Source of the DNA: Lytechinus variegatus
Lineage: Eukaryota; Echinodermata; Echinoidea; Temnopleuroida; Toxopneustidae
Length of the DNA stretch: 64,000 nucleotides
Assembly (NCBI RefSeq): GCF_018143015.1
Contig: NC_054758.1
Location: 7,115,501 to 7,179,500, forward strand
Reading direction: 5' to 3'
Part shown: piece after piece, positions 1 to 64,000 of the stretch
Layout: each line of letters begins with the position of its first letter
How positions within the stretch are numbered: the first letter of the stretch is position 1
The notes under the pieces: generated by a model
Database searches by the model: none
Told to the model about the DNA's origin: nothing
The model's input: only the letters and a program-made list of their open reading frames with translations
Translations under genes and position numbers: made by a program

Positions 1-19
1 AGGTATTGAAATTTCTTTA

Positions 20-550
20 TTTCCAATTCATCCGATTGCCAACTCATCTACTATCATTTGGTCTACCATCAGTTCACCCACCCACTATATGGTCTACTAA
101 CATTTAGTCTAATGCTATTTCGACTAATAACCAGTTCGTCCAATAGCCATTTAGTCCATATACCATTTGGTCAAATTGGACAAAGTGTTAAATTGTGCAA
201 AATGAATGAAAATGAAATGGATATTAGACCAACTGGTTATGAGAAGAAATGGTCATAGACGAAATGGTGATTAGACGAAGTGATGATTGGACCAAATGAT
301 TGTTACATGAAAAGTTGATGGAAGGAATGGCATTAGACTAGCTGAAAGTAGACCATGTGGTGAGTGGACGAGTTGGCAGTAGACGAAATGGCAATTTACC
401 GTTGAAATTTGTTTGGTCTCTATTGTCTTTGTCGAATGTCACTTCGTTTGTTGGTGTAATTAATAGCTCTTGTTCACTTAGCTTAATGCAATCTGGTCTA
501 CTATTGCTTGGTCTGATATCGCTTTTACTAAGTTCAATGTGGTTCATGAT
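20..550. repeat. Degenerate strand-switching short-unit array
   Basis: Units of roughly 13-18 bases built on TTTGGTCTA and its complement run through this stretch. They read TTTGGTCTACC-like to about 180, switch to the complement (GACGAAATGG, GACCAAATG) from about 185 to 410, and switch back to about 545. The alternation means the DNA could fold into long imperfect hairpins. It lies directly upstream of the exon beginning at 832, so it is probably intronic. No coding sequence is seen. It is similar in spirit, but not in unit sequence, to the CCATT arrays at 25.4 and 36.3 kb. Confidence 0.6.
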
Positions 551-831
551 TATACATATCAAAATAGATTGATCTCACTATCTTTCAAGGTTTACAAAGT
601 CTAGGCCATAGAAGCAGCTATGTGAAATGATAGTTGGGATCTATAACTATTATTAAATTCTCCATAAACTTCATTTTGTTCATTTCTTTTATGAATTATT
701 CATGTAATTATATCTTGCTATAATTTAAGGATTAAATGTGACTGCATGCTGTGCCCCTACCTTTTTAGTATCCCATATAATCTCCATAATGCCATAAATC
801 TTGACAGAGTTCTTCATTGATTTGTCTGCAG

Positions 832-2631
832 TTTGCCAACTGGAAATACCTGGTGGATGATGCTACTGGTAGAAAGCTTGTCTTCAGGACTTCCAAAGCA
901 TCCTACAGGGAAGATGCACAGAACTGCAGAGAAAGTAATTCCCAAGCCAGTACATCTAGGAAGCAATCAGAGTCACATACACCAAGGACTGAATTTCGAG
1001 GATCAGCAGCTGGACTTCAGCAGAGAAGAGATCAAGCAGGACCTTCCAATGGAATGAACCTCGTTTTTGAGAGCGGGCACAACCTACGTCATGAAGGGAA
1101 TTCCGCCAATGGTAATAGCCAGGATCCAAAGGAAGAGGTGTTGACCCATGCAATTGACTTCCCGGGGCATCCTGACATGGACTCTGGAAGCAGGTCATCC
1201 GAGGCATTGTTCAATGAAGGTAGAAATCCCATGATTGAAGAACATGTGCAGGATATTCGGAAAGTAATTGTTGTGGATCAGACTAGGGCTGGGGGCTTCC
1301 GTGCCATGGAGAACAGACGATCAACACTTAGACAGGTTTCCGCTGATAATGACAAAAGCAACAGGGGGAAGAGGCGCGTGAGCTTTGATACAGCCACAGA
1401 AGATCATCAGAGACCAGCGAAGGTACCAAGGACGAAGGGCTCTGCCCAAGAGACATCCTCTCAGATGAACTCATCAACAAGTAGAGATTATCCAAAAACA
1501 TCCAGAGGCTCTTCTCAACCTAGGGGCATCCCAAAGAAGCCGCAGGAAACCATATCAGCAACAACTCATGGGAACAGATTGGGTACAGACCAAGACAAAC
1601 CCAGCAACCCCCATATTCCTCAAAGACAGAGAGGAAATGGCTCTAGTTACATTCCAAATCACGGGATTGATGACAGGAAGAATCTGCATGAGATTGGTGT
1701 TGGTCTGAGGAACAATGAGAGGATTTCAACAAAGAGAAAAGCTTTAAGTATGAGAGGTCGCACTTTCGGTAAGTCTACACCTCAGAGATCCAGACGAAAA
1801 GATAATAATTTAAGGAGTAAAATTATACCTCCTGGTGTGGATGCTGATGCAGAAATGGCCCAAAGTCATCAAGATTTACATAGTAGTTCAGCAGGACAAT
1901 ATTACAGCCATGGAAGCAATCGGCAACAAGAGGGTGTAGATCAGTATCCTCAACCCCTGTCCCATTCACATCAGTCGCTCTATGAAAGAGCAAAGAATAG
2001 GAGTGAAAGGAGACATTGGAGTGAGTCCACCAATGTGGGAACATTTCAAAGTCGGCTTGGTTCACAGGTAAATCAGAGGGGCCAGTCTTGGAGGCGGAAT
2101 AATAATCAGCAGCGAGGCAGGTCGGAGGAACGATTGCAACGTCAAAGCCGTCAAGAACCACCGCCAGAAAGACATCTTAAGAGATTAGAATCGCTCAACC
2201 GACTGGCCACCAATCCTGCGCAACCAGAAAGACATCTTAAGAGATTAGAATCGCTCAACCGACTGGCCACCAATCCTGTGAAATTAGACCCAACGATGGA
2301 GCATCAAAAATTAGTCAACCAGGCATCTGGCGGTCGCTCTACCGAGCTAACGACACCTCAGCCAAATGTAAGAAGAAGGAAGAGCTGTAACCCTGTCAAA
2401 TATAGCCAGATGGATTATCCTGCGCAACCAGAAAGACATCATCAGAGATTAGAATGGCTCAACCGATTGGCCACCAATCCTGTGAAATTAGACCCAACGA
2501 TGGAGCATCAAAAATTAGTCAACCAGGCATCTGGCGGTCGCTCTACCGAGCTAACGACACCTCTGCCAAATGTAAGAAGAAGGAAGAGCTGTAACCCTGT
2601 CAAATATATCCAGATGGATTATCAAGATTGA
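832..2631 (+). CDS. 3'-terminal coding exon of an unrecognised basic, disordered nuclear-type protein
   Basis: An open frame of about 600 codons ends at a TGA at 2629-2631. It follows a good splice acceptor (pyrimidine-rich tract ending TTTGTCTGCAG at 831), and no ATG precedes it in frame, so I read it as a last exon whose upstream exons lie left of the window. The first residues (FANWKYLVDDATGRKLVF) look like the end of a folded domain. The rest is low-complexity and rich in S, R, Q, N and basic clusters. Counting from the TTG at 817, residues 187-190 read RVSF within KRRVSFD, a classical RVxF docking motif for protein phosphatase 1, also next to a possible nuclear localisation signal. The C-terminus has repeated PERHLKRLESLNRLATNP blocks and a doubled 68-residue block. 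I do not recognise the family. Coding status is well supported by length and by in-frame repeats; function is unknown. Confidence 0.75.
   Translation, partial: FANWKYLVDDATGRKLVFRTSKASYREDAQNCRESNSQASTSRKQSESHTPRTEFRGSAAGLQQRRDQAGPSNGMNLVFESGHNLRHEGNSANGNSQDPKEEVLTHAIDFPGHPDMDSGSRSSEALFNEGRNPMIEEHVQDIRKVIVVDQTRAGGFRAMENRRSTLRQVSADNDKSNRGKRRVSFDTATEDHQRPAKVPRTKGSAQETSSQMNSSTSRDYPKTSRGSSQPRGIPKKPQETISATTHGNRLGTDQDKPSNPHIPQRQRGNGSSYIPNHGIDDRKNLHEIGVGLRNNERISTKRKALSMRGRTFGKSTPQRSRRKDNNLRSKIIPPGVDADAEMAQSHQDLHSSSAGQYYSHGSNRQQEGVDQYPQPLSHSHQSLYERAKNRSERRHWSESTNVGTFQSRLGSQVNQRGQSWRRNNNQQRGRSEERLQRQSRQEPPPERHLKRLESLNRLATNPAQPERHLKRLESLNRLATNPVKLDPTMEHQKLVNQASGGRSTELTTPQPNVRRRKSCNPVKYSQMDYPAQPERHHQRLEWLNRLATNPVKLDPTMEHQKLVNQASGGRSTELTTPLPNVRRRKSCNPVKYIQMDYQD
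2164..2631 (+). repeat. In-frame tandem duplications at the C-terminus of the 832-2631 exon
   Basis: A 60-bp unit (2164-2223) is followed by two 204-bp units (2224-2427 and 2428-2631). Each 204-bp unit begins with the same 60-bp block, so the block occurs three times. The two 204-bp copies differ at only a few bases, and several differences change an amino acid (H to Q, S to W, Q to L, S to I). Unit lengths are multiples of three, so the frame is kept up to the stop codon. The near identity points to a recent duplication or to homogenisation. Confidence 0.9.
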
Positions 2632-2686
2632 ACCCTCCACAGTTCATGACCTATCACAAAACCTTGTCATGATATATATATCTATA

Positions 2687-3671
2687 CAGTGCGTATCAAA
2701 AAAAAGTTTACACTTAGAAAAAGTCCTGTAAAATTATACATTTGTTATATCCTGAGGATTTTTCCACATTTTCACATTGGTACAGATCCATTTAAGCAAA
2801 TGACGATATAAATGTCGAAAAATATTTCCGCTTGAGTGAGCACCACTTACTTTTGAAAAGTTTGTGAAAAATGATTTGCGCAGAACTTTAAAATAGTTAT
2901 GCGAATAAAAGGAGACCTTAATCACGAAGAACACATGGAATTTAGCTAGTAAAATTGATTTGAAGATATCTTTTACCTTTTCAACTTGTTTCCTTGCCCA
3001 AAACACTTCGAAGAGTGCATTGCGCCCCACCCCACTCCCCCACACACCAAGAGCCATCGTGACGATATTTGCTTTACACTGAACTGTGATTTACATGAAA
3101 TGGCTCAGGCTTGATTTTCATTTTGTTAATCATTGTCAAGCTTGGGAAAAGTGTGGAGAAACAAGTATTAAATGAAAAATGAAATGTAAACCCACTTTAA
3201 TGATAAAAACTTAGTGAAAAATGCTGGAGATGTCTGATATAAACTTTTGTTCAGATTCAGTTATGTCCTCAGATCCAGCTGGCACAAAAAGGGTAAAGGT
3301 TGTGCTTACTAAGTGTTAAAATTCCACTTTGGGTGGCGTAACTGTTACAAAATGTTTGAATATATCCGTTTTATTTCAATTGACTAAAAGTGCAAGGGAA
3401 ATGTGTGAGAAATGTTTCGCAGGGTAAGTTTGATTTCACCCTTTCTCCTGGACACATCGTGAAAACAAGCATTTCTGCGCAAACAGATTTCTGCGAGCTT
3501 TACAAAAATGGACAGTGCTCACTCAAGTGTAACATTCTGCCAAAACTTTTACTTTCATTAGATAGATGAGACCCAAACCCAAGATTATATGTGAAAAAAT
3601 TACCCACATGTTGTTTACTTTTTAATTCCCAGGGCTTTTTCAAAGTGTAAACTTTTTTTTGATACGCACTG
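2687..3671. mobile_element. Non-autonomous Tc1/mariner-like TIR element
   Basis: The ends are inverted repeats beginning CAGTGCGTATCAAAAAAAAG, continuing GTTTACACTT on the left and its complement on the right. TA dinucleotides flank both ends (2685-2686, 3672-3673), the target duplication typical of Tc1/mariner. About 985 bp long with no recognisable transposase, so it is a deletion derivative or large MITE. It sits 55 bp after the stop codon of the upstream gene, probably inside its 3' UTR or just beyond. Confidence 0.75.
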
Positions 3672-3694
3672 TACCGCTGGCCTATATATATGTA

Positions 3695-4405
3695 TATAAA
3701 CCCCTCAAAAAAAGTTCTGCAACCCAAGTTTGAGTGCTAATAAATTTCTTCGTGAGCCATCATCATATGTAAAAGTTGTACCATTGGAAAGTATGATTAT
3801 TCCTCTTTACAATCATGTGTCATTTGTAATGCTTGTGTTATTACACAGACATGATAAATATGCAGCAATTTCAAAAATGAAATGTTGCAAAATTCGTTGC
3901 CATTTCATGTTTGAGTTCTGCAACTCAAACTGCAAGTTTGAGTGCCAATAAATTTCTTAATGTGCCATCATCATGTGTAAAAGTGATATCTTTAGAAAGC
4001 ATGATTATTCTCCTTTACAATCATGTGTCATTTGTAATGCTAGTGTTATCATGAAATACACAGACATGATAATACGCAGCAATGTTAGAAATGAAATGTT
4101 GCAAAATGCGTCGTTTCCAATAGCGAATTTTCAATTGTTTCGAGGATGGACCGAGTGCATTCACTGTCACCGGCCGGCCTGCATGGTGGAAATTCTATAG
4201 AAATGGAGACTCTTGTTAGAAATCAATGCACTTTGCAACATTTCACTTCTGACTTTTCTCAATGTTCATGGTGACTGCAAATGGCATGTCATTGTAAAGA
4301 GGAATAATTCAGCTTTCCAATGAAACCAGTTTTATCTTTTATACTTCATTAACCAAACAGATATCATCCCCCAAAACTGAGTTGCAAAACTTTTTTTGAG
4401 GGGTT

Positions 4406-4409
<4 letters not shown>
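3695..4409. mobile_element. Second non-autonomous TIR element, TA-flanked
   Basis: Inverted ends share ATAAACCCCTCAAAAAAAGT followed by TYTGCAAC, in a TATATA context on both sides. Inside is a direct duplication: about 150 bases at 3727-3880 recur at 3932-4085 (both start AAGTTTGAGTG and end ACATGATAA..CAGCAAT). No transposase is visible. It lies within 25 bp of the preceding element, as expected for TA-targeting elements accumulating in AT-rich 3' flanking DNA. Confidence 0.65.
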
Positions 4410-4436
<27 letters not shown>

Positions 4437-4519
4437 TTTCATAGATAAAATATACTGTAAATAAAAATACACACTGTTACGCAATATTTTATTGAGGGTA
4501 AAAACACAAAGACCTCACG

Positions 4520-5125
4520 GCCAATAATAGCATCGTGTATTTGCTAGATGTAAAATATGCAATACTTGTACATTATTACTTTGTTTGTATTCTTGCGTAC
4601 CTATGCATATATTTGGGGTAAAAATATCAGTTTTGGTGCCTTTTTGTCCTGTAATCTATTCATAAACTTTTCCTTACTGTACTATGCAATAAAGTGCTTT
4701 TACTTGTATTTTACTGTTTTATAGTGGAGGCTGGCATAACAATTAATCATGGGAAATGTTAATTTAATGTGGGTTAATATCACAAGTTCATTGGCACTAA
4801 GTGCATGTTTTGCATCATCGCAAGACAGTCGCTTTTTTCCAACTTGGGGAGGCCTTCATGTTACAGTGGGCTGAACGTGGCTACTGATGATGAAGATTAT
4901 AATGATGTTGCTTGTATAGCGCACATTACTACCTTGCTGTCTCTACATGCTGAGGAATATGGACGAGAGAAAAAAAAGTGAAGTGAAGCTTGTCTGGAGA
5001 CTGCTAAAAAGTGTCTTACTTGATATACTGTTTAAACAATTTTTTTAATGTGTTACATGTGGATTGTGTTCCAAATGTTTAGAGGTACATGTGGCATAAC
5101 CTCTTCATGTGGCATTGTCTTGGTT
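4520..5125. repeat. Diverged duplication, copy 1 (keeps empty insertion sites)
   Basis: This block matches 7580-8885 in the same order and orientation. Shared landmarks are TTTTGGTGCC..TTTGTCCTG, TGTTTTATAGTGGAG, CGCAAGACAGTCGC, ACTTGGGGAGGCCTTCA and GTGAAGTGAAGCTTGT. It lacks the two palindromic MITEs present in copy 2, so the sequences around 4750 and 5025 are the unfilled sites. An AATAAA (4690) lies in this copy and could serve the upstream gene, though that is speculative. No protein is recognisable. Confidence 0.75.
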
Positions 5126-7579
5126 GTAAGCTAGTGTGAGCTTCCCTAAGTCCAGCTCACACTATATATGCGACGCGAAATTTTGCACAAGATCCTGTTG
5201 AAAACAAAATGACCAAGTGTGCGCCAACCTACAACGAGCTGCAACTGCGACCCGCTTTGTTGCAGTAGGATCGCAAACCAAATCTCAGACATTTAATATG
5301 TCAGATCTTTCTTTCCAATCAGATTTTGTCCTAGATGATGACGTCATGGCCAATTTGCTGCGCTTCTGCAGCGCAGACAACATACGAGCATGTTTGTTTG
5401 TAAATAACTACACACAAACACAAAATGCCTTTCTCACCAATGCAAGGGTATGATTATTCTAGAAGTACTTTTTTGTTTCTTTTCTTCATTAAGATGCCAA
5501 TGTTTAGAGTGTCAGAATTTACCCTATGCATTTCGAAGGGAAATTATTAATGTAATTGTATTTATACTTTAGATTTTTTTACTTCTCTATATTCATGTAT
5601 AAGTGTGTAAGAAGGGCTGACATTTATCAAAATGTATTTTTGAATTTTGAGTATTATTATTTAATTGCAGTTATAAAGTTTGTTGAATCAATACTGTTTT
5701 ATTTTATTTTTTTACTTTTCTACATGTTATGTGATATGTGCTATTTAAAAACCGAATATATGATTGTTATTAGTAAAAGTTCCTGTACATGTTTGGCTTT
5801 TTGAACTACCCGGTATTTTAAATTTGTATTGAAAATATTTCACTCTTGTTACACCTTTTCTCTTTTTTTTTGGGGGGGGGGGTCGAAACAGGGAAAATTG
5901 GATGATATTGATAATGATTTGAATTCAGATGATTGATGTATTGGTTAATTTCCTGATATTAATCATCAATTCTCACATTTTTAAAGAAGAAGTAATTAAA
6001 GGTTACGGAATGGTGTTTGCAAATGATATCTTGCCGAAGGATCTTTACACGACTCACTTCAGGCTTGGGGCGGTGGGGGGGGGGGGGGAGAGAGGCGGAA
6101 GGTGCATGGGTGTACCCCGTGAAATATAATATCTGATAATTCACCAATTGGCTTGTCAAAGTTTGGTGGAGATGAAATGTCCTTCATTTTGGACTGCATA
6201 ATGATGACCATTGCTTAATTGTCAATTTTTTTACACACGAATTTGCACACTGTAAACTTAGTTGATGAATCCGTGCGGGAAAAGGCCGAGAACATGGAGA
6301 ATGGGCCGGAGTATCTCGCTATCAATTGCCGATCAATTTTCTATAAAACCTGAAAGTCCTCATTCACCATGAATGGTTATAGATGCTGTACGTCAGTATG
6401 ACAGCCTTTAAATGGCAATTGGAAGGTTTGAAGCAACATATTGTTTCAGTTTTCTTAATCGGCTCATGGGTTCGTACAGAAACCAGTACAATTACCACTG
6501 AAAGTGTTTTTTATCAGGGATTAAAATTTGACAAGGGCTTGGGGTGAATTCTCCCCAAAATGATCAAGAGAGCCCTGGAATATAAAAAAGGGCTCAGAAA
6601 ATCCCCATACACTGCAGTGTAATGTATTCAATGTTGCATATTTACGTAGTTTGTGTAGAGTAGCCCCTGAAATTGATGTTTTCCCCCTAGTTCGGATGCT
6701 CAGTGTAATTGAAAAATATCTGCCAGATGAGTCCAGTAGAAAGTGTGGATTATTGCTTAGAAAGGGGACGAAATAAGCATGTCATTCCAGTCGTGTGTTG
6801 GGTCTTTTTCACAGCAATAATAATGCTTTGTCCCACGTGTGCTTATCTATGTAAGCTATCTTCAGATTTTTTTTCAGTTCAAGCAAATGTTACTTCAGCG
6901 CATTTTGTTGGAGCGTGCTGTGTTATTGCAGAAAGCCAACTCAATTTGCTAGAAAAGTACAGATCTCCACAAAGTAGAAACTGATTTAAGATCATGCTTA
7001 TTAAAATTACCCTTTTAGTTGATAGCTTTTTGCATGTCAATTTCAGGTAGTCTCTTGAAAGTACTTGGTAGGCCTATTGCTACTATCTAAAACCTGAAAT
7101 ATTCTTTGTCACCTTTTTTTTTAAAATTAACTCTGCATTTTTACATTGTATATATATATATATTGTGTGTGTGTGTGTGTCATTCCCAGTATTTAGCAGG
7201 CTGACTGGTTCTAGCTTTTCCTTTCCTTCTGAAATTTTAGAATTCAAAGTGTATACACCCTGAACTGGTTTTCCTTTCTTAGAAGAGGGAAGAAATGCAA
7301 AACACTGTAGGCCTATAGTTTATCGTAAAGATGATATTGTGCTTCAGAATAGCTTATTTACAAATTTATTAAATAATTATTATTATGCTCATGATTGTGA
7401 TTATGACTGATTTTGATGACTCTTATTCATTGTTATTATCAGCTTTAGAGGATTTTCTCGCAATAGATTCCACCCAATTTTCTTGTATTTTTTATAATGT
7501 ACATTTCCATTCAATACAGTACATAATGCAGTCTTCCAGTTACTATGAAATGAACATTTATGAAGGGTTTTGGTGAAAA
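5126..7579. other. AT-rich noncoding stretch
   Basis: I see no supported gene. The stretch holds short unconvincing open frames, a G tract near 5872-5882, another (about 13 G) near 6076-6088, and a TA/TG dinucleotide run at about 7148-7181. It separates the two copies of the local duplication. Confidence 0.5.
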
Positions 7580-8211
7580 AGGACATTGCTGCCAATAAAA
7601 GATGTAAAATATGCAATAAATCGTACATTTTCAATTTTGGTGCCGTTTTGTCCTGGAATCTATTCACGAACTTTTCCGAACTGTGTTCCTCACTTTATTC
7701 CTTTAAAGCCACTATGAAGCGCACTATGAAGCGCAACCTAATATCATTGTATTCAAATCCGCCACATTGACTATACTTGTACTTTTTTTAATGATGAATT
7801 TTGACCCCTCCTCTAATGTACTTGCACTACACTTGCACTTGCACTAAACCCTCATGACCTCTTGTTAAAAAATTTGTAAGTTTTACATGTCGCTTTTTTT
7901 TACCTTGAGGCCGTCGTCAACATCAAGCAGGTCGCTCATGACGACGGTCTCCTGCGTTCTGAAATTCAGTGAAATAATATTTTTCATATACTTTTTTATA
8001 TTCAGAAAGAGATTGTAAATGATACGTGTGTCTAAAATGTATATATATGTAAAATCTATGTAATAATTGATGATGTTGTATTATGTTGAACATGTGGAAC
8101 GCAGAAATAAATTTCAAGCAACAAACAAAAACTGTACTACAGTGCCTTTTACTTGTATTTTACTGTTTTATAGTGGAGACTGGCAAAACAAATGAATCAT
8201 GCACTGTAAAA

Positions 8212-8379
8212 AATGAAGTGCTAATTTAGCCATTACAGTGCATGTATAGTGACTGCACTACGAGTGCAGATTTTCTAGTTTAAATTTGATATAGAAAATC
8301 AGCACTCGTAGTGCATGAAATCACTATACAAGCACTGTAATTATTAAGAGCTTAATTAGCACTTTATTTTTTACAGTGT
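8212..8379. mobile_element. Palindromic MITE, CACTGTAAAAA family
   Basis: Two arms of about 80 bases are inverted complements, starting CACTGTAAAAAATGAAGTGC and ending TTTTTACAGTG. The centre is AGTTTAAATTTGA-like. Copy 1 of the local duplication lacks it (site near 4750). Relatives occur at 8708, 16684 and 47026. No coding capacity. Confidence 0.85.
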
Positions 8380-8517
8380 GTGAAATAATAAATTTATATG
8401 AGTTAATACATGCATCACAGAGTTCATTGGAACATAGTGGTTTGCATCAGCGCAAGACAGTCGCCTTTCCACCAACTTGGGGAGGCCTTCACCTTACAGT
8501 TTGCTGAACATGGCTAC

Positions 8518-8592
8518 TGATGATGATGATCATGATGATTATGGTGATGATGATGGTGGTGATGATGATGATGATGATGATGATAGTGATGT
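8518..8592 (+). repeat. GAT-type microsatellite
   Basis: Imperfect (GAT)n with GGT interruptions. The shared flanks in copy 1 contain only a few GAT units, so the run has expanded in this copy. Confidence 0.85.
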
Positions 8593-8707
8593 TGCTTGTA
8601 TAACACACATTACTGCCTTGCTGTCTCTATGTGCTGAGGAATTAATATAGACGGAAAAAAGTGAAGTGAAGCTTGTTTGGAGACTGCTAAAAAGTGCCTT
8701 AATTGAT

Positions 8708-8806
8708 AAACTGGAAAAGAATGAAGTGCTAATTAAGCACTTACAGTGCTTGTATATAGTGACTGCACTGTAATTGCTAAGTTAACACTTCATTCTTTAC
8801 ACATAC
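8708..8806. mobile_element. Short, decayed member of the CACTGTAAAAA MITE family
   Basis: Contains AGAATGAAGTGCTAATTAAG on the left and the complementary AACACTTCATTCTTTAC on the right, with a shortened centre. The equivalent position in copy 1 (about 5025) is uninterrupted, giving an empty site. Confidence 0.65.
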
Positions 8807-8887
8807 TGTTTAAAGAAATACGTTTTTATATTACACGTGGATTGTGTTCCAAATGTTTAGAGATACTAGCATAACCTCTTCATGTGA

Positions 8888-9280
8888 AGCAACCGCGTAG
8901 CCAGGATTTTATTTTGGAGGGGGCGGTAAATGCACGCGAAGCGTGCCAATCAGGCCCCCGAAGCTACCGCCATTTTGTTTAATCCATTAGAAGCTAAAAT
9001 AAGCCTCCATTAATATTAATTTCGTACGATGCTCCCTCGTCAACTGTGGTTTTGTACGTGTATTAGACAATACGCACATCAGCGCAATGACAAAGGTCAA
9101 CTTGGAAAATTCATTAATGTATTCATTTTGTTACGCGCTCGTGACGCGAAGGATTCAGCGAATCAAGCAAGCGCAAATCTGAGACGATACGTTGCGCTTT
9201 ATAAAGTATCGATATCACAAGCGATATCACTTAAAAACAAAACAATGTTTGTATTGCGTCTTATAGGCCTATGCTAATTC
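8888..9280. mobile_element. hAT-like terminal fragment (CGCGTAGCCAGG family)
   Basis: CAACCGCGTAGCCAGGATTT followed by GGAGGGGGCGGTAAATGCA and GCGAAGCGTGCC matches the right end of the element at 16200-17843 in inverted orientation. The far end is unclear, so this is probably a truncated or diverged copy. Confidence 0.55.
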
Positions 9281-9475
9281 TAAAAGGGAAGATGAAAAGA
9301 GTAGATCAAGTCGCGATTAGGTAAAAAGGTGGGGGTGGGGGCAAATCATGGTGAGTATGGTTGAGTATGAATACTGAAAAAAATAACTTTTACCACTAAA
9401 AGAGCCATTTCTTGTTACAATTTTCGAGAAGTGAAAAAAAAAAATCTTCATGGATCCCCGTGCCTGCTTTCTTCT

Positions 9476-9603
9476 GGCGTCCGTTTCATAATGAATTACA
9501 CTGAGCTATTTAAACATCGCTATTATTGTGATAACCGTGGGAACCTTGATTATGATTGGTATTCGTAGTTACCATACTTGTAACTCATGATGAAACGGGC
9601 CCC
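9476..9603. mobile_element. MITE of the GGCCCGTTTCAT family
   Basis: Left end TCCGTTTCATAATGAATTAC and right end GTAACTCATGATGAAACGGG are inverted complements around an AT-rich core. Same end type as the elements at 15745, 42685, 59934 and 61741. Confidence 0.6.
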
Positions 9604-10580
9604 AGTTTATCATGTTCAATATGTTTCCTGTCTCCTTTATTCTCCAGCATTTCTTACTCTGTTTTTTTTTTTCATTTAATCATTTTAACATGTTGTTTTG
9701 TGCCGCCTTTCTCCTACATATGAAGAGCTCACTTTTAAAAGGGGTTAGGTCCATTTTTAATCAAATTTGATTTTTATGTCTTAATTGATTTTTAGTAGCT
9801 CTATAAGATGATACCATATAGAAAAGTTGAAATTCCCATAAAAAAGGTGAACTAAAAAAAAAAATTCACTTTTTTTCAAAAGGGGTTAGGTCCATACATA
9901 ATTTTTCTGGAAAATAATATCTTAAAAAATATGAAGATAAGTAGATTTCTTTTATACCCAATTTTAAATTTCTAATGGTAGGGTATCATGAAAATTCATT
10001 TTCGCATAAGAATATTGCAATATGGGAGAATAAAAAAATGATTTTCTTGGAGTGGCCCTAGCCCCTTTTGCAACTTAACTTTTCACATTTCCTTCTTATT
10101 TTCCCACTTGATATCTGTCTCCTGGTTTCCCAAAATCTCGTCTTATTTCTCTCGGCTTCCACCCCTTTTGTGCCTACTTCCAACATCAGCTCTCTCACCA
10201 CTCCCTCTAAATTATCTCTTCATAATTATGTGCCCCTCCATTTTTTTCTCATCTCTTTTCGACCCACTTCTCATCACTCTTTCCCTCTCTCGATCTCATT
10301 TTGAATTTTGCCAATTCCAAATCCCTTTCATTTTAGCTCTGTACAAATACTATATGAACACAAATGAAAGACATGAAGGAATTCTCTGGTTAGTGGTGAA
10401 TTTTATTAATTATCCAGAAAAAAAAATCACATTATCAGAGGATTAAGCTTTACCTTTTCTTAAGCGTATGTTAATACTTTGAACCAAAAGAAATTTGTTT
10501 TTGTATGTTGGGGAGGGGGCACAATTCCCCCTACTTTTTGAAGCACTGAAAAGTGACTTTTTATGCAAGAAAATGTCCCC
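9604..10580. other. Noncoding stretch with a possible decayed inverted-repeat element
   Basis: AAAAGGGGTTAGGTCCAT occurs at about 9738 and 9881, and GGCCCTAGCCCCTTTTG (complement-like) at about 10055, which suggests a decayed TIR element at about 9733-10072. The remainder is C/T-rich and has no convincing gene. Confidence 0.35.
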
Positions 10581-10870
10581 TCACGAACGTGTACTGTGTC
10601 CTTTCACCTGATGAGAACCTGTTTTAGGTAATACCAGATAGTGCTCTTCCTTATATGCAATTTTTTACCCAAAAATGCCCCCCCCCCCCAACGTGTTCTG
10701 TGCCCTTCCATCTGAGGGCCCGTTTCACGTGTTACAAAGTGCCCCCTCGCCTTCTTGAAAGTGCCCTTTCTTGAATCACTGCCCCCTTTTACCAAAGAAA
10801 AGTGCTCCTAAAGAACTTGTTCTGTGCCCCTTTCACCTGAGAAGGATCTGTTTTATGGTCACCATGACAA
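10580..10870. repeat. Imperfect tandem repeat of about 110-120 bp
   Basis: Three units share AACNTGTWCTGTGCCC and TTCACCTGAG at about 10583, 10689 and 10811, separated by C-rich tracts. Diverged and noncoding. Confidence 0.55.
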
Positions 10871-11021
10871 GTGCCCTTTGAAACAAGAAAACAATATTTT
10901 CATTTCTATAATATACTTCTGAAGGAAATCCTTTGTGCATTAAGTTTAATAATTCATGTGAGTGGAGTATATAAGCAGTTTCGTACAGATGGAGGGGAGA
11001 GGGGCTTGAAGGACTCTTGCC

Positions 11022-11304
11022 CATAGGCGGCGGAAGCGGGGGGATAGGGGGACCTGTCCCCCCTAAATTTGAGGTGGGGGACAGTCCCCCCTAAATTTTT
11101 TGTTGAGAATCTTTTTTTTTGCTCATCAATTTTTTTTCCTGCGTCCCCCTAAATTCAGGTAGACCCCCCCCTTAATATTGTTGTGGCCCCCCCTAAAATT
11201 GTGGTTGACAACCTTTTTTTTGCTGGAAATTTTTGTGGTCTCTTAAGATTTAGTTGGATAAATTCAGGTGGACCCCCTAAATTTTTTGCCTTCCGCCGCC
11301 AATG
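11022..11304. mobile_element. Short inverted-repeat element with GGCGGCGGAAG ends
   Basis: ATAGGCGGCGGAAGCGGGGG on the left pairs with CCTTCCGCCGCCAATG on the right. The inside repeats CCCCCTAAATTT on both strands. Likely a MITE related to hAT-type elements with G-rich subtermini; classification uncertain. Confidence 0.55.
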
Positions 11305-11671
11305 CTCTGCCCCCCCCCCAGAAAAAAAAATCATGACTAAGAAAAAAAAAGAAAAAGGAAAGCAAAGGGTGAAATATATCATTTTGAATATTTTGTCAAA
11401 ATCTATAACAAAATTGGATATTTGTTTTTAAAATGTCAAAATTTTGCTCGCTCGCAACTTTTAAAAAAATTTCACATAAAACAGCACTTTCCCTGTGCCC
11501 CCCCCCACTTTCAACTTCAATCCGCCGCTCCTATTTGTATGTTTATAGCTTCTCTTTTTGCAACCAGTTTTAATAAAAATCAATAAGAAATTTCATACGT
11601 CATGAATTTGGGTTGTGATAATATTTTTTTTTTTAAATTGGACTTGGAAAAAAAAACCTTTTCCATCTTCA

Positions 11672-11741
11672 TCACGTGGTTCCCAAGTCTTCAATGTTGA
11701 CTTGTTGGATTTCTTGAATGAAAACATCTGTTACACCAGTC
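11672..11741 (-). CDS. Candidate terminal coding exon
   Basis: On the minus strand a strong acceptor (T-rich tract ending CAATCTGCAG) precedes a frame reading TGVTDVFIQEIQQVNIEDLG, then TT and a TGA. The acidic, amphipathic residue pattern looks protein-like, but only 22 codons are present and no homologue is recognised. It could be the end of a minus-strand gene starting near 14.5 kb. An upstream exon must end in phase 2, which the 12794 exon does not provide in its best frame. Confidence 0.3.
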
Positions 11742-12793
11742 CTGCAGATTGAAAAAAAGAGAAAGAAAATCAATTAAATTGTCATGATTTATAACACATA
11801 AATGTTTTAAGAAAAAAAGTGAGACTATGCATATATATGTTTCTTCAACACATAACATAGGAAATCTTACTTCTACTAATTATAAACTTGTACTTCTATA
11901 AAGCATATCACTTAAACATGTTCTCCGCAGTTTACATACCACTCTCCATTCTAACTACATGTATACTTTGAAAAAATGTCAGAGATTTCTTGTAAATATC
12001 AATATATAAATTAACATATGTAAATTATATGAATTGTAAGAAAGAAAGTTGATATGTTTCGTTGCACAGAATTTTTTTGATCTGTAATTAAAAACGACAC
12101 TAACTATAATCTAAAAACAAAATTGAAATTGGGTTTTTTCAAAGGCAGGTCTATTTGTTGCCAAAAAAAATGTGTACAACCTCCAATATCAAAAATAATC
12201 ACTAACTAACTCACTCACTCTTATAACTGCTGTAGTTTGTATTTCTCTTTGTGGTCCAGTCACTGTTCTATTAGGCCTACTTCACCAATTATTTATCATC
12301 ATCAATCACCTCCATGGAAATTGTCAAACTGCATCATCCTATTAGACAAAATGTAAAACAAAAAAAAATCATAAATCTACAAATATGAAATATGAATATC
12401 ACACTAATCAAAAAATTAATTTAATAAAATGTAACTCATGAAAAATAAATATTGCTCTGTTCATAAACAAATAGGAAATAAAAGGCAATTTAATTACTAG
12501 TAGATCAAGGACATGACCTTGTTTTATAAATTTGCCCAAGGTACATAACTTTGGACATTGGTTCTACTTTAGACTCGAGAGCCTGTATATTTAAGAAGTG
12601 TATATTCAGTACAGATCCTAACAGTACCTCTTTGTGACTCAGATTATTTTTATTTAATGTAAACATGGTTAACATTCAATGCATGTAATGTATCTGTAAT
12701 TTTGAATGGGTTAGTTTAACTTTTATACCTGGATGAGAATCTGCGAAATGATGCATGCACTTATGATCATCATCTTGAATCATATAGGTAGAC

Positions 12794-12854
12794 CTCTATA
12801 CTGTTTTTCTTGTTCTTCAAACTCAACCTGTTTTTCTTGTTCTTCAAACTCAAC
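12794..12854 (-). CDS. Candidate internal exon with a doubled EEQEKQ coil
   Basis: The minus strand shows a pyrimidine-rich acceptor ending CACAAACAG, then two exact 27-bp copies encoding VEFEEQEKQ, then a possible donor at GAG/GTCTAC. The charged heptad-like residues suggest a short coiled coil. The exact 27-bp duplication could also be a simple tandem repeat that happens to stay open. A further possible 29-bp exon lies near 12312-12340 on the same strand. Confidence 0.25.
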
Positions 12855-13149
12855 CTGTTTGTGAAAGAAGAGAGTACAGTAATAAGGAGTGATATTTTTC
12901 ATGGCCGTATGTATAGGGGAGGGATTTGGGTAAGAGCTGAAATGTGAAAACCTTCATCAAAAAAAGAATAGCATGACATCCTTCAATTTTATTTTAGAAA
13001 ATGCACAAAACGGACATAGGTAATATTGGTTACTTCTGGCACTCACTTTCTGAATTTTAGGTTTCTCTAAATTTTTTCACATGTCAGCCCCCCCCCCCCA
13101 ATAAAAAAAGAAACATCTGCATCTTTTTATTTCCGAATCTTATTTCATT

Positions 13150-13760
13150 TGACTTTAACATTTCATCTCATGCACTAGGTCTAGATCTATTTGTAAGAAA
13201 GTATAGATCTAGTCCAAGACTCAGAGCTGTGCAACAGCATTCGCATATCTAAATTACTCGTAGGTCTAGATCTAGATAGTAACGATGGACTCTCGATCTA
13301 TCTAGACCTACAAAGTAACGCTTTGGTTCTAAACCGAGATCTAGGCCTATATGGATTTGATGTCTGACTCTGACTTTTATTCCAGGCTAAAAGTTTAAAC
13401 TTCATTGCCATTATTGACCAAGATTAGATCTAGTCCTTGGTCCACTGACACTGACAGGCATAGGCCTACTCGTACACGTAAATGGAGTCATTTAGGCCCA
13501 GACCTAGATCTAGGCCTAAATTACAGACCTAGTAGCCTAGATCATAAGCCCTGGGGGTAAGTTATGCGGGTTGGGAAAGTATAATTTAGATGACTAGATT
13601 TGAATTAGGATGGCCTAGAATTAGAAAGCATCGATGAATAAAAGTACCGTAACGGCATGAGTCTAAAATAATAAGCAACACAAGATCCTCTCTTAACCAA
13701 GTTAGAAATTAGATCTAACGTTAGGCCTATCTAGATCTAGGTCCTAGATCTATTGTCTAT
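13150..13760. other. Cluster of AGATCTAG / TAGGCCTA palindromic words
   Basis: Short self-complementary words (TCTAGATCTA, GATCTAGGCCTA, CTAGATCTAGG) occur every few tens of bases, far above chance for AT-rich DNA. No gene is visible. A similar cluster occurs at 57340-57610, there too just downstream of a candidate first exon. Confidence 0.6.
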
Positions 13761-14523
13761 TGATAATAAGACAAACATGCAGAGCTGCAGCATATTATTT
13801 CTTAGACAGGAATAACCGTCGTTTCTGGGGATTTATTCAACAATTTTTGACATTTTACTACGTTCAGCGGAACAACCAAAATAGAGAGACTGAAGCTTTT
13901 GGTCTAGTTATTTCTAAGACAGAGTCTAACTATATTTATAAATAACAATAAGTTAAAATGGGTGGGGGCTTAATGCAGAAGCCTGAAGTTATGCAAAATA
14001 AATTTGATATCTGAAACTGAAAGTGAGGATTGACACAATGACAGGCAATATATCTTCATCCACACTCCACTTCACAGTTTATTCCTGACTGGGTCTCGAT
14101 CTACTGAAGATAGATGCAGATCTCCCTCCATCTCCCTCTAGATCTAACGTTACAGTGTACAAAAAGAAGCTTCATTCTTCTTGTTTTAATCAATCGTGGG
14201 TTGGTCCTTGTTAATTGGAGGTGAACCAAACCGGCCCGAATTTCTCTCGATGCCCAATCGGCTAGGAGCTAGGAGCCCGTACAAAATACATGTGGTTAAC
14301 ACAGCGGCATAACCGCAACACTGCAAGCAACCTACAGGCTGCACTGGGCGACGATGACAATCTAACTTCAATTTCAAAGACCAAATTCTGCTTTCCTTTA
14401 ACAGAAGAATGATAGCAAACTCTCTAATTTGGTAGAGAAATAACCTATGATCACAAAATACAGTGTGAAATTCGTAAATAGTCCACTGAATTCATGTGGT
14501 TATATCAGTTTATACGTACTCAC

Positions 14524-14800
14524 CGGAGTGTTCGTAGGTCCTTTTTTGTGTGGAAAGAAAAGTTTCAGAATGAATAAATTAGATGACGTAATGAGGTCAA
14601 ATGAATAATTAATTCTGTAACACGATACCACTAGTATCGATGACAAAGAATCGGGGAAATCGCGTATTAATGACGCTCTTAGCCAATGAAAAGGGCGGAT
14701 TATGAATATATTTACGCTCATGAATGTCAATGGGGGCTTATTTTTGTCTTCAAATGATCGCGGTAGGCGGAGCCTAATCTGATATGTTTTGTGTTGAACG
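14524..14800 (-). promoter_or_regulatory. Candidate promoter and first (noncoding) exon, minus strand
   Basis: Reading the minus strand, CGAACACTCCG is followed by GTGAGTACG, a near-consensus 5' splice site at 14524/14523. The DNA just upstream (to about 14810) is locally richer in CpG than its surroundings (GCGCGCGCAG, ATCGCGGTAGGCGG) and has a CCAAT-like word. This fits a first exon of a gene using the candidate exons at 12.8 and 11.7 kb. No start codon can be assigned. Confidence 0.3.
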
Positions 14801-15744
14801 CGCGCGCAGCTTTCGGTCTAGTAATATTAGTCTGGTCAGTTAGCGGAATTATGTGGACACGGTGGACAAAAGCGTGATTTTTTCTCCAGACCTTTGTTTA
14901 TGTATAAGAATTAAGAATGGGGTATGCTCCAAAAAATCTGGCTGCAGGAACAGTGAAAAAATGGGTGAAAATGTCAGAATTTATGAGTTCAGATTTGTCT
15001 GGTATATAGACTAGCGCTAGTGCAAAACTCAATAGCAGTGCATTATTTTGCATTGGATTAGTTCTTGAATTCAGACCCTTTTTGAACAGATCTTCTGTTT
15101 GTCCTCGCATCTCAATGCACCAAATATCTGAATGAAGATGCTAACCAAGCCGAAGGGTGACGGTGGAGGGGGTTGAATGTTGGTGTGTGTGTACATATTT
15201 TGGTCTTGGGGTAAAGGTGTGCAAGACACATTTTTTGCATGTGTTGGAAATTGTGTTGCCATGGTAACAGTGTATTATTGCAAAAATAAGGTAAAAATCT
15301 TGCAGTTAGAACCACTTCCTCTGTTTTTAACCGATTCTCATGAAATTTGGCACACACATTGGTCTTGAGGTGAAGATGTCTAAGACACACTTTTGTGTGT
15401 CTTTCAGAAATCTTGTTGCCATGGTAACAACATATTATATGGTGAAAATTGGGAAAAAATCTTACAATTCAAACTGCTTCATCAGTTTTCAATCAATTCT
15501 AATGAAATTTGGCACACACATTGGTATTGAAGTAAAGATGTACTAGGCACTTTTTGTGTGTGTTTCAGAAACTGTGTTGTCATGGTAACAAAATATCATA
15601 TGGCAAAATTTAGGTAAAAAACTTGCAATTTGAACTACTTCATCAGTTTTGAACCAATTCTCGTGAAATTTGGCTCACACATTGGCCTTGTGGTAAAGAT
15701 GTGCAAGAACCTTTTTTTTGCATTTGTCAGAGAGTGCATTACCA

Positions 15745-15889
15745 GGGGCCCGTTGCATACAACTTTTTACCTGAGAAAACTCTGGTTGCTTTTGCCCTGT
15801 GTTAAAGTCAATGGCAGAAATCAGACTAACCTTAGTTTTCAGTTTTTACCAGAGTTTTCTCAGGTAAAAAGTTTTATGCAACGGGCCCC
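15745..15889. mobile_element. Palindromic MITE with GGCCCGTTGCATA ends and CCAGG target duplication
   Basis: GGCCCGTTGCATA with AACTTTTTACCTGAGAAAAC is mirrored at the right end. CCAGG stands on both sides of the pair of tips. The other arm of the host inverted repeat (about 19990) has the same flanks without the MITE, so this arm was filled after the arms formed. Confidence 0.8.
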
Positions 15890-16199
15890 AGGGTAGCCAC
15901 ATATGATAGCCAGAAATGAAGGAAAACTTATTGTGGATCAAACTTCCTCCCCTGTTTTTAGTCAGTGCTCATAAAAATTGGAAGAAATATTCATCTTAGG
16001 GTAAAGATTCATATTGAATTCTAAATGTCTTCTCTGCATTAAAATGTGGGGGTATTAATCACCTTCATTAATATTTCTGGGTTGGGGGGGAAGGGGCAGG
16101 ATTAGTCCTTTAAATCTGACATCAAAGAAGGTTAAAGGCAGTGGCCATTAGAAACATAAAAATGATAAAACACTCTTAAAAAACGCATCCCCTTAAGGG

Positions 16200-17843
16200 C
16201 AGGCGCGTAGCCAGGGGGGGGCGGTGGGGGCGGTCGCCCCCCCCCCCCAAAACGTCCCCCCCCAAAAAAAAAGAAGGGAAAAAAGAGAGGAGAAAAGAAA
16301 AAGGGAATGGAGGAAAGGGGAGAAAGGTAGCTTTGTGTTTTTTTTCTTTTTATTTCTTTTTTTTTCTTAAAAGAGAAACTCCATCACTCTTGCTCTAAAT
16401 TTATATATGAATTTTTCTTCCGTGCTGCGCGCGGTTAAATGACAATATTGCAATTCTCCATTGTTTCCCCCACCCTAAATTTCTCTAACCCTGTTTTTCC
16501 ACCTCAGGTATATATGTGTTTCCTACCGGTTAAAGTTAAAATGTATCCATTAGGGCATGGAATTAGAGTAAGGCTACGCCAAAGTATAGGCCTATGAAGT
16601 TATCTTTTTTTATATACTGATCGCGCAACTTCTGGTCGGGTCGGCTCCGGGCGGGTAAAATTTTATATCAATTTCCACCTCCACACTCTAAAAAATGAAG
16701 TGCTAATTTAGCTCTTAAAGAGCGTGTATAGTGACTGCACTTCGGAGTGCTGATTTGTCTAATTCAAATTTGAACTAGACAAATCAGCACTCCGAAGTGC
16801 AGTCACTATAAACGCTCTTTAAGAGCTAAATTAGCACTTCATTTTTTAGAGTGCATAAAGTCAACTTCTGCTTTTCAGCTCATTACCAAACAACCATAAT
16901 TCTGGGGCAAACCGGTTCCTAAAATTCGCGTCGTATTAAATAAAGAAGTACAATATAATTTTTTTATCAAATTATATTAAACTTCATGTCATTTCCCTTC
17001 ACATTCATCTCCTGCCCTGTTTTGCGCCCTCAGTTTGAAATGTTGAATGACACTTAAGTTTCTTTATTATTCAAAATGAAGCACTTCAGGATAAGTCAAA
17101 GAAATTAGGAATCCTCTTTTTTAAATTTAATTTCAATAAATCACAGAAGTTTAAACTTTCTGCGCACTATTTCCTCATAAAGAAGTTCAATAATCTTAGA
17201 AAATCATTTTAATTAGAGCCGATGGTGGTATTAGACGTATCTGCATTATTTTGATGAACTACACGTCCGCCCTTTGAAATTTCACAGTTTCATTGCTCTG
17301 CGCGGGGCTGAATATCTTTTTCCGGCATATATACACTTCTTCTCCTCTGTTTTGCGAGTCAAAGATATGCACTGTCGCTAAATTGTTTGTAATCAAATCT
17401 GATCTTTCCAAGGGATCAGTATTCAATATATCTTTGAGAAGACCCTTTAGTCGGGACCCTTTTCATGGCAAAAAAAACTGATAAAACGCTTTAGCTTCCG
17501 CGCTTCGCGCGAGGGTATTATTATTTTAATTTCCTCCAACGTATTCCTTTTTTGTGCGTTCACAATCACTTTTTGAAAACAAATTACGGTTCATGAAAAC
17601 AAATGTTCAAAATCACAATGAGTCAACTGAATTGGAGCTGAAATAGGCACTAGAGACAAGAGAGACGGCTCCTTTTCATTATAATTTATGAAACACCAAT
17701 AGCTTCGCGCTTCGCGCGGGAGGAGGAAACTCCCCCTCCCTGCACCACCCCCTAGGGAGCGCGCTTCGCGCGCTCTTTAAGTGTTGGCACGCTTCGCGTG
17801 CATTTACCGCCCCCTCCAAAATGAAATCCTGGCTACGCGGTTG
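16200..17843. mobile_element. Non-autonomous hAT-like element with 8-bp target duplication
   Basis: Ends CAGGCGCGTAGCCAGG and CCTGGCTACGCGGTTG are imperfect inverted repeats that start with CA. The 8-bp direct repeat CTTAAGGG lies immediately outside both ends (16192-16199 and 17844-17851), as expected for hAT transposition. Inside are CTTCGCGCG-rich blocks and a nested palindromic MITE (16684-16853). No transposase frame is present. It is inserted in the left arm of the giant inverted repeat; the right arm lacks it. Confidence 0.8.
16684..16853. mobile_element. Near-perfect palindromic MITE, CACTCTAAAAA variant
   Basis: Arms of about 80 bases starting CACTCTAAAAAATGAAGTGC and ending ATTTTTTAGAGTG differ at very few positions around a centre of AATTCAAATTTGAA. 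Related to the copies at 8212 and 47026. It is nested in the hAT-like element, so it is the youngest layer here. Confidence 0.85.
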
Positions 17844-19149
17844 CTTAAGGGCATATAGGCTGGAGGTACACTGGGTGAATATGAAACCTTCCGCTGAAGC
17901 AGAGGAGTTCCAACACTGGCAAGCAAAACAAAATGTGTACCCCTTCTACTTTCAACAGCTGATTTTCCAAACCTTAGTTCCACCTCCCCAAGATGTGCAC
18001 CCCTCCCCATACCACTTTTAGTTCTACTTCCCCATGCTCAAACCAGTCTACACCTTTGTCCCTCAGGGGTCAATGCATTTTTGAAGCTAGACATTACTCT
18101 TTTTTTTGGGGGGGGATGGGGTCTTTAGAAAATGACCTCATTAAAATTACAGTTAAAGGATTATGACTAGGAACTTAACCCCCCCCCCCGAAAAAATAGG
18201 GGGCTGATAATACTTTTTAGCAGAAAATGCCCCCCCCCCTTCAAAGGTAAGAAGAGTCCTTTGCACTTCAGACCATTCATTTGAAGCTTAATGCATTCTG
18301 ATTTGATAAAAAAAAATTTACAGTACCTAATTAACCATTGTTTATTTATATTCTCCTACTCAGTCTTTTATTCATATTCATATTCCGTTCCTACTCTTTC
18401 TTTTTAATTTTCACATCACTCTTGATTTTGAGCTTCACCATGCCATCTCCTTCTGTTTCCTGTCTGCTGTCTCTCTCTAAGTAATTGTTTTGTAAAACTT
18501 AATTGTATCACCTAGATGTTATGTTGAATATTAATGCTGAGTGCAGAAATAAAATCAAATAAAAAATAAAAGTATATTTTTCTGACATATTTTAAAGTGT
18601 ACCTTTAATTTTGCAACTAATTATTATAGAAATATAAATACATACAAAAATCTGCACTTGTTTTAGAAATTCACTTGCAAATCCATGACTCAGTAACATA
18701 CCATATCAAAAATATACCTATGTGCACAATAGATTTTAGCCTTATATTTTCTTTCATTTAATTTTTTCAGTATATTTCTGTGACAGCCCCTGCTTCATGC
18801 TTCAAATAAAACATTGATTAATTGGACACCGGAAACTTTTTTTTTTTCAAAGCAGAATGTTTGAGGCTTTAAATCAATATGCTGAAGTGTAAAGGATTTC
18901 CCTTTTTTTTTTTGGGGGGGGGGGGGTTAAGTCCTTAGTCGTTATAATTTCATTTTAATCTTTATGTGGCAATTTTCTAAAGCCCCCCCAAATAAAAAAT
19001 GTAAGGGGTGTTTTTTTAAGACTGTTTAAGTTCCTCATGGTCATGGCCTTTAACCTTCTATATTTTTATGTTGTCAGTTTAAGGACCTTCTCCGCCCCCC
19101 CCAAAAAAGCCTATAAATATTATTGAAGGTGATTAATACCCTGCGCTAT

Positions 19150-19850
19150 TATATGACGTTATAAAGGGGAATCAAACCCAAATAAACACTTGTTTTTAGA
19201 GGAAAATGAAAAATCAGACAAGTTTATAGGTCAAAGTTTGAACAATATCGGACAAACCATAACAAAGTTGTGAACATATTAAAGTTATAAACATTGGTAA
19301 TCACTATACCCATGAAGACTTCAAATTGACCGCATATGTGATGTCACAGTAATTTAAGAAGGCAAGGACCACTCTTCCATGTACTGGAATAATTAATTAG
19401 CTAAAATTTCTTTTTTCAAAAGTTTTACTTCAAATTATATCTTTCTTTCATGAGGACATAAAACATACTACCGGTTTATATTACGGCGCCAATGGAATAG
19501 GGATTTAGGAGAAAAACAAAAATCCTGATAACTACTAGTCTTATGGGAAAGTTTACATAATAGAATAATTTACATAGATATACATGTACATGTAAGTAAT
19601 GATAATTATATAAAATAAAATGCAGTGGCCAGCTATCATAAGCAAGTTGTCCTTGCGGCCCCACCCCTTGTCATAATTTACTTACCCGGTTGCCAATTTG
19701 AATTCTACATACTAGTAGCCTTAGGGATCTTAATTTTAAAGCAACCATAACTATATTCCGCTTGTCCGATTTCTGTAAAACTTTCACCATTCTTATTTTT
19801 TCTCCTTTTCCATGCACACAACATTATGACCAAGGCTTGATTCCCTTTTA
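19150..19850. repeat. Extra repeat block in the right arm of the giant inverted repeat
   Basis: The left arm passes directly from AAGATTCATATTG to GGGTATTAATCACC, while the right arm has about 700 additional bases between these points. The block carries GTGATGTCAC and CTTGTCCTTGCGGCCCCACC and has no coding frame. Probably a separate insertion; its ends were not resolved. Confidence 0.5.
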
Positions 19851-20943
19851 ATACTGAATATGAATCTTTACCCAAAATGAATATTTGTGTCAACTTTTAT
19901 GAGCACAGGCTGAAAACTGAGAAGTAGACTGATCCACAATGAGTTTTCCCCATATTTTTGGCTAAATGTGGTTACCAAGGCAATGCACTCTCTGACAAAA
20001 GGTTCTTGCACATCTTTACCTCAAGGCCAATGTGTGAGCCATAATTATTTCATGAGAATTGGTTCAAAACAACAACAAAAAAAAAACTGATGAAGTAGTT
20101 CAAATTGCAAGGTTTTTACCTAAATTTTGCCATATAATATGTTGTTCCCATGGCAACACAATTTTGGAAACACACACAAAAAGTGCCTTGTACATCTTTA
20201 CTTCAATACCAATGTGTGTGCCAAATTTCATGAAAATTGATTGAAAACTGATGAAACAGTTTGAATTGTAAGGTTTTTTTCCCCAATTTTCACCAGATAA
20301 TATGTTGTTACCATGGCAACAAGATTTCTGAAAGACACACAAAAGTGTGTCTTAGACATCTTCACCTCAAGACCAATGTGTGTGCCAAATTTCATGAGAA
20401 TCGGTTAAAAACAGAGGAAGTGGTTCTAACTGCAAGATTTTTACCTTATTTTTGCAATAATACACTGTTACCATGGCAACACAATTTCCAACACATGCAA
20501 AAAATGTGTCTTGCACACCTTTACCCCAAGACCAAAATATGTACACACACACCAGCATTCAACCCCCTCCACCGTCACCCTTCGGCTTGGTTGGTTATAG
20601 CATCTTCATGCAGATAATTATTTGGTGCATTGAGATGCGAGGACAAACAGAAGATCTGTTCAAAAAGGGTCTGAATTCAAGAACTAATCCAATGCAAAAT
20701 AATGCACTGCTATTGAGTTTTGCACTAGCGCTAGTCTATATACCAGACAAATCTGAACTCATAAATTCTGACATTTTCACCCATTTTTTCACTGTTCCTG
20801 CAGCCAGATTTTTTGGAGCATACCCCATTCTTAATTCTTATACATAAACAAAGGTCTGGAGAAAAAATCATGCTTTTGTCCACCGTGTCCACAAGTAGGG
20901 CATTTTTGACGCTAACAGACCAGACTATATATTATAAGGTCTT

Positions 20944-21590
20944 TGGTGCCAATACTTACAGAGCGCGCAAAGCGCGCTCCCTAGGGGGTGGGTGCAGGGA
21001 GGGGGAGATTCCCCCTCCCGCGCGAAGCTCTTGGTGTTTCATAAATTAAAATGAAAAGGAGCTGTCTCCTTTGTCTCTAGTACCTATATTAGCTCCAATT
21101 CAGTTGACTATATTGTGATTTTGAACCTTGTTTTCAAAAGTGATTGTGAACGCACAAAAAAGGAATACAATGGAGGAAATCAAATAAAAACCCCGCGCGA
21201 AGCGCGGAAGCTAAAGCGTTTTATCAATCATTTTGTTATCTAAGATATATTGAATACTTCGCTTGCAAAGATCAGATTTTATTACAAACAATTTAGCGAC
21301 ACAGTGCATACCTTTAACTCGCAAAACAGAGAAGAAGTGTAATTGCCAGGAGGAAGATATTCTTCCTCGCGCAGCGCAATGAAACTCTGAAATTTTAAAG
21401 GGCGGAAGTTTCATCAAATGCAGATATCTCTAATACCCCATCGGCTCTAATTCAATTGATTTTCTAAGATTGTTGAACTTCATTACAAGGAAAATAGTGC
21501 GCAAAAGTTGAAACTTCTGCATGTGAAGTGAAAGATGCCTAATTTCTTTGACTTATCCTGAAGCGCTTCTTGTCCCAATGTATTATTTGA
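20944..21590. mobile_element. Inverted partial copy of the 17.0-17.8 kb hAT interior
   Basis: GAGCGCGC..GCGCGCTCCCTAGGGGGTG, GGTGTTTCATAAATT, TGTGAACGCACAAAAAAGGA and GCGCGAAGCGCGGAAGCTAA match the complement of 17080-17790 with moderate divergence. It abuts the end of the giant inverted repeat. No terminal CGCGTAGCC motif is found, so it is a fragment. Confidence 0.65.
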
Positions 21591-22154
21591 CAATTTAAAC
21601 CATGGTCTAGACACCGAAATCATAAAATAATCCCAGGTGGATATTATATGAGCTTTGTCCATTTTAAGTACTTACAGCCATTTTAAACTAAGCCATCTTG
21701 GATTTTTGGACACACCAGCCCACTGGCTGCTTTGTAACTTGTACCAATATACTACTTCACCATCAAAACCATTAAAAAAAAACCAAATTAAAGCCACTTA
21801 AGTAAGTAATAGATGAATTTTGGATTTTTAGTCTCCTGCAGCCATTTTGGGCGCCATCTTGGATTTTCCTGGTATCCAGGAGTGCTAATATCCACGCTAA
21901 CTTGTATCAATATATTCGTTTACCCACTGGACCATGGATTATGAATCAAATAGGATTCTAGGGTGGATAATGAGTGAGTTATATCCCTTTTCATTGAATG
22001 GCGGCCATCTTGGACGCCATCTTGAAAATAACTACTTTCCCACATGCAGATTTTTGTAGATTTTTAGTATGTTATTCCTGAGGTCAAATAGTACAAAAAA
22101 CGGTTGAAAAATCATTTGTTGCAATTTGTTCCGGGTGAAACCATATATTGACCC
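21590..22154. repeat. Noncoding repeat with recurrent GCCATCTTGGAT words
   Basis: GCCATCTTGGATTTT-like phrases recur about every 180 bp (21690, 21850, 22005). The phrases CCCTAGAATCCTA and ACTCATTATCCACC recur in complement orientation at 59400-59450. This is a dispersed family shared with 59.2-59.9 kb; no gene is seen. Confidence 0.5.
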
Positions 22155-23345
22155 GTCTAATATACGTAATCGCCTTTACAAGTCACATTTACGCAGACCG
22201 TCCGAAGCTAACTCAAAAACAAATTAAGTATATCGAAACAAATTGACAAAATTAATTCGTATGTCACGTAAAATGTATTACGCTGATAGAATAAAGAATG
22301 CTAGTTCAAACACTTAATGCAACTTGGAAAATCATTAAAGAGGTAATGGGAACAAAGACAGACCCCCCCCCCCGCCCCCTACTGATGATATGACTCTAAA
22401 CGGTTTTAAAATTGACTCTTCCCTTCATGCAAATTCATTTAATTCATTTTTCACAAATGTCGAACCCGAACTTTCAAGCACTAATGCGCGTTTTACCGAC
22501 TATGTCCCCGAACCTATATAATCCATACTTTATATGTTTAAACCCTACGAACCCACTGAAATTATCAATATTACACGGTCTCTTAACAGTTCAAAATCGC
22601 ATGGACATGAAAGCATTAGTATGTCTCTTTTAAAACAAATAATTCACCCACTTGCTAATTCTCTTAGTAACATTTTTAATAAATCATTATCACAAGGAGT
22701 TTTTCCTGACTTATTCAAAATCGCCATGGTCAATCCAATTTTCAAAAAAGATAATCCTCATCAAATTAGTAATTATCGCCCCATTTCTCTTCTCCCAACT
22801 ATATCAAAAATCTTAGAAAAAATAGTATATAACAGACTTTATAAATTCATAAGCAAACACAATCTGCTCAATTCTAATCAATATGGCTTTAGGAAAAATT
22901 AATCAACAAACTTGGCTTTAATCCAAATCTATGATAAAACTACAAACGCCTTTGCTAACAAAGAACATGTCATTGGCATAAAGGCATTTGATAACTTATA
23001 ATCACGACATTCTACTCTCAAAACTTAATTATTATGGCATACGAGGTCAATCCCTCCTTTGATTTAAAGATTACTTAAAAATCGAAAACATTACGTCGCA
23101 TTTCATGCATTTAATGGTTATGACTCTGACCCACTTTTAGTTCATTGTGTTGTCCCCCAAGGCTCCATCTTAGGCTCACTATTATTTTTACTAGTGTCAA
23201 TGACATTATTAATACATCATCCATTTTATCTTTTGTATCATTCGCTGACGACACAAATATTTTTTTTCTCTCATACAAATCTCACTCCCTCATACAATAT
23301 TTTAAGTCATGAAATAAATAATCACAGTGGTTCGCATCTAGCAAA
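22155..23345 (+). pseudogene. LINE reverse transcriptase fragment, part 1 (Jockey/CR1/L2-like)
   Basis: Translation in shifting frames gives a typical non-LTR retrotransposon ORF2 segment: KMYYADRIKNA, WKIIKEVMGT, a stretch around SKSHGHESISMSLLK, then NYRPISLLPTISKILEKI and YNRLYKFISKHNLLNSNQYG, the RT fingers/palm entry. Downstream text keeps recognisable pieces near the catalytic region (a remnant of F-x-DDT at about 23245) and ends near WFASSK. The endonuclease part is missing, so it is 5'-truncated. Several frameshifts and stops show it is dead. It continues at 24375 and again at 42108. Confidence 0.8.
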
Positions 23346-23355
23346 AAGAATGGAC

Positions 23356-23560
23356 ATGTGTGCGAACGAGCGATCTGAATAAAGACAATTAAATGAAATA
23401 GTAATAAAAAGAAAAACGAACAAACAAAACTCTCATCTGATAATATTTGGAGAAATCGGGCGATGCCAAACAACCATTCATTTTTTAATGTTTTGTTAAA
23501 AGGGTTTCCGGGCTTAAAAATAATGTAAAATTCATTGAGCAAAATGCTGGATTTTTTTTC
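23356..23560 (-). repeat. Dispersed repeat, inverted relative to 42545-42960
   Basis: AACAAAACTCTCATCTG, ATATTTGGAGAAATCGGG, GATGCCAAACAACCATTCAT and CCGGGCTTAAAAATA match the complement of 42545-42960. The right copy has an extra 157-bp MITE, and this copy shows the empty site. It interrupts the LINE. Confidence 0.7.
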
Positions 23561-23669
23561 TTAATATATTTAATTATTGGTGAAAACATGCAGTTATTAT
23601 ATGCACATCGTCCTGAATAAGGTGGACTGATAATGAAGTTATTGAATTTTAAAATTTATCAATATTTTG

Positions 23670-24340
23670 TCAAAGTAGTTATATGCACATCGTCATGAAT
23701 ATTCATTGGGTGGGCTGATGATGTCACGTCTCTACTTTCCTTTTTTCTTATGTTATCACATAAAATCATTGAGAGCGGTGTTGGCTCAGTCGGTAACGCG
23801 TCTGCCCGTCGAACCAAAGATCGTGGGTTCGAGTCCACCCCGGGCGGATGACTGAAGCCAGTGCGTTGTGTGTAAACGTCCCTCCCATGTTTCATAGATG
23901 CAGGCTATGTTACAATGGAAAACCGTTGACTCCGTCCCTCGGATAGGACGCTAAATGGAGGGCCCCGTGTAGAGGAGAGTCACCACCTTTGCACGTTGAG
24001 AACCATTGCACTATTCGTATAAGAGTAGGGGGAACCCCCGGTGTAGTGGTCTGCATTCCCCCAATCAGTTATCAGGCACAAGTGACGTACCAAACAAATA
24101 ATAATAATATTTTTTTTCATATTTTCATACAAGTGTAAATGATGTGTCTTCATTATGATGAAATAAGTTACGGCAATGAATAACTAATGCACTTAATCAG
24201 TAATCATTGTTAATCCAGTTGTTTTAGTTTTTAGTAGAAGTTTTTTTTACTAAACCTAATTTCATATAATGAAATACAAAACAAGTGGGGATATGACATC
24301 ATCAGCCCACCTATATGAATATTCATAAAGATGTAGCCTA
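23670..24340. mobile_element. TIR repeat with GGGCTGATGATGTCA ends, carrying a SINE
   Basis: CATGAATATTCATTGGGTGG and GGGCTGATGATGTCA on the left pair with TGACATCATCAGCCC and ATGAATATTCAT on the right. The interior is mostly the SINE at 23774-24115. It lies in the gap between LINE parts 1 and 2. Confidence 0.55.
23774..24115 (+). mobile_element. tRNA-derived SINE
   Basis: The head resembles a tRNA with A box TTGGCTCAGTCGGT and B box GTTCGAGTCC, followed by an unrelated body and a tail ending AACAAATAATAATAAT. The cloverleaf is not conserved at the acceptor stem, so this is a SINE and not a tRNA gene. The internal boxes would form a Pol III promoter. Confidence 0.75.
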
Positions 24341-24374
24341 GAACTGTTTCACCGGAATGATAACCGTGGCAACG

Positions 24375-24723
24375 TAACTTATTTCATCATTAGAACGAAA
24401 AACTCACTCTAGATTTTTAGGGGTTATCATAGATGAAGCTTTATCTTGGAATGAGCATCTGCTGATCTGCTCCATATATAGTGTGTATTTCAAAAGGAGT
24501 ATTGGAATTATTTGCAAGTTAAAATATATTTTGCCTCTTAAAGCTTTATTCTTATTGTACACTATAATTACCTAGTACTATATTGTAACGTCGTTCGGGC
24601 TAATTCTGGCTCTACAAAGCTGACTTTTATGTTTAAATTACAAAAGAGAGTTATTCGCATTTGCAAATCAGGATCGCATTACTTTGATTGGCTCACACTG
24701 TCCTTTATTTATCAAACAAAAAA
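24375..24723 (+). pseudogene. LINE fragment, part 2
   Basis: Encodes RFLGVIIDEALSWNEHL, then IGIICKLKYILPLKALFLLY and a W-x-NSGS-like remnant, the thumb and post-RT segment of the same LINE type. It breaks off at 24723 where the Ngaro-type element begins, and resumes at 42108. Confidence 0.75.
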
Positions 24724-24945
24724 ATTTATTTTCCAGCGTTACGGAGTATAGCTGGTAAATTTTGTTTAGACGGCAACGTATGAATGCTAAGTCAGGCAAG
24801 CGTAGCGGTCTTGACGACGTTGGGTAATTTGAATGTGACGTATAGGGTAATTTGTATATGAAAAGAAGTAGATTCTTGAGTTGGGCGTAGAGAACGCCGA
24901 GGATCATTCTAGCCTTCTACAGCATAGAACTAGCACGTCTTTTTT
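24724..24945 (+). repeat. Split direct repeat A1
   Basis: Begins ATTTATTTTCCAGCGTTACG and ends CTAGCACGTCTTTTTT. It matches 41402-41623 over 222 bases with about one mismatch seen by eye. Confidence 0.9.
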
Positions 24946-24963
24946 GGAGCTTCCGATATAAAC

Positions 24964-25350
24964 ATGGATCCGTCGAAAGTCGCAGAGTTAATTGATGTCA
25001 AGATGAGTCAGTCTCAGAACAATCTTCTATCCGAACTAGATAATTTAATTTCAAGCAGACTTAACAATTTTCAACAATCATTTGGAGAAACCCAGAAGAT
25101 ACTGAACGACGCCCAGGTCGCGAAGATTCGGGAAATGCATTCCGACGACTATAAATTCCAGAGGAGAGGAAATGAAGAACAGCACAAGGTCAACGCTAAG
25201 ATTCATAGAAAACTCGTGGAAGCCAATCATTACCTCGAGGGATCTCAGGACAGGCCATCAGCAGTTTCAGATGCTAAGGAAAAGATAGTCGAAGGTATAG
25301 ACATCATAGAAAAACGACAAAAGCTCATCAGAATGGCCGACCCCTTATAA
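24964..25350 (+). pseudogene. gag-like region of the Ngaro-type element, 5' part
   Basis: Starts 19 bases after repeat A1 at an ATG (MDPSKVAELID). It is a helical, charged, Gln/Asn-rich segment as in the first ORF of DIRS-order elements. It stops at the TTATAA where the 12.1-kb insert begins; gag-like sequence reappears at 37461. Confidence 0.75.
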
Positions 25351-25352
25351 AA

Positions 25353-26245
25353 AAAATTGAATGGTATACCATTGACTACCATTTATCATACACCATTGAT
25401 ATACCATTGGAATACCATTCGCACAGCACCCACCATACACCAATGGTATACCATTCAAGCCTCAATGGTATACCATTCAAACTAATCTAAATAATTCGGA
25501 CCTTACTATTACCATATTCATGAGCACCATTTACCATTCATATACCATTGATCAAACACCATTCACCATTGATCTACCATATGGCCACTATAGACAGGTT
25601 TACCATTGACCACCATTCACCATTCAGCCACCATTCACTGGCCTACCATTTACCATTCAGCCACCATTCACTGGACACCATTGGCCTACCAATTACCTTA
25701 CACCATTCACCATACACCATTCGCCTACCATTCAACATACACCATTCGTGTACCATTCACCATTCGTGTACCATTCACCATTCGTGTACAATTCACCATC
25801 CGCGTACCATTCATCGTACACCATTCACTGTACACCATTCGCGTACCATTCGCCGTACACCATTCGTGTACCATTCACTGCTCACCATACACCATTCAAC
25901 TACCATTCGTCGTACACCATTCACGTACCATTCACCGCTCACCATACACCATTCAACTACCATTCGTCGTACACCACACACCATTCACCATTGATTGACC
26001 ATTCACTTTACACCATTCTACCATACACCGTACACCATTGACCTACCATTTACCATACAACACTGTCATACACACTATACTATTAGTCAACCATTCAAAT
26101 AACACCATTGGTCATACACTATAGACCACAAGTTCAATGGTAGACCAATGGTTTACACTGAATGGTAGACAGTAGAACAACGATGTGCAATGTATAGTAG
26201 GCCAATAAAGTACAGTGAATGGTAGACCATTGGTGAACAGCATAT
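25353..26245. repeat. Left CCATT minisatellite array
   Basis: Units of about 10-16 bases built on TACCATTCACC run on the plus strand to about 26120. The last 100 bases switch to the complement (AATGGTAGACC). The palindrome AATGGTATACCATT occurs near the tip and again about 80 bases in. Open frames in several registers are a by-product of the repeat and not genes. Confidence 0.9.
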
Positions 26246-26424
26246 CTCTGGGGTTAGTGGTAGGCTTAATAATGGAATAAGTATACACAAGAAAAAAAAT
26301 GAAAACAGTTACTTATTTCAAGAACGTCAATAAAATATTTTTACTATAAGAAGTTTAAGTACAGCATAAATGGCACAGAGTATTCACAAGTATAGACTTT
26401 ATAATTAAAGCACATAAGTTATTA

Positions 26425-28576
26425 TATATGGGCAAGTCCAAGAAAAGGTCACCTGGAAGGCAAAATTTAATCTTTAATTTAAGAAGTTATCTTTGGTGGG
26501 GTAAGAAAGCCCAAATGTGGAATTTTAAATTTCATAAAGAAAAATTTGATAATATGCATATTTATGCTAATTTGGGGCACCTAATTTGCATAATCAGTAA
26601 AATGGGCGTTACGTATGGGACAATTATAAAAACTCATAGAAAATGAAAACAAAACTTCTGAGATTCAGTCATAGGTGGGACATGGACCCCCTTACATCTT
26701 ATTACTTTTGGCAGAAAAAAGTGGTGTCATCTAATTAATTATGCAAATTAGGTCTTGTCCAAGGATGGAATGTCCCATACGTAACATTTTGAGGATGTTT
26801 TTTTAAGTTATTTCTCATAATACAATACTTGTATTGTTGCATCTCTGGGAAGTTCTAATTTATTAAGTATGAAAATGTTATACCACAAAAAGTTTCAAAA
26901 ATGGAGTTTACTTTTTAATCATTACGCGAATCCTGTGTTTAAAAAATACCCCACCAGCTTATAACACAGGAACTCCATTGCCTTGCGTGTTGTGTCAATG
27001 GGAGCTCAGGTGGGGTATTTGAAACCCCAATTTCAGATTTTGGGAGAGCTCTCGTTTAAACTGGGGTGGGGTTCATCTGACTGCTGATAATGCCTTGCGT
27101 GTTAGTCAATGGGATCTCAAGTGGGGTATTGACACCCCAATTTCAGTTTTTTGGGAAAGTTGCATTTCTCGCGTTTAAACTGGGGTGGGGTCGATTTAGT
27201 GACTGCTGCTGCTGATAAGAGCCGATAACACTGATGCCTGCCACCACAACAGGCTGATGAACAGCATGGAGTGGGATTGCAGCTGTCCTTGTTACGTAAT
27301 AGTATAAACAAACTCTTCAGAGCTTCCTGGCTGACATTAATCTTGAAAGAATGAATTTGTATTCTATTTGTTTTAGGACATTAGCATATCTAAAAACGAT
27401 TCGGAATTTAGATGAAGATCGACATGAAATTTTGAACGATGCAAAATGACCCACAATTGCCGAAATAACAATAAGTTTAAAAAAATCACCCTCTCTCTCT
27501 CTTGCTCTCTCTCTCTGCCAGGCCTTATGAAGGTCACTTCTCCTTGGGGGAAGGTGGATTATCTGGGAGAGTGTGTGGTTGTTTACTTAAGGATAACCAT
27601 TCCTTGTTGATATCGGGATGGGGGGGGGGGCGAGTGAAGTAGCTTGGAATTGAAATTGGGGTGTCAGATGAGATCCATTTTTAAACACAAAGTTTCGTAA
27701 TGATTAAAAGTTAATTAAAAAATTGTTACGTATGGGACAACATGTTACGTATGGGACATTTACACACAATGTCAATGGGGAGATTTGTGTACAAAGTGAA
27801 TGGAGAAAAACAAATTTGAAGAGTGCTCTAAAAACTGATTATTTACCTTTTCTTTAGTTTTTAAACACTGATTTGTTATGAATACTGATTAATGAATACA
27901 AATGAAGCCCCAAAAAATGTGAAAATGGAAAAATATGAAAAAATAAAAACAATAGAAATACATAAGAAATTCATAAAACCATGAAAAACAAGGAATAAAA
28001 AGGTTGAAATGGCTAATTTCCCTTCAGTGATATCAAATATGTCTCAGTAGAACATTTAAAAAGAAAGAAACTCTTTTGTTATTTCCATATTTTAAATTAT
28101 TTCAATTTTTTGAATTATGGGGAAAATTGTGTACGTTCTCTATGGGGACAAAATGTCCCATACGTAACTGTCCCATACGTAACATGTCATTAATTTGTTT
28201 AATTAGAGTCTGTAATTAGAGGGATTTGGCTTATGACATGAAACTTGCCATAAATATACTTTAGTATTGAGACTTCTATCACACTAAGTTTCAAGTTGTC
28301 AAGTGAAATACTTTCAGAGAATTCTCATCTTGAAACTAATGTATTAAAAATTGTCTTTTCTCTGCGTCCCATACGTAACGGCGCATCTTTTTGCTCTAAA
28401 AGGTCAAGATCAAGGTCATATGTCACAATTTTTTGCATGATTATTCTTCTCCTAGATGTCTACCATCATGAGGGTATTCAATCTAATCAAAGTCATTTAA
28501 CACTATTTTTCAGGTCATTAAAGCCTCTGAAATGTCCCATACGTAACGCGCGCGAATTCTTGGACTTGCCCATATA
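26425..28576. mobile_element. 2.15-kb TIR element studded with GTCCCATACGTAAC motifs
   Basis: Ends ATATATGGGCAAGTCCAAGAA-like (26425 onward) and its complement (28556-28576) define it. The 14-base word GTCCCATACGTAAC or its complement occurs eight times (about 26607, 26771, 27725, 27750, 28147, 28167, 28366, 28532), some as close pairs. A unit of about 130 bp (CCTTGCGTGTT, GTCAATGGGA, TGGGGTATT) is tandemly doubled at 26975-27230. No transposase is found. Superfamily unknown. Confidence 0.6.
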
Positions 28577-29186
28577 TGACTTAGCTACTCGTTGATATCT
28601 ATACTCTGTCAATCTTGTTATCTAAAAGTAAACATGCATCAAGACAGAGTTTGATTGAAAAACACAACAAATGAAGGCTAACATTTCCAAGAATAAACCT
28701 GTTCTCTCATATTGCTTTTTACATGGATTGAGTACTTGGCAAAACCACTGTTCTGCATACAAACCTGATACTTGTAATACAATAAACTTGATGTTAAATC
28801 TGTTGTGTGTAATTGCTTTCAACGACATTAATAAACATTTTTTTACTAATAAGTTCAAGTACAAAAGAGTATTGACAGGTATGGCATAAAAGCACCATAT
28901 TATGAATACATGTGACTGTGCGACTCCACAAGAGATCAATGATTGCACTCCACATAAATATTATGTTAATCTTCCTATAAACAAATTTACATGTAAGACA
29001 GAGTTTGGACAACAAACTAATGAACACCAAATTTCGAAGATTAAACTCAAAATGTGTGATAGCCTTCACATGGCCAAATGAATAAAGGGTACCACACCTA
29101 GAAGAAATGAAATATCCCCAAAAGGGGGGAAAATAGTACTCCCAAATTGGTCTCTTTTTTCTTTTCACCTAAAAAGATATATCAAT
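28577..29186. other. Noncoding AT-rich stretch
   Basis: Short open frames on both strands are not supported by composition, motifs or splice context. I see no feature. Confidence 0.4.
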
Positions 29187-29738
29187 GGCATGTTTCTACA
29201 TAGAATTGTTAAAAGGTATTACCCGCCTAAGTATCCAGAATCCCTGATAACTTTCCTGTAGAAACAGACGCGATGCGGTTTATTGATAAATTGCATCGCG
29301 CAAAATACGGTTTCTCATAACCATCTCTCTGAGAGGTGGTTATTGCCATGTTAATCCGTTTAACTTTTCTGTAAAAACACGGGGCAAAATAGCATACGTG
29401 TCTGGCTTAAGTGCTTGAACCAAGAAGTGCGATCTCACAGTAAACATATATTCTGGCCGTTTTTTATCTCGCCAGCTGATCGCGAAACGTGTACCTGCTA
29501 CAATGAGTGAGATCTACCATGAATTTTGAAAATTTTCCTAACGAGATGCAATTTTTGACATACCAAAATGCAATGTGAGGTTATAGGTTGAATTTTCCGA
29601 TTTCCACCGTATTTGCGACGCGAAATGCAAGTTAATCAGATTATTCAGTCTGTAGAAACAGGTTGGTTTAAGAACGATAAGGTTATTCAAGTCCGGAAAA
29701 GATAAACTGTTTTTAATGATTTACTGTAGAAACACGCC
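29187..29738. mobile_element. MITE with GGCRTGTTTCTACA ends
   Basis: GGCATGTTTCTACA at the left and TGTAGAAACACGCC at the right are inverted. Variants of CTGTAGAAACA also occur at 29255 and 29650, and CGATGCGGTTTATT faces AATTGCATCGCG as a short inner palindrome. No coding. Confidence 0.6.
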
Positions 29739-30580
29739 AAAAGTTTATCATAAATACAATAATGATACATTAAGAAATAAATAATATATCACACATAGAA
29801 AAAAAATATAATGAAAATAAGGAAAGAAAATTATTCAATTTGGAACACTAAAAAACAGAAGAAAAATAGAGACCTTTTTTGCAAAATATATAGAAAATAA
29901 TATATACAAGATACCCACTTATTTCTTTTCTGTCTATTTTTGTTGTGTTATATTGTCTTACACAGTAAATCAGTAGTCAATCGTAATTTTTTACAACCGA
30001 GCTTGGACAAAATTTAAATTCATATAATACAAAAAATATATAAATTGTGATCTTGTATATTCATGAGGACTTGCAGAGAACAGTTTTAGCAAAAAATAAC
30101 AACTTTAATTCGTCAAAACTTTGTTAATCCTAAACAAATTTGGATGAGATTTTCAGTGTTTTTTGTTTGTCTGATGTACACTTTGAATTATATCACATAG
30201 CTTTCAGTCTCGAGTACCTCTAGCCCTTCAATCAAATTGGTTGGACGACCGGTTACACTTTACATATAACATAGTTATAAGGAGAATGAAGGGGACCATA
30301 GAAAGAAAGCATGAGAAAAGGGGAGATTTTGGTAGGGAGAGAATGAATCAGAAAAGGATCATGCTGAAAATTTCATTAAAATCTGATAATAACAAAGTTA
30401 TTGAATTTGAAATTTAACAACATTTTGGTAAAAAATTAACCCAATGTACACACGATCGTCAGGAATATTTGTTAGGCTTATTCTATAAAATGAAATAATT
30501 ATTTCATATTTTCATACATGTGTGTATGATATGTCCCAAGTATCATATCATTATTTCCAGCAATGCATATCTTCACATTA

Positions 30581-30996
30581 AAGGTCTAGTCCACCACAGA
30601 AAAGATTGTTTTGAATCAACAGAGAAAATCAGGCAAGCATCATGCAAAATATTTCATCTAAATCGGATGCAAAATAAGACCCTCACTTTTTGTTTTGGTT
30701 TTCATTGTTTGAATTGTACAATATTTTCAATTTTTTTTACAGATTTGACAATAAAAAATAAAAATAAAACTTTATTTCATAGGACAATGAGGAGAAAATT
30801 ATAATATTTCATATTTAAAAAACAAAGAAAAGTGAATGAGTGATGTCATCAGATCCCTCATTTGCATACCGACCTGGATGTGCATGTAACTATTAAGTGA
30901 AATTGAGCGAAACTTAAAAATGTCATACCTTTCTTTATGTTTGATTTTTCTCTTTTTAATCAAATCAACTTTTTTGTTAGGGTGGACATGTCTTTG
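30581..30996. mobile_element. MITE, AAGGTCWAGTCCACC family, copy 1
   Basis: Left AAGGTCTAGTCCACCACAG and right GGTGGACATGTCTTTG are inverted ends. The internal order (TTTCATCTAAATCGGATG, GTTTGAATT, GTGATGTCATCAGA, TTTTTCTCTTTTT) is shared with 57655-58075 and in part with 44515-44852. Confidence 0.65.
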
Positions 30997-31103
30997 AAAT
31001 AAATTTTCACTCCATTTTTTATAGTTCTCGGAGGACAAAATGTAAATTAGCGCGACTTCTTGTAATAAAATACAAAAGAACAAGTGGGGATATGACATCA
31101 GCT

Positions 31104-31270
31104 GGGAACGTCGTGGTCTAGTGGTTCTGACTCTCACCTTTCAAACAGAGGGTCGTGAATTTGAGTCCTAGCCATGGTGTGTTTTCCTTCAGCCCGAATT
31201 TCATCCACACTGTGCATCACTAGACCCAGATGAAGTGAATGGGTACCCGGCAGGATTAATTCCTTGAAGC
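31104..31270 (+). mobile_element. tRNA-Glu-like SINE
   Basis: The head CGTGGTCTAGTGGTTCTGAC resembles the D-arm side of tRNA-Glu, and GTGAATTTGAGTCCTAGCCA resembles its B box and acceptor. Mismatches and a 3' extension (ACTAGACCCAGATGAAGTGA, GGGTACCCGGCAGG) mark it as a SINE and not a tRNA gene. Confidence 0.7.
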
Positions 31271-31809
31271 TGTAATAAGAAATATTGGATGAAAACAATG
31301 CAAAGGACAGTATATTAGCTAAGGGTTCAAAATATGAATGCTTGTCATGTGTGTAAGCTTTCTTTAGAAGTTCATATATTTTTTTATATATTGAGAAATT
31401 TGCAGTATACTCTACCATTCAATTGAATGATACCAATTAACAAATATCAACAAAACATTTTGTAAAATATGATAAATAAATTTATGTTTAACCATAGATG
31501 GGTAGACAATAACCTATTATATAATGGGAGGTTGCCCCAATGATGACAAATACCACAACAAATGAATACCTGGGGAAAAAGTGTCCACCCTTCCCCCCTC
31601 AGCCAACATACTGATTTTTTTCTGGGGGGGGGGGGGTGTCAGAAAAGACGTGTGCTCCTCTAAATAGGGATGACATTTGTCCTTTCTAAGGATTTTTTAC
31701 CATTCCTGACAAGGTTTTTTTTTCAGCTATGCCACTGCAGGAATACAATCTGTTTTATCTCATGAAGCTTTGCATTTTTTTCTACTGAAGAAAATTCTTA
31801 CACACCTAC

Positions 31810-31929
31810 CTTTCATAAACTCCAATTGTTTCTTGTACACGGTACGTTTTCTGTGTTCAACACCCGTCGTGTCATTCCAAGATAAGGCTGGATCATCTAC
31901 CTTATCATCCAGTGTATCCGTCGTCCAAA
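31810..31929 (-). CDS. Candidate 120-bp coding exon inside the 12.1-kb insert
   Basis: The minus strand has an acceptor (TTTATTTCATTTTCAAAG) and a donor (ATGAAAG/GTAGGTGTG). One frame is open throughout; it reads WTTDTLDDKVDDPALSWNDT and continues TGVEHRKRTVYKKQLEFMK, while the other two frames have stops. The phase is compatible with a donor at 34557, which would precede it as GYN plus a split codon. The product is not recognised. It could be part of a gene carried by the insert. Confidence 0.4.
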
Positions 31930-32699
31930 CTTTGAAAATGAAATAAAATCAATTTAAGTGTTGTAAAATCTGCATGTATGTGCAGATACAAACAAAAATA
32001 GAATACTAATATAGTAATAGAAAAATAATGATCTTAGAACTTTAATGTTAAAGATATTTTTCATGGACCTCTGATTACCAGCCCAGAATTTAGGATAAAA
32101 ATAAGGAAATGTGATAGTATTTCAGCGTAGTTCAGACAAGGCTGTATTATAACTGTGCATGCTTTATACTAGTAATAGCTATGTCATCTGAAATCAAATT
32201 TCTAGAGCAGCGATTTTCAAGAGGGTAATCGATGACATAAATTCCATTTTTCTGGTATTGACAATCGCAGAAGCAGATCCAAGTGGGCACATTTGACCTG
32301 TGCCCCCACCTTGAGAGCAATAGTTGATGTGTTTGATAAAAATGTGGCTTTCTTACACAAGTGTTCCCCCCCCCTTCGAAAGTTACAGCAAATATTTATA
32401 TTAAAAATATTGTCTCATACAAGAGGATCTCCTTTTGGTTTGCTTGTTATTTAAAGTTTCCTTGGGAAAATGTGCCCCACTACCCCCTTTGAGAAATCAT
32501 GGATCCGTTCATGGACAATCATATGCCAGTGGATGAACTCCAGACGTTTTTTAGGCAAGTTTTGATCAGTAAATAAATAAAAACAGATAAAATGTGATCA
32601 CAGGACAAACTTAACTTTAAAAGAGGATAAAATTTACTTTAAAAATTGATATGCCTAGCCCCATGAAAGGATCTGAGAATACCCTCCGGCACTAATGCA

Positions 32700-33011
32700 G
32701 TTTCACACCAGCCAACTCACAGTGAACAATTGTGTACAACGGATAGCGGAGCGTGAACGTAGCGGTCGTGTACATTTTTGCTTATTACATGACGTCATCC
32801 AGCCACTGCCGAGAACCAATTTATGAATGAAAATATAGTAAGCATGCGCAGTGCAAGCCTTTTGTTTCCCCACACAGAATTCCACCAAAACAAGTGTGCA
32901 ATTCCCTATCACCTCGTACCAAAATCGACCTAGAATTTCAATTTTCCTATATCTTATATGAATTATGAAAGGTATTCTCGGAGGATCTATTTTCTCACCG
33001 ATACCGCACAG
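32700..33011 (+). promoter_or_regulatory. Candidate promoter and short first coding exon, plus strand
   Basis: GCATGCGCAGTGC (NRF1-like) lies near 32840. An ATG at 32958 opens 18 codons (MNYERYSRRIYFLTDTAQ) ending exactly at a strong donor CAG/GTAAGC at 33011/33012; a second ATG at 32965 is also open. Being upstream of the minus-strand exon at 31929, the region could be bidirectional. No downstream plus-strand exon was identified. Confidence 0.3.
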
Positions 33012-33499
33012 GTAAGCGAATTTTGAATACTTCTTGCTTTTCCGTCAAAATCTTACGAATTAGCGTCTATATGTCATCGTGTTCCTTGGAATTTGTAGAG
33101 TCTATCGCAACGTGCATAAAGTCAATTGGCTTCCGGGTTTTGGAGCGTTGCGTGAATATGCATGAAATTGCAGTTTCGATAATTTTCGATCGATACCGGA
33201 GCGATCCGATCACGAACCAAGACCATTTACCGTGTACACAACATGACCGGATATCGTTATCGATACTTCCGCACGCAGTCCAAAGGAATTATTTTTGGGA
33301 CCACGTGGTCATGACGTGATCTGCGCTATTGACCAATCAGCGGTCTTCGATCGAATCGCTGTGCGGAGACGATCTATCCGTTGTACACAGTCTATGGACA
33401 ATTGTTCGTTGTGCATGCAACTTCAAGCAAAACTCCCCACCAGAATAATTGTCTACACACATTTTGAGATCAATACAATATCAATTCTAGATCAATATG

Positions 33500-33765
33500 C
33501 CCACCACTTTTCAAAATATTGCGGATCGCTTGGATTCGCCGTCATGTTGATATGGACCGAAGTTATGCGATCAAAAGATTCGCATGCGGCATGCTGGCAG
33601 TTTGTTTGCCACATGTTAGCATGATTTGGTTGCTAACTTCAGTCCATATAAATATTACGGCGAATCCGAGAGATCCGCGAAGTGATGTCTACGGATTAGA
33701 TCAACGACGTCGAGATCGAAGACTAAATACAGCCATTCCCAATATTTTGAAAAACGGTGGGAATA
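33500..33765. repeat. Imperfect inverted repeat
   Basis: The left arm (GGATTCGCCGTCATGTTGAT, ATGGACCGAAGTTA) pairs with the complement of 33632-33683 (TAACTTCAGTCCATAT, TTACGGCGAATCC), with outer TTTTCAAAATATTG repeated as CAATATTTTGAAAAAC. The loop is about 65 bases. It may be a MITE. Confidence 0.55.
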
Positions 33766-34379
33766 TTAACATCGAAATGTGACTGAGAGACCTGTCATGA
33801 CATTTGGGAACAAGTTTTGGTGATGAGGTATGCTGGTAATCGGCCGGTGCAAAACTGCATTAGCGCCAGTTTTCTCTGCATATTTATTGCAGCCTCTGTA
33901 GAAAAATTGAATAGGAATCGTTTGTCACTCCGTCCAGTCACAGTTCCACACACAAAGTGCACATTTTACCATTGAAATAGTATGTGCAATGAGTGGTGTG
34001 TACAGTGTAGCAAAGTTATAGACCTGCGTAGCCTTTATCATTTTTTAAACTTTAGGACCCTTACCATGTTTCACCTCCATTTTATCTCATTTACCAACAT
34101 CTATCAACAACAACAACAACAAATTATAGGCCTAATTTCAAAGCAATATTTGTCGGCAAGTTTTCAATTTCAGTAAATTAACGTGTGCAGTAACCGGTAA
34201 CGGTCTATTTATTCACAATTAAAACTTTGACAGTCTTGACATTAGCATTAACAAATCATTCATTCACGAATTCAATGTATTCAGAGATGGTTTTTGTAAA
34301 ACATTGACAATAAACATCAGGCAATATGAGCGAATTACTATTCAATGCTCGCCGATCTTAACTCTGCCAATACAAAGCA

Positions 34380-34760
34380 TAAACCATAAGCACTCCCTAT
34401 CGTCAAAGCCACGTCCCGGCCGTAGAGCAGCGGCCAGCGCCAACGGGGCAGTGACGGTGGCAGTGCAGTGGTCGTGCATGTCGTGGCAGTACAACGACAT
34501 CTAACATTTTGAGACAATTTGAGAAATAAATCAAAGAAAATTGTTATAGAACTTACTGTTATAGCCTTCTACAAATGACTTTGAAGTCGCTGTCCGAATC
34601 TGACCCGTGTTCCTTTAGTTTTTGATGAATTATCGACGGACTTATCACAGCCAAAACGGTAGTACGGTAGATCGAGTTTTCTTTTTCAAATATTGCACTT
34701 GGCGGTTAGACGTTCGCGCGTGCGTAGTGCGAGAACAACACGTATAATAGAGCTATACTG
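34380..34760 (-). promoter_or_regulatory. CpG-rich promoter-like DNA with a candidate first exon ending at 34557
   Basis: The block is CpG-rich for this window (CCCGGCCGTAGAGCAGCGGC, CGTTCGCGCGTGCG). On the minus strand GGCTATAACA/GTAAGT at 34557 is a good 5' splice site. The preceding frame (RNTGQIRTATSKSFVEGYN) is open but has no ATG before an upstream stop, so it is either noncoding or lacks its start. Joined in phase, it would lead into the 31929 exon. Confidence 0.3.
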
Positions 34761-36289
34761 GCAAGCAGCCAAGCGGCCCCTCTCGCAAAGCATATGGGGG
34801 GGATAAATTATGACAAAATATGGGGGGAGGGGACTTCTTCGCCAAGATAAATACACATCCCGATATGGGTGGGGGGGGGGGGGGGTGAATTAAAACCAAA
34901 TCAGGGGTGTCTTCTTTTTCCTCTCGATTGGTTCTGGGTTGGAAACCATGATGGCGTGAGTGCATGCCACTGTTTTCCTTGGATCTTGGAATCTATGAAA
35001 AAAGTTTTCGATCCCTTCACATTTTTTTCCTGTTCTCTATGTTATTTTCTTTTTTATTTTCGTTGTCTTTTTTTCTTTTTCTGTTATCTTTCTTTTCTTC
35101 TTTGCCTTTTTCTTTTCTTGTTTTTTCCCCTTTATATATATATTTTTTACTCACTCCTCTTCCCTTTTAATTTGCTTTTGTAATGATTGAAATTGAGATT
35201 TCATTCAGTAGATTTCTTTTCTGTTACATTGTTGTACTATACCCTGTATGGCGGCAGGGAATTTTGATAGGGGTGAGGGAGCAAGACCATGTGGATAAAT
35301 CATTTCAATCAAGTAATGCCGGTCTATAGAATAGCTCTCCTCTTTATAAACGCCGTCCACAAGTGGGAAAGAATATTTAGAGCCTAAAATAGAATTAGAA
35401 TTTTGGAAATATCATTTGTAAAAAAAGGGTGAAATAATTCATGATTGGAAGCAGCTATAATAGCGTACAAATGGGTCAGATGGGGCTTTTGACGTTGCAG
35501 ACAGACCAAATCAGGGTTTGCGGATGGGAATTTGATAGAGGTTGGGGGACCAAGACAACCAACAGTGAATTCATTTTTAGCAAAATATGGGGCATTGCAA
35601 GAAACTTGCAATCGAAGCAATCGAACGCAAATCAATTTCAGACTCCAAAATCATGAGAGTCATACTTTTCATTGCAAACTTGCAACTGATCCATAAAAAA
35701 ATCCAAATTGATATGTTCTAGATAAACTTAATGTATCATCACCTGTAAATTTGCATCTGATCGAATTTTGGGATTGATTGCAAATATCTTCTTGGAACAC
35801 TAAATATATATTTCTTTTTATAAAAAGCGGCCATAAACAAGCAAAATGATTATAAAAATAGAATAAAACTTATTAATTAAAAATTAAAACCCTTTTTATC
35901 AAAAAAGATTTCATTGACCGATTGATTTTATTTTTGCATGCACCCATTGCATCAGATTTAAATTTATGTACAATAGTAAAATATAACAAATTTATAATAT
36001 TGTATCATAACCACTGGATCAATAATATTTAAACACATATAGACCTTTTACTTAATAAGGACAAAGACAATTTAAAAGAATGCAAGAGACCATGTTTACA
36101 ATCATGAGCGATTACACTTGATTTGGGGAAGCTGCTCGCATAAAAGTCACAGGTCAAATATTTAATTAACTCTAAATACCTTTTAATCTTTGATATATTT
36201 TCTTTAAATCTTCGGAATTATGTTAATGGGTAATGCAATTGGGCATATCATTCAGCATTAACACAAATGGCATTCATTAGGCAAACACC
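34761..36289. other. Noncoding stretch
   Basis: Contains a G tract near 34867-34884, a long C/T-rich run at 35010-35170 whose open frames are low-complexity artefacts, and an AT-rich tail. No supported gene. Confidence 0.45.
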
Positions 36290-37445
36290 ACTAAGCCACT
36301 ATAGCTTTACAATTATCCAACATGATTATATTATATACCACTAGGCACATACTACTAAGACACCATATTGATACCAATCATACCATTATAGAGGCACATA
36401 CTACTGAGACACCACTGAATACCACTGAGACACCATTGTATACCACTGAGACACCATTGGGTATATAATGGTATACCATGCAGTCATACCATTAGAGGCA
36501 CATACTACTCAGACACCATTTGACACCACTGAGACACCATTGGGTATATGGTATACAATTCATCATACCAGTCATACCATTATAGAGACACATACTACTG
36601 AGACACCATTGTATACCACTAAGACACCATTGGTGCATGGTATACCATTCATTATACCGGTCATACCATTAGAGGCATATACTACTGAGACACTATTGAA
36701 TACCACTGAGATACCATTGTATACCACTGAGACACCATTGGATGTATGGTATACTATTCATCATACCAATCATACCATTACAAGCACATACCACTGAGAC
36801 ACCATTGAATACCACTGAGACACCATTGTATACCACTGAGACACCATTGGGTATATCATGGTATACCATGCAGTCATACCATCAAAGACACATACTACTG
36901 AGACACCATTGAATACCACTGAGACACCATTGTATACCACTGAGACACCATTGGTGCATGGTATACCATCCATTATACCAGTCATACCATTAGAGGCATA
37001 TACTACTGAGACACCATTGTATACCACTGAGACACCATTGGTGTATGGTATACCATTGATCATACCAATCATACCATTACAGGCACATACTACTGAGACA
37101 CCATTGAATACCACTGAGACACCATTGTATACCACTGAGACACCATTGGATGTATGGTATACTATTCATCATACCAATCATACCATTACAAGCACATACC
37201 ACTGAGACACCATTGAATACCACTGAGACACCATTGGGTAAATGGTATACCATTCATCATACCAATCATATCATTAGTCACATACCACTGAAACACCATT
37301 CGGTATATGGTATACCATTTACCATTAAATAAACTACCAATTACCATTAAGAACTTACCATTGAAACACCACTTAAATACCATTCGCGTACCATTTACCA
37401 TTCAGATTACCATTCAACTACCATTCGGCACCATTCAAATACCAT
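36290..37445. repeat. Right CCATT minisatellite array
   Basis: Units GAGACACCATTGNATACCACT (about 21 bases) form higher-order blocks of roughly 200-300 bp that repeat at least four times, each including GGTATACCAT and CATACCATTA.AG. The unit is longer and more regular than in the left array but has the same CCATT core and strand. Long frames on both strands are repeat artefacts. Confidence 0.9.
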
Positions 37446-37460
37446 TGGCGATTTTTATAA

Positions 37461-38113
37461 GGGACAAGTCGCCGTTGGGATGGAAACTTGTCGATGAGTA
37501 CGAGCAGAACACTTTAGCCGACGACTCAGACGATGAAAAACGCATGTTCAAAGCCGAGGCGAGGGCGGAAAGAAAAGCGAAGAAATCTAAGAAGCCAGAA
37601 GGGAGGCGTTACTTCCCTTATTGCGGATACCCAGCTTCGCCATGGAAGAGCCACCCAGGTTCCCAGAAAGAACAAGGCCCCTCCACATCTAGCTACACAT
37701 CATATACCCCCTTCGGTCGTACGACACCAGAAGAACGCAAGAAGCCCGGGATCTGTTTTTCATGCGGAAAACCAGGCCACTGGAAGGTGGATTGTCCGTC
37801 CATCAGAGGAAGCCGTTCAGATCAGATAAGTGAATCTAAGTTTTTTGTTGAGCATAACAAGATAGTATCTGAGAGTTCATCCCAAAAAGAAATAGAAGGG
37901 ATATCTGAAATTGTACAAGTTAAAAATACAAAGTTGTATGAAGAAGCTGAGGGTCAAGATACTGAGTTGGTAGACTCGAGAGAGAAGGAGAATGTTTCTC
38001 CTGTTGGAAAGTTGAAAGAAAATGCTAGTGCATGGGCCGAATTCGGTGCTAGCAAAGAGATTTTAGACGTGATCCAGAACGGTTACAAATTGCCTTTACA
38101 CACGTTGCCCTGA
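37461..38113 (+). pseudogene. gag-like region of the Ngaro-type element, 3' part
   Basis: A basic segment (KAEARAERKAKKSKK) is followed by a CCHC zinc knuckle CFSCGKPGHWKVDC (37754-37795), a nucleic-acid-binding motif found in gag proteins. An acidic Ser/Glu-rich tail follows. It lies directly outside the right TTATAA. Confidence 0.8.
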
Positions 38114-38183
38114 TGATAGAGAACTCACTAATAACATATCCGCACGTAACCATTCAAATTTCGTACAGGGAGAAATCGGGAAA

Positions 38184-39052
38184 TTGTTAAAAAGAGGTTG
38201 TGTTTCAGAAGTACAATTTAAGCCATCAGTGGTTAACCCCTTAACCGTTTCTGAAAACAAGGGAAAACTTAGATTAGTGTTAGACTGCAGACATGTCAAT
38301 CCACATTTGTACAAGAACAAATTTAAGTATGAAGATGCCTCGGTTGCTAGGGATATTTTTGAGCAAGGGGATAACGTTTTCACATTCGATCTTAAATCAG
38401 CATACCATCATGTGGAGATTTTTGAAGAACATAGGAAATATTTAGGTTTTTGTTGGGAGTTCCATGGTCAGAAGAGATACTTTGTCTTTAATGTTTTACC
38501 CTTCGGTATATCTACTGCTGGTTACATCTTCACAAAATTAACCAGAGTACCAGTTACTTATTGGAGGTCACAAGGAAAGAAGGTTGTCATGTTCTTAGAC
38601 GATGGGATTGCTGGTTGTAGTGACATGAAAGTTGCAAACGAAATGAGCAGACAAATCAAGGCCGATCTAAATAAGCTGGGATTTGTTTTAGCTGAGACCA
38701 AGTGCGATTGGTTTCCCCAGAATAAAGCGACATGGCTAGGTATGTTTTGGGATTTTCACGAGGGAGATGTTTACATTACAGAAACAAGGATGCAAAAATG
38801 CAAAAAGTAATTGAAGATGTCTTAACGAAAATCCAAAAAGGAAAATATATAATACCAGTTCGAACTTTGGCCAGCGTAACAGGCCAGATAATTTCTATGC
38901 AACCGGCAATTGGTACAATAGTTCAATTGAAATCAAAAGAAATATTTAAGTGCATCAATAACCGAGCCTCTTGGAACGCCCCCGTATTAGTTACAGGAGA
39001 AGCGGTTACAGAATTATTGTTCTGGTATAAACACTTAGACAGGCTAGCTTAA
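38184..39052 (+). pseudogene. Reverse transcriptase region of the Ngaro-type element
   Basis: Carries the DIRS-group RT motifs: LRLVLDCRHVNPHL, TFDLKSAYHHVEI, NVLPFGISTAGYIFTKL and the catalytic box FLDDG (at about 38592). The fingers and palm order is as in Ngaro/PAT elements. Part of a fossil element. Confidence 0.85.
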
Positions 39053-39094
39053 CGGTGTATCAATTTCACGAGTAAAGTCATGTAATTGCTGTTT

Positions 39095-39980
39095 ATTCAC
39101 CGATGCGTCGGGCACTGGATTCGGGGCGTATGTTAGTGAAATACCAGACCTGGAAGTGGTCGGTTCATGGACAGACTCCGAAATGAAATATAGTTCTTCA
39201 TGGAGAGAAATCGAAGCGTTAAATAGAGCTCTGAAATCAGTCGGTCCGTGTCTGGAAGGGCAGGATATTCGTTGTTACACAGACAACAAAAACGTTACTA
39301 GCATAGTTCAGAGAGGCAGTAAGAATGTACAACTGCAAGAGATAGCAATCGAGATACATGATACATGCGATCTTTATGGATTGGGCATAGATATGGTTTG
39401 GATTCCAAGAGAAATGAATGTTATGGCAGACAGTCTTAGTAGGATATCAGACAGTGATGACTGGGGCATTAGCTATGATGTATTTCAATATCTGAACCAA
39501 GTATGGGGACCACGTTTGGTCGACAGATTTTCATGTGATTACCATGCAAAATGCAGTCGATTTAATTCGAGATGGGGATGCTCCAGTACAGAAGGTGTTG
39601 ATGCTTTCAAACAGTCCTGGGCTAATGAAATCAATTGGTGGGTCCCTCCACCTCGTTTAGCTGCCAGAGCAATTGGAAAAATAGTGAAAGAAAGGGCAGA
39701 GGGTACCTTAATTGTTCCTGTGTGGGAATCTGCTCCATTCTGGCCCAAAATTTACCAAGGAGGAACATTTGTTCAATTCGTGAAAGAAAGTTATGTATTT
39801 CCATGTCAAGAAATTATGAAAGGAAAGGGAAACAACGGTATTTTTGGTTCCGTGGGACAACGGTTTTCCATGGTTGCTTTGAAATTACGTTTTAGACATT
39901 CTTATTCATTTTTTGCAGGTTTAGGACTACGAACATCAATAAAAAACGAAGTGTTGGCTTCTGGGGCTTCGGGCAAGCTG
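39095..39980 (+). pseudogene. RNase H and connecting region of the Ngaro-type element
   Basis: TDASGTGFGAYVSE, then REIEALNRAL, YTDNKNV and MADSLSR are RNase H landmarks. They are followed by the DRFSCDYHAKCSRFNSRWGC, GVDAFKQSW and NWWVPPPRL stretch that links RNase H to the recombinase in Ngaro-like elements. Part of a fossil element. Confidence 0.8.
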
Positions 39981-40917
39981 CTGAGATTAGCAGATATCTA
40001 GTCGACTCCAGGAGTGAAGGTACAACCAACAATTACTTCTGTAGTTTCAAAAAGTTCGAAGAATTTATCAACGCTGAGGGCAAGAGGGCGCTACCTGCTG
40101 AACCTATACACATTGCTTTATATTTAACTAGTTTGATTGACGCCTGTAAGTCCTCAACAGTTATCCAAGGCGCTTTATACGCCATCAAATGGGCACATAA
40201 ACTGAAGGGTTTAGCCGATCCAACGACCAATGGCTTTGTAGTTCATTTGGTGGAAGCCGCTAAGAGAAAAAGTTACACGAAAACGACGAAGAAGGACATC
40301 TTAACGAATGAGCAGATAGTCAACCTTTGCGACAAGTATAAAAAGATACACAAGACATTCTCGTTCTGAGAGATCTCGCATTTATCACACTTTGTTACAG
40401 CGGATTCTTCAGATTCGACGAAGCGCGATCACTCAAGTGTAATGATATTACCTTCTTCGATGATTATATGTCTGTAAAAATTTGTAAAAGTAAAACTGAT
40501 CAATACAGAAAAGGAGACGAGGTAGTTATAAGTAAAGGGCAAACAAACGCATGCCCTGTCAGTATCTTGAAGAGATATATGTTTAGCACAGGGATTAATT
40601 CTGCCTCAGATCATTTTTTATTTAAGCCCGCTTACGGTAACCGGAGAGGAAAGTTCTTGATACATAAAAATAAATCAATGAGTTATACTAGAACACGAGA
40701 AACAGTAGTAGCTCGTTTGAAGGAAGTGAGTAGTGAAGACGCTAAAATTGGTCTACACTCCTTGAGAGCTAGCGGGGCCACAGCCGCCGCAAGGAGCAAG
40801 GTGAATGACAGGGTCTGGAAAAGACATGGTAGGTGGAAAGGTGAGAGAGCCAAAGACGGCTACGTAGAGGATAGCTTACAGGATAGATTATCTGTATCGA
40901 AAGCTCTTGGTTTGTAA
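39981..40917 (+). pseudogene. Tyrosine recombinase region of the Ngaro-type element
   Basis: Shows YSGFFRFDEA (first catalytic Arg region), HSLRASGATAAA (H-x-x-R) and KRHGRWKGERAKDGYVE (His/Trp box and the nucleophilic Tyr). It integrates a circular DNA copy in this family. Part of a fossil element. Confidence 0.8.
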
Positions 40918-41288
40918 TGTGGTACATCTATTATAAATATTGATTTCTCCAAATTGAGGAATAATATCTTTATTTATTGTATCTTGCATTCCATTTGAGA
41001 CTAACCTACGTTCGAAGCTCAGGTTGGATATGACAATGATAATAAAAGGCCTTATATGGAATGTATGAATTACTTTCGATTCAGAATAGTTTAAATTTTT
41101 AATGTAACAGCTTCTATCGCTCATCAATATTTCAATTATTTAACAAATTAGAATTTTATCAGTTTTTGAATACGTCATCACATGACACGAGCACATATAT
41201 ATGCTCTAATTTTCGTAACTGGTCAAAATTAGGTCCATATACATTTAATGAAGTTAAATGTAAATACCGCCCTTCTTTGTAGTTTATT

Positions 41289-41401
41289 CTAGTAGCTTGG
41301 CAGGCTAATCCCAAAATAACGTGTATTTTGGTTTTTTTGGTGCGTTATGGTTTGTAATGAGAGATTTGTAAGACTTATGCTGTGAACGTTGGAGGATGAA
41401 C
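41289..41401 (+). repeat. Split direct repeat B1
   Basis: CTAGTAGCTTGGCAGGCTAA to GTTGGAGGATGAA, shared with 41978-42107. It abuts A2 directly, giving the B1-A2 junction expected for split direct repeats. Confidence 0.85.
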
Positions 41402-41623
41402 ATTTATTTTCCAGCGTTACGGAGTATAGCTGGTAAATTTTGTTTAGACGGCAACGTATGAATGCTAAGTCAGGCAAGCGTAGCGGTCTTGACGACGTTG
41501 GGTAATTTGAATGTGACGTATAGGGTAATTTGTATATGAAAAGAAGTAGATTCTTGAGTTGGGCGTAGAGAACGCCGAGGATCATTCTAGCCTTCTACAG
41601 CATAGTACTAGCACGTCTTTTTT
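41402..41623 (+). repeat. Split direct repeat A2
   Basis: Copy of A1 (24724-24945), almost identical. Confidence 0.9.
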
Positions 41624-41977
41624 TAAAAAGACCAATTAGTTACCCGAGTTAATATTTTAAGAATCCATTATTTCGTTTTATGTCTGGTAACAACGTTTGT
41701 AATAGCCTAGGGTTTTTCAGAGTTTTTGCGCTTATTAGTTTTTTATCTCTGTTTTTTCAGCCCGGGCTAATAGGATAGGGAAATGTTAGAGTCAAATTTC
41801 CCGTGTTAGGATTAAAAAGGACAAAACCTACGAAGATGATGTACCTTAAAACACATACTGAAGAAGCAATTGGTTTGTTTTCGCGTTTGTGACATATCTT
41901 ATTTTTATGACAACTGTGTTGTCAAATGTATTGATTATTTGATATTACTGAATAAAGACCTCGCCGGCTCGATCGTG

Positions 41978-42107
41978 CTAGTAGCTTGGCAGGCTAATCC
42001 CAATCAGTCGAGGCTACTCAATCACGTGTATTTTGGTTTTTTTTGGTGCGTTATGGTTTGTAATGAGAGATTTGTAAGACTTATGCTGTGAACGTTGGAG
42101 GATGAAC
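41978..42107 (+). repeat. Split direct repeat B2, right terminus of the Ngaro-type element
   Basis: Copy of B1 with about 20 more bases after GGCTAATCCCAA. Its end coincides with the point where the LINE resumes. Confidence 0.85.
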
Positions 42108-42438
42108 CACTAAAAGTTGCCGACTTTTATACTTTTCAAGTAGCTAGTCATTATGTTTAAGTATATCAATAATCTACTCCATCGTCTTTTGATGACATGT
42201 TTAAGTCCAATAGTTCTATCCATACCTATAATTATACCCAACTCGTACATCTGGAAACTTTCCTCTCACAAACCCCAGACTGTTACTTACCTCTGGCTCT
42301 AAATCAATTCGGCATCATGGTCCAGACATTTCGAATAATCTTGCAGACAATATTAAATCTTGTTCCACTTAATACTCGTTAAAATCAACTCTTAAAAGAA
42401 ATATAATTCAATCTTATTCATCCCATACTTCAAATTAA
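42108..42438 (+). pseudogene. LINE fragment, part 3 (C-terminus)
   Basis: Reads KVADFYTFQVASHYV, DDMFKSNSSIHTYN and, after frame shifts, LADNIKSCSTL, LKSTLKRNIIQSYSSHTSN and a TAA at 42436-42438. This is the usual LINE C-terminal pattern (Y-NTR box, N-L-P-x-x-I, LK..LK). It continues the LINE broken at 24723. Confidence 0.75.
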
Positions 42439-42544
42439 TCCTTATTAACCACTATGAATTAAATGAAAAATATAAATTCTACAGCTATATCTAAAGCACC
42501 CGCACCTGCATTGCACCCACTTGTTAAGTAATTACCAATCTTAT

Positions 42545-42960
42545 AGTCACGAACAAATATATCCAGCATTTAGCTCGATGAATTGTAGGCCCCCTACTTT
42601 ATTTTTAAGCCCGGAAAACCCTTTAATTAACAAAACATAAGAAATGAATGGTTGTTTGGCATCACCCGATTTCTCCAAATATCAGGGGGCGTTTCATGAA
42701 AGGACTTGTCGGACGTTTTATCCGACATGTCCCATTTTAACCGACAGTTACCATAGTAACAGTGCCTCTCAGCCAATCAGAATCAAGATAAGATGTCAGA
42801 TCTGACAACTTGTCGGACAAAAATGATTGATGAAACGGTACCCAGATGAGAGTTTTGTTTGTTTGTTAGTTTTTTTTTAATAATTATTTCATTAAGCATA
42901 TCACTCGTTCACATGCTCACACACGTCCATTCATTTTGCTAGCTAGATGCGAAACCGTTT
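42545..42960 (+). repeat. Dispersed repeat, inverted relative to 23356-23560
   Basis: CCAGCATTTAG, TTTTTAAGCCCGGAAAACCC, ATGAATGGTTGTTTGGCATC and GAGAGTTTTGTTTGTTTG match the complement of the left copy. A MITE interrupts it at 42685-42841. Confidence 0.7.
42685..42841. mobile_element. MITE with GGGCGTTTCATG ends
   Basis: Left GGGGCGTTTCATGAAAGGAC, right TTGATGAAACGGTACCC; an inner inverted pair ACTTGTCGGAC / GTCCGACAAGT-like. The partner repeat at about 23440 lacks it, and AG lies on both sides. Confidence 0.75.
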
Positions 42961-43043
42961 AAAACGGAAGTCCAACGCAATGTTTACGGCTCTACGATCT
43001 AAGAAAAGAAAGAAATTAAAATCCCGTCCAGGGAAAAAGATAT

Positions 43044-43238
43044 ACACTGTAAAACTGTGGTGTTAAAACTGACACCAGTTGCACACCCTGGTTACACCCT
43101 ATGAACACAACACCAACGAGTGTACATGTAACATCCAAAGGTGTTTTAATAACACCTATATGTGTTAAACTAACACTGTAAATCTAACTGGTGTGGTCCT
43201 CTATGTACACCAGTTAACACCACAGTTTTTGCTGTGTA
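43044..43238. mobile_element. MITE with ACACTGTAAAACTGTGGTGT ends
   Basis: Inverted tips ACACTGTAAAACTGTGGTGT and ACACCACAGTTTTTGCTGTG. ACACCAGTT, GGTGTT and AACACC words recur inside in both orientations. Confidence 0.7.
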
Positions 43239-43249
43239 GGCTAATATAG

Positions 43250-43542
43250 GCAGACACGCCTAAACACTCGTCTTATCGGATCAAGTTCGTACCGTTCGGG
43301 TATTAACAGCTAGCGCATGCGCTCTATGCAAGTCGCTTTCGCGTTTATGTTGTGAAACTTTCGATTAGGCCTAGCCTATTCCACGTGGTTTACGTTTGAA
43401 TCACAGTTGATGCATCCATTCTTTCTGCGCTACACTAAGTAACTAGCTCTCTCGTCTGGAAATTACTGCTACGCCAGATATCCGCCTGCCTTTTCAGTGA
43501 TAGTTGGCCGGAATCATCATATCAATATTCAAGTTCAGACGG
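43250..43542 (+). promoter_or_regulatory. Candidate promoter and noncoding first exon
   Basis: Non-repetitive, CpG-containing DNA with AGCGCATGCGCTC (NRF1-like) and CCACGTGG (E-box) ends in CAGACG/GTAAGTAGG, a near-perfect 5' splice site at 43542/43543. No AUG frame is required. The next good plus-strand acceptor before a real coding frame is at 51457/51458, ahead of the YqaJ-like ORF, so this may be its first exon. Confidence 0.4.
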
Positions 43543-43899
43543 TAAGTAGGCCTACTATCCCTCAATTGTTAATTTTGTTGTGTTGATGTGTCAGTGTCGT
43601 TGTCAAACATGCAAGAGGCTGAGAGAGAGAGGGGCACCCAGCGATCTTCATCGACATGGCATGGCTTACCACAACAATTGAGTTTATAACTTTGCTGATG
43701 CGTGCATACGTTTGGATCCGAGAATGACAAATATAGTGGCGAATGATGATGTATTAAAATGTATGTAGGCCACCAAACTCTTTGGAAGGCCATGCTTTGG
43801 CTCTTTTTGTGTGTGCATTTTGATAACATTATTATTTTGTGATATAATTGATCTAATTTATTTTATGATTTTAAGTTGGCATGCCTTGGCTCTGTCAGT

Positions 43900-44590
43900 C
43901 GGGGGGGGGGGGGGGGCAGTCATGCCAGTCGTTCCTGCTGGGCCGGGCTGTGCCATCATTGTGGGTCATACTCGTAATCGTTTAGATCTATTATCATTAT
44001 TATCTATTATCATTATTATTATTTTAACTTATCTATAGGCCTGATACTATCATGTGGGTAAAACTGGAGTTTTTTTGTGATCTAATTATTTTTAGCTGAT
44101 TGAACATTGAATAATTCTTTACTCGACATAATCTAGAGGCTATGCCTCTATATCACACTTCATATTATTGCTCAACATTTACTTTAAGGGCACGTCCACC
44201 CCAGTAAAACAAAACGTTATTTTGATAAAATAGGAGAATATCGAACAATATCGGGGGGGGGGGGCAATCTTGCCAGTCGTTCCTGCTGGGCCGGGCTGGG
44301 CCATCATTGTTGGTCATACTCGTAATCATTTAGATCTATTATTATTATTATTATTATTTTAACTTATCTATAGACCTGATACTATCATGTGGGTAAAACT
44401 GGAGTTTTTTGTGATCTAATTATTTATTTTTGCTAATTGAACATTGAATAATTCTTTACTCGACATAATCTAGAGGCTATGCCTCTATATATATTATTGC
44501 TCAACATTTACACTAAGGGCACGTCCACCCCAGTAACAAAACATTATTTTGATAAAATAGGAGAATATAGAACAAGCATAAGCAGCTCTA
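43900..44590. repeat. 348-bp tandem duplication
   Basis: CCAGTCGTTCCTGCTGGGCC at 43925 recurs at 44273, followed by the same CTGATACTATCATGTGGGTA, CTTTACTCGACATAATCTAG and GGCACGTCCACCCCAGTAA. Copies are highly similar apart from microsatellite length. Both begin after a long G tract, which may have promoted the duplication. Confidence 0.9.
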
Positions 44591-44852
44591 AGACTGAAAA
44601 CTCCATCAAAATTGGATGTGAAAGAAGACATAACCATTATGACACTTTCTATGGACATCCTCGTGCAAAGAAGGGGACTGATCATACAACCCACTCACTA
44701 TTTCTTTTGTATTTCATTATATAAAATATGAATTTGTTTTATTTTTCTCATTTTCCTACTTGTCATGATTAAATATCAGTGTCATGCTTGTCGATTTGAT
44801 TTTTTTTCTCTTTTTCATCAAATGAAGATTTGTTGGGCTGAACTTGTCCTTT
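44515..44852. mobile_element. MITE, AAGGTCWAGTCCACC family, copy 2
   Basis: AAGGGCACGTCCACCCCAGT at the left and GGGCTGAACTTGTCCTT at the right are inverted ends. The interior resembles 30581-30996 and 57655-58075. Its left end is also present in the first unit of the tandem duplication (about 44187). Confidence 0.65.
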
Positions 44853-44999
44853 CACTTTGTGGAATAGCCATCCTGAAGACATAAAAACTGTATACCTCTG
44901 TCGGTCGAATCTTTCAAAAATCTTCAATTTTTTTTTATTTAACTTTTTGCCGTTTATGCGCCTTGAACACTCTACATAGTGTATTTGGCGCTTTATAAG

Positions 45000-47020
45000 T
45001 CACATTATTATTATTATTAAATCATTATGGGCAGTAGGCATAATTGTTATTATTTTGTGGGCAATATTCCAAAGTACAGAGTGTACTATTTAATATTTAC
45101 GCATTTTCATGTATTCAAGAAATTGCAAAATTAGCGTTCTGCGCATGTATCCCCTGATAAATAACACAACCTCGCTGCACCCCGCACCCCCCCCCCCCCC
45201 CCCTGAGCATCTGAACCCAATGGCAGGCATACTGAATTTCAACCGATGATATGCATGTTCCCGGTATGTAACTGTTGGGAACTTGTGTTTAAAAGAGTAG
45301 TACACTCACTTCTGTACAATATAGTAAATGTTTAAGGTTTCAATTTCAACCCCCCCCCCCCCCCCCCCCCCCTCAATCCTGTTTTCATACTGATTTGATA
45401 CACACCCTGCAAGTAGGGCCTACATTGTATAAACCCAGCCTTTGGTCAACGTTGCAGAGAAAATAATGTTATGTTGGAATCAAAATTTGACTCATATTTA
45501 CAACAGAAGAAAAACAAAATCAGAGCACTAAAATACGATGAGAAAGAAAATAAGGGGAAGAAGTCGCTTTCATATTTGGGGAAGGGGAAGAAATAGAATA
45601 CATGTTTACAAAGTATCAATTATCACAGCTAATTTACCAGTCTTGTCACTTGATTAACATAAGGCTTACGCCTAACTTTATAAAGGGGGTCGAAGAAGCA
45701 CCCTATTGTTGTTGATCTCACCCTCGCCTCATTCTCGTTTCAGCCCGGTTTATGGCAATTCTACCTAGTTTAATCCTGTCTGCGTAATTACCCGGCTAAT
45801 CGCTCGTATAGGCCTCCTTTGTAGCTAATAATTGGACAGTGGTTTATTTTGTTCGTTGAAACATGGAGCTATTTACGTTTAATAGCTCCATGTTTGAAAC
45901 ATGGACCTACTTGAAATAGGAGCATTGCGATTGGAAAAAAAAAACTGCACTGATTAGAGGATAACACCAAAATGAGATGTTTTCGCTTTCGAGGAACCAT
46001 GGGGAAGGCAGTTTAAAAACATATAGAGAATAATTCCTTTCCACATGCAATGTTGATTTCAATATTGAATGAAATGCAATCACTTGATATCTGCTATTCA
46101 AGTCAACAGGAATTCTCTTTTTTTCCTTTCTTTCTTCTCTCTACTATTTTATCACGTGTGGTTTGTTATTTTCCTCTTTTTCACGTTTGACTCATTATAA
46201 ACAAAATTTGGCTTTCTGAGACTAAGGTATGTGTATGAGGGGGGGGGGGGGGGTGTAGTACCTACGTTGATTTACTACCTAATGGTTAACGGGGTCCTTG
46301 GGGGTATTTGAACGGATACAGAAAAATCAGAAAAACATAGCAATGAAACTTTGAGCAAAACAGGAAAAGGAATAATGACGTTCTGATTTTTTTTAAATTT
46401 GCATTATTTTGGTGAGTTCTACGCTTGCCCCCATACTGAATATTCAATGTGCAAACTATGTATACATGAAACAATTTTATTCATGTTTTCTCCAAAAACT
46501 AAAAAGAAAATGGATAACGGCAACGACCTTTCTTTTTGGCATTAGTGCCGCCACTGTTCATATTTTTACTCAAAGTCAGCACGGTCAGAGTTGATGAGAG
46601 ATGTTTTTTTTTCATCTGGTTTCTTTAAAGGTATGATGGATTCTTTTTGAAAATTGATGACTCATCTCCCCCCCCCCCCTCCCCAAAAAGTGGCTTTCCG
46701 AGAACATTGAAGGGAGAACGCTATTGTGTCGAACCAGATTTCATTTTTGGACAGGTTGTTTGCTTCAGTGTTCATAGTGTTTTTTTCTCTCTCTATATAT
46801 AATAATATGCTATCAGTGGTCGTGGTAAACCTTTACCACATAAACGTCCAGCGTCATACTTTTCCCCGAAGACAGCGAATTTGAAAGGAATTCAAGTTAT
46901 TATCTCGGTAAATGGAAGAGTGAAAGTATTTATGTCCAGCATTCATGAAACCTTGCTAATTCGAGCATTATTCATGTCAGTGAATAAGAAACCATTTCCC
47001 CCTTGACTCATGCATATGAT
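45000..47020. other. Noncoding stretch with very long G/C tracts
   Basis: Holds a C tract of about 17 near 45187, one of 23 C at 45350-45372, a G tract near 46238, and a 17-base inverted pair (CATGGAGCTATTTACGTTTA / AATAGCTCCATG) around 45862-45893. No supported gene. Confidence 0.5.
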
Positions 47021-47025
47021 TAATG

Positions 47026-47272
47026 CACTGTAAAAAAATGAAGTTCTAATTTACCACTTTATGGAGATAGAATGGTGTTACCAACACTAAAAAATGAGAC
47101 GCTAATTTAGCACTTACAGTGCTTGTGATAGTGACTGCACTACGAGTGTTGATTTTCTAGTTTAAATTTGAACTAGAAAATTAGCACTAGTATAGTACAG
47201 TCCCTATTACAAGCACTGTAAGTGCTAAATTAGCGTTTCCTTTTTTTACAGTGTTGGTAACACCATCTCCAT
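47026..47272. mobile_element. Nested palindromic MITE, CACTGTAAAAA family
   Basis: An outer CACTGTAAAAAAATGAAG tip at 47026 is followed by a larger palindrome from ATGGAGAT (47061) to ATCTCCAT (47272), with GGTGTTACCAACAC mirrored at both sides. Inside are the family arms AATGAGACGCTAATTTAGCA and complement around AGTTTAAATTTGAACT. It looks like one copy inserted in or rearranged with another. Confidence 0.7.
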
Positions 47273-47364
47273 GGTGACACACAAGAAGGGGGAGGGGGCA
47301 GGAGGCGGTTCCAGTAGAGAGATGGAGAGAACGGACAGACAGGCATATGGAGACATAGCGGTGA

Positions 47365-47470
47365 CTGATGTTGATGATGATGGTGGTGTTGCCTATTGTA
47401 AAAGATGATGGTGAGTGATGATGAGATGATGATCATGGTGATGATGATGACGATGTGGTTAATGTTGTCC
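47365..47470 (+). repeat. GAT-type microsatellite
   Basis: Interrupted GATGATGGTG repeats. The complementary His-rich frame is an artefact. Confidence 0.75.
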
Positions 47471-47689
47471 TGTTGATGGGTGAAGAAGAAAATATCAGAT
47501 AGCTGGTCATGTAAATTCACCTTGCTTCATGAATCCGTACATTTCACATCGCACTGTATTACTAAAATACTAGCCATTGTGACCCTTTTTCATATTTTGT
47601 AAAAGTGAAATTTCTTGCACACTTTTGGTGATTTTTCCTCCCCCCCCCCCCGGCCCCTGCGTAAGGCCATGGCTTCGAAGTGAAATGAA

Positions 47690-48150
47690 CTTTTCGCTCC
47701 CATCAAATGGTCAAATGCCAGTAGCCCACTACTAAATGACAACCCAGCTAATCTAGTCACCCCCTCCGTAGTCTGCTGGGCAAACCCATCACTCGAAATA
47801 AGGGTCTGAATGTGCAGCCTACTCATGCCTTGTGTACTGAAGGCTCTCTCGCTCAGTCTCTGTATTGGAACAGCAAGTTTTGTAGTGCTAGTCTCTGCGC
47901 GGAGGCACACTTGTTGATCAAAGTTCCAATGAGGGTCTGTGCCTGCAGACTACCCCCTCCGGACTCCCAAACATGTAGGTAAGAACCGGAATATGCGGTG
48001 ATGCACGCAATGTATCCATGCAACCAATAAGAACAATGGACCATTGACGCTGAACTCTCTGTTCTTACCTACATTTTTGGGAGTCCGGAGGGGGTGACTA
48101 GCTTAGCTGGATTGTCATTTAGTAGTCTGCACGCACAGACCCTTTTTATC
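47690..48150. repeat. Complex foldback sequence
   Basis: CTACTAAATGACAACCCAGC and CTAGTCACCCCCTCCG (47728-47770) pair with the complement of 48084-48130. CCCTCCGGACTCCCAAACAT and GTAGGTAAGAAC (47945-47980) pair with GTTCTTACCTAC and GGGAGTCCGGAGGG (48062-48095). The right arm can therefore pair with two different left segments. Confidence 0.65.
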
Positions 48151-48771
48151 CACACTTCAACAAACTTGTAGGTTATTTTTTACGAGCATAGCACAAATCA
48201 CACTCAAGTTGCCATGCATGACAAAGGTTCATCATTCTTTCTAGACCACGTGAGATTGAAAATCGCTACAAATTGATACAATTTATAGTGCAATAGAAAA
48301 TGAGAGCCATGAAAACTGCTCATGACTCCGCGTGGACAAGGACTTAAGTATGTACGAAAAAAACAAACAAAAAACAATCGGACCTCTTTTTTTTTCAAAC
48401 TTCCTTCGCACCCCCCCCCCCCCCGGTTTCCATGAAAAGCAATTTGCAGGGCGACCTTCCCCGTTTGAAGGAAGCTCTACAATTCTTTGGTTTAGTCATG
48501 AATGAGTGTAATACTTTGTGTCTGAGTGTGAACGGGGTGAAAGACGATCTAGCGGTTGAATGTCAAGCTTGCTTTCAAATGATATTGACGATTCATTATT
48601 CTTTCATGAAAGACTTGTTTCTGAAATGATGTGAAAATTCTATGCAATGCAGAATGTACCCCGTTCCTCCCCTCACGCTCCACGGTGTTTGGGAGGGAAA
48701 ACGCATTCAATGATAATTGGCTTATATCTAGACTAGCGCAATCTCAATCCACGTCTGTTCAAAGCGCAACT

Positions 48772-50860
48772 TTAGGCGGATCAAGGAGGGGGAGGCACGA
48801 GGGGCCCGGCTCCCCTATTGGCGGAGCAAGAAAAAAAGAAAGAAAGGGGAAAAATGAGGGAAAAGAGAGGAGAAAAAAGAAAAGGAGGAAGACGATTGAA
48901 TAGAATAAGATGAGGGGAAGACTTGAAAATAAAAAGAATCTTTCATGTCAATATAAAATTTTCGCTCGCGCTTCGAGCTCGCATTGCCTGTTATCATGGT
49001 TATATAGATGATTTTCATATCTTATTCAATATGGAGTTCAAATATCAAGTTTGGAAGTCAATATTCAAAACCTATTTCACCTCGGAAATCGAACTTTCAT
49101 TATTTTGTGTGATTTACAAATTTATTTATAAAAAGTGCTCTGTAAAATTAAAAATGTCAGTTTTATGGTATGAATATTAAAACTTTCTGCTCGCGCTGCG
49201 CGTTCGTAAATTTTGATTTATCAGGTATCTTTTCTTTTCGTGCATTCCATTAAATTTTCAAATCCCTTTTCAGGTCTAATTGTAAAAACGTATCAGCTAG
49301 CGCTGCCTGCTCGCATTTTGATTGGCGAGTTACGTATGTCTCACTATTGATTATACAACAAACTACTTAAGATTCCCTTGTCATGACAGTGTATGAAAAA
49401 TTTAGGCTCGCAATTTGCGCTCACTTTAATGGCTTCAATGTATTAACTGATGCACATATTTATAATTACCAAAGTGCTTGAAATGTCTAGGTTTTAGGCC
49501 ATTATTATCATCAGATTTTCGCCCTCATTAGGAATTAATGAATAAGATATTAATTCAATAATTAAATTGTTCTTTTTGTTTTATCTCGCGCTTAGCAAGA
49601 GGAATAGGAAGACAGTCATTATTTTCATAAGATGACATCCTAAGCATGTCCCGGTCCTATGTCAAAACACCTTTTTTCAGATCGGAATAATCAAGTAGTT
49701 TTAGCTCGCGCTTGCTCTGATTTTCATGATAAAAGATTATTTAGAGTACCTAGATTCTATAGATCTAAATATGAAACACGCGCGCATATGTGTAAAACAG
49801 ATACTCAACTTGTTCTCTTAATTTAAATCATTATCCAGTTTCAGAACACATTATAAAAAAAATCTGCTCGTGCTTTGTGCTCGCATTTTTGATGTACGTA
49901 GATCGCTTATTACTCAATCTTTTCATGATTTATAAACCGTGAATAGAAGGTCTTAATCTCGATTTTTTTCCACTTGCGCTTCGCGCTCGCATTAAATCAT
50001 GAATTGTTTAGTTATACAGCAATCCTGTTCACGATTACAAAAATTGATTAAAATTTTCCATTCTTTACGAAGAAATGTCGCGCTCGTACTATTTTGATTG
50101 TTGAAATATGCAACGTCTTAATGGCTAAGTGCAAGCAGTCATTAATAGGTACCTTTTTGATCAGCTCAGAACGTATATATAATTTTGCTCGCGCTTTTCG
50201 CTGGCATTATTAATGTAACGAATATCCCAGTTACTCATTCTTTTCATGATTTACAAAACATGAATAAGTGTCTCGTTCAGTAGGTTTAAATCTCGAAATT
50301 TCCGCTCGCGCTTCGCGCTCGCATCAATTATTTAGGCTTTTACTTATTCTGTTTAAGTTACAAAAAGTTCATAGAATATCCATTCTTTAGGTAAAAATGT
50401 CAAAAAAAAATCAGCTCGCGCTTCATGCTCGCATTATTTGATTCTTAAAATATGTAATGTCTTCATGGCTAACTGCATATCGTATATAACAGGTACCATC
50501 TCCATCAATTTATTTCTGCTCGCGCGCTTCGCGTTCGTAGTAATTATTTAGTTACATACACATCTTTTTTTCAGGATAACTAACACTGTTCAGAATGTTC
50601 AAATATTAGGAAAAAATACAAAAGATTTCAAAGAAAAATTTAGCTCGCGCTTCGCGCTCGCATTATATAAATAAGGAGTATGATATTATTTATTTATGTT
50701 GATTTATAAGAATAAAGCTAAGAAGTAACTATAAGGACTACCCCTTCAAAGAAACCAAAAAAAAATCATCGAGCGGCCGATCGGGGAAAATATGGCTGAA
50801 AATATCTGCCCCCCCCCCCTATTGCGAAGGCTGGATCCGCCCCCTGAAACGTTTTACAAT
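48772..50860. mobile_element. hAT-like element filled by a long-unit tandem array
   Basis: AGGCGGATCAAGGAGGGGG at the left and CTGGATCCGCCCCCTGAAAC at the right are imperfect inverted ends of the common GGGCGGATC type. The inside is almost wholly an array (48957-50670). No transposase and no certain target duplication. Confidence 0.55.
48957..50670. repeat. About 14 units with a GCTCGCGCTTCGCGCTCGCA core
   Basis: The core, more or less degraded, occurs at about 48960, 49187, 49295, 49404, 49585, 49705, 49862, 49972, 50080, 50184, 50300, 50413, 50517 and 50643, spaced 100-225 bp apart. Spacers are AT-rich, diverged, and often contain TTTTCATGATTTA or CTTAATGGCTAA. The GC core is itself an imperfect palindrome with CTTCGCG. 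Confidence 0.8.
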
Positions 50861-51440
50861 TATGATTACCCGGTCACTGGATTCATATAGCTGTTTTAGC
50901 AGCCTGTTAATTGGCGCACACTTAAACATATTTGTTTACATTTGCATTTGAAAATTTTGTTTGCAGATGCGTTTGAAATATACAAACCCTCCCCTGATCA
51001 AAGATTAACTAAAACTCAATAAATTAACTCAAACGCAAATCTGAATTTCCGCCTCTGACCGTCTGACGTCACGCTAAAGAACGACTGTGTTCATACTCCC
51101 CACCTTATATTCGATGAAGACGATACACATATTCCTATTGTAATACAATTACTGAAGTTGCATTAATGTTCATACCATGTATTGTATACCACTCATTATT
51201 CATATTGTCGAAATATCTTTTTTAAGGGGGGGGGGGGTGTTGAATAAATAGAAGGCTAAAAATTATTTTGAAAATAAATAGGAATAGGAATGATATAGGA
51301 TCTAAGTTTAAAAGAAATATATAAGAAAAATATATTGGGGGCGCTATTTCCACTCGCCGTAAATAAAATATTTTAAAAAAGTGAAGCTAAAAAGGTAAAT
51401 ATGGTATTCAGCGGTTCCGGTAATACAAATGTTTTGTTGT

Positions 51441-51458
51441 CTTTTTTCATAATACAGA
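51441..51458 (+). promoter_or_regulatory. Splice acceptor before the YqaJ-like ORF
   Basis: CTTTTTTCATAATACAG, preceded by GTTTTGTTGT, is a good polypyrimidine tract and AG. It implies that the mRNA 5' end lies further upstream, plausibly the 43.5-kb exon. Confidence 0.45.
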
Positions 51459-51559
51459 TTTAATGACCGGATATCTTTGGCCTTGATTGAAAGGACAACT
51501 TTGGTAGAGATCGTGACAAGGGGCTTAAAAAAAATTCGAGTAGAAGTATCAACGGAATC

Positions 51560-52501
51560 ATGGTTACCGATCGTCAAAAAAATGAATTGCCTCCAAGCAT
51601 GAAAGACCGAATGATTTTTTACTCCAACCATGGAGTCTTCGACCTGCGGGTGTATACCAGGCTAGAGAGGGATGCAATTGAGTGTGCTACGCGAGGCCAA
51701 AGTGACAACAATCTATGGTCGACATACAGGTACGGCTGCATTGGCGCTTCTAACGTTGGTGGCGTCTTGCGCTTCATGGGGTTTCAAGGCAATCGACGAA
51801 GAGCAAATCCATGGGCTCTAGCTGGCAGGATTATCGGAAATGGACGCTCCCTGAAGCATCTTCCTCAGATTGCTCGCGGTTACGAAATGGAGCCAGTGGC
51901 AAGAGCAAAGTATGCCGAACATCAGCAGAAGAGAGGTCACCATGATATTGAAGTCAAAGAGTGTGGAATGTTCTTCCATCCGAGGAAGTCATTTCTGGAA
52001 GCTTCACCCGACGGTCTTGTAAGTTGCAAATGCTGTGGCGAGGGACTTATTGAAATCAAATGCCCAAGCACGGCCCCAACGGAGAAGCCTTCGCCACTCA
52101 ACGAGAAGTTCCTCAGACGGGACAAGAGAGGTAAGGTCCAACTGAAGAGGAATCACCCATACTTCGACCAGATCCAAGCGCAACTGGCAGTGACAGGGAA
52201 GGCCTGGTGCGACTTCTTTGTCTACAAAGACAACGGGGTGTTCCTTGAGAGGATTGAACGGGATCCACAGTGGCAAAGATCCTTCCTGATGATGATGGAC
52301 CGGTTTTTCTGGAGGTTCATTGTCCCTGTCCTGGTTAGCCGGGCCATCCGCTACAATCAGGCAGTGGTTCGTAAACGGTATGGCTGCCCTTATTGTGGAG
52401 AACCAAGCCACAGGGTTTCCTTCTGCTGGTACTGGTTTCCATTGCGCTGCCATAATTGTAAGAACCTTGGGCACAAGGAGAGAGTTTGTCCCAGAGCATA
52501 A
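51560..52501 (+). CDS. YqaJ/lambda-exonuclease-like nuclease with two C-terminal CCHC zinc knuckles
   Basis: 313 codons, one exon. The ATG at 51560 is the first after an in-frame stop. Residues about 55-235 carry the YqaJ pattern of the PD-(D/E)XK nucleases: GASNVGGVL (62-70), RGYEMEPVARAKYAE (106-120), SPDG (D151), IEIKCP (E165, K167) and YFDQIQAQLAVTG (201-213). Family members degrade or resect DNA ends. Residues 276-289 (C276, C279, H284, C289) and 297-310 (C297, C300, H305, C310) are perfect CX2CX4HX4C knuckles, expected to bind single-stranded nucleic acid. All key residues are present. An acceptor CATAATACAG at 51457 precedes the ORF and AATAAA follows at 53062, so it may be a host gene with an untranslated first exon at 43.5 kb. 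YqaJ proteins are also known as accessory proteins of ISL2EU-type DNA transposons, so a transposon origin is possible; no transposase or TIR is seen. Confidence 0.8.
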   Translation: MVTDRQKNELPPSMKDRMIFYSNHGVFDLRVYTRLERDAIECATRGQSDNNLWSTYRYGCIGASNVGGVLRFMGFQGNRRRANPWALAGRIIGNGRSLKHLPQIARGYEMEPVARAKYAEHQQKRGHHDIEVKECGMFFHPRKSFLEASPDGLVSCKCCGEGLIEIKCPSTAPTEKPSPLNEKFLRRDKRGKVQLKRNHPYFDQIQAQLAVTGKAWCDFFVYKDNGVFLERIERDPQWQRSFLMMMDRFFWRFIVPVLVSRAIRYNQAVVRKRYGCPYCGEPSHRVSFCWYWFPLRCHNCKNLGHKERVCPRA

Positions 52502-53061
52502 GAATGCTTTCTTATGCACAAGTGTATGATACTTCCAAAGATATCGACCGAAGTTCCATTCCATCTTTTGTTAAACCTTGATTAACCTCTTTGTATTCAT
52601 CCTTTGTACTTGTATGTCTGTATTATAGTAACTTTTTAAACAAAATGTTGTTCATGAGTAAAGCATCGGATTGATCACTCCATTGATTTGTAAACAACTA
52701 TTTCAGTACTTGATAAGGAAAATGAAAAAGTCTCCAGATCAGTCACATTGCGTATTAGATTGATGATCATATGCTCGACCAATTCCTGCCGAAAGTATTT
52801 TTTTTGGTTATCAGATAATCAGATTAAGTTTGATGAACATATTAGAGCTTTTATCTAGAGTTTTTATTTCGGATATTTACTTATGTCATGATAGTTCAAG
52901 GCACGATACAGTTACTTTTAAGTTTTAAAGGATTTTTTGTTCCGTGTTTCATAAAGATATTTTCAGATCCTTTTTTCTCTCGAAGGGGGGGGGGGGGGTG
53001 ATTCGAGAGCTCTTTTTTTATAATCTATTGAAGATCGCTTTGCTATCTGTTCAAAAACAAT

Positions 53062-53067
53062 AATAAA
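53062..53067 (+). terminator. Polyadenylation signal AATAAA
   Basis: First canonical AATAAA downstream of the YqaJ-like stop codon (560 bases). It is followed by GACATGGCAGACATGGCATT and a T-rich stretch, so it is a plausible 3' end for that transcript. Confidence 0.4.
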
Positions 53068-54227
53068 GATGACATGGCAGACATGGCATTATTAGTTTAT
53101 TTCTTTAACCTGTTTAATTAAAAAAAAAATGATCGTCCGTTCGTCTTTTGTATAGGGCCATTGTATTTTGTTCAAGTAAATCTACATCCCGTATCGCAAG
53201 GGAAATGTGTCACAATGGGAACAACACGACTACGAACTTTTCTTACATTTTATGACATTTAGCTTTAATTGAAGAATCGGAGTAAAGGGCATAAATTGAG
53301 TAGTGTGTTTGAGTTTAACCCTAATAGGATGGCTGAATCACCCCCCCCCCCCCGCCTCAACATTTCTTACGATTAGTCCGCTGTGCAAAAAAAAATCGAC
53401 CGCGCCGCTAGCTCGCTGATTTTTTATGTGTCAAAATTTTTGACCCTTTTAGGTACATGGTTCCGATGTTATGCAACATGTCGGAAGTGCATGTCACACC
53501 TAAAATTGCTCAAACACGTGACTTTGTGTACAAATCTAATGCAAATTTTGCTTTCAGTTTAATTTAGCCAAATTTCGTAAATGTATCATTTCTATTTTTG
53601 TCTCGCGAGACTATAACCGCTGTTTATATTGAATTGCGTAATTCAGGTGAGACTGCCAGAGGCGTTCAACTTGTTACTGAATATATGTAATTGATTTCTT
53701 CTTGTTCATGGTCAGAATAAAGACCCTGATGTCCATCGAAGATAACCCAAAGTGACGGAAAAAGTAAAATAAGAACGTAAGAATTTTTGAAATAAAAATA
53801 CATTAGAAATCAAATTGATCATATCCTACAAAGAGTATGTGAATGCAGATTGTGCTGGCCTTATTTGTTTGATTAGAGCGAATTTTTATCTCTCGCATTA
53901 ATTATTGTTTACCTTACAGTTTTGTTGATTATGCCATTTGGTAATGCTCGTGCGCATTTTCGTCGCGATCGCGAGATTGACGGCTGATATAAACTGATAA
54001 AGGAGGCTTAATCAGCCCCCCCCCCAGGCGTCAAAGTATCCCAAGTGCATAGGGTTAAATAATACGATGAGCATTATTTTTGTCTCTATTGAATACGTGT
54101 ACATTGCTTGTTTTTTTATTATGTAGTAATATGTACATAATAGTTTTACAATCGTTAACAGATCACAATATATTTACAAGTACATATAGTCAACCGCCTT
54201 ATGAATATAATAATACGGGATGTGTTA
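53068..54227. other. Noncoding stretch
   Basis: Contains C tracts near 53341 and 54017 and scattered CpG-rich words. No supported gene or repeat boundary. Confidence 0.45.
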
Positions 54228-54375
54228 TACACACTAAGAAATAAAGGTTCAAATTGAACCCCGAAAGGTTGATGCAAAATCAGCACCCTATGGGTTCAAT
54301 TTCTGAACCCATAGGGTGCTGATTTTGCATCAACCTTTCGGGGTTCAATTTTGAGCCTTTATTCCTTAGTGTGTA
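54228..54375. mobile_element. Near-perfect 148-bp hairpin MITE
   Basis: Arms of about 70 bases (TACACACTAAGAAATAAAGG ... CACCCTATGGGTTCA) are complementary with very few mismatches around a five-base loop. TA dinucleotides at both tips are consistent with TA-targeting. The word GGGTTCAATTT recurs. The arm identity suggests a recent insertion or a hairpin that is kept homogeneous. Confidence 0.85.
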
Positions 54376-56990
54376 GGGGGATATGGGCCGTAGGAAGCAA
54401 TGGATGTTCTTTCTGCCAAAATGACCCATGATTTGGTTTTGGTTCGGGTTGGTTCAGTGATGAACTTTCGTCGTTCTCGTATACACCATGACGATCGATT
54501 AAATGATATGATTTATTAGGTATACTGTATATGATGTTTGATTAAAAATCAAATAATTGAAAGTAATAGTGACTGTACGTTGGAGAATTCTAGAAACCTT
54601 GTTGTAAACTCAAACTGTTGTGATTTATCTTATCGTTCATATACTTCATTATAAAATATATAATCATTTTTATTTCTTAAATGCCTTGATTATTTTTTCA
54701 TATTTTCTTTGATTACCTGAATTAAGGGAGAAATGGTGAAAGTAAAGTTATGCTAGTGAGGGTAATTTAGGGGAAATGATAGAGAATAAGAACCAGTAGT
54801 AAAAGAAGAATTCAGAAGAAGGAGGAGAAGAAGGAAAAGAAAAAGAAGAAGAAGATTAGAAAGAAGACGAGAATGATGAAAGAGGAGAAAAAAAATTAAG
54901 AGGGAGAAGAAGAGGACGAGAGAGAAAGAAATAAAGAAAACAATGGCAGGGGCTTACATAATTGGGGGGGGGGGGGTAAGTACGATACTGCAAAATATTA
55001 TGAAGAGCAGAATGCTTTAGGGCCAATACAATTGCGGGGGGGGGGGGGGCAGAACACAGTGTAACTTGAAGGTGATTTTTGGCAATGGTGACTATAATGA
55101 TGATGATGATGATGAATGCTTGATGATAATGATCGTGGTGGTGGTGGTAAATATGAATGGTGATGACGATTCATGTACAAGATAAGGGGCCACAAGGATG
55201 GTCGCACCCCGCTCCTCTCCCATGATTTTCAAGTATTTTCAAGTATGCTTTTTAGTGGACCCGCCTCATTTCCATTTATGCTCTATATTATACTGTTTTT
55301 TCTGTTTTTAATACGAAATAAGAATACCCTATAAAATTGTACTTGATTTGTATTGCGTTATATTACTTTGTATTATGTTTTGAATGGAAATGAAATAAAG
55401 AATTGAAAAGTATATAGTGAAAAGGAAGGAATAGAAAGGATAGAGGGAAGAAGAGTCTTAGAAATGAATTATTGTGAAAATTTATCGGCCTATTACCGCT
55501 GTATTTCAATGAAAAAATTAATTAAGCCCCCCCCTCCCCAACCAAATCTTGATAAGTTCAGTGCATGGGGTGATTGTGGTGCTGATGTTAAACCTTTACC
55601 CATTTTGATATGACATGTCTTTCTACAATTACCCTGTCGGGAATTGAAACTCCCTCAGATTCTCAACAGCCCTGTTTCAGTCTAAGAAAGTTTCCAGTTT
55701 CTTTTCCGCCCGCCATTGTTAAAAAAAAGAGAGAAGAAAATCGGCGTAGGAGAACAGACCAAGCAAACTGCGCCCCTTCAATCCAGTGCCTGGCGTCTTT
55801 GATTGGTTGTTGGCAGGTTAATGCATGGGTCGCTGAACTGGGGGGGGGGGGGGTGGCCTAGGCTCAGGCCATACTTTTTTTTCCAAGTGTGTACAAAAAT
55901 GTCAAAATTATTATGTCTAATTGTGATATTTTCATTGGTTAACCAACCTAAGGAAATGTTCCCTTATTCTTAGATCTCGGACGAAGATATTGTATACTCC
56001 CTTTCAATTTTTAATGGTAGTGGATAATTTTGCAATCATGATTAAATGTAAAAATTCTCACAGCTGCGTAATCTCCGAAAAGAAAAGGAGCGCTAAGATA
56101 TGCTGCCCCCATTCGTCTCGCTCCCGGCACCCCACCGCCCACTTTCAAAACCGTTCTATGACCCGGAGTTGAACTGCCATATGCCTGCTTTACCTTTAAA
56201 ATAATAAATCTCCCAGGAAGAAAATGTGCTCCCCAGATTTATTGGTAATCGTATAGGCCTACACAACGAAAGCCTTAATTAATTAGAGGATGAAAGGCGA
56301 ATTCTACTTTTTCAATGTTTTTTTAGGCGGCCATAGCAAAGGTCTTTTAGGTCGATATTATAAAAGCCACGGAGATGATCTTTCTTCTTTCCATTCTGAG
56401 CCCTAACGCAAAGACTAACGCACAAGCCAACCAAGCCTTCCGGTCTTATTGCCCCCCCCCAAAAAAAAAGCCCTTGGAGCAGGCGCCATTTGGCATTGAG
56501 CCTGGGGATTTTAGACTGGGATTCCCCGTTAGCAGTTCAATGCATCCATTATTTTGCTTCTTTTGTTAAAAGTGGGCGTTTTTTTTTTTTTTTTTTTTTT
56601 GGGGGGGGGGGTTGATGCAACTGCTATTTTGTATTCCAGACTAAAATTCTTTTGAAAGTTTTGATTTCTAGACCTAGGGGGGGGGGGGGGTCTATAGCGG
56701 TCTCTAGCTTCATTTATATATCATAATCCACTTTTCACTTATGAGCTACTTTGGAGATTAGAAATATATTGTACAATTGTTCTGAAAGGAAATGAATACA
56801 TGAAGTCCAAAAAGAGGAATTGTAATTACCCCGTCAGCAAAATTAATTTCCCACCTGGCCTTGAGCAAGACTAGTACGTAGATCTCTGTAGCTGGCATGG
56901 CCGGACGACTGCACATGCACGCGTTAAATTTTAGTATTTTTAAAGCCAATTTTTAACTTCGATGTCACTCTCACTTAGTCTATCAGAAGT
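54376..56990. other. Noncoding stretch with purine run and G tracts
   Basis: A GAAGAAGAAG-type purine run lies at about 54800-54950, GAT repeats at about 55096-55165, and G tracts near 54964, 55036, 55840, 56600 and 56680. No supported gene. Confidence 0.5.
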
Positions 56991-57065
56991 TTACTTACAC
57001 TAGTCTACAGATGCATGCCGAGTGTTATGCTACATATTTGTATCATTGTGCAAGGACATAGCCAT

Positions 57066-57167
57066 ATGGAGTCAAAGACTTCCAATTTTGGCTTCAGACC
57101 GAGATCTAATTTAGTCACTGAATCAACTCGAACCGAAATTGAACTGCAGCCCGAGACTCAGACAGAG
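57066..57167 (+). CDS. Candidate first coding exon
   Basis: ATG at 57066 (an in-frame ATG also at 57015) opens 34 codons, MESKTSNFGFRPRSNLVTES and then TRTEIELQPETQTE, ending in phase 0 at CAGAG/GTGAGC (57167/57168), a strong donor. Codon content looks protein-like and the immediate sequence is non-repetitive. The downstream exons would lie to the right, possibly beyond the window. The product is not recognised. Confidence 0.35.
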
Positions 57168-57179
57168 GTGAGCAATCCG

Positions 57180-57615
57180 AATTCAACTTTCACGATCCAG
57201 ATTAAGTAACGTTAGGCCTAGATAATGTGTGTGAATTGAGATTGTGATATGTAATTGTAAAGCTGAAAGTTTGATCAGGGGAGCTATGCCAGGATTGACA
57301 CTGATGCAAAAGATTTCAGTTGCCAAAAAAAGTATTGCCTACGGCCGTAGATCTAACAGTAACACGTTAGGCCGGCCTAGGGCTAGGCTAGATTGGAGAG
57401 TGGACCTAGGCCTAGCCTACAAGTATTCACTATTATTTCATGAACGGTCCTCATCATGCAATCCCATACTAGGTCTAAGTTTTAAATGTCTAGTCTACAA
57501 CATCAGATCTAGACCTATATCTAGACTATACTAGACCTAGACAGTATATAGCCTTATACTATAGGCCTGGATCTTTATCTAAATCTAGGGGGGCTAGATC
57601 TAGATGTCTAATTTA
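57180..57615. other. Second cluster of AGATCTAG / TAGGCCTA words
   Basis: GGCCTAGGGCTAGGCTAGA, CCTAGGCCTAGCC, AGATCTAGACC and CTAGATCTAGATG are packed in the putative first intron after 57167. Confidence 0.6.
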
Positions 57616-57654
57616 CATTGTAGGGTCAGAAAGGTAAATTGATAGTGATACTCA

Positions 57655-58075
57655 CAAGGCCCCCTATTTCTTTTGTTTTTTATTGTTTGAATTATATAAT
57701 ATTTAAATTTTTACGAATTTGATGATTAGGACCTACTTGCCTGACGCACAAAATGTTAAAATAATGGAATTCCATGTGTTCAGGGAGGAATGGAACTTCA
57801 TTTCACATGACAATGACGAGAAAATCAAAATATTTCATATTTCAAACAATAAAAAACAAAAGAAATAGTGAGTGAGTGACATCATCAACTCTCTCATTTG
57901 GATGTAACTGGCTCGTTAATATAACTGTTTTGTTAAAAATAGGCGAAACTTTAAAATGTCATAGGCCTAACTCTTATTTTACATCCGATTTTGATGAAAT
58001 TTTGATTGTTATGCTTGTTGATTTTTTCTCTTTTTATTCAAATCAAGTTTTTGTTGGGGTGAACTTGTCCTTTAA
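57655..58075. mobile_element. MITE, AAGGTCWAGTCCACC family, copy 3 (left end lost)
   Basis: Shares TTTTATTGTTTGAATTATA, GTGAGTGACATCATCAA, CGAAACTTTAAAATGTCATA and the right end GGGGTGAACTTGTCCTTTAA with the copies at 30581 and 44515. The left tip is not found. Confidence 0.6.
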
Positions 58076-58129
58076 GTTAGAGTTGGGGAGAAGAACACAT
58101 GTAAAATGAAGTTGGAATTTTTGGAAATG

Positions 58130-59930
58130 TGAGGATGATGAATATTAACTTGTAGTGGGGTATGATGTGTCATCCCGTAGGACTAGCGTGCCAAAATTGA
58201 TTTTTTGGTTGTTTTGGCTTCAATAGGGTCCCCTTAGACCAAAAACGATGGGGTTCAAATTTTCAGACCCCTCCTTCCCTTTGTGGGGGGTCCTTTTTGG
58301 CGCCATATTGGCCTATACAAAGCCCAATAGGATAATCCATTGTTTTCAACCTTATTTCTCACTTTTCCTCGCCAATTTTATTTCTAAGGTTGTCTGAGGT
58401 GTACAAAAATGAATATTTGATGATGTTGTGATGTTAATATATTTTCACTTTTACCATACGGGGGACGGATTTTGCGAAAAATGCCCCAAAATTGTAAAAA
58501 ATTACCCCAAAATATAATTTTCCCCCTTTTTGGCACTAGAATATTAGGACAAAAAGATTACAAAATGAAGTTTATATGTCTTGTTGTACAGTCCAATAAC
58601 AGAGGAATACATGACATGTAATTTATATGATTATTCTTGGTAAATTAATTTTAAAGTCACCCCCATCTCAGGATTTTATGCAGTGAAAACCTAACTACAA
58701 CACTAGAGGGCGCCATAACTTATCATGATGATATTAGTGTGGTACGGTATATCATGACACAGCTCCTGCAGGATTTTTGTGCCAAAATTGTTTTTTTTTA
58801 TTATTCACTTGGGTCCAATCTATCAGGAAATGATAGGTTTCCAATTTTCCCCACCCTCACCCACTGCCTGAGGGGGGGGGGGGTCACCTATATCAAGACC
58901 CACTAAAATCAGGAGTATTAGTAATGTTTAAAAATTGATTGTTTTATGGTATTTTATCATCCCTAGACAGCTAGAATACCTATATCTGAAGGTTTCAAGT
59001 TAGACGAGCATCCTACCAACCATATCCCTTACTCCCCCCCCCCCCCCCCAACTGACTGGCATACAACTTTCACCATTCCGCCACTCGTTCTAGAGTACAA
59101 TTTACGATTAAAGGACTTAAATTCGAATTGTCAATACTTCTCGGCTAATTTCCAATTACTGATAGACAAAAAGAAACACATAAAATATATTTTTAGCCCC
59201 TCCCCACACACGCACACATGCACATAATCATTATTGAAATAACATGTGGTGTTTAGAGAACTTCCGAACTTACATTGTTTTTCAACAGTTTTTAGTACTA
59301 ATTGATCTCAGGAATAATGTACTAAAAATCTACCAAAATCTGCATCAGGGAAAGTTGTTATTTTCAAGATAGTATCCAAGATGGCCACCATTCACTTAAA
59401 ATTAATGAATACGACTCACTCATTATCCACCCTAGAATCCTAATCAGTTTCATACTCCATGGTCTAGGAGTTAAAATAATTTGTTGACACAGGATAGAGT
59501 GAATATAGTGACCCCAGGATACCTGGAAAATATAAGATGGCATCAAAAAAGGCTACCGTGTGCTAAAAATCCGCAATTTGATTCAATGATTTTAAGGGTG
59601 AAGTAGTAAATTGGAAAAAGTTCCAAGGACAGTGAGTAGTCTGGTGGGTCCAAAAATCCATGATGGCTTCAAAAAATTTATTCTGAAATGGCTGCTAAAC
59701 TTAAAGCAGACATAGCTGATTTCATATCGTCCATGGAAATGTGATTTCGATATTTAATTTAAACCACTGGTTTGGGCCAAGTAATATATAAGGATAAGTT
59801 ACAAGGACAGTCAGTGGTCTTGTATGTCCAAAAATCAAAGATGAATTCAAAAAAATGATCTTTAATGGCTGCTGATACTTAAAGCGGACATAGTTCATTT
59901 CATATCGGCCTGGGAGATATCAGGTGTGTG
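58130..59930. repeat. Noncoding repeat-rich block
   Basis: Tandem-like units contain CAAAAATC.A.GATGGC, CAGT.AGTGGTCTGGT.TGTCC and GCGGACATAGTTCATTTC. Part of it (59350-59480) is complementary to 21900-22020 (CCACCCTAGAATCCTA, CCAAGATGGCC). A C tract lies at 59034-59049. No gene is seen. Confidence 0.5.
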
Positions 59931-59933
59931 TTT

Positions 59934-60072
59934 CATAAAGCTGTTCGTAAGATAAGAACTACTTTAAGAACGACTGGTGATCCTTTCTTTTGGTAAATGG
60001 TATACACCATAGGCGATGGTTTAGCGCGTAAGAAAAGATCACCACCTTACGAACAGCTTTATGAAATGGCCC
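59934..60072. mobile_element. MITE with TTTCATAAAGCTGTTCGTAA ends
   Basis: TTTCATAAAGCTGTTCGTAA at the left and TTACGAACAGCTTTATGAAA at the right are perfect complements, with GGCCCC beyond the right tip. Same end style as 9476 and 42685. Confidence 0.75.
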
Positions 60073-60088
60073 CCAGTTTGGTGTCTAA

Positions 60089-60480
60089 TACCCCTTTCAT
60101 AAACCCAATTTAAAATGAATTAGGCGGCTAATAGCAGCATAATTTGGTCGTAAAATTGGAGGAGGACAAGAGTTATCCGCATTACTCTGATGCTGCTATT
60201 ATCCGCATAATAGCGGCATCGGGATAAGATTTTGAGTTTATGAACGCATTTCCAAATAATGCGGATAATTGCCATGGTGCGGTCACAAGGTCACCCTTTT
60301 CCAACACAACCGCATCGGAGGGGGCGTGTCCAGTTGTCATGGCGATTATCCGCCTTTTTCAGGACGGGCGCTCGTTAAAATGATGCGACTTTTTTTCGGA
60401 GTTTATGAACGCAATTTTTATTGAATTATCCGTATTACTCTTAGGCGGCTAATTGGAGGATAGGTTTATGAAAAGGGTAT
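60089..60480 (+). mobile_element. TIR element with TAATACCCYTTTCATAAACC ends, copy 1
   Basis: Tips TAATACCCCTTTCATAAACC and GGTTTATGAAAAGGGTATAA are inverted. Inside, GGCGGCTAATAGCAGCATAA and ATGCTGCTATTATCCGCATA form further partial complements. No coding. Confidence 0.8.
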
Positions 60481-60588
60481 AAACCAATGGTTTCAAGGGT
60501 CAAATAAGACATTTGGATAAGTAAATAAGGGCTGTCAGTGGTCTGGTATGTCAAGAAATGCGATATGGCCTCCAAATGCAGGGTCTAA

Positions 60589-60970
60589 TACCCTTTTCAT
60601 AAACCTATCCTCCAATTAGCCACCTAAGAGTAATGCGGATAATTCAATAAAAATTGCGTTCATAAACTCCGAAAATAAGCCGCATTATTTTTACGAGCGC
60701 CCGTCCTGAAAAAGGCGGATAATCGCCATGACAACTGGACACGCCCCCTCCGATGCGGTTGTGTTGGAAAAGGGTGACCTTGTGACCGCACCATGGCAAT
60801 TATCCGCATTATTTGGAAATGCGTTCATAAACTCAAAATCTTATCCCGATGCCGCTATTATGCGGATAATAGCAGCATCAGAGTAATGCGGATAACTCTT
60901 GTCCTCCTCCAATTTTACGACCAAATTATGCTGCTATTAGCCGCCTAATTCATTTTAATTGGGTTTATGA
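60589..60970 (-). mobile_element. Same TIR element, inverted copy 2
   Basis: Nearly identical to 60089-60480 but reversed, with a spacer of 108 bases. The far tip stops at GGGTTTATGA and lacks the last dozen or so bases. Confidence 0.8.
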
Positions 60971-61239
60971 CTGTGGTTCTTAAAAGTAGACATAGTTCAT
61001 TAGAAATGCACATTGTGGATTTGATTTTTGTGTCTACACTAGAGTTTAAAGGATCAAGTATTGTTTCAAGTTGAAAGGACAGTCGGATGTCAAGTTTATC
61101 AAAAATCCAAGATTGCTTAAATGACTGCTATTACTTAAAAGTGGATATAGAACATCAAACATACACCTGGGGATATTATTTTGGTGTCTACACTAGTATT
61201 TCAAGAGTTGAAATTAAAAGGACTGGCTACAATGACTAT

Positions 61240-61480
61240 GCAGTTAGGGACGAGAGCAAAAATATCACAGCATTCCCCCTGCAGGCTTCCCTAAAGCACG
61301 CTCCAATTAAGAAGCCCATGCCCCCTGCAGACGGTCATCACTTGCTCTTAAAAATAATCCGCCATGCCCCCTGCGTGCTGCCGCGTCTAATCTCTATAAA
61401 TTAATCCGCCATTTCCCCTGCAACCTAACACCGGATGCTCTTGAAAATAATCCACCATGCCCCCTGTGTGCTGCCGTGAT
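61240..61480 (+). repeat. Short imperfect tandem repeat
   Basis: AATAATCC.CCATGCCCCCTG and TGTGCTGCCGYG phrases recur three times at intervals of about 80-100 bases. Noncoding. Confidence 0.55.
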
Positions 61481-61740
61481 AAATTTTAATCATTTGGGTG
61501 CGACGGGCTTCTACAGAAGCCGAGATTTGTTTGGTTTGATTCGGTGGAGTTTTTCAACTTTTTTGAAATCTTTATGTACTAAAACCTGTGCCACGTACTA
61601 TTTCCTTTATAAACTGATTTCAATAACAAAAATCCCGAAAATAGGAAATCATTTCGACATTACCCGATTTTTTCATTGGAGTCAGACGGCGGGAAAATAA
61701 GTTTTATGACGAGCACGTACGCGCGCGCACTAGGCCCAGG

Positions 61741-61884
61741 GGCCCGTTGCAGAAAGAGTTACGTTTAAACGCAAGCCAAAAAATCAATCACAAGTCCCAA
61801 ATGCGTGCTGTTGATTGGTTGAAAATCGAGTTTCGCATGCTTTTTACAGTTGCAATGGATTGCAACTCTTTCTGCAATAGGCAC
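61741..61884. mobile_element. MITE with GGCCCGTTGCAGAAAGAGTT ends
   Basis: Left GGCCCGTTGCAGAAAGAGTT and right AACTCTTTCTGCAATAGGCA are inverted. The interior contains ATTGGTTGAAAATCG. Confidence 0.75.
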
Positions 61885-62640
61885 CTGATCACGTAATTTG
61901 ATCCATATCGTTGTTCTGAGAGTATACGCTAACATCTTTTCTGCAAGATCGTCACGTAATAAGCTATGCGTTTATTCACCACTTTCTTATTATTTGTTTC
62001 ATTAAGGAAATATATCTCTAGAATGATACTATTTGTAATTATATTTTCAGAAAAACAAAAATCTTGTAGTGACGAGAGTAATGTCTTAGTACTTTGAGCT
62101 GATCTCGGTGCACTTTTGACCCCATCATCCCCTTCTCATTATTTTGAAGAAAAAAAAAGAGAGAAAAGAAAGCAGTTTAGCACACCTTTCATATGCTCTT
62201 TTCAAAAGGGAAACGTAGTGCATGATATATCGGCATTATTTTGATTACCCGAACAAAAGAATGTCTGGGCGGCCACTCAAACAAATTCCTTCCGAAAAGA
62301 GCAGGATACAGATGGTCAACGCCCCGAACAAAAGGAAGATTAGTGTTTCTCGGCAGGACGACCTGTTGAATGCTTTGGTTCTTTTCGACTTAGCAATACA
62401 AAAAGCTTTTATGAATACGCTTTTTTATTTCGACCAACAACCAGTATCTCAAAAAAAACCTTGTTTCATTTACCGACAACACAGGTGCTTATGACAGTGA
62501 GTCATATTGCGTAAAAGCGCTTCCCCTGGGTGATAACACGTTGAAAGAAGAATCATTTAGGGCAATTCTAGAATAAAAAAAATGCTCAGATGTCACGGAG
62601 AACGAGAGAGAATGAGAGACAGAGATAAAAAGGGGGAATA
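61885..62640. other. Noncoding stretch
   Basis: A 90-codon open frame at 62222-62494 (+) has no recognisable motif and no good splice or promoter context. Nothing else is supported. Confidence 0.4.
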
Positions 62641-62644
62641 GAAG

Positions 62645-63000
62645 GTGCCAGGTAAAAATGGCAGAGGTAATAATGGCAAAGGTAAAAATGGCAGAGGTGA
62701 AAATGGCAGAGGTAATAATGGCAGAGGTAAAAATGGCAGAGGTAAAAATGGCAGAGGTAATAATGGCAGAGGTAATAATGGCAGAGGTAAAAACGGCAGA
62801 GGTAAAAATGGCAGAGGTAAAAAAGGCTGAGGTAAAAATGGCAGAGGTAAAAATGGCAGAGGTAAAAATGGCAGAGGTAAAAATGGCAGAGGTAATAATG
62901 GCAGAGGTAAAGATGGCAGAGGTAAAAATGGCAGAGGTAAAAATGGCAGAGGTAAGAACAGCAGAGATAAAAATAGCAGAGACATAAATGACAAGAGTAA
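62645..63000 (+). repeat. 15-bp minisatellite GGTAAAAATGGCAGA
   Basis: About 23 units with AAA/TAA and single-base variants. Because the unit is 15 bp, frames stay open on both strands (MAEVK repeats on plus, FLPLP repeats on minus), but no coding signal exists outside the repeat. Degenerate related words (AAAATGGC.GA) reappear at 63000-63040 and 63368-63425. Confidence 0.95.
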
Positions 63001-63429
63001 AAAAAATGGAAGATGTGATAATAGCAGAGGTAAAAGAGGCCGAGGTACACTATTGGAAAAAACAGTAGATTCTACAGAAGAAAAATAAAAAAACAGGTTT
63101 TACAGAAAAAAAAAAAATTTGAAGATTATAATAACAGGAGGATTTTCCATAATTTTGCTACAATTTTACAGAACAGGTATGTTTTTAAAAAAGGGGAAAA
63201 CAGTTTTATTACAATAAATTTGTAAGGGTACATGCACAGAATACCAATTTTCTGTAAGTTTATACAAATGCATGCATGTAGGATTACACAGTGCAGTAAG
63301 ATTACAGGTGTTCTCCAGACTCTGTTGCAGCAATTTTTTTTTTTTAAGTATAAATTTTCTAACAGTGTAAAAAATGGCGGAGTTGAAAATGGCAAAGATA
63401 AAGATGGCATAAGCAAAAATGAAAGAGAT

Positions 63430-64000
63430 ATGGGGTGCTGGTTTGTTAAAAAGCCGAGAAGAAAAAGTTTTCACTCTAAAATCAAAGGGGATTTGGTTAG
63501 GGGGAAAAATGACTCAAAAAAATTATTTTGGGTCAGAAAAAAGAATTACAACAAAATAATAACAATCAGATAATAAACAATGTTTTTTAGCATACCAAGC
63601 TAATTACCAAGAGGGTGCTGCTTATGGTGTACAAAATACCCAACAGCACTTCCGCTTCCAAGGGTAATAACCATCAAGCCGTCTATATCATATTGGATGC
63701 AGTGGTAAAGAAGGTTCAGGGTCTTCTTTTATGCAACGAATCTGAACCAGACGGTCCCCTCGATCGACCCCAAATTGGTTTACCAGTCAAAGCAAGATTA
63801 TTAATTTCCATAATCAGTTACATATTCAGTGCCAAGTCTGGGAACGCATGCTTATTGTCATTCAAATATCTAAAAAGAATAGTACAGACGACAATACAAA
63901 TAAGGACATAATATTTAACCACAATCATTCGTGACAATTTCAACGTCTAAGCTTTCCCGCGCTATGTTTTTCTATGTCCCACCCCTAACCCTCTCCGTCT
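63430..64000. other. Noncoding or unassigned end of window
   Basis: One open frame at 63615-63911 (+, 98 codons) has mixed hydrophobic content but no recognised domain and no supporting start context. It could be part of an exon continuing to the right. I cannot support it as a gene. Confidence 0.3.

Follow-up and report, generated by a model that had tools for sequence, protein, structure and literature searches.

In CACTA elements, closely spaced subterminal repeats extend over hundreds of bases and form mirrored zones, as stated in the excerpted text of PMC8978399. Target duplications of 2–5 bp are given for the wider CMCT group, and tips reading CA..TG in most cases for the CMC group, in passages of PMC12730594. 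The relevant section of PMC10045372 assigns 5'-CC..GG-3' tips to piggyBac and, to IS3EU, a 6-bp duplication adjoining TA..TA tips. A weak target consensus, TNA(C/G)TTATAA(G/C)TNA, is described for the hAT transposon Tol2 in parts of PMC8151067 and PMC4818426; in excerpts of the other literature that combines TTATAA with target site duplication, TTATAA appears only within single sites, flanks or a 9-base preference. Two further families are relevant as far as the extracts of their papers go. The ATon elements of Aedes aegypti are non-autonomous elements with terminal inverted repeats (TIRs) and no known autonomous partner, and the duplication first assigned to them proved wrong when empty sites were compared (PMC3422177). 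KolobokP elements of invertebrates have a composite-like architecture (PMC9587614).

The locus analyzed here lies in a window of 64,000 nucleotides of Lytechinus variegatus (contig NC_054758.1, positions 7,115,501 to 7,179,500), in which positions are counted from the first letter. An insert of ~12.1 kb, both ends of which consist of CCATT arrays, splits the gag gene of a DIRS1/PAT-like retrotransposon. We conclude that this is a real, clean insertion, and that the element is of an ordinary kind with unusual ends. The segment from 25342 to 37463 (12,122 bp) is probably a non-autonomous DNA transposon of the cut-and-paste type with CCC..GGG tips and a target duplication of 2–3 bp, the evidence for this class coming from the sequence of a single copy. 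The host comprises the following features.

24721–42107, plus strand: host DIRS1/PAT-like retrotransposon, interrupted by the insert, with split direct repeats in the order A1 ... B1A2 ... B2
24721–24945, plus strand: A1 repeat of the host; A2 lies at 41399–41623 and is 99.1% identical
41289–41401, plus strand: B1 repeat of the host, directly joined to A2; B2 lies at 41978–42107
24964–25341, plus strand: 5' part of gag, ending ...EKRQKLIRMAD
37464–38113, plus strand: 3' part of gag, continuing KSPLGWKLVDEY..., with a zinc knuckle; it opens with AC, the presumed second copy of the target duplication

The assignment to the DIRS1/PAT-like elements is based on the presence of reverse transcriptase (RT), RNase H, a tyrosine recombinase and split direct repeats. 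Pfam matches follow in the order zinc knuckle, RVT_1, RNase H, a Dam-like match and Phage_integrase, the Dam-like match (E 1e-4, 22.4 bits) being below the curated Pfam cut-off of 28.1. A1 and A2 differ at 2 of 225 nt, and the alignment of B1 with B2 contains 1 mismatch and 17 gap positions in 130 columns. The preliminary description had placed a bounded unit of ~12.1 kb in the gag gene of a young retroelement with nearly identical A1/A2 repeats, and these points are supported. The 99.1% identity agrees with a young host; parts of one gag gene lie outside both junctions, the right half with its zinc knuckle being followed downstream by RT, RNase H and tyrosine recombinase; and the unit is bounded by inverted tips and a short direct repeat, with the reading frame restored upon its removal.

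The insert appears to have arrived after the retroelement was in place. In a model of such elements, each round of retrotransposition renders A1 and A2 identical; if this holds for the present host, the insertion would be recent, because the two repeats diverge by 0.9%. The insert looks like a clear case of a large passenger transposon caught in a young retroelement. Searches for relatives of the host gave no confirmed gag homologue in viral_contigs (1, 33 and 58 pattern matches) or among 135 pattern matches in genome_contigs, none in the phages collection, and no RT relative among 7 pattern matches in genome_contigs; since the sequences searched are of viral and prokaryotic origin, the absence of gag or RT relatives there says little. 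A PDB search with gag returned 3 matches with a lowest E of 0.84, and a literature search with gag peptide strings returned no papers.

The boundaries of the insert are defined by four short features.

25342–25353, plus strand: left terminal inverted repeat, CCCTTATAAAAA, which holds the TTATAA of the preliminary description
37452–37463, minus strand: right terminal inverted repeat, CCCTTATAAAAA, an exact inverted match
25340–25341, plus strand: inferred left target-site duplication, AC (GAC at 25339–25341 if 3 bp)
37464–37465, plus strand: inferred right target-site duplication, AC (GAC at 37463–37465 if 3 bp)

The tips form a perfect 12-bp inverted repeat, CCCTTATAAAAA..TTTTTATAAGGG. An inverted match of this length was reached in none of 400 Markov-1 randomisations of the two 101-base junction boxes, the longest being 10, and CCCTTATAAAAA occurs without mismatch at exactly two sites in the window, namely the two tips in inverted orientation. 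AC stands immediately outside on both sides, or GAC should the right tip be shorter by a base, as read from this one copy. A direct repeat of 2 or 3 bp is weak evidence by itself. When gag was rejoined with one AC, removing 12,124 bp, it read ...RQKLIRMAD/KSPLGWKLVDEY..., that is IIEKRQKLIRMADKSPLGWKLVDEYEQNTLADDSDDEKR, with neither a stop nor a shift. The joined RMAD/KSPLGW agrees with RQKLI.xAD(K/R)S..GW, which we take to be a common reading in DIRS gag proteins.

TTATAA had been described as identical on both sides of the insert, and it was indeed found at 25345–25350 and 37455–37460. It is the longest direct repeat across the two junctions at the offsets tested, and it is a common hexamer with 44 occurrences in the window. 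The outer flanks of the two copies are CCC and GGG, and the inner flanks AAA and TTT. The two copies could represent a 6-bp palindrome duplicated upon insertion, for example at a hAT-like, TTATAA-centred site, leaving tips of AAAAAA..TTT. The empty site would then be CCCCTTATAAGGG, which contains CTTATAAG, the core of the Tol2 target consensus, and this reading was retained as a quite unlikely one because Tol2 prefers TTATAA-centred targets. Gag rejoined with one TTATAA, however, reads ...RMADPL followed by a stop at TTA-TAA, after which the frame is shifted. The join stays open only with one added base, giving ...RMADPxIRDKSPLGW..., which is five residues (PxIRD) longer than the AC join. The host copy shows several downstream frame changes in its open reading frames, so that a junction indel of 1 bp is conceivable. 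The flanking CCC and GGG would have to be coincidental. Furthermore, direct repeats of 7 or 8 bp were absent from the junctions at the offsets tested, where Tol2 would make an 8-bp duplication, and a 6-bp TTATAA duplication is not described in the excerpts of the literature on TTATAA and target site duplication.

Duplication of TTATAA is disfavoured because the AC join keeps the frame and leaves symmetric tips. TTATAA is most likely part of the 12-bp terminal inverted repeat rather than a target duplication, and the element is probably better bounded at 25342–37463, flanked on either side by AC (or GAC). Insertion at TTATAA, as proposed in the preliminary description, is therefore not favoured: the rejoined gene would meet a stop and change frame, and the CCC and GGG beside the palindrome belong with it to a longer inverted tip. 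A palindromic tip can mimic a target site until the reading frame of the interrupted gene is checked. Under the AC boundary, the empty gag site would read GCCGACAAGTCG without CCCTTATAAGGG; an empty site reading CCCTTATAAGG in other copies of the host would contradict this boundary.

The same pair of TTATAA copies could also arise if a circular element, Crypton-like or served by another site-specific recombinase, had integrated at a shared TTATAA core. That both arrays run the same way would be consistent with a circle opened within one array. Yet the rejoined gag meets the same frame problem as with a TTATAA duplication, inverted tips are not expected, and no recombinase domain was found in six frames of 25900–35800, so that we regard such an integration as extremely unlikely. 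A misjoin that placed array DNA into the retroelement during assembly is very improbable: arrays are difficult to assemble, but both junctions show matching inverted tips and the short direct repeat, and the gag frame is exactly restored. A GT..AG intron was rejected, the insert ending without GT..AG.

Compared with the described systems, CACTA/CMC, piggyBac and hAT each match the insert in one trait and each fail in one. Like CACTA/EnSpm (CMC) elements, the insert combines inverted tips with dense subterminal repeats, and beside the 2–5 bp duplications of that group stands a putative one of 2 or 3 bp in this one copy. It differs in having CCC..GGG instead of CA..TG tips and no detected transposase, and its two arrays share one strand, whereas the CACTA repeats are mirrored. 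Its tips also conform to the CC..GG of piggyBac, but in place of a TTAA duplication the flanks are GAC and ACAA, with AC or GAC as the repeat. Non-autonomous membership in CACTA/EnSpm or piggyBac would refine rather than exclude the explanation preferred above. The short duplication and subterminal arrays speak for the former and the tips for the latter; given the missing CA..TG tips, the missing TTAA duplication and the lack of a transposase, we consider such a membership possible but doubtful. A TTATAA-centred preference like that of Tol2 would match only if the insert were bounded at TTATAA, and the 8-bp duplication of Tol2 contrasts with a longest junction repeat of 6 bp at the offsets tested. 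The 6-bp duplication next to TA..TA tips of IS3EU/GingerRoot is absent, the corresponding bases being ACCCCT and AGGGAC.

For a misassigned duplication and for a family without a known autonomous partner, ATon provides a precedent in the extracts of PMC3422177. Those elements differ from the insert in being AT-specific with ATAGGCC tips, and the same extracts mention no arrays. KolobokP, as excerpted from its source, shares the composite-like architecture and differs in its terminal direct repeats of ~450 or 660 bp, the TTAA duplications of the Kolobok superfamily and an encoded transposase. Titles and abstract openings of the matches listed in a literature search contained nothing on the insert's tips. 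The preliminary statement that no known superfamily fits holds insofar as none can be named. It was partly a product of the earlier boundary, however: once TTATAA is counted among the tip bases, the insert is built like a large non-autonomous TIR transposon carrying subterminal repeats. It is unlikely, though conceivable, that the insert represents a lineage of eukaryotic DNA transposons not yet described, with CCC..GGG tips, a 2-bp duplication other than TA and long same-direction arrays of ACCATT and TGGTATACCA, in which a transposase encoded elsewhere moves blocks of >10 kb with nested passengers.

The interior of the insert contains several repeats.

26424–28577, strand unassigned: nested TIR element whose inverted repeats, ATATATGGGCAAGTCCAAGAA, are perfect over 21 bp
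30389–31100, strand unassigned: nested dispersed repeat (MITE-like), pieces of which are 74–86% like 23630–24301 and 57794–58075
31105–31280, plus strand: stretch presumed to be tRNA-SINE-like, with the A-box-like TGGTCTAGTGG
33482–33779, strand unassigned: nested imperfect inverted repeats, 78–87% complementary

The nested TIR element contains eight TTACGTATGGGAC motifs, three on the plus and five on the minus strand. Among the pieces of the MITE-like repeat, the three longer ones are 74–79% identical to the other copies, and two of 40–44 columns are 85–86% identical. The label tRNA-SINE for 31105–31280 is tentative, and the SINE- and MITE-like stretches may resemble repeats of echinoderms; Rfam and ARAGORN reported nothing over the window or over the SINE-like stretch. 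The insert had been said to contain several decayed repeats. Nested repeats are present, while their decay is indicated only by the 74–86% identity of one of them to other copies in the window. It is plausible that the block was already composite when it moved. A Pfam scan of 25900–35800, the part between the array ends (25342–25899 and 35801–37463), with X at stops and E values up to 0.1, gave no family in any of the six frames. A transposase encoded in 25900–35800 was rejected on this result.

According to the mechanism we propose, insertion into the host gag would have created a duplication of 2 bp (AC) or, with tips ragged by a single base, of 3 bp (GAC). A transposase made elsewhere may bind the tips and arrays and move the whole block, in which the nested repeats would travel as passengers. 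The CCATT arrays could serve as transposase-binding sites.

25360–26240, plus strand: left CCATT array, spacing mostly 11, 14 and 7
36371–37446, plus strand: right CCATT array, commonest spacing 21, then 27, with larger units of 87 and 109 bp

Strand counts bear out the CCATT arrays claimed for both ends of the insert. CCATT occurs 49 times on the plus and 7 times on the minus strand in 25342–26240, and 45 and 3 times, respectively, in 36240–37463. The 10,000 inner bases hold 12 and 15 copies, and the 51,898 bases of the window outside the insert 64 and 86. The arrays are restricted to the two ends, and the bulk of both lies on the same strand. All 10 copies of the TGGTATACCA palindrome in the window fall within the arrays, 3 in the left and 7 in the right one. 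No convincing period was seen in the helical phasing of the array motifs, which was assessed without a control. In viral_contigs, the tip pattern had no match, and the palindrome AATGGTATACCATT matched at least 120 stretches. In those listed, ACCATT reached no more than 5 per 500 bases on a single strand and CCCTTATAAAAA was absent, so that they look like chance matches.

The first AATGGTAT motif stands in inverted orientation at the two ends, at a distance of 18 bp from the left tip and 17 bp from the right, and the CCATT and TGGTATACCA arrays occupy the next ~0.9–1.1 kb. Judged from its position, the tip-proximal AATGGTAT suits a candidate binding site. If the family is mobile, it would provide a system for asking what role long subterminal arrays play. 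The two arrays are also related to each other, with plus/plus matches between the left array and the final ~70 bp of the right one.

The 12.1-kb insert, a putative non-autonomous DNA transposon with CCATT arrays at both ends, itself carries a nested element:

26424-28577, nested element with perfect 21-bp inverted repeats

Within this element, TTACGTATGGGAC motifs were found on the plus strand at positions 26609, 27726, and 27745 and on the minus strand at positions 26772, 28155, 28170, 28366, and 28534.

The pol region (38073-40917) of the DIRS1/PAT-like retrotransposon that hosts the insert is spread over several overlapping frames, yet the A repeats of this retroelement are 99% identical. 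Either this young copy is dead, or the pol frames are broken up by indel errors in the assembly.

Two further structures in the window have inverted ends. The element at 14852-20893 is approximately 6 kb long, and its inverted ends, of ~800 bp each, start with GTGGACACGGTGGACAAAAGC and contain 161-bp tandem repeats. The arms are complementary over stretches of 275 nt (100%), 317 nt (99%), and 200 nt (93%). Inspection by eye revealed no obvious target duplication at this element. The fold-back repeat at 60102-60966 consists of 379-nt arms with 98% complementarity, separated by a 107-nt spacer, and both of its ends start with TCATAAACCCAATT.

The open frame at 51491-52501 (336 aa) carries a YqaJ-like viral recombinase domain (Pfam, E 4.1e-18); it also matched viral alkaline exonuclease (Pfam, E 3.2e-07). 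For a 608-aa open frame at 805-2631, which contains a tandem duplication of 204 bp and a 60-bp repeat, no Pfam match was obtained at E values up to 0.01. Finally, the 15-bp unit AGGTAAAAATGGCAG forms a tandem array of 26.3 copies at 62650-63047, in which several reading frames are open.
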